Source: Thuidium tamariscinum
Lineage: Eukaryota > Streptophyta > Bryopsida > Hypnales > Thuidiaceae
Direction of reading: 5' to 3'
Assembly (NCBI GenBank): GCA_947034885.2
Contig: OX344755.2
Span: 1,924,501 to 1,988,500 of the forward strand
Length of the DNA: 64,000 nucleotides
The notes below the pieces were generated by a model. It saw nothing but the letters and a program-made list of their open reading frames with translations, was not told the DNA's origin and made no database searches. Below are positions 1-64,000 of this stretch, one piece after another (positions within the stretch are counted from its first letter, which is position 1; each line of letters begins with the position of its first letter). A program made the position numbers and the translations under genes.

Positions 1-101
1 TTGGTAATATAGAGTATATACCTACAATAAGTCTGTATAAACTCTACAATTACACTATCAATTGGTAAACTACAGAAATAACCTCAAAAACTACCAATTG
101 G

Positions 102-610
102 TCAAAATGAAGAATAAAACTCAGTCCACAGTGCTTGAATGTGCTCCTTTGATGGTTGTCCTTGTTTTGCCATCATCACTTCTAATTCTTCTTGAGCTGT
201 AAGAGGATTGTTTGCAATTTGCACCAAATGGACCTTCACCAATTTTGCGTTATTTGGTAACATAGTTTTGTCTTGATTAGGACAATCACTGTTGTAATGC
301 CCTTTGAGTCCGCATCCGTAGCACATCACAAACTGCACAACGCAAGAGGAATTTGCATGACCGTCAATTAAGGGGCTTTTAGATCAATATATTATTGCTT
401 TGGCCTTGCAAGAAAAATAATTTTAAATCTCTCATCTCAGCTATGAGTTGAGATATCTCGGAGTCAGTGGCAACATTGCCTATTGCGCCTTTGGCATAAA
501 GGCAACCATCAAAGCCTACTACTGAGGAATCCACCACACTAATGCCTATCTGAAGAGAAACAACTATGTTGACAAAAGCTTGTCCATAAATGTTGTGCAA
601 ATGAATTGCT
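102..610 (-). pseudogene. gag fragment with CCHC zinc knuckle
   Basis: Two adjacent minus-strand reading frames encode the C-terminal half of a retrotransposon Gag. The upstream frame (379-600) carries the phrase MRDLKLFFLQGQ, matching MHNLKLFLLQGQ in the second element. The downstream frame (102-338) has an intact zinc knuckle CYGCGLKGHYNSDC (C-x2-C-x4-H-x4-C) followed by a stretch alignable with the other element. A frameshift and stops between the frames show it is broken. Gag packages the element RNA, and the knuckle binds nucleic acid. In the copy at 27 kb the same knuckle carries a stop codon, so the two copies decayed independently. Confidence 0.75.
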
Positions 611-1057
611 GAATTAGATATAGAAACTTGTGCAACAATGCTTCAAGCATTGGCCTCACCATTCTAGGATTGTTGTGTCATTGAGTGAGATTTCATAGCA
701 ACCTACACAATCCTATAGCCATTAAGGTCCAGTACTTCTCTTGTAGCTACAAAATTTTATAAAACTCACCAAACCAAATCTCACAAAGCTCTGACACGAG
801 CTCACAAGCTTTATCAATACATCTCACCCTAACTTTCACTTCGAAGATATTCCATCAACACTCATTTGCTAACTCCACATTACTGCGTTATTCACTCATC
901 TCCACTCACATTTTAAATTTCCATTAGGATCCTCATACAAACAGATATTGAATTATCACTTCACTTCTAATTAGGATTCTGATTGAAAAAAACAAAACCC
1001 TATAGCACCAACACTGACACTCCAACGCTCTCACCTTGTTTGACAATCTACTTGGAT

Positions 1058-1075
1058 CTCAGCAACGGAACAAAG
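1058..1075 (-). promoter_or_regulatory. degenerate primer-binding site of gypsy copy 2
   Basis: The minus strand reads TTGTTCCGTTGCTGAGATCC just inside an LTR end (TTTCA, ending at 1077). It aligns with the primer site of the 22 kb element and, less well, with the 3' end complement of tRNA-Asp. It is degenerate, so the copy is old. Confidence 0.55.
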
Positions 1076-1076
1076 G

Positions 1077-1340
1077 TGAAACGATAGAATAATTTTCCAA
1101 CCCAAAACTCTCATGATCCGTGAATCAAGTTAACAATTCTTTATTCAAAAGATCCCTGGTGGATCGAAGTACATCAACACTCCTTCTCTCAACCTCACCT
1201 CAGCTCTCCTTCTCTACCATCGATTGATTTCTCAGCGTTCTTCACACACTCACCTACTTGACCACCTACTGCAACCTCCATTCCGTTCTAACTGCTAGTT
1301 TGTTGGTTTGCAAAGTTCTAGTTACACTAGATGACGATTG
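1077..1340 (-). repeat. LTR (5' LTR of gypsy copy 2), outer end not resolved
   Basis: The minus strand reads through an AATAAAG signal (near 1140) to end in TTTCA before the primer site, the same layout as the 266-bp LTR at 22301. The outer boundary near 1340 is a guess by length; no second LTR is in the window. Confidence 0.5.
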
Positions 1341-2930
1341 TAGATCTCATGGTCCAATTATTTGTGTACCAACTAGTCTTGATACATATTCATCCAAGTG
1401 TAACTTCGACTAGCTGACGTATCTCTCGTGATCATCTTGCTTAGGGAGAAAATACCAAAATCAATAGATAGACAAATGCCCAATTGCCATTGAATCAAAT
1501 CATATAAAGGCAAGTCTGAATAGGCACTTAGTAAATAGTTTTTAAGCCTCTTATTACTTGGCCCTACCAACCCAAATTGGCAAACCAAACTAGATCTAGA
1601 AAAAGATAGTACTAATTTACTTAGGTACATTACAAATTGATAGAAAATATGCCTAATTAAGCGAACTACTATAAAACTTTTCAAAAATCACCAATTTTGA
1701 ATTATGCCATAGTCTACATAGGCCCACACTCAAATGTTTGTATCCCCTCAAACTTCCTAATTAGAAGTCTTGCCTTTTGCAAATTGTGCCATAGTTGCGT
1801 AATATGCCTTAAAATGCACCACCTCCTATACTTGAAGCTCCGCCCCCAATTTGGCTTGTTCTTTTATAAACTGCCTCCCATGATCCATATATAATTGTAC
1901 ATATAAGCCACATCATATATCTACAAGCTTGGAAGAATCACCAATCATAACTTGATGACCATTCAAAAGAAACAATATCAAATACATCAATTCTAATAGG
2001 CAAATTGTAAGAGCTAAATAGCAATGAATTTGATTCATTATAGCCATGTTGTTGTTTTTGCTTCAACTTGATATTCCATACAAATCTTGAATCTAAAATA
2101 CCAATAGGCTACAATTCCAAAAAAAAAACTAGCCCTGAAATATACTAGATTACAATGATTCGAATGTTGAAGTGAAAATGGAATGTAATTTTTAGCACAA
2201 TCCTTTGATGAATTAAAGTTATCCATAATAATGGGTCCATTGTGTACTGCATAGAAGCCAACTTGGCACCTTTTAGCAATTGGGCTTTCCTTAGTTCTTA
2301 CTATTGCTTTAATTCATAAAATTGAAAAATAGACTTCCTTTAGTACACATTAACTTAATAAATTATTGCAATTTTTTAGCTCCTTTGTTTTCAATTGAAT
2401 TTTTAAACTACTTTTGAATTTTAATGAATTCAATTCTTTTTTGCTGGAGATGACAAAATGATCCAAATAAACAAGTTTAGCAATAATTGATAATGTAATC
2501 AATTTCAAAATCTTTGGTCCATAATTTATTTATTCTTAAGAGATTTTTTTTGGTGTAAATTAAATAATTTCATATGTAACATATTCCAAGATTCCATACA
2601 CTTGGACTTCTATAAAAAATTAAGATAGACAATTTATAGTAAAATTTACCTTCATAAATAATGTATTTGTAAGAATCAATAATGACAATGTAAGAATTCT
2701 TGAACCTACTAAATAATAGATTTTCTGCACCAACTTGTATATTTGTATAATTAGTTTTGGAAAAAAAATACATATAGATTTAATTTTATAAATTCATGTT
2801 TTTCACTTACTATACTAAATCTTCTACTTAAATTTAAAAGAGCACTCAAATTTTCAATGTCTTGAATTTTCTTAAGCACATTATTATATCAAAATAAGCA
2901 TGTTAATCATATCTAAATATTTTTTATTCT
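1341..2930. other. AT-rich gene-free stretch
   Basis: Short frames only, none with recognisable protein. No structured repeat was identified. Confidence 0.5.
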
Positions 2931-2934
2931 TTAT

Positions 2935-4240
2935 TTCTTTTTATAATTAATTTTTTTATTCAAAGATGATTCCATAGAATTGATGATATTTTGTTTTGGT
3001 TTTTGATTGTTTATAGAATATACAATATAAAAAACCACTAAGATATCTATTAATATGAAATTTATTAATTTAGATTTTTGCAATTCATAATCATTTTTCA
3101 ATTGATCTTTAAAAGCATTGGCATAGGGTGTATTATTACCTCCTATTTTATTCATATTAAAACTTCCTTGATCATGTGATAATTGATTTATAATGTCTTT
3201 GTTTTCTTTTTCATTTTTTTTCTATCTTCCAATTTCTCATATTTTTGAATTGTTTGTCTTTGCAATACATTATCTTTTTTTTAAATGTTATTTTCTATAG
3301 TTAATTGATTTTTTTCATTTGGCACAATAGTTACTTTTTTGTTCAACATTACAATTTGCAAAGATAATACATCCAATTGTTTTTTTATTAAGAATTTTTT
3401 CCAAGGTTCAATTATTCATTACATTTTTTATTTGCAATTCAATATCTTCATAAAGTTGTTCAAATTCATTTATTTGAAGACTTAAAGATTCTCATGACAA
3501 TTTAAGTTCTTCATTTTCTTCTTTAGTTTTAGCTAACATTTTACCAACTTTATTGTTTCATTTGAAAGTTTATCCATTTCTTTAAATAAATCAACTTCGT
3601 TTGTTTTCAAATTAAAAATCTTTTCTTTAATTTTATTTTCTTTGATTACCATGGTAATATTAAATTTTTTCTTGCATGTCTCTAGTTTTCTTTTCTATAT
3701 CAATTATATTATTAAACTTTAAAATTTTTAATTCATAAAATAAATCTTCATTATTTTTGGATTGTTCTTTAATTTGCATAATCAATTGTTCATTTTCTTT
3801 TGACTTTAAAGATAATAAATTTTCAAGAGATTCAATAAATGATTACAAAAAAAAATTGATGCACAATTTTTTTTAATTGATACTCCTTTCAAATCACCAA
3901 TTTTGCATTTTTTGTTAATGCATTATCTAAATCCATTGATTTTCTAAGAAGATCTTCTTTATATTTAATCAATCTAGTTTTGAAAGATTATTTCAATGAA
4001 ACATTTTTTTCTTTCCTGTCTTTTCTCTCAGGGGTTAATTTATTAACTTGGTTTTTTTGAAATTGAATTTCCTTCAAATAATGAAAATTTGATGATTTAA
4101 CTTCATTTAATTCTATTTTGAATAGATCTTGATGATATTGACTTGGTCTACTTGAATCCAATATATATGGGCTGATACTTATTGCCCTTCCATCCCAATC
4201 ATATGCATTTTCATAAAAACATGGATGTCAAAATCCCATT
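2935..4240 (-). pseudogene. decayed coiled-coil reading frame with C-terminal membrane segment, in an LTR element
   Basis: Read on the minus strand, about 1.3 kb keeps protein-like sequence across several frameshifts and stops. It starts near 4240 with a segment containing NAYDWDGRAISISPYILDS. Long Lys/Glu/Asn/Leu-rich heptad-like stretches follow, for example KYEDLLRK-like and ENEQLIMQIKEQ motifs. It ends at 2940-3170 with a hydrophobic segment LINFILIDILVVFYIVYSI. The codons are extremely AT-rich, unlike the genes at 47-64 kb. It lies about 190 bases inside a tRNA-Asp-type primer-binding site, which is where an LTR element normally carries gag. I do not recognise the family. It could be an unusual gag, a cargo gene, or an AT-rich captured gene. 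Confidence 0.45.
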
Positions 4241-4426
4241 TATAATTATATTATTACTATTACAGTTTGATACAAAACTTACTTATATCTATAAACATCT
4301 CAAATTTTGTCTAATTAAAAGATAAAATATTTTTTGCTCAATAACATACTTGTATTCATCAATAGAAATTGTATTGAAACTAATATTAATGCTCTTCCTC
4401 AATTGAAGCACATCTACTTGGTTTTA

Positions 4427-4444
4427 TCCCTAGCAATGGCGCCA
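4427..4444 (-). promoter_or_regulatory. LTR-retrotransposon primer-binding site (tRNA-Asp type)
   Basis: The minus strand reads TGGCGCCATTGCTAGGGA. It matches 15 of 18 bases of the complement of the tRNA-Asp 3' end (canonical TGGCGCCGTTGCCGGGGA), and all three differences are transitions. It is preceded by TT and an LTR-like end ...TTACA at 4447. This marks a second minus-strand LTR element whose internal region runs towards lower coordinates. That tRNA-Asp primers are used by Tat/Athila-type Ty3 elements is established; membership here is inferred. Confidence 0.7.
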
Positions 4445-4446
4445 AA

Positions 4447-7434
4447 TGTAATTAGGATACTAGCTGATTTGGGAAATAACCCTTATAGTATAATAGATTC
4501 GTTCAAAGGAGAATTTTAAGTAGGGTTCAATAGCAAGTGGATTATAATCCTAGCTAAGTTGCACAATTCAATAGGATTTGCATTAAATTACTTCCAACTT
4601 GGTTTACTACAATACTACATACAAATTCATTCAAATACAATCATGCATTTTGACAACATTAAACACAATACAAGCCATAGTTTGAAGTCTTTTATTATCA
4701 TTATACAAATTCCAATGTTTTGGTCATAGGTTTTTGAAGTTTGGTCAATTTATGATTTGTTCCAATGTTTTGTATGTAGAATTTAGGAATTAATCAATGT
4801 TTATGAGATTGGACCATTTTGATGTGAAAATTTGATCCAAGATTACAGAAGAAAAGCTTAAAGAGAAAGATAAAATTTAGATACATAACACCTAAACTTA
4901 CCGTACTTTGCATAAATCAAGACAATTTGATGTAGAATTAAAAGACTTAAGCACTTGGCATTAGTTTTGCTCATGGTGAGTATTTATTGGACCAATCGAC
5001 CCAACATCTAAATGGAATAATTAAGAATTTATTTGTACTATTTCAAAAGTATTATTGTATGACATGTGAGTATGATTAGGTGGTAGTGCATATTGCATAA
5101 GACAATTTGACCAATTTGACTCATTGACAAAGACTATTTGACTTCCTTTTAGAACATTAAACATGACTAAGATGTCATTCATGGTGTCTATATTGTAGCA
5201 TTGGGAATTCAAGGACTGTGACCAATTGACATTTGGTGCATTTCTTGGGATCATTTTGATTAAACCAATCCTAAATGACACAAATAGGTACAAAATATAT
5301 AGTTCAAGTGACCTTAGTTACATAAAAATTAGACTTATTGACCTTTCCTATAGAATTTAGTCCCTAAATCCATTGTCTTAAGATTTTGTCAAATAGACAA
5401 AGTTTACATTACAACTTGTACTTGGCATTTTCAATTTTTTTTTGCATTTATTTCATATTATTGTAAATGTAATATGTATTATTAGAGTTAAGTTTTTTCT
5501 ATTGATAATTGTCATTGTTTATGTAAAAAATTTAGTTATCAAATGAGGAGGTCTATGAAATTGAACAATGACTATATTCAAATGTATAATTTTATCAAAA
5601 GTGAGAGTGTTTGTAAGTGTTCAAGAATTATAATTTGATTATAACCTAGTAGAATTTTTTGACTATTGCCTTATGTTCAATTAAAAGTAAAAAATGGACA
5701 AAAATTAAAAATTATTCAAGGCAAGAGTATTAAATGTGTGTGATGCTTATGATTATTATTTTACTTTAATTTGGAATTTTCATTATAATATGGTTTGGAT
5801 TTGGATAATAGAAAGTGAAGAAAAATTAACTATCATTAGAGATTATTGAAATTTATAGATTGATGATTACTCAATATAATAGTTGGTGGAATTGAATGAA
5901 GTGAGGCACTATGAAAATTATTTAAGAATTAGAAGAATAAAGGATATAGTCTATGAAAATTGTATATAGAATACAAGATTATTTTTCTAAAAACAATCAT
6001 ATAATAATAGACTATTGCCATGAATGATGCACATTGAAAGAACTGTATTCCATTGTGTTTCACAATTTACTTCAGCATTTGCATGGAATTGTATTCAAAA
6101 GTCTAATAATTGATGGATGTATTTGTAAACCATTCCATATGATTGTACAATGAACATAGGTATTTCCATACTAAAATTCTCTTATAAATCCTAATTTAGC
6201 ATATTATTTCCTAATCTGAATATCATATATTATAAATAATAATTATGTGACTTCTGCTATTCAAGACTCTTCATAACTTGATTTTTCTTTAAAAAAATCC
6301 AATCATTTTGTTACATTCTTTCACAATTGTTTGGTTGTTAATTTTTTATACTACATTTAAACAAAAAGACAACATTCACAATCATATGTTCTTCTTTTAA
6401 GGCAAGACCTTATTACACCATGTCACATCTTGTTTGTGCCAACAAGTTCACTTTGAGGCAAAGTAAACATGCATGTATTCCATTTGTCATATAAACACTG
6501 GGCAAGACATTTGATCATCAAGAAGACTACTCTACTATTAGGGTGTAACTTGTCTTCTAGCATTGAAAGTAGATATGGCAATTCAAGTAGTGAAGATGGA
6601 GATGAGAATAGTGTTGAAGATGACTCCAATAGTTTTGTTGAAGTCAAATTCAATGTAAAGGTTGTAAAAGTTATATAGGGAGTACATAATGTAATTATGT
6701 TTATAATTGTTTCAAACTTCAATTATATGTCTGTGTATATTGTGTAATATTGCAATTTTATCTAATTGCACAATGGGATCATTGTTCTCAACATTCTTGC
6801 TTGAATAAAGAAAGTTCACTTGTTTGGAATACTTAGCCAACTAATTTGTCAATAGATTATTCTATTGTGAGGCTTATTTAATACTTATAATCAATTAAAT
6901 ATCACATCATAGAAAGTTGCAAGGTCTTTATAGATAAAAATATAATAAAATAAAAAACAATAAGATTAATTATATATTATATTATATTATGAAATAAATA
7001 TTATTATTATTAATTTAAAATAAATTATTTTACTAAAAATAATAAAATAAAAAGATAATAAACTTATATAAAAATATATTTTAAATGAATTTATAATCAA
7101 CATAAACTAGGACCTTCTTTTTCTTTGTAATACTAGTGATGAAATATCAATTGTATATATATGGTACTAATAGCTATAAAAAATAAATAGTCACTAATAT
7201 AATTTTTTCTAAACCAACTTTAACCAAATTTACCAAAGATTGTCACTAGGATTAAAAGACTAATAAAAATAGTGCTAATAAAAAGATATCATATACTAAA
7301 GAATTGTCAATTACATCTTACTATTTATAGATGGCATATGAAGTGGTGAAAAGGTCATACAATCTAAAAGCCATAATTGTGGTTTATTCCATGTTTTAGA
7401 GGCTTAGGTACAAAATTTATAATAATGTTTTTCT
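4447..7434. other. AT-rich stretch; begins with an LTR of unknown outer limit
   Basis: The first few hundred bases should be the LTR of the element primed at 4427-4444, but I cannot find its outer end or a partner LTR. The rest is AT-rich with short frames only. A small acidic Ser/Glu/Asp-rich plus-strand frame at 6469-6678 has no visible homology and is not called a gene. Confidence 0.4.
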
Positions 7435-7438
7435 TTAA

Positions 7439-8329
7439 CCCCTAAAAGACTAAAGTCCCCTTGGGGGACACTTGGAATTTCGGGCAGGCTTGTGTGACCT
7501 GAATTTTTGCTATGATTTTTTGAAACTTTTTTTGAAGATAGGAAATCAAGTTAGCTTTCCAAAAATATAATTCTTTTCATTTCAATTGGTGCTTGGAAGC
7601 AAAAGTTATGCCATTCTAAGTCCAAAAAGCAATTCGCCGGGCAAAAAAGAAAACACAATTTTTTTTCTCAAAGATTATGTTTTGTTCTACATTTGAAGCT
7701 TTGGTTCATTTTATTTGGACAAATAATGAGAAAGTTACGGACAATCTTGTATTTCGGGCAATCTAAGCACCTTCTTCAAAAAATAACTTATAGAATTCAT
7801 TTTTGAATGCAATTTTTCAAATTTTCTTTTTTGGTAGGGTTTAGGATGTTTGCAAGAACAAGCTCACCTTTGGGATTATGGTTTTTCAATTACATCTTAA
7901 AGTTATTAACAACTTAATGTTTTGTTCAATCTCGGACCTACTTCTACTTAACAATTTTTTAATGAATGAAAATCAAGTAGTTTTTTTTTGAAATTTTTTC
8001 CCCTAATTCTCAACTCAAATTTTCAACATAAAAATTTTTAACTTCACGGTCCATAGTGCAGAAAAATTCAACAAATGGCAGTCAAAGTCATCTGAAATTG
8101 CAAGTTAGAGCTCAAATTTTTTTTTTCCCCAACTTTGAATGCTAATATCTTCCAATCCGTACAATCAAACTTCATGAAACTTTTACCACATGACTTTAGA
8201 CAAGTAATTTACAAGATCCTACGGTTAGATTTTAAGAAAATTGTTTTCTTTGTTTTTTTTGGAAAGAAGTAGCAAACATGGTAGTTTTGAGTGGTTTTCA
8301 AGCCAGAAAATGCCTTAGTCCTTTAGGGG
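7439..8329. mobile_element. TTAA-flanked TIR element, family 1 copy 1
   Basis: An 891-bp unit bounded by TTAA on both sides (7435-7438, 8330-8333). Its inverted ends are CCCCTAAAAGACTAAAG and CTTAGTCCTTTAGGGG. It has no coding capacity. Related copies lie at 14751, 19800 and 42463, and short relatives sit in introns at 56947 and 57520. A TTAA target with CCC-starting ends is the piggyBac pattern; the assignment is inference, since no transposase is present. Confidence 0.75.
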
Positions 8330-8333
8330 TTAA

Positions 8334-9930
8334 TGCAGTGGTATAGAAGTAGAGTTGGTGGCAACTAGCCACAAAGAATTAGAATTGTTGGAAGGATATT
8401 TAAGGAATTCTTTGTCTCTCTAATGTATTTTCTCTCTTGTTTTTTTGTCTCACTTACTCTTTCTTTTTCTTTGATGTCTTTCATAATTGAAAATTAGATT
8501 ATATTAGAAAATCAATAAAGATTCTTTCATTGTAATATAGATGTATTTGATCAAGGGCACTAAACTTAATTTCATATGCAAAAAATTGAATTAAATTTTA
8601 TTAAAAATAATGTATTAAAAAATATTTTATTTTAAAAAAATCTCTAAATTAAATCATTAATTGAAGTTGAACTAAGAATTTGATATAAAAAATTTGTAAT
8701 AAAAATGTAATTTATTAAATTCAATTCACCAACAAAAAAATATGACAAACAACCAATTATTGAAGAAAAAACATCTACAAAATTAGAAAAAAAATGTTTA
8801 AAATTGTATAAAATTATAAAAAAAGATTATAAGAATTTAAATAGTAAGATTAAAATAAACTATCAAAGTCACAATCAAATTATTAGAATAATTATTTTTT
8901 ATGTATAATAAGACAATAAATTTTGAAAATTTAGACTATAAATTATTTATTACACTTCAATTGTATGTATTTAAGGAATACATTAAAAAAAAATCTAAAA
9001 TATCTAATTTCAGAAAAGACAATTATAACACTTAAACAATAAATTATGCCAATTAAAACGATGATAATAGAGAAGTTATCAATTTTACAATCATATGATC
9101 TATATTATCATTTTTAATTTACAACAAGACAATAAATTATGATAATTTAGATACTGTATTATTTTAATAATAATTTATTATGAATATGATATATTAAAAA
9201 ATATTTTTTTTAAATATTTTAATTTAATTCCTTTTTTTTAATAGAAATTTTAGTTAGGTTTTTGAAATCCTTATTCCAAACACTACCGAGTTCGAACACC
9301 AGGGAATGATCTATGTAAGGCTAGTGTAGTGTTCAAATGTCGTTATGTATTAGAGTTAGTAAGTAGAATGTAAATTCACTTTTATTCCCACTACAAACCC
9401 CAAGGAACACTCATCTGTCCATTATAAGATGAAAAGACCCAACATGAAAGTCCTTGTCTCATCTAGTGTTCTAGGGTTCAAGATAATATGTCTGGGACAA
9501 TATGTCAGGGTGGACTAACTTGTTTATGGATGCAATGCAAGACTTAGACTTTAGTACAACCCATTATAGTACTTTGAAAATAGTACAAATATACGTATTT
9601 AATATTTCCAAAAACTTTAGAGTTCAAGGATTTAGATCACACTTACAAAAAGTCACCCCCAAAGCTCTAGGACAATATGGCCAATATCAAGGATTAGCAA
9701 CTACCTACAATATCCAAAATTTGAATTTACAATATATACATGCAATTTCCAATACAAACTCTAATCACATTGAGGCAAAATAAATAACAAGATTCTAAAT
9801 CTAATTCCCAAAGGGCTGTTCGAAAAATTTGACCTTTTATTTTAATTTGTTTTTAATTTTTATTCTCTTTTATTATTGTTTTTATTATTTTTAAATTATA
9901 AAGCTTTTTTTTTCGGTTGATAACCGTCAG
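8334..9930. other. AT-rich gene-free stretch
   Basis: No coding signal. At 9291-9303 the words GAGTTCGAACACC resemble an RNA polymerase III B box, without a convincing A box. Confidence 0.4.
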
Positions 9931-11010
9931 TTTCCAGTACACTCGTGAATATCAACTTGTTTCGTGACCCAATTGACAATTCAGGTTTCATCACCTCAAT
10001 TGAGGCCCACCCAAGTCTCAACGATATCTCGGGACTTTGCTTGGAATCTCACCCTAACTCGGGACCTCGATCCAAATCCCTAATTTTGAATTCATTGAAG
10101 ATTTGCCGCTGTCGTGACTGTAACACCGATCAGAGTCGTAAATTCACAAATTTATTGAGTTTCTTCCCTTCTGCTTGAGGTTGCAACTGCATCAAGATCC
10201 ACGCCTGATCTGAAATTCCACCTCTCGCAACGCATTAAACAATTTGCGATCAAAACTAAAATCACGCAAGCGGCAGTAATTCCGCTCTACCGCAGTTTGC
10301 CTCCTATCCAAATTTTTCTTTCTTTCTTCTGCGCAGTTTTTCTGTCCAATCGAAGGAAGTCACGCACAATCAAGCATCTGAACTAATCAAAGCATTACTC
10401 AATGATTCCTGTCTGCGACGAAGCCTGAGTCACTACGCTGAATCACCGTGACTTGTCTTGATTGCTTCTCCAATTATGACCGAAATTCCACCAAGCCCTT
10501 ACACTGACGGATTTGTCATGCTCTGATCAACTACGCAAATTGCAATTTCCATCGCTTCGTCCTCGATTACAAACAAGGGAAAAAAAAACACAAATCGGAC
10601 AATTGCCTGCTGGAACTCCTCTTCTTGAATCAGCAAGTCCGAAAAATCGTTACTTCAGTAAATACAAGGTTCAACACAATTTAGGTTTCAAATTTCAACA
10701 ATAAACAGCTCGCCCAATCACTTCATCTTACTCATTGCACAAAACTCACAAATCACAATCTCAAATAGCACAAATACACTGCGCAAAACTGCTCTAAACA
10801 AAATTTTATTATTTGCCCAAACGTGCAAATTACAGCACAAAGATCAGTGCAAAGATCAGTGCAAATTACAGCGCACAACAACACGGGAGAAAACGATGAA
10901 TAGTAGAGAGAAAGAAATGAGAGAAAAACAAGACTAAATGTTGAATTCCGAGGGTGATCGGAGAGGTCCCAACGCTCGCGATCAGCGTGACGTTCACCGC
11001 GCCTCTTGAA
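9931..11010. other. GC-richer island without a recognisable gene
   Basis: Base composition rises sharply against the flanks. Frames on both strands are short (77 codons at most). Near 10820-10875 a short direct repeat occurs: GATCAGTGCAAA-type words and GTGCAAATTACAGC appear twice. On the minus strand it reads like a pyrimidine-rich leader followed by a mixed region, which would suit an LTR, a retroelement leader or a dead 5' exon. I cannot decide between these. Confidence 0.35.
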
Positions 11011-13465
11011 TCCCTAATTTTTCTCGTTTTCTTTTTCTTTATCTTCCTACTTTTCTTTAACTAGCTTGTCTTTTCTTTTCTTTTCTTTTAACTATTGTTT
11101 CTACTATAAACCAAAGTATCTTTTGACTTTTTGGAACTTTTAGTGTACTGTGGACTACTTTAACACTAAATACTCAAAATATATATAAATAATATAGGAA
11201 ATGTCATAGAAACTCAAAAAAGTTCTACAAAAAGCTGAAAAGCTAGACTACAGAAATGCAAATGGTATCACAGTACAACTTAGAAGTAGGGCATGCCTAA
11301 GCCAAATACCGCAAGGATGACCAATGTAGCTCAATCTTATATTTACCTCATCAATCTTTTCCAAATTTGGAAGGTAGCTTATCTACAATAGAATGACTAG
11401 AATTCTGAGCTTTTGGCAACCTATTCAAACTCCCTCCCTAAGCCTTCCTTAGATTAAAAGTCTAAATCTTAATTTGGGTGCCATCCAAAACTTCTGAAAG
11501 TCATATTATGAAATTTTACCAAAATGGTTTCTATATTAGTTGAAAGGCAAGAGATGGGCTTAAGAAAGAAGAAAAAACTACAAAATTTACTTCCAAAAAA
11601 AGGACAAAAAAATTTAACAAATTTTTTTAAGGAAGAAATTAAATCCTCATTATTTTAAGAAAATTCAACACATTGAAAGACTTTGAAATGTCTCACTAAC
11701 TTTAGTACTAATTGAAGTTAATATGAAGTTGTTTACATCATCATTAGTAACACTTTATAGGAATCCTAAAGGTTGGTAGTAGCCATATGGCATATAAAAA
11801 TTTGTAAGAGGCATGTATTAGCCATCTTCCATGATTAAGCAATAAGCCATTATGGACATGTTTTTGAGTTGGATAATCATGACATATTTTTTAGCCCATC
11901 ATGCAATTTTTAACCTAATTAGTGAATTTAAAAGGCTCCTTTTTATCCAAATTTTTGTTCTATGAACAACAATGGAAGGAATTTGAGAGCAAGGAAGAGC
12001 TATTTCAAAGCTATTTCCTTGCTTGTTCTTTGTACTATCTAGAATTATGAACCAACATATAATGGCTAAAATTTTGAGTTTAAAAAAAATTAGTATCTTT
12101 TCCAAAAAAATTTAAAAGTGTCAAGAAATCTGAAGCTGATTTTTAAAAAAAAAATTTCAAAAATAATTAAATAGTTAAATTATTAATTTTTTTTTACATA
12201 GCATTCTCTTGACCATATCAGACTATTGATATTGCAGGTTCCCAGAGTCCAGGAACTCAAGATAATTCATGGTCTTCCAATCGCTTCTAATCCCCCTTCA
12301 TGACCCCTTCTTGAGTACAATTCCCTCCTAATGAATATTCCCACTTTCAATTTCTATATTGCCCAGATGTATATATTTTTCCTTGTATGTGAAATTTTTG
12401 AATAAAATAACCTTGTATAAACATATACTTGATTTTTTGTTTTTTTATCTAAAATTTCAAGATGACAATTTAGAGGTCATGTTTATATTGGTAGGTTATA
12501 TTGATTGACATATATTACATCTTATTCTTGGATGAGTAAGATTTCTTTCAAATTAATACCTCCTCTTCAATTTTCATATCAATTTTTACTTCAATTTTCA
12601 TAAAACATTTGAATTTTTTGGAGATTTATTTCAATAAAAAGCCTCCAAAGAAGCTGAAATTCAAGCCTACTGTAAGGCATTATATAATTATAGGGCTTAA
12701 GAAAATAGCTTTTCAAAGGCATTAGTTTCAAAAATGCCTCCCAAATCTTAAGTGACATGCATGTGGCCTAATGGCAAATAAGGCACAAGGAAAATGAGCC
12801 CCTTTGTATGAGTAGAAGGTTTTCAATTCAAGGATTAAAATATTTTAATATTTTAATATTTATTTATTTTAATATTTTAATATTTATTTATTTTAATTAA
12901 AAAAAAATTATATAAATTTTATTACATTTTAGTTTTAAAAATTAAAAATTATATTTATTTATTATTTGTTTTCAATTATTACATTCAAAATTTATTTTAT
13001 ACCTCATGTTTTGATTTTTAAACATTATGTGAAATATTTTTGTTTTATTTTTGAATTTACTTTTATTTTTGATAATTTATTGATTCCTGTATTTTATTTG
13101 GAATTAAATTTTGGTTTTCTTATTCTTTCTTTGAATTTGTGGGGTGTAACTGAAAAATGTTTGGTTTTTTTATTTTCCTAATGAAATAGTATCTATTTCA
13201 AAACAATTTTAAGTTGTTGTTTTTTACAATTTTTTTGCATTTAAGAATTCTTTAAAACTACTATTTAGTTTGTTTTTGTTTTTAGGAGGGATAAGTTGAA
13301 TTCAATTGTTCTTTGTTTAATTTTAGGATTTTCATTTTCTTAATTTTAGTTTCCAATGAATATTCATTTGGTTCTTGATTATATACTATTGTGCCTTTGC
13401 AACAATCATATTCACAGTAAAAGTAATAATACTTTAATTTTTTAATGCATAAAAATTTTGAAATT
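11011..13465. other. AT-rich gene-free stretch with a short AT tandem repeat
   Basis: No gene. At about 12838-12893 the unit AATATTTTAATATTTATTTA repeats twice in tandem. A 12230-12310 segment weakly resembles the dispersed repeat at 18255 and 41529. Confidence 0.4.
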
Positions 13466-13469
13466 CAAT

Positions 13470-14030
13470 AACTTTCATACCATAGGTTCAAATATAGGTT
13501 CAAATACTGTAAAACCAAACTAGTGCATACCTTCTTGCCAAGAACTTTCCAACGGTACCAAGAACGTGATCAGAGGATGTATAGGCTAGGGGATCTCAAT
13601 GTAATAAACAAACAAAACAAAACAAAACAACCACAATTTAGCATTAGTTAAGAATCCAAAAATAAATAAATAAATCCATAACTTTCCCACCATAGGTTGG
13701 AATGCCATGAAACAAAGCATGTACACACCTCCTTGCCAAGAGCTTCCTGACAGAACCAAGCTCATGATCAAGAAACACATTGTCACAAGGATACATAATT
13801 TAGCATAATTTAGCATTATTTAACATTATTTAAGATCCAAAAATAATTCAAAAATCCATAACTTTTCCATTGTTGATTGGAGTGCCACAAATCAAAGCTT
13901 GTGCACTCTTCCTTGTTGAAATCTTTTTGACAATAATAAAAACACACCTGGAAGATGTACAAGCCAAGAGATCTCAAAATAACAAATAAACAAAATAAAA
14001 TAAAATAAAACAAAACAAATAACATGTCTT
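13470..14030. repeat. tandem array, three units of about 180-198 bp
   Basis: Three diverged units share the order: CCATAACTTT..., then ...TGCCA...AAA(C/T)...GTGCA/GTACA, then CTTGCCAAGA, then a GATCA word, then AAAACAAA-rich spacer and AATCCAAAAATAA. The CTTGCCAAG word (CTTGTTGAA in the third) falls at 13534, 13732 and 13912, giving periods of 198 and 180. Short reading frames on the minus strand here follow the repeat and are not genes. Confidence 0.75.
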
Positions 14031-14750
14031 AAAGTATAGATACATAGCGACTTTTCAAAATATTTTATACACTCTCCCATTTCTATTGAGAAGTTTGAGG
14101 TTTTAAATTGAATTTGAACATGTTGTAGTACAAGTAAAAAAATTGTATAAAATCAATTTTAGAATTTAAAAAAAATACTTTACTTTCTATAATTTAATCT
14201 ATATCTATATGTTCAAAAAAACCCTATTAGTTGAAGTGTATTATTTTCAAGACTCTTTATTAAGTAGAATGAAAATTATTTTGTAAAATTTTGTTAAGAA
14301 TTTCACAAAATTTATAATCTTTTTTAGTACAAAATATTATAGATCAGTACATGATTCCAAATATTTACAATTACTACGATTTTTTCCATAAACCTCCAAA
14401 AACTAATATAACTTTTTTGGTCCGATTTATTTTTCTTAAGTGGTAGTTTTGAAATGAAATATCCTAATATAGCATCAGAGATACATGAAAAACTTTACAT
14501 TCTAGACAAATGCCATTCTAAATATGAACATATTCAAAATTTCAATTAAGAAAATGATAGAGGATTCATTAGGCTTGGGAATTCTAGCATTTTACAACTC
14601 TCTTCACTAGTAGACACCTCGTTGCTTTAAAAACACTTGAATTGCTAAAAATATTGTAGGATTTATTTATTTTATGGAGATTTATATTTCACAAAAACTT
14701 CAAATTATACTTGTACCAAAATCTACAAAATATAATATAGTTTAATTTAA

Positions 14751-15695
14751 TCCCTAAAGGACCAAACTGCGTTTTTTAGCAACATAGCAATTTTGGGCAG
14801 CTCACTACGGATGGAGTTTGTTTTTTTTCTTTGAAATTTTTACGCAATTTGTGCCCAAGGAGTAGCTTTAAGGCCCAACAATTTTCATAGCATTTGAATA
14901 CATACAAAAAAAGTTATGGTATCATATTCACTTTCTTTGCTCGGCGGGCAGTCCGGGCAGAAAAAAAACTTCTTGAAGAATGATTTTTTTAAGAATTTCT
15001 TTTTTGAAATTGATTTATTAGATTTTTTTATCTAAGTGGAAAGCTTTGAATCTTTTCATTTCAATCAATGAGTCAAAAAGTTATGAGGAGTTTTAGTTTG
15101 GGGTAGCTTGTAGGTAGTTATAGAATCTCTACACTACAAAAAAAAGTTTGAAATCCTTTATTTAATGCAATTTTTAATATTTTTGAAAAAAATAAAAAAA
15201 GCAGGTATAGATTTTTTATTACAACATTTTGACCATTGGAATTGTCATTTTTCAATTCCACAAATTAATTGTTTATAATTTTGTATTTTAGCTCATTTTC
15301 TAATTCTTTCTACTCACTTTTTTTTTCCTATATGTTGTACAATTCCGAATGATTTGAAATTATTTTAACATGTAGAAAACTTGCCATTAAGGATGAAATC
15401 AAAGAGTTGCAACCAATGTGAACTTTTTTTTCTTACAAATGTGACCTTGTGAAGTGAAGCTGCCCAAATTTTTGCAGTGGTAAAAAAGGCTTCTTATAGC
15501 TTCAAACACTAAAATCTTGCAATCTACATGGTGGAAAATTCTGAAATTTTTTCCTCATCATTTCAAATAATCTTACTACAAGATCTCATGGTTACACGTG
15601 TCAAAAAATAATTTTTTTCTAAGTTTTGGTACATGTAATAGAAATGGTAGTTTTGAAGCCGTTTTAAAGAAAACATAGTCATGGTCCTCTAGGAG
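14751..15695. mobile_element. TTAA-flanked TIR element, family 1 copy 2
   Basis: A 945-bp unit between TTAA at 14747-14750 and TTAA at 15696-15699. Its ends are TCCCTAAAGGACCAAACTG and ATGGTCCTCTAGGAG. Interior words such as GGGCAGCTCACTACGGATGG recur in copies 3 and 4. No protein is encoded. Confidence 0.75.
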
Positions 15696-15699
15696 TTAA

Positions 15700-18250
15700 T
15701 ATGAAACCAAGTTGTACACAAGCTATACATAAATTTAAGGTTTAGTATTTGGAATTCAATAAATCTATCTATTATCTAATATTCTTCAATATTAGTACCT
15801 TAAATACAAATGTGATTTATAAAGAGCTTTTGCTATTGATAAGCTATCACTAAATAATATTCATATGTGAACTTTGTACTTTGTACCTTTGAATTTTAAA
15901 ATTGCTAATATCTACATTAAATTCAACTTCTTATTTTTTTTCTTCTTGTTACCATATAACCTCTTCTTAATTTCATTATATACTTTTGAGGGAACACTAG
16001 ACTATATATATTTTGTACACCACATGTAGCAAGGAGAGATTTTTTATAGGTCTAATTACCTCTAAGGCTAAATTTAAAGGGTTTCTATTATTATTTAATT
16101 CAAAAATGGCCTATGTTATGGAACTCTATAATTACTTATACAACTAAGGTCAATGCAAAGTTTTGTAGGCTATATTCATTATAAGAAAAATAATGACTTG
16201 AAAGGTAAGGTGAAAACAAAAGTGTTAGAGAAAAAAGTCCCCCCTCTTAAATGATAGAAATTCAACCCATTGTCTTGTATTTCCAAATAACATATGATCA
16301 TATTGTACCCATGATTTTATAAACTAGTTTTGTCAACAACAAAGTCATCATCATTGAAGGTGCATTGGCCTAATGTAAAGCATATACAAATATGTTGCAA
16401 GGAATGTACAAGTATAAGTTGGTGACAATGAACAATGTAGATAGGTCAATTGAATATAAACCTTCACAAGTGTCAATCATGGAAGACGAATTGCTTCATG
16501 GTTGTCTTTTCCAATCATACCGACATTCCATGTGGCAAACATCAAAGGATTCTATCATTGAGTGACTTATTAGAAGAAAGAACAAGGTATCATGTAACCT
16601 AATATACTTAAATAAAGAGAGAAGAAAAGAGAAAGCAATCAACTTGGGGGTATTATTATTGATCAATAATGAAAATGCCCTTATGTTGAGAATTCTAAAG
16701 GATTATCAAATTGAGGTCAATATTTACCGTCTTTTGATGTTAATTTTTAAAGTGACTTTGAAATAGGGTGTGCCTAGCTGGTAGATATCAAGAAAGACCC
16801 TAGTTATGTTCAAAGGAATGCATGTTGGCATTGTCAACATTCACCATTTTGGAGTCTATAAGACTATAAATTTGAAAACTAATATGTATTGATACTTTTA
16901 TGATAATAAGCATCTACAATGTTGTTGGACTAGCAAGGGTGCTACAACTAATACCTAGTTATGTCCATGTTAAAACATTAGATGAGATTGAGGCAAGGAG
17001 AGGGCCATTTTAGGCCTATTCCACTTATTATTTGCTTCATTGTGAACTAGTGATATGCTTTCAAAATGTTAAATATTAAATATTTTTTACAATTTGAACT
17101 TTAAAAATTATATATAATCATATGACGTACTCTTGGATGTGCTCAAAATTTGACCTCATGAACTTGCAAATGTAGCAAAATTCTCATAGTCTGAGAATTT
17201 ATGGAAACTTGCAAGTTGGTTGAGGACTTCAATCCCATCTAATGAACACATTGTATCTTTGATTTAATTTGAACATTGGTTACAAATTCCATGGTGGATA
17301 GGATATTGTCTACAATCATTTGTCTAACCCCTCAAGGCCCATCAACTTTTTTACAATGGATGTTTGCAATGGATTGTTCTACTTTGATATTTCATACACA
17401 TGGATATGCATGATATTTTTAATTTTAACTTCTCAAAATAAAATACTACTAAGTCTTATATGCATTGAATTAATTTTGGAAAATATTGACACTCAAATTT
17501 ATAGATAATAACAATTTTCGATGATCAACTTTATAGCTTGGAAGAAATGCAACTTTTGTATAAAAAAATTATAAGAAGATGAATAATGTACTTTTATCCC
17601 TCTAAATTTTTAGAATTAAATTTTTTTTGTTAATTTACAAAATGAGAAAGAAAAAACTCCCTTAAATTTATACACAATTTCAAAGAAAAAAAAAGCATAA
17701 AACCAAAATTGGCCAAATTGCATCCTACAAAAGTTTAAAAATTTACAGAAATTAGTTTTGAAATTTAATTATTGATACTATTAGCATATTATTTGGAACA
17801 TCCTCAAAAAATTTGCAATCATTCTAATTATTTTGTGCAATATAAAGAGTAGAAATTCTACAGAATTAATTTTTTGTGCAATATAAAGAGTAGAAATCTC
17901 CAAGGAAATGTTTTTCTTTCCATCCCTATTTCTCTTTTCATTAGTTCATTATTCATCTTATAAGTACATTATTCATCTTCTTATAATTTTTTCATTATAA
18001 GAAGATGAAAAGGGAACAAGCATAATCCCTTGTTCCCTTTTCATATCACACTACATTCCTTAAATAAAATTTGGAATTCTTTTCATCTTAAAATTTTGAA
18101 ATTAAAAAATGCAACAAGCATGTCAACTTATTTCTATATAACATTGTACTTTACAAAATATTGAGTATTGTTTTATGCTACTAAGAATTTGTCATTGAAA
18201 ATTTGAAGAAATAAGTTGTAATCTTTTGGTCTTTTTGGGACATTAGAAAA
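15700..18250. other. AT-rich gene-free stretch
   Basis: Only short frames. Two near-identical words TTTTGTGCAATATAAAGAGTAGAAAT occur in tandem near 17830-17895, a small local duplication. Confidence 0.4.
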
Positions 18251-18254
18251 GTTT

Positions 18255-18510
18255 TTGGCCCCCTAAAGACTATTTTAGAGTCATTCCTTGAAATTGTTCT
18301 TCATGTTGCAGACAAGCTTCTATTGGTCTAAATTTTAGAATTTCCAAATTTTAAAAATGTTAAAAAAAAATTTAAATGATTAAAATCAATTGACAAGTTA
18401 GTCACCCGACTATGTCTGACTGTTGATGTGGCAGTGTTTCTAACATTCCCACAATGTTTCAAGAATTGGGGAACTTGTAGTCTTCTTAAGGCTCACATTT
18501 CCCCTAATGT
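18255..18510. repeat. dispersed repeat family 4, inverted copy
   Basis: Read in reverse, this segment follows the 19186-19520 and 41529-41815 copies. Shared words are CCCTAAAGACTATTTTAGAG, CCTTGAAATTGTTC and CTTCTTAAGGCTCAC. Diverged, non-coding. Confidence 0.4.
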
Positions 18511-19185
18511 TAAAGACACATGCAATTTGTAGAGGTAGAGTAGAAGATCTAACACAATTATTTGTATAAATATTAGAAACAATCACTAAAGGATGCAATG
18601 TTGTAATAGAATAATGTTACATATTAAAAGAGTATAGAAAGTATAGTATTGTAGGCACTTTGTGTGTTTTTGTAATTGTTGAAGTGCATATTGAATGTTT
18701 TAAATAAATCCAAAACAAATAATGGAAAGTTAATGCTATATTTAACTACTTTTGGACTATTCAATGAATTGTAGACAAAACATCAAGAGATCTCCGGATA
18801 GTAACATTGAAAGATCTTCAAATGTTTAGATAGATCTCTCAATGTTTTGCATTATCTCCAGATGGCCATTTTTTTAATCTCCCTATATATAGCCATTATT
18901 AATTTTTGACTTCCTAAAATATAGAAGAAGTTAAACGTGTCATGTTAGTAAAAGTAGCCTCAATTTTATTGTATTATGTACACATGCATAAAGATAGTCC
19001 CTTTTAAGCACGTGTGGAAGTTGAAAAATTTACTATTTTATTGTTGTTATTACTAGTATATGTATAAGAAATTGGAAAGAAAATGGTGCAATACTAATAA
19101 AATTGCATTATACAATGGCAAAAAACAATAAAAAAAAATACACTAATTGATTATTGCATTAACTTGTATACAACCATTACATGTT

Positions 19186-19520
19186 TTTTGAGGCCTTCAG
19201 AAGATTGTGGATTCTTGGACTATGGAAATGTTGAAGGTAACTTTAGGAACTCTAGGAACTCTATCACATAAGTAAGCTAACGTGGTTGAAAGACTGTCGT
19301 GTTCAATAATACTAATTCATTAATTTTAAAAATTAATTATAATCTATTTATTTTTAAATTAAAAAATTTATTTTTTATTTTTCTTATACATTCTGAAATT
19401 TTGAATTTCAAAAAAATAATAATTCAAAAAATCCATATCAACAATGGCTAGTTCATTGTACAAGGAATAGTTTTGGGAAACAACCTTGAAATAGTCTCTT
19501 AGATGGCTAAAAAACCATAT
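19186..19520. repeat. dispersed repeat family 4
   Basis: Starts TTTTTTGAGGCCTTCAGAAG and ends with a segment containing GGGAAACAACCTTGAAATAG. The 41529-41815 copy has the same order (TTTTTGAGGCCATTGGAAG ... GGGGAACAACCGTGAAATAA). Short inverted ends around GAGGCC suggest a MITE. Confidence 0.5.
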
Positions 19521-19799
19521 TACATTTGTATTATGAAATTAAAGATTAGGATGGTTGCAAGAAACACTTGTCTTTTTGATTTGTCCTCTATACTTTGAAT
19601 AGGTGATTTTGCTCATAATTTTTGCATTATATTTCAATTTTGTATCAAATATGAAAACAAATTTTATATATATATATAAGTTTTAGACATTGGACAATGT
19701 TTTTGGAGGGGAGGTAGTATTGTTTTCAATACAAAAATGCAAATTCAAAGGTCGAAATTGGGAGTGAAGGACTTCCACTAAAGTTACATAAGACCATGA

Positions 19800-20469
19800 A
19801 GAAATTTTTTTTAACTAAAAAGTGATCACCTTCTACACTAGGAAAATTTGCTACATGCTTGAAAATTTTCAAATCATTTGGAATTGTACAACATATAGGA
19901 AAAAAATAATAAGTAGAAAGAAATAGATTATGATCCAAATTATTAACAATTTATTTATGGAATTGAAAAATGCCAATTTCAATTATTGTAATGTTGTAAT
20001 AAACAACCTTTACCTTATGTTTTTATTTATTTATTTAATAATAAAATTGAATTAAATAAAGGATTTCAATTTTTTTTGTAAAATAGAGATTCTATAACTA
20101 TTTGCAAACTACCCCAAACTATCACTCCTTATAACTTTTGACTCATTGGTCAAAATAAAATGATTCAAAGCTATCTACTTAAATATAAATCTAGAAAATC
20201 AATATCAAATTTTTATTTCTTAATAAAATAATTTTTAAAGAAATTTCTTTTGCTATTTGAGTTGCCCACCAAGCAATGAAAAACTACATATCATATAATA
20301 ACTTTTTAACTATGTAGTCAAAAATTGTGCAAATTGTTGAGCCTTAAAGGTACTCCTTGGGAAAATATTGTGTGAAAATTTCAAAATAAAAAATAAATAA
20401 AACTCCATTTGTAATGAGTTGCCTAAATTTGCTATGCTACCAAAAAAAACTAGTTTGGGCATTTAGGGG
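19800..20469. mobile_element. TTAA-flanked TIR element, family 1 copy 3 (truncated)
   Basis: The right end CATTTAGGGG followed by TTAA (20470-20473) is intact. The interior aligns in inverse orientation with copy 2 and directly with copy 4. The left end is missing; similarity fades near 19800. Confidence 0.6.
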
Positions 20470-20489
20470 TTAATTTTTTCTCCCCCAAA

Positions 20490-22264
20490 GACAAAAATTG
20501 TTGAAAATGATCATCTTTGAGTTATTAAAAAATCAAATGGCTCAATTTTTTTTGGAATTTTTTAATATTTTTTATAAATCAAATATCAAAGTATCTATTT
20601 TCTTAGTATTTTTCATTGTTCTCTGCTTGGTTGTAATTTTTGGAGATAAAATTTTCTAAGCCTCAATTTCAATCATATGTGATTTAGAGTGCTTTATAAG
20701 TTATACTCATTTCATTTCATTTTTAAAAATTATATTCCAAAATTCATGACATTGAAATAGGCCGTTTTGAAACAAAAAGATGCACGTGTTTCTTCCAATG
20801 ACCCATTAATTAATATGACTAGATTTCCACTCAACTATATAAATATATCATGATCTAATAACCTGGTTTTATACCTAAAAGAAGATGAAATCATCTATTT
20901 TCTATCATCCATTATTGTCTTCATTTGTTGAAAAAACACTATTAGCATATCACTTGCTCTAAAATTAATCAACTATGAAGTAGAGGATAAATTTTATATC
21001 TATCACTAGAAAATGGTGGAAATGGAAATAGAACTATTTTTTCTATTTTTTTGGGCAATAAATAAAGTGATAGTCATTAGAATCATCCATTACAAAAAAT
21101 TTGAACCTTGTAGAAGGTGGTGAGGTTGTTGCTATAGCAATGTAATTGCAAAAAATAATTTAATTTAATTTTTTTGAAATGGTGTGGCACTTCTAGTGCC
21201 ACATCAGAATGACAATTTCAAAAATATGTTATTACTTCTTTCTTAAAATTTAAAATTTTTTAAAATTGCATTTGTACCACGGTTGAAAATCAAATGAAAG
21301 TCAACAACCTTCTACAAGGTTTAGATTTTCAGTAATGAAATTCTTTATATCTATAGATATGGATGAAATGTTCAAATTTTAGATGATATTTTATTGATTT
21401 GCCCAAATTATTATACATACATTCATCTTAAACAAAGCATTTTTTTCAAAGATTTTGTAGAAAATAACAATTTTGTCCATTGCAAGAGTATCACCAATTC
21501 TTTGATCACAAAATTTTTTGTTTTGCTCACCAAAATTCATAGAATGAGGGTCAATTCTATTGTTTAGCTGAGGTGACATTGTAATTTGAGTATCATTTCC
21601 ACTGTAAATACTATTATTCTGCCCATACACTGGATTGTTGTTAAATTTATCATAATAGCTTTTATATTGTAACCATTGCAATAATAACATTCACTTCATT
21701 GACACCATAGTTGCTATCAACCTTGGAGGTTTCAATTTTCTTAAACCTAACCTCATACCATTCCCACAAGAGCAATTCAAAATGTTATAAGAATGCCATT
21801 TATGTAGTTCAAGAACTTGGAATTTACTAGTTTCTATAATAGAGTTGCTAAGTGCAACTACTGCAATTTCTTGAATTTCAATTGAATTGCAAGAATTGCA
21901 ATAAGTGAAATTAATTTCAATAATAGTTGAGGTTTTAAATAAGTACAAGATCAAGATTTAGAGTGTTGTGTTAGATTCTTGAGCTTTGTACATATAGCAA
22001 CCTAAATTTTGCAGTTTATCCATGAACTAGTTTAACTGCCAACTAACACACATGAATTAAGAATACTCATCAATTAGTTAACAATTGGGTAGTCTTTAAT
22101 GAGATCATTTTATTTACCAATTTGGTATATGCATTTCAAAAACTTTAAACTCATAAAAATACATTGATGTCTACAAGGCATTTAATTTTATTGATACCTT
22201 TGTTTATTTATTTGAGTACATTTCATAACTAGTAAAGTGGGTACACTCAAGTTTCACCCTACCT
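20490..22264. other. AT-rich stretch with two open minus-strand frames
   Basis: Two consecutive minus-strand frames, 21691-21954 and 21391-21690, are open for 87 and 99 codons and are less biased in composition than their surroundings (for example KFNNNPVYGQNNSIYSG). No family is recognised and there are no catalytic motifs. They could be a decayed element gene or chance. Confidence 0.3.
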
Positions 22265-22300
22265 AAAACCACCATCATCATTGTATGTGTAGTTGGGTAT
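22265..22300. repeat. left outer remnant of a palindromic element cut by the gypsy insertion
   Basis: The 20 bases TTGTATGTGTAGTTGGGTAT just before the gypsy 5' LTR are the inverted counterpart of sequence at 33868-33890 (ATACCCAACTGTACATCTAC). The other side of the gypsy element continues the same arm, so this is the piece left outside the insertion. Confidence 0.55.
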
Positions 22301-22566
22301 TGATACAATGAATTCTGGCATCATCCTCACTTTTTCATCCTTCCTTGTGCTTATATGCACATTACAAACTGCCAATTTGGCACCCGTTAGGCTTTTCCAA
22401 TTCTTGGCATATCAAGCAGTTAGGGAATCGTCACAGGGGAGGTTTTAGGAGGGGGAGAGGAAGGAAAGGGGGTAAGAGTAAGATTACGAGAGGGAGAAGA
22501 AAAAACTTGTATTGGTTATGATCAATGAATAAAAGTTCAAAAGGATATTAATTTCTGAGCGTTTCA
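22301..22566 (+). repeat. 5' LTR of the gypsy element
   Basis: 266 bp, starting TGATACAATGAATTCTGGCA and ending GAGCGTTTCA, so it has TG...CA ends. It repeats at 31997-33004. A late polyadenylation-type word AATAAAAG near 22526-22534 lies before the end. Confidence 0.9.
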
Positions 22567-22568
22567 TC

Positions 22569-22585
22569 TGGTTCCGTTGCCGGGA
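22569..22585 (+). promoter_or_regulatory. primer-binding site, tRNA-Asp-like
   Basis: TGGTTCCGTTGCCGGGA begins two bases after the LTR. It matches the tRNA-Asp complement TGGCGCCGTTGCCGGGG except for GC to TT at positions 4-5 and the last base. Confidence 0.75.
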
Positions 22586-22589
22586 CCTC

Positions 22590-24010
22590 GATAATTTGTT
22601 AAAGGGTGAGAGCGAGTGATCTTTTGTGAGCGATTGATTGTGAATGCCTGTTACATGCGGAGTCGGGTTGAGAGGAGTGCGCTTAGGGAACACACGGGAT
22701 GTCTGGCTGCAAGTTGTTGAGTTTCAACTAGAATATCTTGAAATTCAAATCTTTGCTTAGTTCTTCACTTGAATCTTCACTTGAATCTTCACTTGATCTT
22801 CTGTTGGCCTATCCTGTGTGGGTTCTAAAGGGCCAAAGGTAAAGGTGTGTGATAAGAAACAAGGCCTCGGACAGGTAAAACGGGATGGTCAGACCACGAG
22901 CTGAGTCGTCCAAAAGATTGGTTCCTAAACTTTCAAACTTCCGGTGACCAGTTTTAAGAAACAAGCTTCACCATGAAAACAAGCAAGTCTTGACCATGTG
23001 GGCCATTAACCCCACTTTGTTGCCCATGACACAAAATGAGGCTAGCGTTGATTTTACCCAAGTCGTTTGCAACAACAAAGATTACAAAGCTACAAGCCAC
23101 ACACACAAACACACAAGTCTTCAAAATTCCATTAACCGCAACTTTAATTTCCAAGTTGAATTTTGGGAGAGTGCCACCGTTTCTTCACAAATTTAAATAA
23201 GCTAAATGATATTTTTTTGGAAAGCTAACACAAAATTCTATTTTTCCTCCAAATTTCAAGTGATTCTAAAACACTGTCCAACTTCTATGGCCATCCAAAG
23301 TTTTGGCCTTAAGAAAAGAAAAGCTACAGACCCTCCTTCACTTCTACACTCACAACTCACTCATACAAAATCAAAATAAAATGAATGATATCTTTTTAAG
23401 AATCTAATTCAATTGTCTACACTCCCTCCAAATATCATAGCAAATCGAAAAATTGTCCGTCTTTTATAGTCGGTCGAAATCTTAGCCTTCTCTCATGAAA
23501 GGCAGCAGACCTCCATTCACTCAAACAAGAACAACTCTCAGCTCACAACTCCAAATCAAACAAGTGAGATTAGCTTAGAAACTACACACAATGATACATA
23601 AGTCCTCCAATTTTCATTTCAAAACTCTTCAAAATCACAAGACAATCCGTCCTCAAACATTTGGGTTCCTCTTAAACTCACAATGAGAAAAAAGATGAAT
23701 AGTATCCACCTTTCTCTCTACCCTATCTTCACTCTAACCACACAAACAAGTGGGTCAGACCCTAACTCACTTCCCAAACTCTTATAATAATAATTGAGCA
23801 CTTATTTGACCCCACAACTATCTCTTTATCTTTATCTTTGAAGGAAATTCACTTCAAGTTCACCTAAAAGGCAAAACATTTGAATATTTCGCTCCAACTA
23901 CTTCACAAATACAAATTTATTATAGAAAATCACTCCAAGTATCGAATGAAGAACTAAAACTCTACATACATCTAGTAGAGGTAAAAAAAACTAGAGGTCC
24001 AATCAAAATA
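22590..24010. other. leader region of the gypsy element, no coding signal
   Basis: Contains CTTCACTTGAAT repeated three times near 22765-22795 and, at about 23230-23700, two or three diverged units of roughly 230 bp. Shared words are ...CCAAATTTCA..., TTTTGGCCTTAAGAAAAG or its variants, and CAGACC(C)TCC(T)TCACT. It would form the 3' transcribed region of the antisense frame at 24011-24469. Confidence 0.4.
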
Positions 24011-24469
24011 TCACTCCATCTGCAAGAATTTGAGGATGCGTTTGATGGTAGCAATAACATAATCGGCACGATCCGCCTTAGTTAAAGGATTGACTGGCCC
24101 TTCTAACCATCGTTCGTGACCACGACTCCTTTCGATAGGCCTCACCATGCCATAATACTACTCGTCATTTGTACCTTCAAAACTTCCTTCAAATGTAACT
24201 TCATGGCTGTTGGGTTCAACATATCCAACTTGCAACAGAATCACCAATGCCCAAACGTCACGTTGAAGATTGCCGTGCCATCGATTCTCCACACGAGGTT
24301 GTTTTGGTGATCGTGATGGCCCAACTTCGTTTTCTGGTCGCCTATGTAGCAATGGAGGACTTAGTGGCAGTTGTGGCTGATCCGGCAGTTGCGATAAAGA
24401 AAATTCAAAGTCACGCTTCGGTTGAGATTCTTCATCTTGGGACTCAGAAAAACCCCTCTAATTTGACAT
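24011..24469 (-). pseudogene. antisense reading frame inside the gypsy leader (unknown protein)
   Basis: A single minus-strand frame of 153 codons runs from ATG (24469) to TGA (24011), broken by only two TAG codons, at codon 4 and at 24158-24160. The sequence looks like a protein: an acidic, Pro/Gln-rich N-terminal part with LPDQPQLPLSPPLLHRRPE, then a more ordered part with NLQRDVWALVILLQVGYVEP, then HERWLEGPVNPLTKADRADY and a basic helix VIATIKRILKFL. No catalytic motif is recognised. A TATAAAG box lies 67 bases upstream and a TGACGTCA site further up, on the same strand. Antisense genes are known in a few plant Tat-group elements; homology to those has not been shown. Confidence 0.5.
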
Positions 24470-24536
24470 AATAATTTAAATGAACAACAAAGAAGATTCA
24501 AATCAAATGTGATAAAACTTTCAAGTAAATCCTTTT

Positions 24537-24543
24537 CTTTATA
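24537..24543 (-). promoter_or_regulatory. TATA box for the antisense frame
   Basis: The minus strand reads CAACTATAAAGAAAAGG. Its position, 67 bases before the ATG at 24469, fits a start of transcription near 24510 and a leader of about 40 bases. Confidence 0.45.
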
Positions 24544-24591
24544 GTTGCTTGTAACAGCAAAGAAAAGGCGTCACCTTGAAGCCATTTCAAA

Positions 24592-24599
24592 TGACGTCA
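24592..24599. promoter_or_regulatory. TGACGTCA bZIP-type site
   Basis: A perfect palindromic TGACGTCA lies about 50 bases upstream of the antisense TATA box. Plant bZIP (TGA-class) factors bind this core; its use here is inferred. Confidence 0.35.
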
Positions 24600-25029
24600 T
24601 CTTATTTGTTACGTTACAAATGTCAAAATCTACCTAAAGTATATAGATGTATATATTTTTACATAGTGTTTACATTTGTAGCACGACAACGGTGAGACCG
24701 GATTTCCTGTTAGAGCGTCAGTTTCAAACAATAGGTTTGGGATACCGAGCGATTGCGTTTTTGTGCATGTGAGAGAATGCGCGTTCCCTTCAAAACTCTC
24801 TTCGTAAATGATCATGTAATCATACAATCATAAATCTATAGCATCTGGTTCAATGAGCGGTGATCATAAATTTGTAGTATCATAATATTACAGTTAAGGA
24901 TCGATTAACCATGTACCGATCGACAGCTCTCGCATTGTGCGCCGTTGAGCATGAGCAATGAGCTATGCAGATCAATGCATGAGCGATGCATGAACGATTA
25001 GGGATATTGAAAAAAAAATCGATGCATGA

Positions 25030-25290
25030 GCAACATGAGCTAGAGTGAAATTCCAAGCAATTCTTAGATTGTATTTTGTTGTTTTAGTGTGGAAGAGGAT
25101 TCTGAATTTGCAATCGATCGAGAGGTTTGATTGAGAGAAGTGAGTTTCAGAGGACATTGTATTGAACGATTGCAACATGGCGAGTAAGGGCGAGGGACCG
25201 TCGACTGGTATTGACCTGAGAACTATATGCAGTTGTGTGGGAGTGTGGCAACATGATCGAGTGGAGATCATTGCAAACGACCAGGGAAAC
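25030..25290 (+). pseudogene. captured 5' end of a cytosolic HSP70 gene
   Basis: From ATG at 25177, 38 codons read as the N-terminus of HSP70: [14 protein letters not shown], then a diverged GTT-loop (RTI in place of GTT), then [23 protein letters not shown]70 is a chaperone whose N-terminal ATPase domain starts with this GIDLGTT phosphate-binding loop. Here the loop is damaged, and similarity stops abruptly after GN at 25290, followed by a stop in frame. The roughly 150 bases before the ATG look like the leader of the same gene. It lies in sense orientation inside the gypsy leader and has no introns within the piece. I infer it was picked up by the element. Confidence 0.85.
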
Positions 25291-25430
25291 TTCGGCAGAT
25301 CTTTACGGACTTTAGATTAGAGCGGAAAATTTTAGCAATCAGTCCTTGGGTTTCCGGTTTCGGACTTCATCCGAGAGAGTCCTAAATAGCATTATGAGTT
25401 CATTGTGAAGCGTGAGTAAATTAAAAATGT

Positions 25431-25790
25431 GCCTTGCGCCATCTCCTCCAGTAGAGAGTTGTAGCGAAGAGGCGCTCAATCTCCTGATAATCGAAGAGGA
25501 AAGAAGGGAGGTTGAGGAGCATCTGCAGTTGCAAAATGTTTTCAATAACCTTTTCATAGAAGCAGTTGAGACGTCATTGTAAGCGCCTGCAGTCAATGAA
25601 CAGCATACGGAAAGATTGTCAGTTATCCCATTAGGTGTTGTGAACGCACCCGCAAACTACCTGGATGCCTTAACACAATTCGATGAATCGTACCCGCAAT
25701 TTTATGAAAAAGCCGGCTCTTTTGCGAAACCTTCAATTTTCTTTCAAGAACTTTAAATAGTCTTACGGGTTACGTCGTTGCCGATCGCAT
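25431..25790 (+). pseudogene. protein-like segments of unknown origin in the gypsy leader
   Basis: From 25431 a plus-strand frame reads about 55 codons with a charged helical stretch (NLLIIEEERREVEEHLQLQN) to a stop near 25580. In the same frame beyond the stop comes a segment containing VIPLGVVNAPANYLDALTQF and then YPQFYEKAGSFAKP. The composition is that of real protein, but I recognise neither. They sit between the HSP70 and LDL3 pieces and may be further captured fragments. Confidence 0.35.
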
Positions 25791-25902
25791 CCAGTCTTCT
25801 CTGATTTTAGAGGTTTGAGAATTCACGATGAGGAGCTATTGAAGAGATTATTACCGCGCTTGCTCTTGGAGTCTTGGTTGAGGCTGAGATTGAGACTAGG
25901 GA

Positions 25903-26004
25903 GCTGCGGAGCTGAACGAGGTGTCGCTACCTCATTGGAACCAAGATGATGTGTATGGAGGCTTCGGTGGCCCTCACTGTATAATCAAAGGAGGGTACAG
26001 TCAG
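25903..26004 (+). pseudogene. captured fragment of an LDL3-type lysine-specific histone demethylase (flavin amine oxidase)
   Basis: The frame reads AAELNEVSLP followed by HWNQDDVYGGFGGPHCIIKGGYSQ. This phrase (WNQDDVYGGFGG.HCMIKGGY) is the signature of the amine-oxidase domain of plant LDL3 and not of LDL1 or FLD, which have WDQDDPYEMGG-type sequence; this is known from the family. LDL3 removes methyl groups from histone H3K4. Only about 35 residues remain, with stops immediately upstream, and similarity is lost after GGYSQ. It is sense-oriented in the gypsy leader, a second host gene piece beside HSP70. Confidence 0.75.
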
Positions 26005-26125
26005 ATTTTAACGTTATTTTACTTATTTCATGAGGTAAAGCGTGAAGTGGGAGTGAGCGATAGTAACGAAGCTATCACCCGGGTAGAAAGAATCGTGATT
26101 GTCAATGCATACCTAGAAACTAAAT

Positions 26126-26491
26126 TTTGACGGCTCTTGTTCAAAAACCTTGGGATCCAGTGCTGGAGTAGTTTTGGAAAGCCCTACAAGAGTGAAAGAA
26201 GTTTACCATCAAGACTTAGGCAAGAAATTAACTTGTAACGAGTTTGAATATGCGGCTTTGATTATTGGTTTGGAGATAGCCAGGAGCAAAAATATTCAGA
26301 GGTTATAAGTCCGCGACGACTTGAAGCTGGTCTGCAATCAAGTTGTAGGGAACTGGGAGGTGTGTACAGAGAATCTGCGACCATATCACCAGGCTGTAAT
26401 CCGATTAAAGCAAGATTTCAAGTTGATGGAGATCTGCCATATACCAAGAGCAATGAATCGAGATGCCGATGAAGCAGCCCGCAATGAATAG
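26126..26491 (+). pseudogene. extra RNase H domain (aRNH type) upstream of gag
   Basis: One frame of 122 codons with a single internal stop (TAA at 26306) reads as a complete RNase H1-fold domain. It has FDGS at the start (first catalytic Asp), NEFEYAALIIGLEIA (catalytic Glu), VRDDLKLV (Asp), NQVVGNW and HIPRAMNRDADEAA (last Asp). All four acidic residues are present. RNase H removes RNA from RNA-DNA hybrids. The pattern matches the additional aRNH known in plant Tat-group Ty3 elements, where as far as I know it sits next to the RT-RNase H or integrase. Here it ends about 90 bases before gag and in addition to the usual RNase H in pol. Confidence 0.75.
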
Positions 26492-26577
26492 GTTGACTTG
26501 TATGACTACCGACCCTGCATAGAAGGTGTAAATTCTAGCTTCGTCTAGCACTCCTGTTTGGCACTTCGGTTGTCAAA

Positions 26578-27216
26578 ATGGTGGCAATACCCGTTTTCAC
26601 CGGGAAAGAGCGCAAAGATCCAGAGAAGTTTTTGCGACAGTTTAAAAAAGCATGCATGGCAAATGGCGATAGAACAGAAACAATTTGGCTTGAATTATTA
26701 CCAATACATCTCGACGACACTACTTCCTTTTGGTTTGAATGCCAAGGGGAACCAATTACAACATCACAGAGAACATTGACAACTGCATTAATCTCTAAGT
26801 TTCAAGAAAGAAAGTCATATCAAAGCCTTCTCGGAACCTTAAGTCTTATCAAGCAGAAGAATGACGAGAGCGTTTGACAGTTCAGTGAACGAGTTTGTGA
26901 ATTGCAATCTCGTATTCAACGGAGTTTAAACTACATGACCTCCAATCCAGATGATGCTCAAGCACAAATCCCAGAAAACAAAGCCGCAAGCATTAGGAGC
27001 ATCAAGACCCTAGCTCTACGCAGTTTCATCAGTGGCCTCAAGCCGGCCATCCAAGAGATAGTCGCTTGGAAAGAACCTGTGACATTTGAAAATGCACTCA
27101 TACTGGCGCAAAAGAAGGAGATGAATTTAACGAGTATTTCACAGTTACAGATCATCATGGCAGCAGTTACGTCCATAGTATCTCATTTGGTTCAAACAGC
27201 TCTTGTAAGGCTGTAA
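26578..27216 (+). pseudogene. gag (N-terminal and central part)
   Basis: The frame from ATG at 26578 has one nonsense codon (TGA 26875) and ends at 27216. It carries the retrotransposon Gag pattern: VFTGKERKDPEKFLRQFKKA near the start, a Trp-rich turn (TSFWFECQG), FQERKSYQSLL, then LRSFISGLKPAIQEIV and ENALILAQKKEM in the C-terminal third. Gag forms the particle shell. The start follows the extra RNase H domain by about 90 bases. The reading frame shifts near 27200 relative to the zinc-knuckle and protease frame. Confidence 0.8.
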
Positions 27217-27219
27217 CCA

Positions 27220-28550
27220 CTGAACTCAAAAAGGAGACGATAGATAAAGATCTCGGAATAACACAATTAATATATGATATGCACAATCTAAAATTATTTC
27301 TATTACAAGGGCAAGGAAGTGGCAATCAATCGAAAAGCCTAACATCGGAAAATCGATCAAATACACTTTGTTCAGTGCAGTTTATTACGTGTCATGGCTG
27401 TGGAAAGAGATGACACTACAAAAGTGACTGCCCCGAAGCTGAAAAGGCTCTCGTTACAACAACTGCTCGTATTGCAGAATTGAACTTGCTTCAATTAGTT
27501 GGTGACAGCAGGGTGCAAGTGATTGACCCCGAGGTGATGAATACCAAAAGAGGACGACCTGTTAAAGAGATAACAGAGATACTCAGAAAAGATGATGGTA
27601 TGGCTCAATACAAAGACAAACACCATCGACCAGAAAAAAGAGAAAGGCAATGTCGAAGGAAAATTGGAATCAATGACCTACTTTTAAGTCAGGGTCAAAG
27701 TGAATATCCGATATTACAAGATTTGGGAAAGCAATCAACAAACATTACAGTTGGGCAGCTAGTTGCGAAATGCCCAACTTTAAGACGTGAACTACGCCAA
27801 AGAATCAATGCAGGTCGATACAAGGCTGTAGTAGAAGTTAACGTTGCAGACAATGCAAAAGGAAACCTTAAATCTCCACAAGTACAAGCCACTGTAAACG
27901 GCCATGATGTGGGGGGATGTCTCCTTGATGGTGGCGCGGCAGTGAATATCATTTCATCATAGTTCATGGAAGCAACTGAATTAACACCAAATAAAGCATC
28001 GACTCTATGGCTCAAAGTTACAGACCAAAGATGTGTCAGGTCATTAGGCATGATCAGCCAAGTTCCCGTAATTATAAACAAAGTAACAGTAAAGGTTGAT
28101 TTCCACGTTTTGGATATATCAACAAGCAAGGGAGGCTATCCAATGATTCTAGGCCGCCCATGGTTGTGGCAGGTGCACACCATTAATTATTGGGAAAAAG
28201 GTAAAATAAAAATTGGGTCAGCTCGCAACCGTGTCAGTATCCAAGTCGTACCTGATCTTGATTCAAACTCTTCGGAAGGAACATCATAAGACAATGTCAC
28301 AAATGCTACAAAAGAATCCTCTTGGGGTTCGGACCTGTCTAGTAGTGATGAATCGGACGATTGTGAGGTTGAGCTATATGCTATTGATGTACTCCCACAA
28401 GTGGTGAGCCATTCTATACAGCATCTTGAGGATACTGAAGTTGTTCCATCAAGAAAAGATGAGATATTGAGCAAAGTTAAATTTGGCCCTACTCTAACCT
28501 CATCAAAACATGTTGAGCTAGAAGCATTGGTTTCCAAATTTTCTGACCTC
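27220..28550 (+). pseudogene. gag C-terminus (zinc knuckle), protease and RT lead-in
   Basis: One frame runs from about 27220 with stops at 27411 (TGA), 27960 (TAG) and after 28286 (TAA). It contains a CCHC knuckle CHGCGK(R-stop)HYKSDC damaged by the first stop. It also carries an aspartic protease with the active-site phrase CLLDGGAAVNIISS (DGGA in place of DSGA, as in many Tat elements) and flap or C-terminal part GGYPMILGRPWL. An acidic linker with SSDESDD leads into the RT region with LVSKFSDLW, cut by a MITE at 28552. Protease cleaves the Gag-Pol polyprotein. Confidence 0.8.
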
Positions 28551-28551
28551 T

Positions 28552-29286
28552 GGGTAAATGCAAGAAACACTTGTACCTTCGACCCGTCACCACCTAAGTG
28601 CTGATCTATTTTTTGGCCACAACTTTTGCATTTTTGCTCTAAATGACTCAAGATTTCTAGAAAAGGTACTCATAACTATCATACCCCTTACATAATTTTT
28701 TCATAATTTTCAAAAATAGTTTGATTTCAAAATAGTACTAGTGACTGAATGTCACACTTGGCAGTTTAGGGGTTTTTAGTCACTAAGGAGTACCTTTTTT
28801 TAATGATTTTGAGATGAAATTTGGATGAGATGGTCTTCTAGTAGTTTTACATCACTCCACATGAGGGATTTTGAAAAAAGTTATTTTTATGTGGTGTGGA
28901 AGTCTACAAAGTGAGCTTCTTTCTGCTTGAATTTTGAAACATATAAAATATTATTTTGGTGTTTTTTTTTGGTTGATGACCATCTCCATAGAGTTGTTGC
29001 AAATGGAAACTTTTTATTTTTTGTATTTACTTATTTTTTCTATTTTTCCCGAATTAAATCATGAAGGTATGTATTTTCTTGAGGTTTGGCACTTTTTTAA
29101 TTCTCCTACTTAGAGAATTTTTCTATCAATTTCCTTCGGTGAAAACCTTCATCTTAGAGGTCTATACATTGTTCATATTTTTCAAATTTTTTTCAAATTA
29201 ATTTTCTAATTTTGAAGTACTCCAAAAAAAGTCATGAGAACTATAGTAAAACGCAACAAATAGTACAAGTGTTTCTTGCATTCACC
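28552..29286. mobile_element. MITE family 2 copy A, inserted in gypsy pol
   Basis: A 735-bp non-coding unit with inverted ends GGGTAAATGCAAGAAACAC and GTGTTTCTTGCATTCACC, flanked by a 5-bp duplication CCTCT (28547-28551, 29287-29291). The frames before and after it differ by exactly the 740 bases added by element plus duplication, so pol was in frame when it landed. The copy at 32135 is about 90 percent identical by eye and inverted. The superfamily is unclear: a 5-bp duplication with ends of about 25 bp does not point cleanly to one plant group. Confidence 0.9.
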
Positions 29287-29291
29287 CCTCT

Positions 29292-30640
29292 TTGTATCGA
29301 GGCACTGTGACCTTCCAGCGATCACATTAGAAGAGTATAAAATTGAGCTATTACCTAAAACCAAACCTATACGGACCAGGCAAAAGCGCATGGCATGTGA
29401 GAAGATGAACGTGCTAAGAGCAGAATTGGACCGTTTGTTAGAAGGTGGTTTTATTACGCAAGTAAAGAACACAGAGTGGATCTCACCTGTCGGATCGTGC
29501 CCCAAAAAGGAGGTAAGTGGCGAGTGTGCGTGAATTATAAAGCTTTGAATAAGTTTACAAAAAAAATACCGTCAACCGTTACTTCACATAGATGAACTTT
29601 TAGATGAAGTATTTGATCATCAAATGGTTACATTTTGCGATGGTTATGCTGGATACCACGAAATTAAGGTGCACAAAGATAGTATATTATTTACTACTTT
29701 TACTACTCCTTGGGGTACCTTTGCATACTTAAGGATGCCTTTCGGCTTATGCAATGTTGGAGGAACATTTCAAAGGGTACAATTAAAAAATTTTGGCCCT
29801 TATATTGGCAAATTCATTCGTGTTTACCTTGACGATTTTGCTGTGTACGGGGACCGCATTAATCACGTGCAACAAGTTAAGGCCGCCTTTGAAAAATTAT
29901 GGGAGCATGGATGTTTGTTATCCCCTGAAAAATACAGGGTTGGTTTCGAAGAAGGACCACTTCTTGGTCATATAGTGTTTAGCGGAGGCATGCGCGTGGA
30001 TCCTGACAAAGTAAAACGGATAAGAGAAATGACTCCACCTACCTCACACAAACAAGTCGCTAAACTTTGGGGAATTACAATCTACCATAATCGTTTTATA
30101 CCAAATTTAGCAGGTATTGGACGCCCCATAAGCGCGTTGATCAGCAAAACTGTTCCTTTTGTTTGGAGCGATCAATGTGAGAGAGCTTTCTTATATGTCA
30201 AAGAAAGATTGGCAAGTGATCCAATAGTGAGAAATCCCATGTGGGATAAACAATTCATTGTAAATTCATTTGCTACGGAATATGCAGTTGCAGCAGTGCT
30301 AATTCAAAATGACTAGGTTGGAAGAGCACACCCTATATACTATGCCAGTAGATTAATGACTTTGTGTGAACAAAAATATACTCCTTTGGAAAAGCTTGGA
30401 GTAGCTCTATTATTTGCCTGCACAAAGTTTAAGCATTATTTGCTTTCAAGCAACCAATCTATATTGGTGCAAAGCAACATGGAGGGTTTAAAACAACTAT
30501 TGCAACAAAAAGATTCAGAAGGCCGTAGTGCTAGATTAATGGCTGCTTTACAATCTTATGACTTAGATATCAAAGCGGTAAGAGGTACCCGAGCAACTCA
30601 TGCGGGGTTATTTTTGGAATTGGGACATCCACTTATAAGC
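29292..30640 (+). pseudogene. reverse transcriptase and RNase H of the gypsy element
   Basis: After the MITE the frame continues with KTKPIRTRQKRM and FITQVKNTEWISPV (RT start). It then has a frameshifted patch around KWRVCVNYKALNKF, and from 29624 an open frame with TPWGTFAYLRMPFGLCN and the catalytic VYLDDF (YxDD). Downstream are LSPEKYRVGFEEGPLLGHIV and the connection RFIPNLAGIGRPI, then an RNase H region with YAVAAVLIQND, a stop at 30314-30316, and YTPLEKLGVALLFACTKF. RT copies the element RNA into DNA. Frameshifts near 29533-29620 and the stop prevent function. Confidence 0.9.
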
Positions 30641-30699
30641 GAATATGGGGAGCTTTCAGATGACCAAGAATGTTATTTTCTTTCCAACGAGCTGGATGT

Positions 30700-31962
30700 A
30701 AACGACACTTGGTATGGGGATATTATTAAGTACCTAAAGGACCTTGTTTTACCTACCAATTCAACTCCTCAGCAACGACGAACGATTTGCAAGCAATGTC
30801 AGATGTATACACTAATCAGTGAAGAACTCTATTGCATTGGCAAGGATGGAATTCTTAGGAGAGTGATAAATACTAAGGAAGCTAAAAGAGCACTCGAAGT
30901 TTGTCATGACGGGATTTGTAGAGGTCATTTTGCGACGAACATTACGGCAAGGAAAATTTTATAGTCTGGATTGTATTGGCCAACACTCTATTCCGACTGT
31001 AATCAATTTTGTCGCAGCTACACACGTTGCCAATTGTTTAGTAAGCAAACAGTTACATACTCAGAGCTTCATCCTATATATCCCATGGGGGTTTTCGAAA
31101 AGTAGGGAGTGGATTTTGTGGGACCCCTTCCGCTCATTGCAAAGAAGTACAAATATTTGATTGTTGCAACAAATTACTTATCCAAGTGGGCAGAAGCGGC
31201 TCCTGTAAAAAAAATGCAATAAGAAGGTCGCTGTTGAATTTATATTTAATCAAATAATTTGCAGAAATGGATGCCCTTTAGAGATCGTTATAGACCAAGG
31301 TACGCACTTTGTGAATGATTTGGTGGCAGAGTTACTTTCAAAGATGTCAATAAAACATAGACGAGCTAGTCCTTACTACCCTCAAGCTAATGGGTTAGTG
31401 GAATGAACTAATGGCATACTTGCGGGAATTATAGGGAAAGTGGTTTTAGACAAACGTAGAGAGTGGGATTTATATGTAAGTAAGGCCCTTTGGGCATATC
31501 AAACTACTTTCAAGACATCCACTAGCCATTTCAATTAGCTTTCGAATACGAAGCATTACTCCCGATTGAATTAGAGTTGACTTCGTTGCAAACTGCAATT
31601 CGACATGAACTAGGAGATAAAGAGCCAGTTCAAGCAAGAGTAGACATGCTGGAGCAATTGGACAAATCTCGACGATGGGCTCTCCAAATTTATGAAGCAG
31701 TTCAAAATAGGCGGAAAAGTAAGCACGATGGATGTAAGAAAATGATCAAATTTCAATGAGGAGATTTAGCTATGATGATTGATCATTGGTTGATCAAGCA
31801 ACATGGACAAAAATTAGACCGAAATGGCAGGGTCCATATGTTATACATCACACCTTTGCCAACTGTTCTTACAAGATTAGCACACCTGAAGGAGAAATCA
31901 TAAAGAAAATTTACAACGGTTCCAAGCTTAAACCATTCATCGAACGAGAGCATCAGTTTTAG
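30700..31962 (+). pseudogene. integrase of the gypsy element
   Basis: The zinc-binding N-terminus reads CHDGICRGHFATNITARKIL, then a stop at 30962, then GLYWPTLYSDCNQFCRSYTRC (HHCC). The DDE core has VDFVGPL, EIVIDQGTHF and SPYYPQANGLVE, with stops around MQ-stop and LVE-stop. The C-terminal part includes LDKSRRWALQIYEAVQNRRK, WQGPYVIHHTF and KLKPFIEREHQF, ending in TAG at 31960-31962. No chromodomain follows, which argues against a chromovirus. Integrase inserts the DNA copy into the chromosome. At least four stops make it dead. Confidence 0.85.
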
Positions 31963-31984
31963 TCCGCTAGCGCAATGACAGAAA

Positions 31985-31996
31985 CTGGGGAGGAGA
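31985..31996 (+). promoter_or_regulatory. polypurine tract
   Basis: ACTGGGGAGGAGA directly precedes the 3' LTR start TGATACGATG. This is the standard second-strand primer position, 23 bases after the pol stop, so there is no further gene between integrase and LTR. Confidence 0.85.
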
Positions 31997-33004
31997 TGAT
32001 ACGATGAATTCTGGCATCATCCCCATCTTTCCATCCTTCCTTGTGCTTACATGCATATTGCCAACTGCCAATTTGGCACCCGTTAGGCTTTTCCAATTCT
32101 TGGCATATCAAGCAGTTAGGAGATCATCATAGGGGGGTGAATGCAAGAAACACATGTACTATTTGTTGCGTTTTTCTATAGTACTCACGACTTTTTCTGG
32201 AGTACTTTAAAATTAGAAAATTAATTTGAAAAAATATGAAAAATATGAAAAATTTATAGACCTCTAAGATGAAGGTTTTCACCGAAGGAAATTGATAGAA
32301 AAATTCTCTAAGTAGGAGAACTTGAAAAGCGCCAAATCTCAAGAAAATATATATCTTCATGTTTTAATTCGGGAAAATTAGTAAAAATAAGTAAATACAA
32401 AAAATAAAAATTGTCCATTTGAAACAACTTTATGGAGATGGTCATCCATCAAAAAAATCACTAAAATAATACTTTATATGATTGTTTCAAAATGCAACCA
32501 GAAGGAAGCTCACTTTGTGGACTTCTACAGGTCATAAAAATAACTTTTCTCAAAATTCCTCATTTGGAGAGCTATAAGTCTATTAGAAGACCATCTCATC
32601 CAAATTTCATCTCAAAATCATTAAAAAAAGGTACTCCTTAGTGACTAAAAACCCCTAAATAGCCAAATGTGACATTCAATCACTAGTACTATTTTAGTAT
32701 GAAATTATTTTTGAAAATTATGAAAAAATTATGTAAGGTGTATAATAGTCATGAGTACCTTCTCTAGAAATCTTGAGTCATTTCGAGAAAAAATGCAAAA
32801 GTTATGGCCAAAAAACAGATCAGCACTTAGGTGGTGACGAGTCAAAGGTACAAGTGTTTCTTGCATTTACCTAGGGGAGGTTTTAGGAGGGGGAGAGGAA
32901 GGAAAGGGGGTCAGAGCAAGATTACGAGAGGGAGAAGAAAAAACTTGTATTGGTTCTAATCAATGAATAAAAGTTCTAAAGGATATTAATTTTTGAGTGT
33001 TTCA
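31997..33004 (+). repeat. 3' LTR of the gypsy element, split by a MITE
   Basis: Matches the 5' LTR from TGATACGATGAATTCTGGCA to GAGTGTTTCA, with MITE copy B inserted at 32135-32871. Without it the LTR is about 266 bp. Confidence 0.9.
32135..32871. mobile_element. MITE family 2 copy B, inserted in the gypsy 3' LTR
   Basis: 737 bp with ends GGGTGAATGCAAGAAACAC and GTGTTTCTTGCATTTACC and a 5-bp duplication TAGGG (32130-32134, 32872-32876). The 5' LTR supplies the empty site (ATCGTCACAGGGGAGG). It is inverted relative to copy A. Confidence 0.9.
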
Positions 33005-33895
33005 ATACTGAAACCTTACGAATTGCCATTTTGGGTGCTTTAAAAAACTTTGCAAAATATGGATTATAATTGGTATTTTTTTGGTAGGAATAATGATCAT
33101 TTCATCCTTATGCAATTGCAATCAAGCACACTAAATTTGAGTTTCAGAAAAATAAAACTCCATTTTTGGTAATTTAAAAAAATTTACTTTCCATGATTTT
33201 CCATGATAATTCATTGAAAAATATTGGTGATGACTTCTTTAAATTTGATTGTAGGGATATGTAGGAAACCTCTATACATACATCTTTCATATCAAAAAAT
33301 GCCCCGTTAAGTAACCCAAAAATGAGCTATGAAATGTTTAGTGAAAAGTGTCGTGTGGCAAAATTGTGAAGAAATGGATATGTCTACTTTTTAACTAGAT
33401 TTTTCTATTTGACCTTCATGTGGTAATTAATTTCGTACATTTGAGCATGAAAATATAATTAATTTGCCAAAATCTAATTAAAAAATAAACATATCCATTA
33501 GTTCAAAGTTTGGTCCTATGGCACTTTTCATTAAACTCTCCATAACTCATTTTTTGATTACTCAAGGAGGCATTTTTTTAATATGAAAGATGTGCGTATA
33601 GATGTTCCCTACATACCTATGCAACTAAATTTTAAAAATTCATCACCAATTTTTTTCAGTAAAATATTAATTTAAAAGCATGAAAATTGTCTTTGAAAAT
33701 TCACCAAAAATGAAAATTTTCTTTTTTTAAGTTGAAATTTGGTATGCATGATTGGAATTGGGTAAGATTTGAATATTAATTTTGTAGGAAAACAATTCCA
33801 TTATATTTATATATTATGTACAAATCTTTGAACGCCTCAAATAGGCAGTTTGTAAGATTCTATACCCAACTGTACATCTACAAAATCACTATGTA
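33005..33895. mobile_element. long palindromic (foldback-like) element, arms about 430 bp
   Basis: The left arm (33005 to about 33425) and right arm (about 33440-33895) are inverted copies along their whole length. Examples are GAAACCTTACGAATTGCC against GGCAGTTTGTAAGATTC, ATTGGTGATGA against TCATCACCAAT, and GGATATGTCTACTTTTTAAC against its counterpart near 33480. Centre near 33430. The outer 20 bases of the left arm lie on the other side of the gypsy element at 22281-22300. Non-coding. Confidence 0.75.
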
Positions 33896-35141
33896 CACAT
33901 GTTAAAAGAAACAATTCTAGAACGATTGACAAAAAAAACTTTGACATTTATAACTTTTGCAAACATATCCAATAGTCACGTTCTTTAGTGCCTCAGAACC
34001 TCCTTTTCACTCACCAATAAAAAAAAATGAAAGATTGACCAATTTAATTAAAATATTTAGACATATTGTAGCAAAAAGTGGCGGTTTTGGAGGAACTCAC
34101 CTTAACCCTTGAAAGACATTGAAGATCCAAAGTATTCCATGGATGACTTCACTCATAAATTAATTGTAGAAATAAAGAATGTCTATGTTAGTCCAACATT
34201 CAAAGCATTTTGTTGACTACATTCGTCATAAAGGCTATGTCCTTCTCAGATTAACCCTAATCCATAAATGATATTGTGCCCATTCTTTGGTCAATGAATG
34301 ACAAAGAATGTTTACTTCTGTGTAGGATAGAAGAACATGCAACTATTGTGTAGAAAAGAGGATAACTTGTACATTAGTTTGACTCCCAATGAGTACTTCT
34401 AACCAACTATTCACACAATGCCAAAAATTAGAGATGATTTCCACAACCACCACCAACATCCTTTCCAAGATTAAAACAGACAACACTTGTTTTTCAATTG
34501 ATGGAATCTTCCTATCTAGAACAAAAGAGCAATTATTCATCCTTGGAATTTTATGTAGAAAGGAGAAATCATGCATAATAGTTTGACCACCACTGAAAAC
34601 CTTTCTTTTCTTTTTTCTTTCTAAAAGTAGATGATGTCACACACTTCCAAAAAGGATGATGTCCACACTCAAGGAATGCATGTATTTGATCCCTTCGGAA
34701 AAAAAATCAAACACCGTGAACATCATGACCCATTTGGTATCTCCCCAACGGAACCCAACCCAACCCAGACCAAACCCAAACCCGCACCGAACCCAGGTTG
34801 GTCAAGTTTCCCTGCGGCCAGACCGTCCACAAACTAGTACGAGCCGACCAATTTGTGACGGATGAATAATAACAATAAGTCTAATCCACCTGCCATCAGA
34901 ACCAACAAAATAATGTTCTGGTCCGCTCAGTCATCGGCTCTCATCAGTGAAGACAAGCAACATGTGCTCTGCAAAGTGGAAATCTCAAGAGATTCCATTT
35001 TTACCGGTACACTATTCTCCACCCACCATTTTTTTTTCAATTTCTTTTGAAAAACATGGGCAATTTCCCACCATGTTTTAAAAATATGGTCAAACACTTG
35101 TTCAAACCAGCATTGCATTTGGGTCCACCTGTTAACACCTG
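33896..35141. other. gene-free stretch with a C-rich run
   Basis: No gene. At 34750-34797 a run of AACCCAACCC / AAACCCAAACCC words occurs; it lacks the plant telomere unit CCCTAAA. Confidence 0.4.
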
Positions 35142-35473
35142 TTAAGGGAGGAGGCTTGAAAACCACTCTGGCTCCAAAACCGCTCACCTTCTGAAAGTAT
35201 ATTTCTGGTACATGATGCTTTTTGATCTTTACAGTAATGTACAACCAGTGAACATTTGAGGAGGTGGGTGGTTTTGGAGCCCTATGCCATATTGATTTCA
35301 GAAATTCATAACTAATTCTACAGAGCTCCAAAAAAATATGAAATGACTTGGGTTTGATGCCTATTCAAGATGTCTTTCAAGAAAAATTCACTGAAAAATA
35401 TTTCGAGATGTTTGACCTGCCCAAAATTCTGTTCCAGTCCTTAGATGGTCGGTTTATGGACCTCCTCCCTTAA
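35142..35473. mobile_element. MITE with TTAAGGGAGGAGG ends
   Basis: 332 bp between TTAAGGGAGGAGG and CCTCCTCCCTTAA. Non-coding. The interior contains CATAACTAATTCTACAGAGC, which recurs in the neighbouring unit, so two copies lie head to tail. Confidence 0.65.
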
Positions 35474-35775
35474 GGTAGGAGGCTCAAACTCTAACAGGGC
35501 ATTTTGAACCAAACATGATTCAGAGGTACATTTCACTTTCTGCAATATTCCAAAATGTGCAAGCTGTGTACATTCTAGGAGGTCATCGCCTTCAGAGTCC
35601 TCGGCATTTCAACTTCAAAATTTCATAACTAATTCCACAAAGCTCCAAAAAATATGAAACAACTTGCGTTGGATGTCATTTCCTCTTGCCTTTCCAAGAA
35701 AATTCATTGAGAAATACTTCAAGATGTTTTCCCTCCCCCAAATTCAGCTTCAGCGCTTAGACTGTTGCTTATGGA
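35472..35775. repeat. second, truncated copy of the same MITE in tandem
   Basis: Begins TTAAGGTAGGAGGCTCAAAC and follows the first copy in order (CATAACTAATTCCACAAAGC, ATTCATTGAGAAATACTTC, TTGCTTATGGAC), ending without the right inverted terminus. Confidence 0.6.
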
Positions 35776-36149
35776 CATGCACAGGATGAGTTTCCACTTT
35801 TTGTCTTAAAAAAATGATTTTTATTTCTATGGCTGCTGTTGAGTTTCAGAGTCTGCCTTTTCTCTCCACCAATTGATAAGCTTACATTGGACAGACTCTG
35901 GGTGGAATTTTGCAGCCGCAATTCGCAAGGCACCCATTAGCTGCCGGTGTTTTATTACCTTATAAGTTAAGTTAGTGTAGTTTTCTTCGGCCACCGCCCA
36001 TGCTGTGGATGTGGTGCTACTAAAGGTCCAAGGTAGTTCAGAAAGTGGTTGAAAATTAATTTATGGGAGGTTAACTTAACCCCATAATAAACAATGCCAT
36101 GGCCATTATTTTCGGGCAATGTCCATGAATGGTAGAGAATCTCCTTGTA

Positions 36150-36421
36150 AGGTAGGTACACCCAAAAGCGCCAGTTTCTCTACTGTGCCTAGTTCCTGTT
36201 ATTATGTTGTTCAAATTTTTTTACAGTCTTGTTGGTGAGTGAAAGCATGTTCCAACGCACCAAAGAACAGTGGATTTGGATACCGTATGCAAAAGTTATT
36301 AACAGTCAAAGTGTGTTTCTGAAAGCACCATCTACAGTCTGGGTACATGACTGATTTTGAAAATCTATGCACGTTGTACAGAGCGCTTTAAGGTCAGGAG
36401 CCATTTTGGGTGTACCTACCT
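36150..36421. mobile_element. MITE family 3 copy 1
   Basis: 272 bp with inverted ends AAGGTAGGTACACCCAAAAG and TTTTGGGTGTACCTACCT, flanked by TA. A partner in opposite orientation lies at 37195. TA flanks fit the Tc1/mariner (Stowaway) group, but TAA or TTAA cannot be excluded. Confidence 0.75.
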
Positions 36422-36423
36422 TA

Positions 36424-37192
36424 TAGGACAGATGAGTGCAACTACCTTACTCTTCGTGAGAAGCTTGTGTGGAAAAGGGATGTCTTGTACAATAATTTGA
36501 CTTCCAATGGCTTTTGGAATTTTTTTAAAACCAATTATTCACAAAATGCCAAAAGGGATGATTTTGAAAGCCACCAATTTGTCCTTTACAAGTAAAAGCA
36601 CTTGAGATATTTCTTGTAAGAAAAGACCACAAGGAAAACTACATTCACATGGTTGCGTCTAGGAGATGGTTCTTTGCGAGGAAAAAAGATACCATATGTC
36701 CAAGTCAGATTCGGCAACTTACTGCTGAAATATTTTAATTTTAGAATTTTGACAATTCAACAACTTGCTTTCCTTTTTCTTGGAATTTGGCATTTTGTTT
36801 TTCCTACTTTTTTTCCAATACTTTCAATGTTGGATTAATTTTTTCTACTCATATGGAAATGTGTTACTTTTTCTAAATCTTCTCAAGAATAGTTTTTGGA
36901 TATTCAAAATTATTTGGCAGCAATGACAATAATTTTACAGATTCTCAAAAAATAGCTCTATAGTTTTTAAAATTTAGAACAAGTTCCAAATTTTCTCTAG
37001 TTATTTCCAAAACTCACCTACAAGTATAACATCTATTCTTTTTTTACTTCATTTTATATGGTTGTGTGATTAGTGAAACTATAGTAGAACTTTTATGAGG
37101 TAATAGCCCGAAGATTGAGGGAGAATATTACATTAAATATATTATTGCTTTAGAAGAGGGCCACTGCATTAATGAAATTTGAAGATTTCTTT
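36424..37192. other. gene-free stretch
   Basis: AT-rich, short frames only, no repeat recognised. Confidence 0.4.
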
Positions 37193-37194
37193 TA

Positions 37195-37467
37195 AGGTGG
37201 GTACACCCAAAAGCGCCCTGTTACTAAAAGCGCCATCTATAGTGTACATACATTTCCGAAATCAATCATGTTCACAGACTGTAGATGGCGCTTTCAAAAA
37301 TAGACTTTGACTGTTAATAACTTTTGCATATGGTATCCAAATTCTGCGTTTTTTGGTGCGTTGGAACATACTTTCACTTGCCAACAAGACTACATAAAAA
37401 TTTGAACTAATTAATAGCAGGAACTAGGCTCAGTATGAATAAGTGGCGGTTTTGGGTGTACCTACCT
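37195..37467. mobile_element. MITE family 3 copy 2
   Basis: 273 bp, inverted relative to copy 1. Ends are AAGGTGGGTACACCCAAAAG and TTTTGGGTGTACCTACCT, flanked by TA. It shares the interior words GCGCCATCTA, TTAATAACTTTTGCATA and GGAACTAGGC with copy 1. Confidence 0.75.
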
Positions 37468-37469
37468 TA

Positions 37470-38609
37470 AACGACCCCTGGGTTCCAAATTATATCAAAG
37501 TTATTTTGTTATAAAAAAATATTTATTTTGTACATCTTGAATGTATTTGGGCTGGAATTTAAGGAAAAATATATTACTTGAGGCAGGTTATTGGCTTACA
37601 TAAATTCACTATATAGAACTTATTCCACTATAATTCATGAATTCATGGAGAAAAAACTATCTCATAATCTCACCATCCTTTTCCTACGATTATATAAGGT
37701 ATACAATTACTTCTATAGCGTTAGACATATATATTGCGTATGGAAGTGAGATTTTACATAAATAGCTTATAACATTGATTTCTTCCTATGGTAATAGTGC
37801 TTACAGTTCATCTAGAGGGACTCAAATTTTAAAAAATAACATGGAAGGAGCTCACATGTCACGACTATTGAATATGAAGATGTAGTTTGAAGAGAATTAA
37901 ATTCCGTCACCTAACCAAAAAAAAAATTAATTACAAATATCAGATTTTCATAATATGATGTAAGTAGTCAAGTTGTCTTCTTCATTAGGCCAAATGAATA
38001 ATTTCCATGTTTCATAATGAATGTTGGTTATTCTTTTGGTGTCATTAAAAGACATTTGAACCCTTGAAAAGATCTTTTAACATGAAATTTAATTAAAGAT
38101 ATTGAAAGAAGCCTATAAGAGTAGGAAGGTCTACTAGAAGGACCATGTAAATATGTATAACCTTTTATATAATGTACAATTTAAGGGCTTAATATATATT
38201 AACTTGTATAATGTTGAGTAATGAGTATGTAATCAAAGTTGTTTTGCAAATAGGTTTTTGGGTTTTGGTGTTGACTTGTTTGTCTAACGTTGCATGTTGT
38301 ATGTAATGAATGTTAGTCATACATGGCAAGCTTGTGGTTGCTCACGTGCAATTGCCCAAATTTTCAAGTTTTTGTATTCCCCCGTGTATTCCATGGGTAG
38401 AAACTTTCATCTCTATTGGAAAGCCCAAACCATGTTAGCATAGGTGGGTGTGGGTGGGGCGCATGCAGGTGCAAATAGGGTGACAATGTGACGAAAAGTG
38501 GCTGTCACTGCTTTTTGTTAATTTTCCTACCCCCTCCCTCATCAGAAAAATCAGCAGCCATTGGATTTGAATTTTAAAAAATCCCACCCCCCTCCAAGAA
38601 AAATCAACA
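37470..38609. other. gene-free stretch
   Basis: No coding signal or recognised repeat until the minisatellite. Confidence 0.4.
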
Positions 38610-38782
38610 ACCGTCGGATATGGATATGGTACAGGATACGGGTACAGGATACGGGTATACAATACGGGTACAGGATACGGGTATACAATACGGGTACAAC
38701 ATACGGCTTCAAAGTATGGGTACGGAATACGGATATAAAGTATGGGTATAAAATACGGATACATATACGAATACGGTACTAA
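38610..38782. repeat. minisatellite built on ATACGGGTA units
   Basis: About a dozen variants of a 13-16 bp unit (ATACGGGTACAGG, ATACGGGTATACA, AGTATGGGTACGG, AATACGGATA). The first half is nearly perfect (a 28-29 bp higher unit occurs twice) and the second half decays. Frames on both strands (Tyr/Arg/Ile-rich) are by-products. Confidence 0.85.
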
Positions 38783-38834
38783 TAGTGAATGTCATTGTCC
38801 CATAATCTTTGTCTCCCAACCCACCCTCTCAGAA

Positions 38835-38975
38835 TTATAAGAGGGTGGGGGGAGGGGGGATTTATAAATTTAAACAATTTTAAAACTTAAAAATTAATAC
38901 TTATATCAGATTGGGTGGGGAGGGGGGTTAAAAAAAAATTTAATTTAATGTTTAAATCATATTTGGGGGGGGAGG
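38835..38975. repeat. G-rich tracts (possible G-quadruplex)
   Basis: Three clusters of consecutive G runs (GGGTGGGGGGAGGGGGGATT, GGGTGGGGAGGGGGG, GGGGGGGGAGGGG) lie in AT-rich DNA on the plus strand. Confidence 0.55.
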
Positions 38976-39004
38976 GGTTGTGTCAATTTTTAATTTTTTT
39001 TAGT

Positions 39005-39056
39005 TTTTCAGCTCATTGTGACACAGTTTGTCACAATGACAATGAGCTGAAAAGTG
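39005..39056. repeat. inverted repeat TTTTCAGCTCATTGTGACA
   Basis: TTTTTCAGCTCATTGTGACA is followed after a few bases by TGTCACAATGACAATGAGCT then GAAAA, giving a near-perfect 19-bp stem. Similar words at 38480-38515 suggest the end of a larger element. Confidence 0.5.
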
Positions 39057-39278
39057 GCAGTAACTGCCAAACTGCCAAACTATGGGTATAGCGGGTTGCA
39101 CTTGGATCCTTGGCTAGCTGGACCTCCCATTTACACTTGCCCCTCAACCTTCAACATGTTGTCACCTTACTTGTAGTCATCTTGTTCTTGAGGTTGCCCA
39201 CACCCGTTGTCACCCTGTACTTGAGGTCATACAAATCCACATGTGCCTTGTAGCATGCCACATGGATCCACAATAGAA

Positions 39279-41124
39279 GGTGATTGCAAAAACACTTGTA
39301 CTATTTTTTGTCACATATCACATGCTGATCTATTTTTTGGCCATAACTTTTGCATTTTGGCTTCAAATGACTCAAAATTTATAAAATGGTACTTATGGCT
39401 ATCATATACATTACATATATTATTTTCATAATTTTCAAAAATAGTATACCATCCAAAAATAGACCCCAATTGAATGTCACAATTGCCAATTTGGAGGGTT
39501 TTAGTACTATTTAATACCTTGAAAAACAAATTTTGAAGTGAATTTTGGATGAGGTGGTCTTCTAGTAGACTTGTAGCCAACGGCCAGAGGAATTTTAAGA
39601 ATTATTAGTTTTGTATGGTGTAGAAGTTTACAAAATGAGCTTCTTTCACTAGAAAAAAATCTCATCCGCTGCAACCAACTGATATGCAACTATGTGTCCT
39701 ACGCGACTTCCGTGCAACTACAACCCTCTGTATTTGCACCAAATTCTAATGTTTACACTACTATAGTTGCAAAGTAGTTGCAAAATAATTGTAGATTGAA
39801 GTTTCAAGTTGCATGTAGTTGCAAAGTAGTTGCAGGTTGAAGTTTGGATTACAAGAATCTAACAAAAGAATTTCTGTGAAGTATTCTACATCCAAAATTC
39901 ATCACACTTGTTGACATGGACCACTTTAGGTTTTGTAGAGTCGAATGTGTCAAACTACAGTTGACTATAATCTAAGTTTGACTACAATTCAATTAGAATG
40001 CAACTACTTTGCAACTAGAATACAACTAGAAAATAATTAAATCAAGTTTTATATCAATTGTCCCATCTCAATTGTCAAGAGTTCCATTAGATTGGATGGA
40101 TAAGAGTTGTAAGTTATACCATCTTTAAGTAATAAAGTTTAATATTATAATTGTAATATTTCTACACTTTGTAGATTTTTGCAACTTGTAGATTTCTACA
40201 ACTTGCAAATTTTTACAATTTGTAGACTTCTACAATTTGTAGATTTCTACAATTTAGAGAAATCTACAAATATTTAAAGTATAAGAAATTTTAAAACTTT
40301 TGAAATTTAAAGTTTTGAAAACTTGTGAAATCTATTTAATATCAATATTTCAATTTGATCATCTAAAAAGCTAGATCTAAAATTCTAACATCTATAGATC
40401 ATTGAGATTCAATTTTTGAAATCTACAATCATTAAGATAAAATAAATCTATAAATCTATATGTTACAAACTAGTTGCAACGCAATCAAAAACTAGTTACA
40501 AAGCAGTTGCACACAAGTTGCAAGCAAGTTGCACAAAAGCAAATTCCACATCAGAAGACTTCATCGATGAAGTTCCATATAGGCTATCTAATGAAAAACA
40601 ATCTTTTCAATTTTGCAACTACATTGCAACTAGTGCGACTTGTCCACTGCAATTGCGGGCTCCAAATTATCACCGAGTTGCAAACTTGTTATGCAACTAC
40701 AAAACTAGTTGCTAACCGCAGTCGCAAAAGCCCTGATATTCTTCTAGTGTTTCTGCTTGTATTTTGAAACTTATAAAATGATATTTTGATAGGTTTTTTG
40801 GTGAATGACCATTTATATAGAGTTGTTGCAAACGGCTAGTTTTTATTTTTGTATTCACTTATTTTTACTATTTTTACTATTTCTAACTAATTTTATACAT
40901 CAAAGTACCTATTTCCTTTAAGTTTGATACTTTTCAAGTTCTCCTATTTAGAGAATTTTTCTATGAATTTTCTTTCCTAGATACCTTCATCTTAAAGGTG
41001 TATACATAAGTCATATTTTTTTAAAAATTTTAAAATTAGATTTCTAATTTTGAAGTACTCCAAAGAAAGTCATGAGTATTGTTGCAAAATGCAACAAATT
41101 GTACAAGTGTTTCTTGAAATCACC
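39279..41124. mobile_element. MITE family 2 copy C, interrupted by a CACTA element
   Basis: Ends GGTGATTGCAAAAACACTTG and ACAAGTGTTTCTTGAAATCACC. The interior follows copy A (GCTGATCTATTTTTTGGCC, ...). It is more diverged than A and B and no target duplication is left. The 1,103-bp element at 39647-40749 is nested in it. Confidence 0.8.
39647..40749. mobile_element. non-autonomous CACTA (En/Spm) element
   Basis: Ends CACTAGAAAAAAAT and ATTCTTCTAGTG, flanked by a 3-bp duplication TTT (39644-39646, 40750-40752). The uninterrupted site is seen in MITE copy A (GAGCTTCTTTCTGCTTG). Subterminal DNA on both sides is crowded with GTTGCAACTA / GTAGTTGCAAAGT words in both orientations. These are the kind of clustered motif that CACTA transposase partners bind. 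There is no transposase frame. Confidence 0.9.
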
Positions 41125-41528
41125 CTAAATAAAATCTATGTGACCGAATGGATAGGTTGAAATTTTTGGGAGAAAGTCAAAGCAAAATTTGACCTTGTTA
41201 GACAGACCAGACCCAAAAATCTTGTCGTGTTCAACGTGTTCGTCGTGTTATTGAGTTGTTTGGCTAAACAACTATGAACATGTTTTATTTCTTGAAAAAA
41301 ATACTACTTATTTATCCTTTTTAATAAGCCCTAAAAACCTTGATAATTAATTGAAGTTACTCATATTACATTTGGAGTATAATTCAATAATGTATACTAT
41401 ATTCAATAGAAAATCTGTTTTTAATTTTATAAATAAATGTATTAATTCACATCTTATTGTTCTCAACCCAGTGCTCAACAAAAGTATTGAAAATAATCAA
41501 GCAATATGGTACCCCTTCTATACATTAG
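41125..41528. other. gene-free stretch
   Basis: No coding signal or repeat recognised. Confidence 0.4.
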
Positions 41529-41815
41529 AGGATTTTTGAGGCCATTGGAAGATTGCAGGTTTTTGGACTGCAGGAATGCAGTTTTTGTCGAGTGAACAGG
41601 AATCCTACATGGTCAAGAGAGTGCCACATCATTAAATTTTATTTTTTTTGGAATTTTTTTTGGAGCTTTTCTTCATATTTCAAGACCACCCCCAATTTTT
41701 TTTGGGTAAATGCTAGCATTTACAGCGGCCAGCAGTTACGGGAACAATTTCGGGGAACAACCGTGAAATAACCCTTTGGACTTTTGGAGGCCTCAAATCC
41801 CCTCTAATGGTTGTA
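41529..41815. repeat. dispersed repeat family 4 with GAGGCC ends
   Basis: Inverted ends TTTTTGAGGCC and GGAGGCCTCAAA about 285 bp apart. It shares its order of words with 19186-19520. Confidence 0.55.
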
Positions 41816-42848
41816 ACTTTTTTGAAATAAGGTAGGTGAAAATAGGAGAATCCTATATTGTATATTATACTATTGAAGCCAATATTATTTGTTGAATGGT
41901 TATTTAATTTTCTAAAAAGGTGAGAATATTTTGTAAATGTTTTGCAAAGTTTATTTTTTCTATATAAAAATAATTTATTCTAGTATAAGTTTTCAAAAAA
42001 TTCGGCATCCACTTTTACAATTATTTATTACTAACTCTATAAGCTAGTTATTAGCCTTTTTTTGGCACCATGGTGCCAAATTGTACCATTTCAAAATAAA
42101 TTTCTACTTTTTTCCAGATAAAAGAAATCTTTTTTTGTTAGAAAATTTTCATTTTTGTTCAAAATATAGATGAAATTGCCAAATTTGGATGAAAAAGTAT
42201 ATGGATATAATTGAAAGGTGCTTTTTTGGTCCAAAATATGGATGGATGTAGAAATACAATGCTTCAATGTATTTTAAGTAATTGCCACTTTGGCACTTTT
42301 TCAAAGTCTAAAAAAACATTCTAGTTTTAATAGTGTGATTCTTTTTGTAGCATAGACTTGTATAAATATTGCAAAATGGGGGCTTATTTGCCTTCTTGAG
42401 AAACTTTCTCCAAAGTCTTCATATCCTATAATGCATGTTACATTTTTCAATTCTATAGTTAACCCCTAAAGGTTTTGGACTATATTTTCACCAAAATCAC
42501 TCCAAAATTGCCTAGCATTTCTAATAGAAGTACTAACTTCTAGAAAAAAACCATTTTTGGACACAAGTAACCATAGGATCTTGTAGTAAATTGGTTTTAG
42601 AAAATGTAGAAAAAACTTCAGAAATTTCTACTTTGTAATTTGCAACAGATGAATGTTTAAATTGACAAATATCATTTTTCATCTCTGCAAAAAAGATCAC
42701 CCACTTGCACTTCACAAGGTCACATTTGTATAAAAAGAAATTCAAATTGGCCGTTATTCTTTGGATTTATTCTTCTATGCAAGTTGGCTACATGTTTGAA
42801 GAATTTTAAGAATTGTACAACATATAGAAAAAAATAGTAAGTAGTTTA

Positions 42849-43437
42849 GTGATTGCAATAAACACCTATACTTAGTGTACTACTTTGTGTCACACAAGTA
42901 TTTATTGCAATCACTAAATTGCTTACTATTTTGTTTTTTGGCCATAACTTTTGTGTTTTGTCTATAAATGGCTCAAAATTTATAGAAAAGGTATTCATAG
43001 TATTCACTATTCACACCTTGTCTAATTTTTTCATGATTTTTAAAAATCATCAACTATCCAAAAATATAGCCCAATAATCCAATTTAATGTTACACTTTCT
43101 AATTTGGAGGTTTTAGTATTATTAAGTACCCAAAAAAACAAAATTTAAGCTGAAATTTAGAAGAAATGGTCTTCTAGTGAACTTCTTTTTGCTTGTAGTT
43201 TGAAACTTGTAAAAACTAATTTTGGTGAGTTTTTTTTTTGTGAATGGACATTTCTATAAATTCTTTGCAAATGGCCAATTTTTATTTTATTTTTAAGAAA
43301 ATTCCCTATTTTTTCGAGAATTGGCACTTTTCTAGTTCTCCTACTTAGAATTTTTCTTGTCATTATTCTAATTTTAAAGTATTCTTGAAAAAATCATGAA
43401 AATGCAACAAAGTTGATAAGTGTTTCATGCAACTATT
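42849..43437. mobile_element. MITE family 2 copy D (rearranged)
   Basis: The left end TGATTGCAATAAACACC is followed within 60 bases by its own inverted copy (GTATTTATTGCAATCACTA), making a hairpin. The rest follows the family (TTTTGGCCATAACTTTTG...). The right end is AAGTGTTTCATGCAAC. Confidence 0.6.
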
Positions 43438-43701
43438 ACCACAAAAGTAGCAAATGAGTCAAAATACTAAATTGTTAACAACTTATTTATGGAATTGAAA
43501 AATTCAAATTCAAATGGTTCAAATGTTGTAATAGACAACCTATACCTTATATATTTTTTATTTTTTATCTAAAATTATTAAAAATAAACTAAATAAAAAA
43601 TTTCAAACTTTCTAGTATAATAGACATTCTATAACTACTTACAAACTTTTCCAAACTAAAATTCCTCATAAATTTCATTTCATTAAGCAAAATGGACTGG
43701 T

Positions 43702-44217
43702 CCCGGGTACGCAACTCTTGTATTATATACAGGGGTCATCGGCATTAAAATGGCTTAGAGGATGGCTTTTGTTAAAATTATATGAAATTAAAAAGACCAA
43801 AAATTTAGGTGAAGGCCAAATTTTAAAAAAATTGTATGTAAAAAATATTGCATTATATACATTCTAGAAAAAAATTCACAATATATATGAAGAATTAAAA
43901 CACCTACGCATAGTTTTTAAAAATCCATACAAAAAGTTCTCTCCAATTAAAATTAAATTTTTATTAAAAAGCCCCAAAAGTTGGGTAGCTCGGCCTATGA
44001 TACATGTATTAAAAAAACTCATATAATTAGGTTTTTAATGCTATTATTGCCCTCAAAAATATTCATTTTACATATATAATTATATTTTTGGATTCCTTGT
44101 TAAAAGGGCTACAAGAATTTCCTACATTAGAACAAATTATATACTTTGAGAATAGATTAAAATGCATTAAAAGTAATTATAATCAAGGCCTTATAATATG
44201 GAAGTTGCATACCCGGG
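43702..44217. mobile_element. 516-bp TIR element with 8-bp target duplication
   Basis: Ends CCCGGGTACGCAACT and AGTTGCATACCCGGG, flanked by a perfect GGACTGGT duplication (43694-43701, 44218-44225). Eight-base duplications are typical of the hAT superfamily. The CCCGGG end is itself a palindrome. No coding capacity. Confidence 0.85.
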
Positions 44218-44492
44218 GGACTGGTTCAAAGATTTACATGAGGATATAAATTAAAAAACCAATTTCAAATTTTGATTTTTAGAAAAAATTCTTAAAGAAG
44301 CTTTTTTTTGTTACTTGGGGCCTCCAATTGCTTGTTGAGCAACAAAAACTACATATCATACAATAAATTTTTAACTCTACAATCAAAAGTTATGAAAATG
44401 ATTGGGCCTTAAAGGTACTCCTGAGGAAAATGTTATGTTTAAATTTCAATAAAATTAAATTAAAACTCCATTCATAGGGGGGTGAATGCCCA

Positions 44493-44800
44493 GGTGAATG
44501 CAAGAAACACTTGTACTATTTTTCGTTACGACTTAAGTACTGATTTGTTTTTTAGCCATAACTTTTTCATTTTTGCTTGAAATGACTTAAGATTTCTAGA
44601 AAAGGTGCCCATGACTATCATATACCTTACATAATTTTTTTCATAATTTTCAAAAATAGTTTAATACTAAAATAGTATTAGTAATTAAATGTCACAAATG
44701 ACAATTTGGAGGTTTTTAGTATTGAGGAGTAACTTTTTTTTTAATGATTTTGAGATGAAATTTGAATGAGATATACACCTTTAAGACGAATGGTAATAGT
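44493..44800. mobile_element. MITE family 2 copy E, truncated
   Basis: Starts GGTGAATGCAAGAAACACTT and follows copy A for about 280 bp, then jumps to a word from the far half (ACACCTTTAAGACGAA) and stops. A second partial terminus GGGTGAATGCC lies 14 bases before it. Confidence 0.65.
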
Positions 44801-47340
44801 TATAATCTTATTTATTTGAAATTTTTTGTTAGACATTGATGTTCACTGATACATCGGTTACTATAAAAATCATCTTTTCAAGTACAATTGAATTGTTATC
44901 TTAAAACAAAGTAAAAGCCCTTGTTGACATGAGGTCAAACTATTGCACACACCACCCCCATAACCCATTTCCTACAAAATTTCAAAGATGAATACATTAC
45001 CCCTTTTATCCTACATAGAAAGATTCTCTATCATCCAAGGTTGGGCGACTACCATGCCGCAGACCTGTGTTGATGTGTCATTCCTTAGGTGTTTGTTTCA
45101 CCTATCATAGTATCATGAGCTGGTTTATGTTAAGCCGGCACCGGCATGGACGGCACCGGTGAGCTTTTCAGTCCTCTCAGGCTACGGTGTGCAGTTGTGC
45201 ACAGGGCCCAACTTTGGCATCACGTGTTCAAAGAACAAAATTTAAAAAACAAACTAAAAGAACTTGAAAAAAACGTCAAAGGGAATCACACTCAGGCCAA
45301 GTGGCAAGCGAAGACAGGCCTGCCGGGAATCTCCAATTGGCGTTACAATTGTGACCCAGCCTCATCCAAAAATAACTCATCCACGTTCACGAAAAGCTCG
45401 TACTGACGCACGTGTTTCAAATGCATGTTCGCGGAGCTGCCCGCTGCTCGCCCTTTGACCGTTGTCCGATCCGAAGCTCTTCAGTGCAGAATTTGCAGAA
45501 TATCATTCCATTATTCTTTTCTTTGTTCATTTCTCTTTTGACACTCTGTGAATTCAACTTTCAATTTGGTCCTCACAGGGACCACCGACCCTTGCCGCTA
45601 TAAATCTCGGTCCACAATCATCTTCAATTCACCAGCTAGTTGGGCATTGCTACTTTGATCGAACTTGTCCTCTGTCACACACTGTCTTCATGCATGTATC
45701 ATTGCAAGTCTAGATCCATCAGGACTTCAAATTCGTCTAGAATCCAAAGCTTGGGTCGGACCCGAATGTGACCCTGAGTTGCACATGTATGACAGCTTTT
45801 CTAGCTAGCTTTTCACTTTACTCGAGTCTAGAGTCCGCGCGTGGTTTGCAAGATTCGATGCGCTGTTGACATTCCTTTTCGTAGCGAAGAATTTTGACAG
45901 CTAATTACACTCCGTTGTCTGCACGTGGAGACGTATTCGTGGCGCACCTGCTCCTCCTGCCCACTCGATCGATCACCAACATACATAGCTCGCTCGGTAC
46001 AGCTTGATCCGATCCACAAGTAGTGCGTTAACCTGATCGATCCTGCACCTCCTCATTTGCAACGAGACTGTCTTGCAGACAAGCTAGCTCTACAACACAA
46101 CTTAGTTCAAACATTCGCAAGTTCAGTCTGTGTCGTCGTACGTGAGTAGTGAGATCGACATTTTAATAGCCAGCGCTTCGCGCAGACCGAAGACTTCGAT
46201 CAGCTAGGCTAGTCCAGCTTGAACAGTTTATTTCTGCATGACGGAATGACTGTTCTAGATCCGTAGTACGTACGTTGTATATGGATATTTATCAGTAACG
46301 AAAGATTTAGAGAGCTAGAGAGAGACTGAGAGAGAGAGAGGGGGAGAGTAGTGGTGAACTAATATATATCCAGGAGCGCTTTTGGGTATTTAAGTTAGTG
46401 GAGTAATCATATGAGACTGCTGACTTGGACCGTGCTATTCCGCGCATGCTGAACAGTGCTTACAGTGAATACTATATGAATAGTGACAGGCAGGTTGGTT
46501 CGCATGGATCATATCCTTATAGTCAATTGAGTTGGCAAGTTCTACCACTCTGATAGATCCATACATTATCCTCTTTCGAAATATCTTGTCGACTTTCGGA
46601 ATCAAAATTGAGACTCAGTCTTCAATTTATGGTCAGAGTTATCCCTGGCGGTGACGTCGGCACATCCGATTCGCCCTTCGCCTGTACTTCAGTTGCGTTC
46701 TTTGCTTGCCAGCTAGCTTCCCTTGTGACTTACGCAGTTACGTACTAGTTAGCTAGGTTACAACGATTCAATCTCGCACTCCAGGCTCCTTCGCACCATC
46801 AAATTAAGGGGAGATATATCAAGCTAAACGTCGCTGGTTCCAGAATTGCTTTTCCCCCGTTTACAGTGTTTCCATTGTAAACGAAGGGATCGAAAGTTTG
46901 TGCCACTCCCTGTTTTAGCCGCTTTCTGAAGTCCTCCCGTGCCTAGTGCCAATTATCGATCACCTGGGAAAGGTCTGATATTCCCGTAAGAGAAACCAAG
47001 ACAATCTCCGTGTGAAGGTCTTTCAGAGGTTTCCTGATCTCGAATAAAGTTGATGACACCGCGAATAGTTTGAGCCTCAACCGAATTACACATCCTCTCT
47101 GAGAATGAGCGTTTCTCCCGTGGCGTCACCGGAGTGCATATTCGGTAAATGACAGCGATAATAAAAGTACCATCCTGAGGGTGCAATTACAGTAGCTAGG
47201 TACCATATCTTGTCTTCCAGAGTCTCTCGATCTCCAAAGTTGGAAATTTTCGACTTTCTGTCCTGTCCTTCGACTTCGATTTTAGTTGAGATCGATCGAA
47301 TCCTGGTCAGTCACCATGAATCTGACCAACCTCTCAACGA
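44801..47340. other. gene-free upstream region of the SABATH gene
   Basis: GC content rises here. A (GA)n purine tract lies at about 46308-46350. Numerous GATCGATC and CTAGCTAGC words are scattered through it. No protein-like frame is convincing on either strand. Confidence 0.45.
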
Positions 47341-47347
47341 TATAAAT
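47341..47347 (+). promoter_or_regulatory. TATA box of the SABATH gene
   Basis: TATAAAT lies 114 bases before the ATG, implying a transcription start near 47370 and a leader of about 85 bases. Confidence 0.5.
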
Positions 47348-47454
47348 TCGTCAGTCGGTGAATCCCGCAGCTAGTCGATCGTAGCTGTAGATCGAATACA
47401 GTCCGATTTCGATCGTTATCAGTGCAGATTTGACTAGTACCTACACTTCCGACA

Positions 47455-50400
47455 ATGGGCTCGTTAACCCAACTCGCCGTCTCCCCAAAGGCCAAGTCTT
47501 TGGAGCGCGTGATGTCGATGAACGGCGGCCACGGCGAGTGCAGCTACGACCGCATGTCGGTAGTGCAAGCCTACGCGCTTCAAATTCTACAACCCTTCCT
47601 CACCGACGCCGTGCACATCATGAGCTTGCCGGCGGCCCCTTCCCCTCTCCGCATCGCCGATTTCGGAAGCGCCACAGGTCGAAACGCCTTCGCGTACGTG
47701 GATTTCCTGGTGAGGTGCATGCGGAAGGAGTATGAAGGGAAAACTCCGGGGGTGATGCCGGAGGTGCAGGCTTTTTTCAATGATCTACCCGGGAACGATT
47801 TCAACACTATGTTTGGCTTGTTGCCGCCCGTGAAGGGGGTGGACGTGGAGGAGCAAGAGTTCGGGAGAGAGTACTTTGCGGCAGGCGTGGCGGGGTCGTT
47901 TTATGGAAGGTTGTTTCCGAAGAACAGCTTGCACTTCGCCATTTGCATGCACTGCTTGCATTGGATTTCTCAGGTGGGAATTTGGCCCCGGCCCTTTTCA
48001 TTGACGTTGCTATTTTTAAAGTAAGATAATGTTTCGGAGTTGAGCATAGCGAGGTGACGTACGTGAGCATTATCTTATTTAATGGAGCTCTCACAAGCAT
48101 CCCGAGGATGGGAAGAGGGGCTGCACGTGAGAGTACGTGGGAGCAAGCTTCCCTCGGTGTGTGTGAAATAATAAAAGTCTCTGGAACACAATCTAATTAA
48201 CTCTAATTTACATTAAGCTAATGGTTTTCAGATTTTCAAAAAATATATGCTCGGAATCTCAATCCCTCGAAACGTCTCACCAAAGTCTCGGCCATGGACT
48301 GAATTAATGCGTTAAATTGGAATCTGGGATGTTTAAGGGTTAATATTTAAAAGTACCGGGTAACTGCAACTTGTTTGTTCGCAAGAAGAAGAAAAGAGGG
48401 CAGGAGTAAGATAATTGATGTCCTGGAATGACACCATGTACCCGTAAATAATATTTTAATTGAGCGTGATACTGCTCCAAGTGACACCTAGCTAGCTAAC
48501 GTTTGTGTTGTTTAGATTGAGGTTTGGAGTATAAACAAACCCTGGGCCGGACCGTGTACGTCATAGAATATAGATTTGAAATCCCACGATTGATAAGCTT
48601 GCAATGTCATACGTGCCAGAAATTTGGTCCATTTTGTCAGGCCTATTGGAAACACCAGACAAATCCTACAGTACAGGGAACACCCTGCGTCGGGTGGCCC
48701 GGTACACTGCAGAGTACGCAGTGTCCTTCGCCGTGTTCCGTCTGTAGTGAAATTTCTGCCAGTGCCCTCTGAAGTATAATGTCGCCAGAATCAAACAAAG
48801 GAATAAGAAACGTCACTCGTACAGGAAACCCAAAAGTACTCTAACATCGACCGAGAGCTAGCTGCATCAATGATTTGCAAGCATGAAGTCAATCAGATGA
48901 ATCACGAATGCTGTTCACATGGAGTTAGAATTTGATCACAATGGAGAGATCCAGTTACGTCACCTTACATTGGACATGGCCGTGAGGGGAATTCCCACTA
49001 AATTAGCAACTTTTCAGTTTGATTTCAAACATTCGCACTATCGTACAAATCTCAAATCTCAAATCTATACCTGTCCTGTTTATCGAACAAAAATCAAACC
49101 AGTTGCGCATCTCAGTTTTGGCCATAGACAAGTTTTTAATGTAATTGAAATTGGCTTGAGTTCATAGTGAACTCACAGAGAGAAGTCAATGTGCTTCATG
49201 TTAAGTATCTGTATACTGTCTGACAACGTGGGCGATTGTAAATGATGCAATTATTTGCAGGTACCATCGGCAGTGACAGACCCGGCGTCGGAGTTGTACA
49301 ACCGTAACTCCTGCTGGATCATGGGTGGCAAGCCCGCCATAGCCCAGGCATTCGCGGACCAGAGTGAGATCGACTTCCGGAACTTCCTGCACTGCCGTGC
49401 CACGGAGCTCGCCCCCGGAGGCATCCTGCTTTGCTTCCTGTCCGGACGGGCGGATCTCGCCGACCCCACCAACCAGACCATCCCGGAACGGCGACACCGC
49501 TTTCTCGCCGGACACGACTTCGAAAGCACCTGGGACGACCTCATCGCCGAGGTACGTAGGGATTGCTTGCATTCCTTCTTCAGCTAGGTACTGCTTGAAT
49601 GTCTGAACATTTGCATTCAAACGAATCTGGCATCCTCTCGGGGAGATCTCTGTACACACTCTCCATGGATCTCCAGTAAGATCATTCTGTTTTCAGTGCA
49701 AAGGAGGGTTCCAGAGCTTAAAATTTATTAGAATTCGCATCTTTTGAAGGCAATAGAGTTAAGTGTAAAGGAAACCCGAGTTTGAAACAGGGGTCAGAGG
49801 GAGGTATAACTGAGAATACTAGAAATGAAACAGGGCACCAAACTCCTTTGGACCTCAATTTTGGTGCTCCAAGGAGTTTGGTCCTGCGTTTTTCCCAAAC
49901 TCCGGCTCCTGGTCCGGCATTCCACTCACTTTACACTTAATGAGTTCCAAAATTTTATTCCAGATGCATAGTTGAACATTATGAAGATTTTTGGTGCGAG
50001 ATTCGTTGAAATTAATGGGTAATTTCAGAGCATCGAAGGTTGTCAAATTCACTTGTTTCGAGGACATTGAGTTCACAATATTAGTTTCCAGGTGGATAGA
50101 TCAGGTGCAGAAGTGCCAATTTCTTGAATCTTTGCCATTTTTAACGGATAGATAGTTTAAGGTCAACATAAGACATGTTCAATTGAATTTGAGGATTTCT
50201 TTTTTGACGTAGGTACTTGAATCCAGTTCGAGTGTTTTACTACGACTCCCTCATTTTCTCACGTTCTCTCATATTGAAACATTGTGCTTCAAATTATAGA
50301 TAGTTACAAATTCTCGATAATCATTCTCAGTCGTACGTTCTAGCGTTTGTGTGATGATTATTTTACATCAACTACAGCGTGTTTCAATTTTCAAAGCGTC

Positions 50401-51007
50401 AAATTGTGCACTTAAATCTTTTAAGACAAAGACTAGTCCAGATCGATCGATCGGAGGTACCACACAGGCGCCTATCTCCAGCAAACTGTGCCATGTAAAG
50501 AAGTCGATGCCCTGTATCATAACCGAGAATGTTGTCACTGAAACTGTAGCTCTGTAACTTATGATTTCAGACCCAATATCTGATATTGACAGTGCACACC
50601 CACCTCGTACGCAGGGCATCATTACGGCGGAGACTCGCGACTCCTTCAACCTCCCGATCTACATCCCTCACGTAGAAGAGGTGCGCGCCTCGATCTCCGC
50701 CACTGGGAGCTTCGAGATCCTCCGCCTGGAGCTTCTGGAGGAGGTGGCTTTGTACCCGGAGGACGCTCGGTTGCAGATGGTGCAGCACCCCAGCCAGTGC
50801 GCCAAGTTTTACTCCTCGTGGGTGCGCGCCATCGTGGAGCCCCTCATGGCCGTGCACATGGGCGCAGCCGCCACGAAAGCATGGTTTGTGCGGTACGAGC
50901 GGCGCCTGCTTGCGAGGTGCAGGGGGATGCAAGGACGAAGGGAGGAGATGGAAGAGTATAAGTTCCTCACCGCCGACTTCCTGCTGATCGTCTTGAAGAA
51001 GAAGTAG
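47455..51007 (+). CDS. SABATH family S-adenosylmethionine-dependent methyltransferase
   Basis: Three exons, 47455-47973, 49261-49551 and 50615-51007, join in phase 0 with GT-AG introns (1,287 and 1,063 bp) to encode 400 residues, the usual family length. SABATH enzymes move methyl from SAM to carboxyl groups (salicylate, jasmonate, IAA, farnesoate) or, in some mosses, thiols. Seen in order: MNGGHGECSYDRMSVVQ (22-38, substrate/SAM entry), IADFGSATGRNAF (67-79, SAM motif I), FNDLPGNDFN (108-117), SFYGRLFPKNSLHF (148-161) and CLHWIS (167-172) with the carboxyl-binding His-Trp pair. The third exon ends EYKFLTADFLLIVLKKK. The usual Asn in YxxNS is Met here, and SSG is SATG. The substrate cannot be told. 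Probably cytosolic, since there is no signal peptide. Codons are GC-rich. Confidence 0.93.
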
Positions 51008-52770
51008 GGTGGATTTCCATGCACGCAGATTTGGCCAAACCTTGAAAAAATAGTTTTCCAATTGAAGCTGGAAACATTGCCTCCCCGCTTTTCACAAGCC
51101 AGTCCCGATACTTCTGAGATGTAGTTTCATCGTGCTCACACACATGTGATGTGAAAGTATCAGGAAACTTAGCGGAAAAGGCAGTTCCAACTATGGAGAA
51201 CTGGGAAGTTAGGTTTCCGACTCCAACACAGCATGGAAGTTTGCTCTTGATCTCTTGTAACCATCATTTCCAGAATATAGCGCTGAGATTAGAGTGGCTT
51301 TTGCAACGAATTTGTAATGACTGACAGAAATTTATTGACAATTTGACAATGGTTTCATGGTTTAGTACAACATTGTGCACTGTATTTGCAACTATTTGAG
51401 ACTACAATAGTTTTTGCAACAGTAGGGTTTGGGCATAGATATGCATTGATTCCATGCCCAAGGATTTTCCGACAAATTCAATTGCAGCACTTTTTGCAAT
51501 AAGACCATCGATGTAGTTGAAGGTAAAGTAAGTACAGAACCACTTCAAAAACCATTGCAAAATAGTTGATGATATGTTGTAACAGCTAGTTCCTGCAGCC
51601 GTGAAATTAATCACTCTGTAGATTCTCATTATTGTAGATCGATGGGCTAATTTTCATCGTTTTCGAAAACTTGAAATTGTACAATTTGTGCAATGACTTT
51701 TCGCAATCTGTAGATAAATTTTCGTCATTCTGGGAAAATTCATACAATTTCAATGTGCAACATTCGACTTTATAGATGAATCTGTAAATGATTGATTTTA
51801 CGTTCATTTGATAGACCAAGAAATAAATTTGGTAGCTTTGTTGTCCTTATCAAGGAAAGGCTCGTTTGTGGTTCGGGTGGACCATTAAATTCACTGTCCT
51901 CGTGTTCCTTCAGCTTGGCTGGTAGAGTCTAAGAGGGTGCCACTATAGGTAGACAGGCAAGCCCCAGTGAACTTGCTAAGGTTTCTTAAGGTTCTTTGAC
52001 AAGTTCTGGATAGCACCTCAAGTACGAAGCTTGAGTGTTGTATTAAAGTAGATTTCACGTGACTCATTGGAAACGCACAGTACAAGTGTTTTCTTTTAAA
52101 TAATACAGGAATAATAAGTAGATTCTGAGGGTTTCAGTTTCTAAAGTTTGAAAAATACATATTAAGAACCAGATGATTCTACCGATACTCTGAATAAGAT
52201 CCTTTCATCCTTCAAAGCAGAGTCTGGACAGTACAACATGAGATGCGGGAGGGAAATAGAAGTGACAGCCTTGGGGTTGGGCATATTGAGAAACCTGAGA
52301 AACCTGAGAAACGTCGTCGCTGCTTGGCATTTGCTAGTGAGGAGCTCTATCTCCGACATTCATCTGACCTCACCATTCCTTTCATTTTGTATCGGTTGGT
52401 ACAACGTAACGAGAATTCGTACTTCAATTCTCAAGCACATCATGCCAAGAGCATGGCATTGAGTTTCAATTCTATTTGTTGGAATCGCCGTGCGAACTGG
52501 GCGGTATCCGCACTTATAATAAATGCGGTGAAGTGTAGGAGGATGTTAAGATTTTCCAATGTTAAAGATGATTGCAATTCCTTAATAGAATTCATTATCC
52601 ATTGTATGCAGAAGTGGATCTGGGTTTGAAATTTTATTCGAAGATGGTCAACCTGAACATCCATGTGTTCTGAACGATATATGTTCAGGTTGCCGCCATT
52701 CTCGAAATCAATATCAAAATCAATATGTTCTCACTATGCACAAGATTTTGGTCGGGCCGTTGCAATCATG
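51008..52770. other. intergenic region after the SABATH gene
   Basis: Contains several GTTTTTGCAAC / TTGCAACTATTTG words near 51360-51420. No gene is supported. Confidence 0.4.
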
Positions 52771-52772
52771 TC

Positions 52773-53040
52773 CCTCTTCCTCACCCTTATCAAACGAGAA
52801 TATGAGCTCCAGACTTCTGTGTTTCATTGGTGTATACAGCGATGGTTTATCATTTTTTGAATTCTAGTGCAATTAGGTTTAAAGGATTCGATAGGAGGAA
52901 CAACTGTACCTCTTCCTTGCCCTTATCAAATGAGAATTTGAGCTGCAGACCTCTGGGTTCCGGTGTATACAGGCTACCATTGTGAAAATCAATTTTTGAA
53001 TTCTGCTGCAATTAAGCTTACAGGTTTCAACATGCAGGAG
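52773..53040. repeat. tandem duplication of about 136 bp
   Basis: CCTCTTCCTCACCCTTATCA at 52773 recurs as CCTCTTCCTTGCCCTTATCA at 52909, and the following order is kept (GAGCT(C/G)CAGAC(T/C)TCTG, GGTGTATACAG, TTTTTGAATTCT(A/G)(G/C)TGCAATTA). Two diverged units. Confidence 0.7.
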
Positions 53041-53879
53041 GGACTGTTGCTTCGCAGAGGGCGGGTACCGCGTCCTGAAATGCTTGCATCTCGTTTGTTT
53101 TCTCCATAGAAGTGATCCACCATACACTGGGTGTCTGACACAGACAGGCGCTCTGAATGTTTGTATGCAGTCATGGCCGGTGTTGGTGAGGCTCAAATTT
53201 ACTTGGGCTAGCTGAGTTCAGTTCGTCAGGAATACTCGGGAAGCCGTGAACTTGAATTTTGAGAGGAGACAAGCTGCCTTTTCCATGGACACAAGGTAGA
53301 TGGCTATAAAAGCGGCACTTTAAGGCTGTTGGGCTTTTTTTTATGGGTTTCAGATGCTCAAAATTTTTTTTCACTTATTTTTCACTTGAAGAAGAATTGA
53401 TGTGGAATCTAATCCAAGTGATTTCATATTTTTCGGAGCATTTGTGAATTACTGATGAATTTTCAAAGAATTATGTGGTAGGTATTTGTGACTTGTAGCC
53501 CTTACAAAAACCACACACATGGTCTGAAAAAAGATATGACATTATCCAATTCAAACATTGCGGCATCTATAAAGTAGTAGAGAAGGTTCCTAAATGTGAC
53601 CCTTTTTAAAACTTAAATGAAAGCTTAAGTCAATTAATATTTTCAGATTTTTTGGCATAGTAAAAAAGATAGTTGGGCCATCATTTCTTCTTTTGAAAAA
53701 ATTTAATGAACAGCTATTCACTTTGTTAAAAATGGACCCATTGTGACTCTTAAATCAACCATTAAAGAACTATGAACCAAACCTTATTAAGTTATGATGC
53801 AACCATTACTCCATTCTCTCATCAACACATATCCATTTTAGAGCCTCCTAGAGGGTGGTTTGGGAGGAGGGTCTGTTTT

Positions 53880-54270
53880 AGAGCCACCCACTATATATAC
53901 TTTCCGCAGAGATCCGGATGAGGCCTCCAGAATTGCAATGAACGGCACAGCCAGAGAAGCCCAACCAGTGCTGGAGATCGAGGAAGTGTCTGCTTCTGCA
54001 ACACCGGGGCCTACAACATCTAGTTCGGAGTTTCGTTCTGCACGGATTGAGAGCATGATGGTCGCGCGCAGGAGAGAGTTTGAGACTGAGATTGAATTTC
54101 GGACGCCACATTCCGAAAGTGCACTGGAGCGAATTGAGCCATCCCGAGGGAGCAGCGGGCAATGGGGAGCAGTCAGGCGTGGATCATCTGAGCCACTACT
54201 TCGAGAAGCTGTGCAATGGGATCTTATTGCAGTGGAGTTAAAAGTGTTGAGTGATGGGGAGGAAACTTGA
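53880..54270 (+). CDS. possible terminal exon of an unknown protein
   Basis: After a splice-acceptor-like CTTTCCGCAG (ending at about 53909) a GC-rich frame runs to TGA at 54268. It is rich in Ser, Glu and Arg (EIEEVSASATPGPTTSSSEF, ARIESMMVARRREFETEI) and has no recognisable domain. An even longer frame runs on the opposite strand, so openness alone proves little. I cannot find partner exons upstream. It may be a gene remnant. Confidence 0.25.
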
Positions 54271-54279
54271 AGAAGGAGC

Positions 54280-55656
54280 TCAGGCAATTGAGTGGAAGTC
54301 ACGTTCGTAAACTGAGTCGAAGATAGGTTTGGATGTACAGTACTGTACCCCTCCCAGAAATTTTTGTGTAGGTAGTTCAAGGTGGGTAAAAGAGTTTGGT
54401 CCAAGATGACCCTAAGCTACCTGATGATGGTGGAGAGGTACCCATATTGAATGGCATGGTTGTGGGTTCAAACCTAGCAGTGATGGGTGCTTTACCTAGC
54501 ATGAAAGTAGCCTCTCTTCCTAATGGAAACCCTTGCAATGTGTTCTTCAACACACTTGTTTCGAAGAAAGAAAGAAGAGTGGCCACAAAAATTTGGGGGA
54601 GGACATTGTACTGTACATTATGAGTGGCTATGTGGTGAAGGTGGCAAGGGATAAAGGTGTAAACTGGTAACTAATTTGCATGACCTTGGAGAAAGAAACC
54701 CTGAACTCTCAAACAACGCTGGGGACAGAAATTGCACGAAGAATGACTTTGTAGTGGACGGACAATCAATATTTCAACCAAAAAATTTCTTGAAAGAGGA
54801 GGGAGCTTGAAAGGCATCAGCCGCCCTCATTGAAGGCTTTTCTTTATTTCAAAACTCCTCATATCCTCGCCAATTCCTGTTATTTAGCATGCTAAACTCC
54901 TACTGTAGATTCTTGCTGCCTTTGTCTCGATGTTGGAGTTAACATCCTGAAGCACCACTTTCCGCTTCATTTCGTCGCCATCCTTCCTTCTGTGATCAAA
55001 TTGTCCACCCGTCGTTCCAGAGTTCAACAGGAGTAGCTCATTCAAACATGCTTCCTAAATTTGAATACGAGCCAAAGGATATAAATACAAAGCCTAAATG
55101 TGTTGATTCATCCAATTAGTGACATGAAAAATCTGAGAACACGACGTTTCGATAAGGGCAGCAAAGTTGGCGAAGGTCCAAGACATCTACTGGAATTGGC
55201 AAAATATCTTCTCATATTGGCAAATAAAAGTTTCAGCTATCCGTAGAGAGGCTCACATTGAGAACAATTTAATGTAGAGGAACAATGGACGGACATTGAG
55301 TATACTCTAGTACAGATGAACAATGGATAGAATTCAAACGAAATTGCCAATACGAAACTAAGCTGCAGACAACGAATACTGCAGACTACAGTACACCACT
55401 GCGGAATTTCATTGAAGTGACTCCACTATGGTAAGAGGCTTTTCAAAACTTGGTCTCCTAAGAATCCAGAATTAGCTCAGAATTTCGGGTTCACTTACAG
55501 CCCCAGTTCAAATGAATGCAGCCATGGACTCATCACAACATTCTGCCAAACTAGGGGCATGCTGTTATTCAAAAATAGTGGTACAACAGATTTACACGAA
55601 TGCTACAATGGAAACCTGAACATTCTGGCACGGTGACTCTGAATGTCGGTGCATTT
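54280..55656. other. intergenic region
   Basis: At 54462-54485 the words TGTGGGTTCAAACC resemble an RNA polymerase III B box, and upstream TGATGGTGGAGAGG is a weak A box, so a worn tRNA-derived SINE is possible. Otherwise nothing is seen. Confidence 0.35.
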
Positions 55657-58600
55657 TCAAGGGAATGTCGTGAACTCAAGGACTTTTAAAACGATCTCCC
55701 AGCCGGTTGGAATCTGCGACACGAAAAGCAGCAGATTGATAGCGTTCAAGGCGATGTGGAGACTTCTGGCCGTGTCGTTTCCTTTCTGCATTAGAGGCAC
55801 GAGTGACGCTGCAAGAGCCCAGAGTACCGTGATTCCTGCAGTTCAAATCCCAAAAGCCATGAGCAAATCACTTGGACGTTCTCAAACAAGTACCATCCCA
55901 GATGACTACAATATGGCTGAAATACCAGGTACCCAAATTTTTCAGTCATTCTTGTTGGCAATTACAATAAGATTTCCAATGCACTGAAGTATGCCTTGTT
56001 CGGATATTCTATGCAAAAGTTCGGATGGTTCCAAGTGTTTAGGTAGATAATCTAAAAGCAACACAAGGTTTCATGTCAAACGTGTACATGAATTCTCAAA
56101 TTCAATACGGGCTCATAGTGCAAGATTTTAGGGTGTCACATTTAGGTCCTTGTTGGAATAAGATACCTCTACCTTAAAGGCCACTCAAGGTTGCACAAGT
56201 CAAAGCAACGAGATTGAGATCACGAGAAATCCTACACCTCGATTGGTGCAAAAATATTTTAAATTCAGTCTACCTCATTTTGAGTTCAAAATCAATTTTG
56301 CACTGGTTCAAGTACTAAGGACGCACTTATAAGGCTTCCATATGGTAAAGTATATGAAATAGCAAGGTTCTGAATCCACCTCGTTGAGGTGGGTTGGACA
56401 CTTGTTACCTCAAATACATCACAAATGACATGGACTATTCTAAGACTACTAACTCACCCCCAGTTGAATATAATTTCGGTTCCAAATTCTATGCTTCGAC
56501 CTGTGCAATCTGAAGCAGCCCTAAGCTAAAAGATGTGGAAAACAAGGCATAATAATACGTTGAGTAAGATTTGAGCGAAAATTAAAGAGTCAGTGTAAGC
56601 AAAACCATACCTACGCCGGCGTAAAGATGAGGTCCTGGGAAGAGCTTCCCTGTTCGTAAGTATGTATTCGTTGCTCCATAGACGGAAAACGAAACACCAG
56701 CGCCAAGCAAGATGGCACCCCAGTTGAAGTGACGATCTTTATATCCTCCTTTCACAAGGGCCTTCCTGACCTGCATCACATACATTCTTTAGCACCCTTT
56801 CCAATGAGAATCAGAATGCATATCACATAGTTCTAACGTGGCTAGCTTCTGCTTGATTGCTTGGCATTCTAACCTTGAGTTTTACAAAGCTAACATTCTT
56901 CTACTCTCATACTGGAGCTCCTATTGGTTATTTGCTTTGCATTTAACTCCTAATGGAACAAGGATACAAGAATTCATAGATTAAAAATGACCAACTCGAT
57001 TGTCATATTGTAAAGAACATATTCAAATTATGGCCAAATATTAAATCACTAGAATTGACGAAAATCGTTGCCGTATTGGTAAAAAATAAACAAATTGAAC
57101 ACAAGAAAATCTTCAAGAGTGCTAAAAAGAGCACATCACCCCACTTCAGGCTACCTCAGGCTTGTTGGTCCTTTAGGGGTTCATGACAACATAGCAACTC
57201 AACAAATTTTTATACCTCTGTGAGCTCTTTGATTTGATTATTAATCGGTGAATCGATGGCTTGACCCTCGGCTGCCACCGGCACCTGCTTCTTCAATGCG
57301 TTGATCTCATCTTGAACCGTGCGAACACGGCGCCATTGCCAGCCCAGGAATCCAGCATATCCGGTAGAGAAGAAGAGGATCAGCATCACCACAGGGTGCA
57401 GCAGGGACAAAGTGCGGCCCTCCAGAATCCCATACTCACCACCAGCCGCATACGCATCCTGCTCAAAATCCGTTTCATAGATATCAGTAAGGTAGAAAAC
57501 ATTCTTTCCTTCTAATTAACCCCTACAGGACGAAGGATTCCAGGATTAAAAAGGGCCAATACAGTTGCTCATACTGTGAAAATAATAGAATTCAGATGAG
57601 GCCATATTTTATATCACGAGAATCGGTGAAGAGCAATAGAAGTGTTGGTTAGAAAAGAAACCAGAGTGAAACGAAAAAAACAGTTGACTGATGACCTACT
57701 CAAACTGGCTCGAAATTGGACATCTTGGTCCTTTCAGGGCTAAGCATTCTACCCCGTGCTTTGGAGATATCACTTCGGCTACTACAAGCCCAGACTCTCT
57801 TGAGCTCAACTTGAGTTAATTTTCTCACTCAAATGTCTTATATGATCTCTTATGCAATCATTCAAACACAGGGAAGTCATGCAGACCAATATTGAAGGGA
57901 GAGTACACAACCCCTAGTACCAATTCGAATATGCGTGGCCATCGACAAATTTTACCAAGTCGTAATTTGTTAAACCCAATGGTTGTCAATTAAAGACCAA
58001 CCAAGTGTTAATTGGCAGAGACGAGTTGCTATTAGTAACAGGGGTCAGGCAATAGGTGATAGAATCAGTATTCTAATACTATATGGCATTCTCTACCTTG
58101 CCCACACGAATCCAAGCATGAATCTCAACACTTCCCAACCACAAACACAGTCAAAAACAATGGCACAAGCCACAGGAGCACTCACAATGCAAAACACAAA
58201 TTCCAGAAAATGTAGAAGCAGTAGCAATAGTTGTAAGGAAACCTGGACAGTAAGGAGGAAAGGGCTCAAGCTCGCTGTAGCCGTAAGCAAGGTGCGTTGC
58301 AAGAAGAAGCTCCCATCAGTATCCGACTTTACTTGGATTTCAGGAACATCGTCGTTCTCGAGATTCTTGTTGTTGGACTTCGATAAAGACGCATGCGTCT
58401 TGACAAGCCTTACATTTGTTTGAATTCCTTGGTGTGACCTTGTGAAAGAGGAACGCAAACTCGGTCTCAGATTTCCTATCGCAGCTGTGACCTGTGGATC
58501 CCCAACAAACGCTAACTCCCATCAGACACCGATCGAAATGGAACAGAAACCCTCTCATGAAGTAGCATTGCACTTAAATCTACTGGAATTGTATCAGAAA

Positions 58601-58847
58601 GAGTTAAGAAATTCAAGCATTGCAGAAACTCTCAGCAACAAGTGGCAAACAACCCCGGTAGCAACGACACAACTACAGATGGCTGTTCCAAGAAAACCGA
58701 CTGTAAGCTCGCCATGCACGCATTCCTTAAAGAGAACCCTCATTTTACCAAGAGAGAAGATGGCGCGGCCTTCACGAGGCGCGATTGCGAGGAAGTCGTG
58801 TCAGACATTGGAGCACTAATTGCACTAATTCCAGTTGAGGCCGCCAT
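55657..58847 (-). CDS. DUF4079 plastid membrane protein
   Basis: Five minus-strand exons, 58847-58749, 58491-58243, 57458-57216, 56770-56611 and 55835-55657, join with matching phases (0,0,0,1) into 309 residues. The N-terminus, MAASTGISAISAPMS..., is Ser/Ala-rich and has the character of a plastid transit peptide. The DUF4079 domain begins with GGEYGILEGRTLSLLHPVVM (122-141). Next come a membrane segment, the signature GWQWRRVRTVQDEI (155-168), a charged loop, YKDRHFNWGAILLGAG (207-222), NTYLRTGKLFPGPHLYAG (232-249) and two more hydrophobic segments, ending EIVLKVLEFTTFP. This is the family of Arabidopsis At3g61870 and cyanobacterial relatives; function unknown. His 137, 211, 245 and 277 lie in or near membrane segments, so heme binding is conceivable but unproven. 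The exon 2 donor is weak (GTTTCC). An upstream in-frame ATG at 58952 is a less likely start. Confidence 0.9.
56947..57179. mobile_element. short TTAA-type MITE in DUF4079 intron 3
   Basis: 233 bp from CTCCTAATGGAACAAGG, preceded by TTAA, to TTGGTCCTTTAGGGG, followed by TTCA. The ends match family 1 but the interior is shorter. Confidence 0.6.
57520..57739. mobile_element. short TTAA-type MITE in DUF4079 intron 2
   Basis: 220 bp from CCCCTACAGGACGAAGG, preceded by TTAA, to CATCTTGGTCCTTTCAGGG, followed by CTAA. Same family ends as above. Confidence 0.6.
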
Positions 58848-59492
58848 AGCCGCTGCTGCCGCTGCCAGTGTTTCTTGTTCTTGTTCTTGTACACCCTCAA
58901 GCTCAGCACTGAGCGCACATGGGCTATTGAATGGAACTAAAGATTCAAACACACACTCTCGAAATATTGAGTGACAAGAAGAAGTGACAGTGATGCCAAG
59001 ACGGATACTCGTGATCTTGACAGCGAGGTATGGGGTGTGTGCTCTTGTGTGCAGAGCACAAGAGAAGCCCCGGAAAAGGGAGAAAAAGGCAAAGGAAGGA
59101 TGCGGGTTCAGTCAGTTGCGAATGGATGAGGGACGGAAACTGGTGGTGGGGATCGACTGACTTGGCACTGTGTCCGCATGACACCGAAAAAGCTGTGGAT
59201 TGCATGCTGCACATGAAATCTTACCATGCATAATTCACAACGAAACCTTTTAATACGGACGAATATCGTCCTTCCGAAATTTCGAACGAGGTCGACTGAG
59301 GAAATGTGAGATTGCAGCCTTATCGTGAAGAGGTCGAGGTGGCAAATGTAAAGAAGAACACAAACCCCACTAATTGCGGACGTCTGACTTGGGAAATTTG
59401 TTTCCCGAAGTGAGAGGCGCGTCTCATTGCTTCGATTGTGAGGTTTTGTGCAAGAGGAGTGTCGGGTTTGGCTGGGTTTGATTGGATTTGCT
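58848..59492. promoter_or_regulatory. divergent promoter region between DUF4079 and glyoxalase I
   Basis: 645 bp separate the two start codons. No clear TATA box was found for either gene. Both products are probably plastid proteins, so shared control is possible. The poly-Ala coding-like stretch next to 58847 is the leader of the DUF4079 frame. Confidence 0.5.
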
Positions 59493-62400
59493 ATGGCCAT
59501 GACGATGGCGGTAGCTATGGCGAAAACCCTAATCAATGTTCCGTCCCCTGCTGCGTACCCTTCTGTTTCTCGTGCTGCACTTCGCCAGGGTACTGTTGCA
59601 GCTAGTCTTGGAGCTCGCTTGCCTTCGTCGTCGCTCCTCGGCTGCGCGCTTCCTCTCACTCGTGAGTCTGCGTCTTTGCTTGGGACTCTGTGATTGACGG
59701 GCGATTGTGTGTGTGCAGGGAATTGAACTCGCTTGGTTAGGATTTTGTGGAGTTTTGAGTTCCGAGTTCTTTCTGTTCTTTTTGTTCTTGGCTGTGTGCT
59801 GGCTTGGTTATTCAATTGCGATGAATGCGGGGGATTTGGAGGGAGCATTCGAGAACAACTGCTGTTTGTTTCCAGGTCTCGTTGCTTCGTTTCGTGCTGT
59901 GCATGAGTGTTTGCAATTACATACTTTGGAGTGCACATTGTTGTAATGGGAGGAGAGCTATGAGTAGTATTTGAAGCATCTTCCGCTTGTCATTTCTATT
60001 CTTTCTCCAGTAGCTAGTCTAATGGTAATATGTTACGTGTAGAAACCAGGAGTTAGAGGATATTCTGTACGTCATTTTAAGCATTTGAGCCTATATGTAG
60101 GAGTGTGCTTTCTTTGGGATATCACTCAATAGAGCTCACTGGAGAGATCTTTTAGAACAAGAGCTAAACTCTCGAGAAATCAAATACTCCGTATTTTTCA
60201 CTGAATGTTCAGATTTCCCATGCGATTTTTTAATGGGAGGTTGTAGACGCCCGGAAGCAACAGAAGACAACCACATTTCCATTCAAGATGAGTTTTCATA
60301 GAAATTTAGCCAATTCATGCTTGTACCCAACTTGCTTATAAATCCAACCACATTGCAAGAGATCGGTTGCTGTTGGTAACAGGGATCAGTCAATCAGATC
60401 CCTAACGGTTTTAGTGTGTACATGAAATTATCCTGTTACTCACGAGTGTCCTCTCTGCGGCACTTGCAAATCTACTTTCCACATTTAGATGAACAGGTTC
60501 TGCCAAGGGTTCTGCAGATTCATTGTGGTCTATTAATGTTCGTATCAGTCAATCTGTATAGTGTTTTTTATATATCTTAGGCTAAAGATGGTAGTCTGTT
60601 TGTTAAGTTCATGACAATGATCTTGCGTTTGCCCGTGAATTTTCTTTTTGTAACCCAGAATTGAAGCGGGGGACTTGGGTTGGAGATTGTAGATGGTGGA
60701 AATAGGGACCAATTGAAGTATGGGCGGACTGGGCTAATACAGGCGTCGTCAAGTCAGACACCAGTGAATCCCGTGCAAAGGAGGCTGATAAATCTGCTGG
60801 CCATGGCTGGCGCATCATTCTCCTTTTTGCCCGTGGACCTTTTGTCTGGTCCGTGTTTATAATTCTCTCGTTAATTACGCTACCTAATGAGTGTTAATGA
60901 GCTTAATTTTCTTATGACTGAGTAGGATCCAGTTTTGCAACAACTAGATATTCTCCATATCGTTTAACCTTGCGCATTGTAAGGTTAGGAGTTTCGGTTA
61001 TTGATGCTTCGTGTTATGAACGGGGCATTAATCTTGTTCTAAACTTTTCATGGATGTTTTTGTGGGAAGTATCTTGAGTTGGTGCAAACTGCATGATTTC
61101 TTTTCCATTCAATCGCAAGCTGAATCCACACATTCATGGTGGTCGTGATGATTTTTTTTTGCAGGTAGGCAAATATCAGTTTTTTCCGGTTTAACTGAAG
61201 TGTTACAAGCTAGAGGTTTAGGCAACATTGCAAGAGCTGCTTCATCTGATGAGAATGACGTTTTGGAATTCGCCAAGAAGGATAATCGCCGCTTGCTTCA
61301 TGTTGTGTATCGGGTTGGCGATCTTGACAAAACCATCAAGTACAGTGCGCTTTTTTCACCTTCTCTTTTGAATTGAGCCTTTTAAATGTTGGTATTTTTA
61401 GCATTGCTTCTGTTCGAATTACTCGAAGTGTGGCATATTCTTTTCATTGATTTTGCTCAATGTATGTACAGGTTTTACACTGAGTGCTTGGGGATGAAGC
61501 TTCTGAGGAAAAGGGACATTACTGAAGAGAAATACACAAACGCTTTCCTGGGATACGGCCCTGAAGACAGCAATTTTGTGGTGGAGTTAACATACAGTGC
61601 GTAATCATTCTATCTGATGTTTGATATATAGGATACAGCATACTGTACTTTCTGACAAGCTTTTTGATGTAAAATTGCACTTCTTTTTCGGTAATATTTG
61701 TGAATGTGGTCAATTTTATAAAATTCTCAGTGTCATTAAATCACTCCTAGACAATCCCCTTGCATAGGCATTGTGAAATTCTTAGCTGCATTACAATTAG
61801 CAAGGTTTACATTACAACCTGCCGTAAGTGGCACTACAATTTAGAAGGTTTAATTCAGTTAGGCTTTCTTGAATACCTCCACTTGGAGTTTCTCTATTGA
61901 AGTGATTCAACATATGCAGTGGACGTTGGTTTGAACCTTGAAAGTGCCCTATAGGCCCTGCTTTGATTTCTTTTGCAGTTTGCTGCCACTTGACCACTGG
62001 TGCCCTTGGGGTCACATTAACGATTGTCTGTAACCGGATCTCCTTTCAATTTGAACAGATTATGGAGTGGATAAGTATGATATTGGCACAGGGTTTGGGC
62101 ACTTTGGCATTGCCGTTGAGGATGTAAGTCGAACCTTTTATATTTTATGAATGGTCTTGATTATTTTGGTGAAAACAGCTTTGTTTACTTGAGCGCTGGG
62201 TCATCGCTGCAAGCATGATATGATTGAATTTGTAAAAGTAGGTAATTCATACGTAAAAGTGAAGTTCCTATAACTTTAATTCCAAGTTCTCAAATGGCCA
62301 ATAGTGGCTGCTTCCATATCTTGAGGAGTTGAACTAAATCATGTAGTACGCTTCTAGGAAGCCACCAAATATACTGATAGAAGAAATCTTTGCCTACATT

Positions 62401-64000
62401 TCTGAATGATGGAAATATGTTTTGAAAGTTATCATAATTGAATATTAACTTAAGTCAAGAGGTGAATTTCCTACTTTTAGCATGCTATCTATGCGTGGAG
62501 GTGATGTTCATTTATTCTCATTTCGATGAATTTCTCCTCTTTTCGGGCTCTGATTATAAAGTTCCTTAATAATATTGCAGGTTCAGAAGGTGGTTGATCT
62601 TGTCAAAGCAAAGGGTGGAAAGGTCGCAAGAGAACCTGGACCTGTAAAAGGAGGGAAGTCCATTATTGCTTTTGTTGAAGACCCTGATGGTTACAAGTTT
62701 GAGCTCATTCAGAGGCCCGCAACACCTGAGCCTTTTTGCCAGGTCATGCTTCGTGTTGGCGATCTTGATCGAGCAGTTCAGTTTTATGAGAAGGTGCTAA
62801 TTCCAGCTTTGATTTTGACTGTGGTAGTAACATATGTTACAATGTCAGTAAGAATGACTCACGCTATTTGAGAAATCGCCCCTAAGGTATTCTAGAAACT
62901 TAGTCTCATTATAATTGGCAGGGTTTCTGTTAGAAAATGGCATTGCAATTTGCAAGATTTATGTTACATTTGGCTTAAGTGGCGCTACAATTCGCATACC
63001 GGTAGTTGAATGTATCTTGATTACTTTGGGAGGATTTGGCATATATTTCACTGACCAACTGTTTGCCTACTTATGAGGATTTTGTCTCGAAGTATTTGTT
63101 GTTTTCTGTACTTATAAGGTTGGGTTCTCAATCTGTGTAGGCCTTTGGGATGAAGGAACTGCGGAGAAGGGATGTTCCCGGTCAGGAGGTAAAAGACGGC
63201 ATTCTATATTCCAGAGGATTCTTCTTGTACAGTACAGTCTTTCAAGTCTTTGCTACATCTTGTTGTGTTCTTTTTTGGGTGTCGATTTATCCTGTCTTTT
63301 TCTGATGGTTCTGGATTGGTCCTTGTCACAGTACACACTTGCAATGTTGGGCTACGGTGATGATGAATTGAAGACCACTGTCTTGGAGTTGACATATAAC
63401 TACGGTATAACAGAATACACCAAAGGAAATGCCTATGGTCAGGTACAATCCATTGAAATCGCCTCACTATTTGTCAGTTCTGTCGTTTAGGCTTGTAAAA
63501 TTGCAGCTAGTCAATTCTTAGAGGACCTGGAGGGAGAAAACCTCTTATAATATTCTTACGTGGAGCACATGCTTTGTGATTCTAGATTGCTATAGGTACG
63601 GATGATGTGTACAAGACTGCAGAAGCTGTCAGCACTTTTGGAGGGAAAATTGTTCGTGAGCCCGGCCCTCTTCCTGGCCTCAACACCAAAATCACAGCTG
63701 TTCTAGATCCTGATGGCTGGAAATCAGTACGTGACAGTCTCTATCCTCGGTCAATTGAACCTCAGAAATTGTTGAATTTGTTCTTAATTTTCTTGTTTTT
63801 GTAGCCACATTTTGTAGACAATCGGTATTGAGTACCCATCAAATTGGCAGGAAAAGATTTTCGAAAACATGAAAAGGAATCTCTGGCACCTTGATTTGAA
63901 AAGCGGAGCTGAATTTGAAGAAACCACTACTACTACTTGAGAATGTTTTGGACTCCTAAATTTTGACCTGGGATTGGCTCTTTCAGGTTTTCGTCGACAA
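59493..64000 (+). CDS. GLX1: plastid glyoxalase I (lactoylglutathione lyase), two-domain, 3' end outside the window
   Basis: Exons 59493-59661, 61165-61339, 61472-61596, 62059-62123, 62581-62793, 63141-63188, 63332-63442, 63586-63726 and 63987 onward join in correct phase to 353 residues, lacking about a dozen at the end. The enzyme converts the methylglyoxal-glutathione hemithioacetal to S-lactoylglutathione. The N-terminus (MAMTMAVAMAKTLINVPSP...) suits a plastid transit peptide. Domain 1 (about 98-224) has the metal ligands His102 (RLLHVVYRVGDLD), Glu153 (VVELTYN), His171 (GFGHFGIAVED) and Glu219 (YKFELIQRP). Domain 2 (about 229-353) reads FCQVMLRVGDLDRAVQFYEK. Gln232 and Gln302 replace the His ligands, and WKSVFVDN replaces the last Glu position, as usual in plant two-domain enzymes, so only site 1 should bind metal (Ni-type by family). 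An upstream ATG at 59448 is possible but gives a poorer transit peptide. Intron 1 is 1,503 bp. Confidence 0.95.

Follow-up and report, generated by a model that had tools for sequence, protein, structure and literature searches.

How fragments of unrelated host genes come to lie inside a single LTR retrotransposon is the question raised by positions 25030-26004 of the window, that is, the whole 64,000-nucleotide stretch of Thuidium tamariscinum DNA analysed here. An earlier note had read this interval as part of a gypsy element carrying pieces of two host genes, HSP70 and an LDL3 demethylase. The interval was located inside an LTR element with LTRs at 22301-22566 and 31997-33004, for which related copies were compared at C10:1.60M (L041), C3:43.90M (L043), C3:31.3M (L042) and C3:16.855M (L056, a second family).

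Organization and age of the element

The features of the window copy were as follows.

22301..22566, plus strand: 5' LTR, TG...CA
22569-22587: primer site, directly after the 5' LTR
22658..24694, no strand assigned: nested high-copy repeat of about 2.03 kb, apart from the captured pieces; not in L042
24695..24944, plus strand: element leader, common to L042, L041 and a C6 locus
25038..25290, plus strand: host HSP70 piece, the first 38 codons (ATG at 25177) preceded by a portion of the 5' leader; window copy only
25343..25799, plus strand: remnant of an element ORF 5' of RNase H; also in L042, partly in L041 and L043
25800..25901, plus strand: third host piece, 80% identical to the 5' leader of an ARMT1-like gene at C7:2.42M; L042 has it as well
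25903..26004, plus strand: host LDL3 piece, 34 codons from within one exon; also in L041 and L043
26005..26104, plus strand: linker between the LDL3 piece and RNase H, common to the window, L041 and L043; not in L056
26105..26488, plus strand: archaeal-type (additional) RNase H ORF, with two in-frame stops in the window copy
26539..28604, plus strand: gag to protease zone, stop-broken; domains by eye
29549..30964, plus strand: reverse transcriptase and native RNase H, their two frames separated by one stop
31997..33004, plus strand: 3' LTR, two halves (31997-32135 and 32873-33004) flanking a nested insert

The paired LTRs enclosed a gag-pol region with reverse transcriptase, as in Ty3-type LTR retrotransposons; pol gave Pfam matches to RVT_1 (E 1.9e-11) and RT_RNaseH, and no Pfam match was obtained with the two pieces scanned from the gag-protease zone. 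The primer site resembles what we take to be a tRNA-Asp site. The RNase H ORF upstream of gag, which the earlier note had overlooked, matched RVT_3 (Pfam, E 2e-19 in the window, 2.4e-21 for the L041 reading) and retained, by eye, the four catalytic residues. The HSP70 ATG was considered as a start for this ORF and rejected, since stops intervene and the ORF possesses its own ATG. Compared by eye with the catalytic motif, native RNase H had lost three of four catalytic positions in the window and two of four in both L041 and L043; such degeneration is a feature of the layout termed Tat structure #4 (see below). By these sequence features the element is a Ty3-type Tat element, old and decayed, in which an additional RNase H precedes gag. 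Of 4087 candidates in a protein search with the upstream ORF plus RNase H, one matched, a protein of sesame that has an RNase H domain; viral contigs scanned with the reverse transcriptase and RNase H contained no relative, and Rfam at gathering thresholds gave no match over the whole window.

The two LTRs of the window copy differed at 20 of 266 sites, 16 of them transitions (K2P 0.080, or about 4% change per LTR), which marks this copy as old. The corresponding distances were 0.023 in L041, 0.0076 in L043 (2 of 264 sites) and 0.133 in L042. As read by eye, the flanking tetranucleotides differed in the window (GTAT/ATAC) and were alike in L041 (GTAC/GTAC), L043 (GTAG/GTAG) and L042 (GTAC/GTAC).

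The repeat nested at 22658-24694 had 777 candidate places in the genome, of which 40 were scored, and is probably a DNA transposon, short inverted ends being seen by eye in 10 copies; its broken antisense ORF had no Pfam match. An inverted pair of inserts of about 750 bases, 90% alike and with inverted ends, occupied 28547-29294 and 32128-32877, and pieces related to them were observed near 39.3k, 40.8k, 43k and 44.5k of the window. Elsewhere in the window, a host gene with several exons that belongs to the SAM-dependent carboxyl methyltransferases (PF03492) was present at 47434-51004, and readings matched DUF4079 (57210-57515) and glyoxalase (62560-62871). The minus strand of 1-1100 held the gag end of another, distant element. 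The earlier note had used 1-1076 as a related, cargo-free copy, for which it is unsuitable: no DNA match to the element was found there, and amino-acid matches of 32-52% were confined to the gag-protease zone. As an empty site it was rejected, belonging to a different family with a distant relationship.

Host gene pieces in the window copy

A 47-residue reading from 25177 matched HSP70 in Pfam (E 9.1e-6) and HSP70 chains in PDB (best E 2.8e-11). In the same genome (363 Mb in 19 contigs searched), positions 25038-25289 were 96% identical to C4:4731700-4731950 (E 3.4e-110), in a locus that encodes a full HSP70 (Pfam E 3.4e-259); compared directly, the piece was 95.6% identical to the donor (L039:3701-3951). 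The presence of the HSP70 leader and first 38 codons in sense, claimed previously, is thus far beyond chance, but the similarity begins at 25038 rather than 25030. It ended sharply at both edges of the piece, and a genome search with 25030-25300 returned the window and the HSP70 gene and nothing else (2 of 2 candidates scored). Over 252 columns, piece and gene differed by one indel and 10 substitutions, every one of the latter a transition. Four of the six changed codons were non-synonymous, which fits passenger status, and no sign of protein-level constraint was observed. Since the piece begins about 100 nt downstream of a TATA-like box of the donor (by eye), it seems to lie within the transcribed part, without the promoter. 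The HSP70 coding region is intronless, so that capture from DNA and capture from RNA are indistinguishable for this piece. The change of about 4% per LTR matches the 10 differences in about 251 positions of the piece, and capture near the time of insertion is therefore suggested.

Positions 25903-26004 matched plant LDL3 proteins (11 of 16 candidates with E<=10, best 3.5e-13), Physcomitrium LDL3 being among those named, and 25903-26002 were 96% identical over 100 bases, with four differences, to C2:20565757-20565856 (L040:4258-4357). The protein matches together with the identity to the host gene place this segment, in sense orientation, far beyond chance as well, and parental genes for both pieces (HSP70 on C4, LDL3 on C2) were thus recovered from the same genome. 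Breakpoints at exon junctions, which the earlier note had suggested looking for, were not observed: both pieces end within exons, HSP70 being encoded in a single open frame and the LDL3 segment falling inside a long open exon.

The LDL3 piece was present at three loci, the window, L041 and L043, with an identical right edge. In L041 it starts at the equivalent of about 25916, and in L043 it is in two parts around an interruption. Its presence in three copies at three loci indicates that it was carried by retrotransposition. Other copies with the cargo, which the earlier note had proposed looking for, were found for LDL3 (L041 and L043) and not for HSP70, present in the window only. That the HSP70 junction occurs once would be compatible with an assembly chimera or an ordinary genomic segment; such an origin is, however, practically negligible in probability, since the pieces are diverged from their donors by about 4%, as age predicts, instead of being identical, and LDL3 ends at the same right edge at three loci.

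The third piece (25800..25901) derives from a host gene at L044, for which five readings were scanned and three gave ARMT1-like matches (best E 2e-6); the likely ATG of this gene is downstream of the matched stretch. More of this leader was held by L042, namely 217 bases at 90% and two shorter pieces, and a 166-base GT..AG segment was lacking between the first two leader pieces there, the placement of the gap between L042 and L044 being ambiguous. In L042, which is a deleted relative, the ARMT1-like leader piece bridges an internal deletion, pol resuming immediately after it at the equivalent of 31099. Occurrence at two loci indicates that the ARMT1-like piece, too, passed through retrotransposition.

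No clear host donor was found for window positions 24694-25040, and a genome search for a donor of the element leader (24695-24944) found none. The linker (26005-26104), for which no donor was found, may be one more captured piece.

Donors in related copies and rival routes

The extent of the subfamily was defined with the query 26005-28546, for which all 23 candidates were scored, giving 27 rows. Four rows came from three copies (91-100%) and the other 23 were relatives at 65-78%; L043 and L041 were the sole loci beside the window at 91-92%. As a control, this gag-protease query showed no short host match of high identity among the 27 rows. The group thus consists of three copies (window, L041 and L043) plus the deleted relative L042, and all four carry host pieces, which are largely different.

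In L043, the interruption within LDL3 contained LSU rRNA sequence in element sense (RF02543, 58.9 bits against a cut-off of 50, E 9.6e-13); a genome search with this stretch gave one other place (61 of 74 bases, 90%), and a nuclear rDNA donor was not seen in it. Sequence from upstream of a Ras-family gene that looked ROP-like by eye was also present in the L043 leader, as two stretches (38 bases at 95% and 93 bases at 92%), together with 43 bases identical to a place some 1.8 kb before a trehalose-phosphatase-like frame. In the L041 leader, two exons of one gene were fused without the 404-base GT..AG intron (94.5% and 85.7%), and there were 69 bases spanning the stop (3' end) of an ORF at C8:17.92M and 64 bases of a histone H1 leader, the right end of which was also in L043 (24 bases, 3 differences). 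A 115-base piece of L041 matched five places, the two compared having a longer repeat in common, and was accordingly counted as a repeat and not a gene. L041 further had a 272-base stretch, not in the window, between TAGC direct repeats; Rfam gave no match in L041:4100-6000 at E<=0.1. The main leader of L042 (951 bases) had no clear host donor.

In the second family, L056 possessed the RNase H ORF but lacked both LDL3 and the linker at the corresponding position, and so shows the state without that insertion. Its leader carried a piece from C9:10.745M (92% over 237 columns) that the two sister copies lacked; a further 69 bases, 90% identical to C7:4.266M, fell in a zone common with a sister. 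A 306-base stretch of the sister family copy L059 matched element copies only and had no clear host donor.

Altogether 12 donors were counted, 10 across the four loci of the group and the others in L056. Orientation was sense for all eight donors oriented by gene, intron or Rfam: HSP70, LDL3, ARMT1-like, ROP-like, trehalose-phosphatase (tentatively, being 1.8 kb from the ATG), LSU rRNA, the C8:0.998M gene and H1. The C8:17.92M piece was sense by its ORF, which had no Pfam match and one database relative (1 of 23 matches). The 115-base repeat and the C9:10.745M and C7:4.266M donors stand outside the named and oriented set. Physcomitrium and Ceratodon were among the best named relatives of the protein matches. 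According to PMC7264820, gene sequences transduced by retrotransposons usually run in the gag-pol sense. Two introns were lost at GT-AG borders, the 404-base one in L041 and the 166-base one in L042.

A count of two host genes is therefore too low, three being present in the window copy and ten donors over the four loci. The claim of host gene capture by an LTR element itself held: donors lie elsewhere, unrelated host gene pieces, spliced in two cases and in sense for all eight oriented donors, lie between LTRs, LDL3 was carried by transposition to three loci, and relatives without pieces exist (L042 without HSP70, L056 without LDL3).

Gene pieces are frequent in DNA transposons, as stated in PMC13317346, and a 2-kb DNA repeat is indeed nested at 22658-24694, so that insertion of a Pack-MULE- or Helitron-like transposon with gene pieces into the LTR element was considered. 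That repeat, however, stops before the pieces, and none of the 25 longest of 51 inverted-repeat pairs in 22200-33100 brackets 25038-25290 or 25800-26004. The two introns missing at their borders, the uniform sense of the eight oriented pieces, the several insertion sites and the variation of pieces among copies also speak against this route, which is very improbable.

Somewhat less improbable, though still unlikely, is filling of breaks in chromosomal copies after integration, with RNA or cDNA as the patch. HSP70 and several sibling pieces are single-copy, and short overlaps, which repair also leaves, were seen by eye at junctions: GACG common to LDL3 and rRNA and a 5-base overlap between the trehalose-phosphatase and ROP-like pieces in L043, and, in L041, one of 2 bases where the C8:17.92M and H1 pieces meet. 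LDL3, present at three loci, and the ARMT1-like piece, present at two, nevertheless passed through retrotransposition. Moreover, the L043 LTRs differ at 2 of 264 sites versus about 8% for the ROP-like piece (92% over 93), indicating that this piece predates insertion if C5:13.84M is its true donor.

Probable template switching and comparison with known systems

The host pieces were most probably acquired by repeated template switching of reverse transcriptase onto co-packaged cellular RNAs, a reading to which we assign a probability of about 0.83 for these four loci of one genome and which was drawn from sequence comparison. While copying element RNA, reverse transcriptase would jump to a cellular RNA in the same particle, copy between a few dozen and a few hundred bases, then return to the element RNA; co-packaging, the enzyme responsible and the order within a cycle are what we infer. 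The templates would have been HSP70, LDL3 and ARMT1-like mRNAs for the window, and ROP-like GTPase, trehalose-phosphatase, histone H1 and LSU rRNA for the siblings. In L042, the enzyme may have left the element RNA in pol, copied host mRNA and resumed further upstream, thereby producing the deletion.

LDL3 was presumably captured early, before the three copies split. The ARMT1-like piece would have been taken up in an L042-like relative and have reached the LDL3 lineage when copying switched from one element RNA to another near 25902, and HSP70 would have come last, at or shortly before the final insertion, in the window copy only. Bins 25500-25900 of the window were 83.5-84.2% identical to L042 versus 71.2-76.2% to L041 and L043, and bins 26100-31900 were 85.5-97.5% identical to L041 and L043. 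This mosaic of L042-like and L041/L043-like bins suggests that switching took place between element RNAs too. The captured pieces look like passengers, with no promoter taken.

A link of dual RNase H to strand transfer has been suggested (PMC10508981). It is conceivable, although we consider it doubtful, that moss Tat elements with extra RNase H are habitual template switchers, their leaders taking in new pieces of any RNAs in the particle round after round, the leader of each copy thereby recording particle RNA content, and the extra RNase H raising the switching rate.

The group provides a small, datable series of RNA captures with donors, piece-free relatives and spliced junctions. Template switching onto packaged host RNA would thereby be checkable event by event, and the proposal that additional RNase H raises strand transfer becomes directly testable. 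An rRNA piece beside mRNA pieces would point to non-selective packaging.

Structure #4, in which a separate ORF 5' of gag encodes RNase H, has been described in four mosses and one Selaginella (PMC10508981). The present element is similar to these moss Tat B elements in its archaeal-type RNase H ORF 5' of gag and partly degenerate native RNase H, a likeness drawn from layout; host-gene leader pieces, however, were not described there. In maize Bs1, one LTR element carries segments of three unrelated host genes, ascribed to transduction of cellular sequences (PMC13317346; PMC7264820). As in Bs1, pieces of unrelated host genes lie inside one plant LTR element. In contrast to Bs1, the pieces of the present small group vary largely from copy to copy and comprise LSU rRNA as well as spliced leaders; the element belongs to the Tat type with extra RNase H, and no hybrid protein is indicated. 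For Veju and BARE-2, PMC13317346 reports abnormal template switching, foreign sequence entering by a switch between packaged RNAs; there the switches involved an unknown sequence and another retrotransposon, versus a series of cellular RNAs here. In the chimeric retropseudogenes of Magnaporthe, as summarized in PMC2104539, template jumps fuse DNA copies of different transcripts, as would be the case here, but through LINE-type reverse transcription and as stand-alone pseudogenes, whereas the present pieces lie inside an LTR element. Among the titles and abstract openings covered, most subscription journals lying outside that coverage, none concerned host RNAs patched copy by copy into an LTR element of a moss. 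It is already known that a single LTR element can capture several genes; a serial patchwork that differs between copies and includes pieces of spliced mRNA and of rRNA, in an element with extra RNase H, is an unusual variant of such capture.
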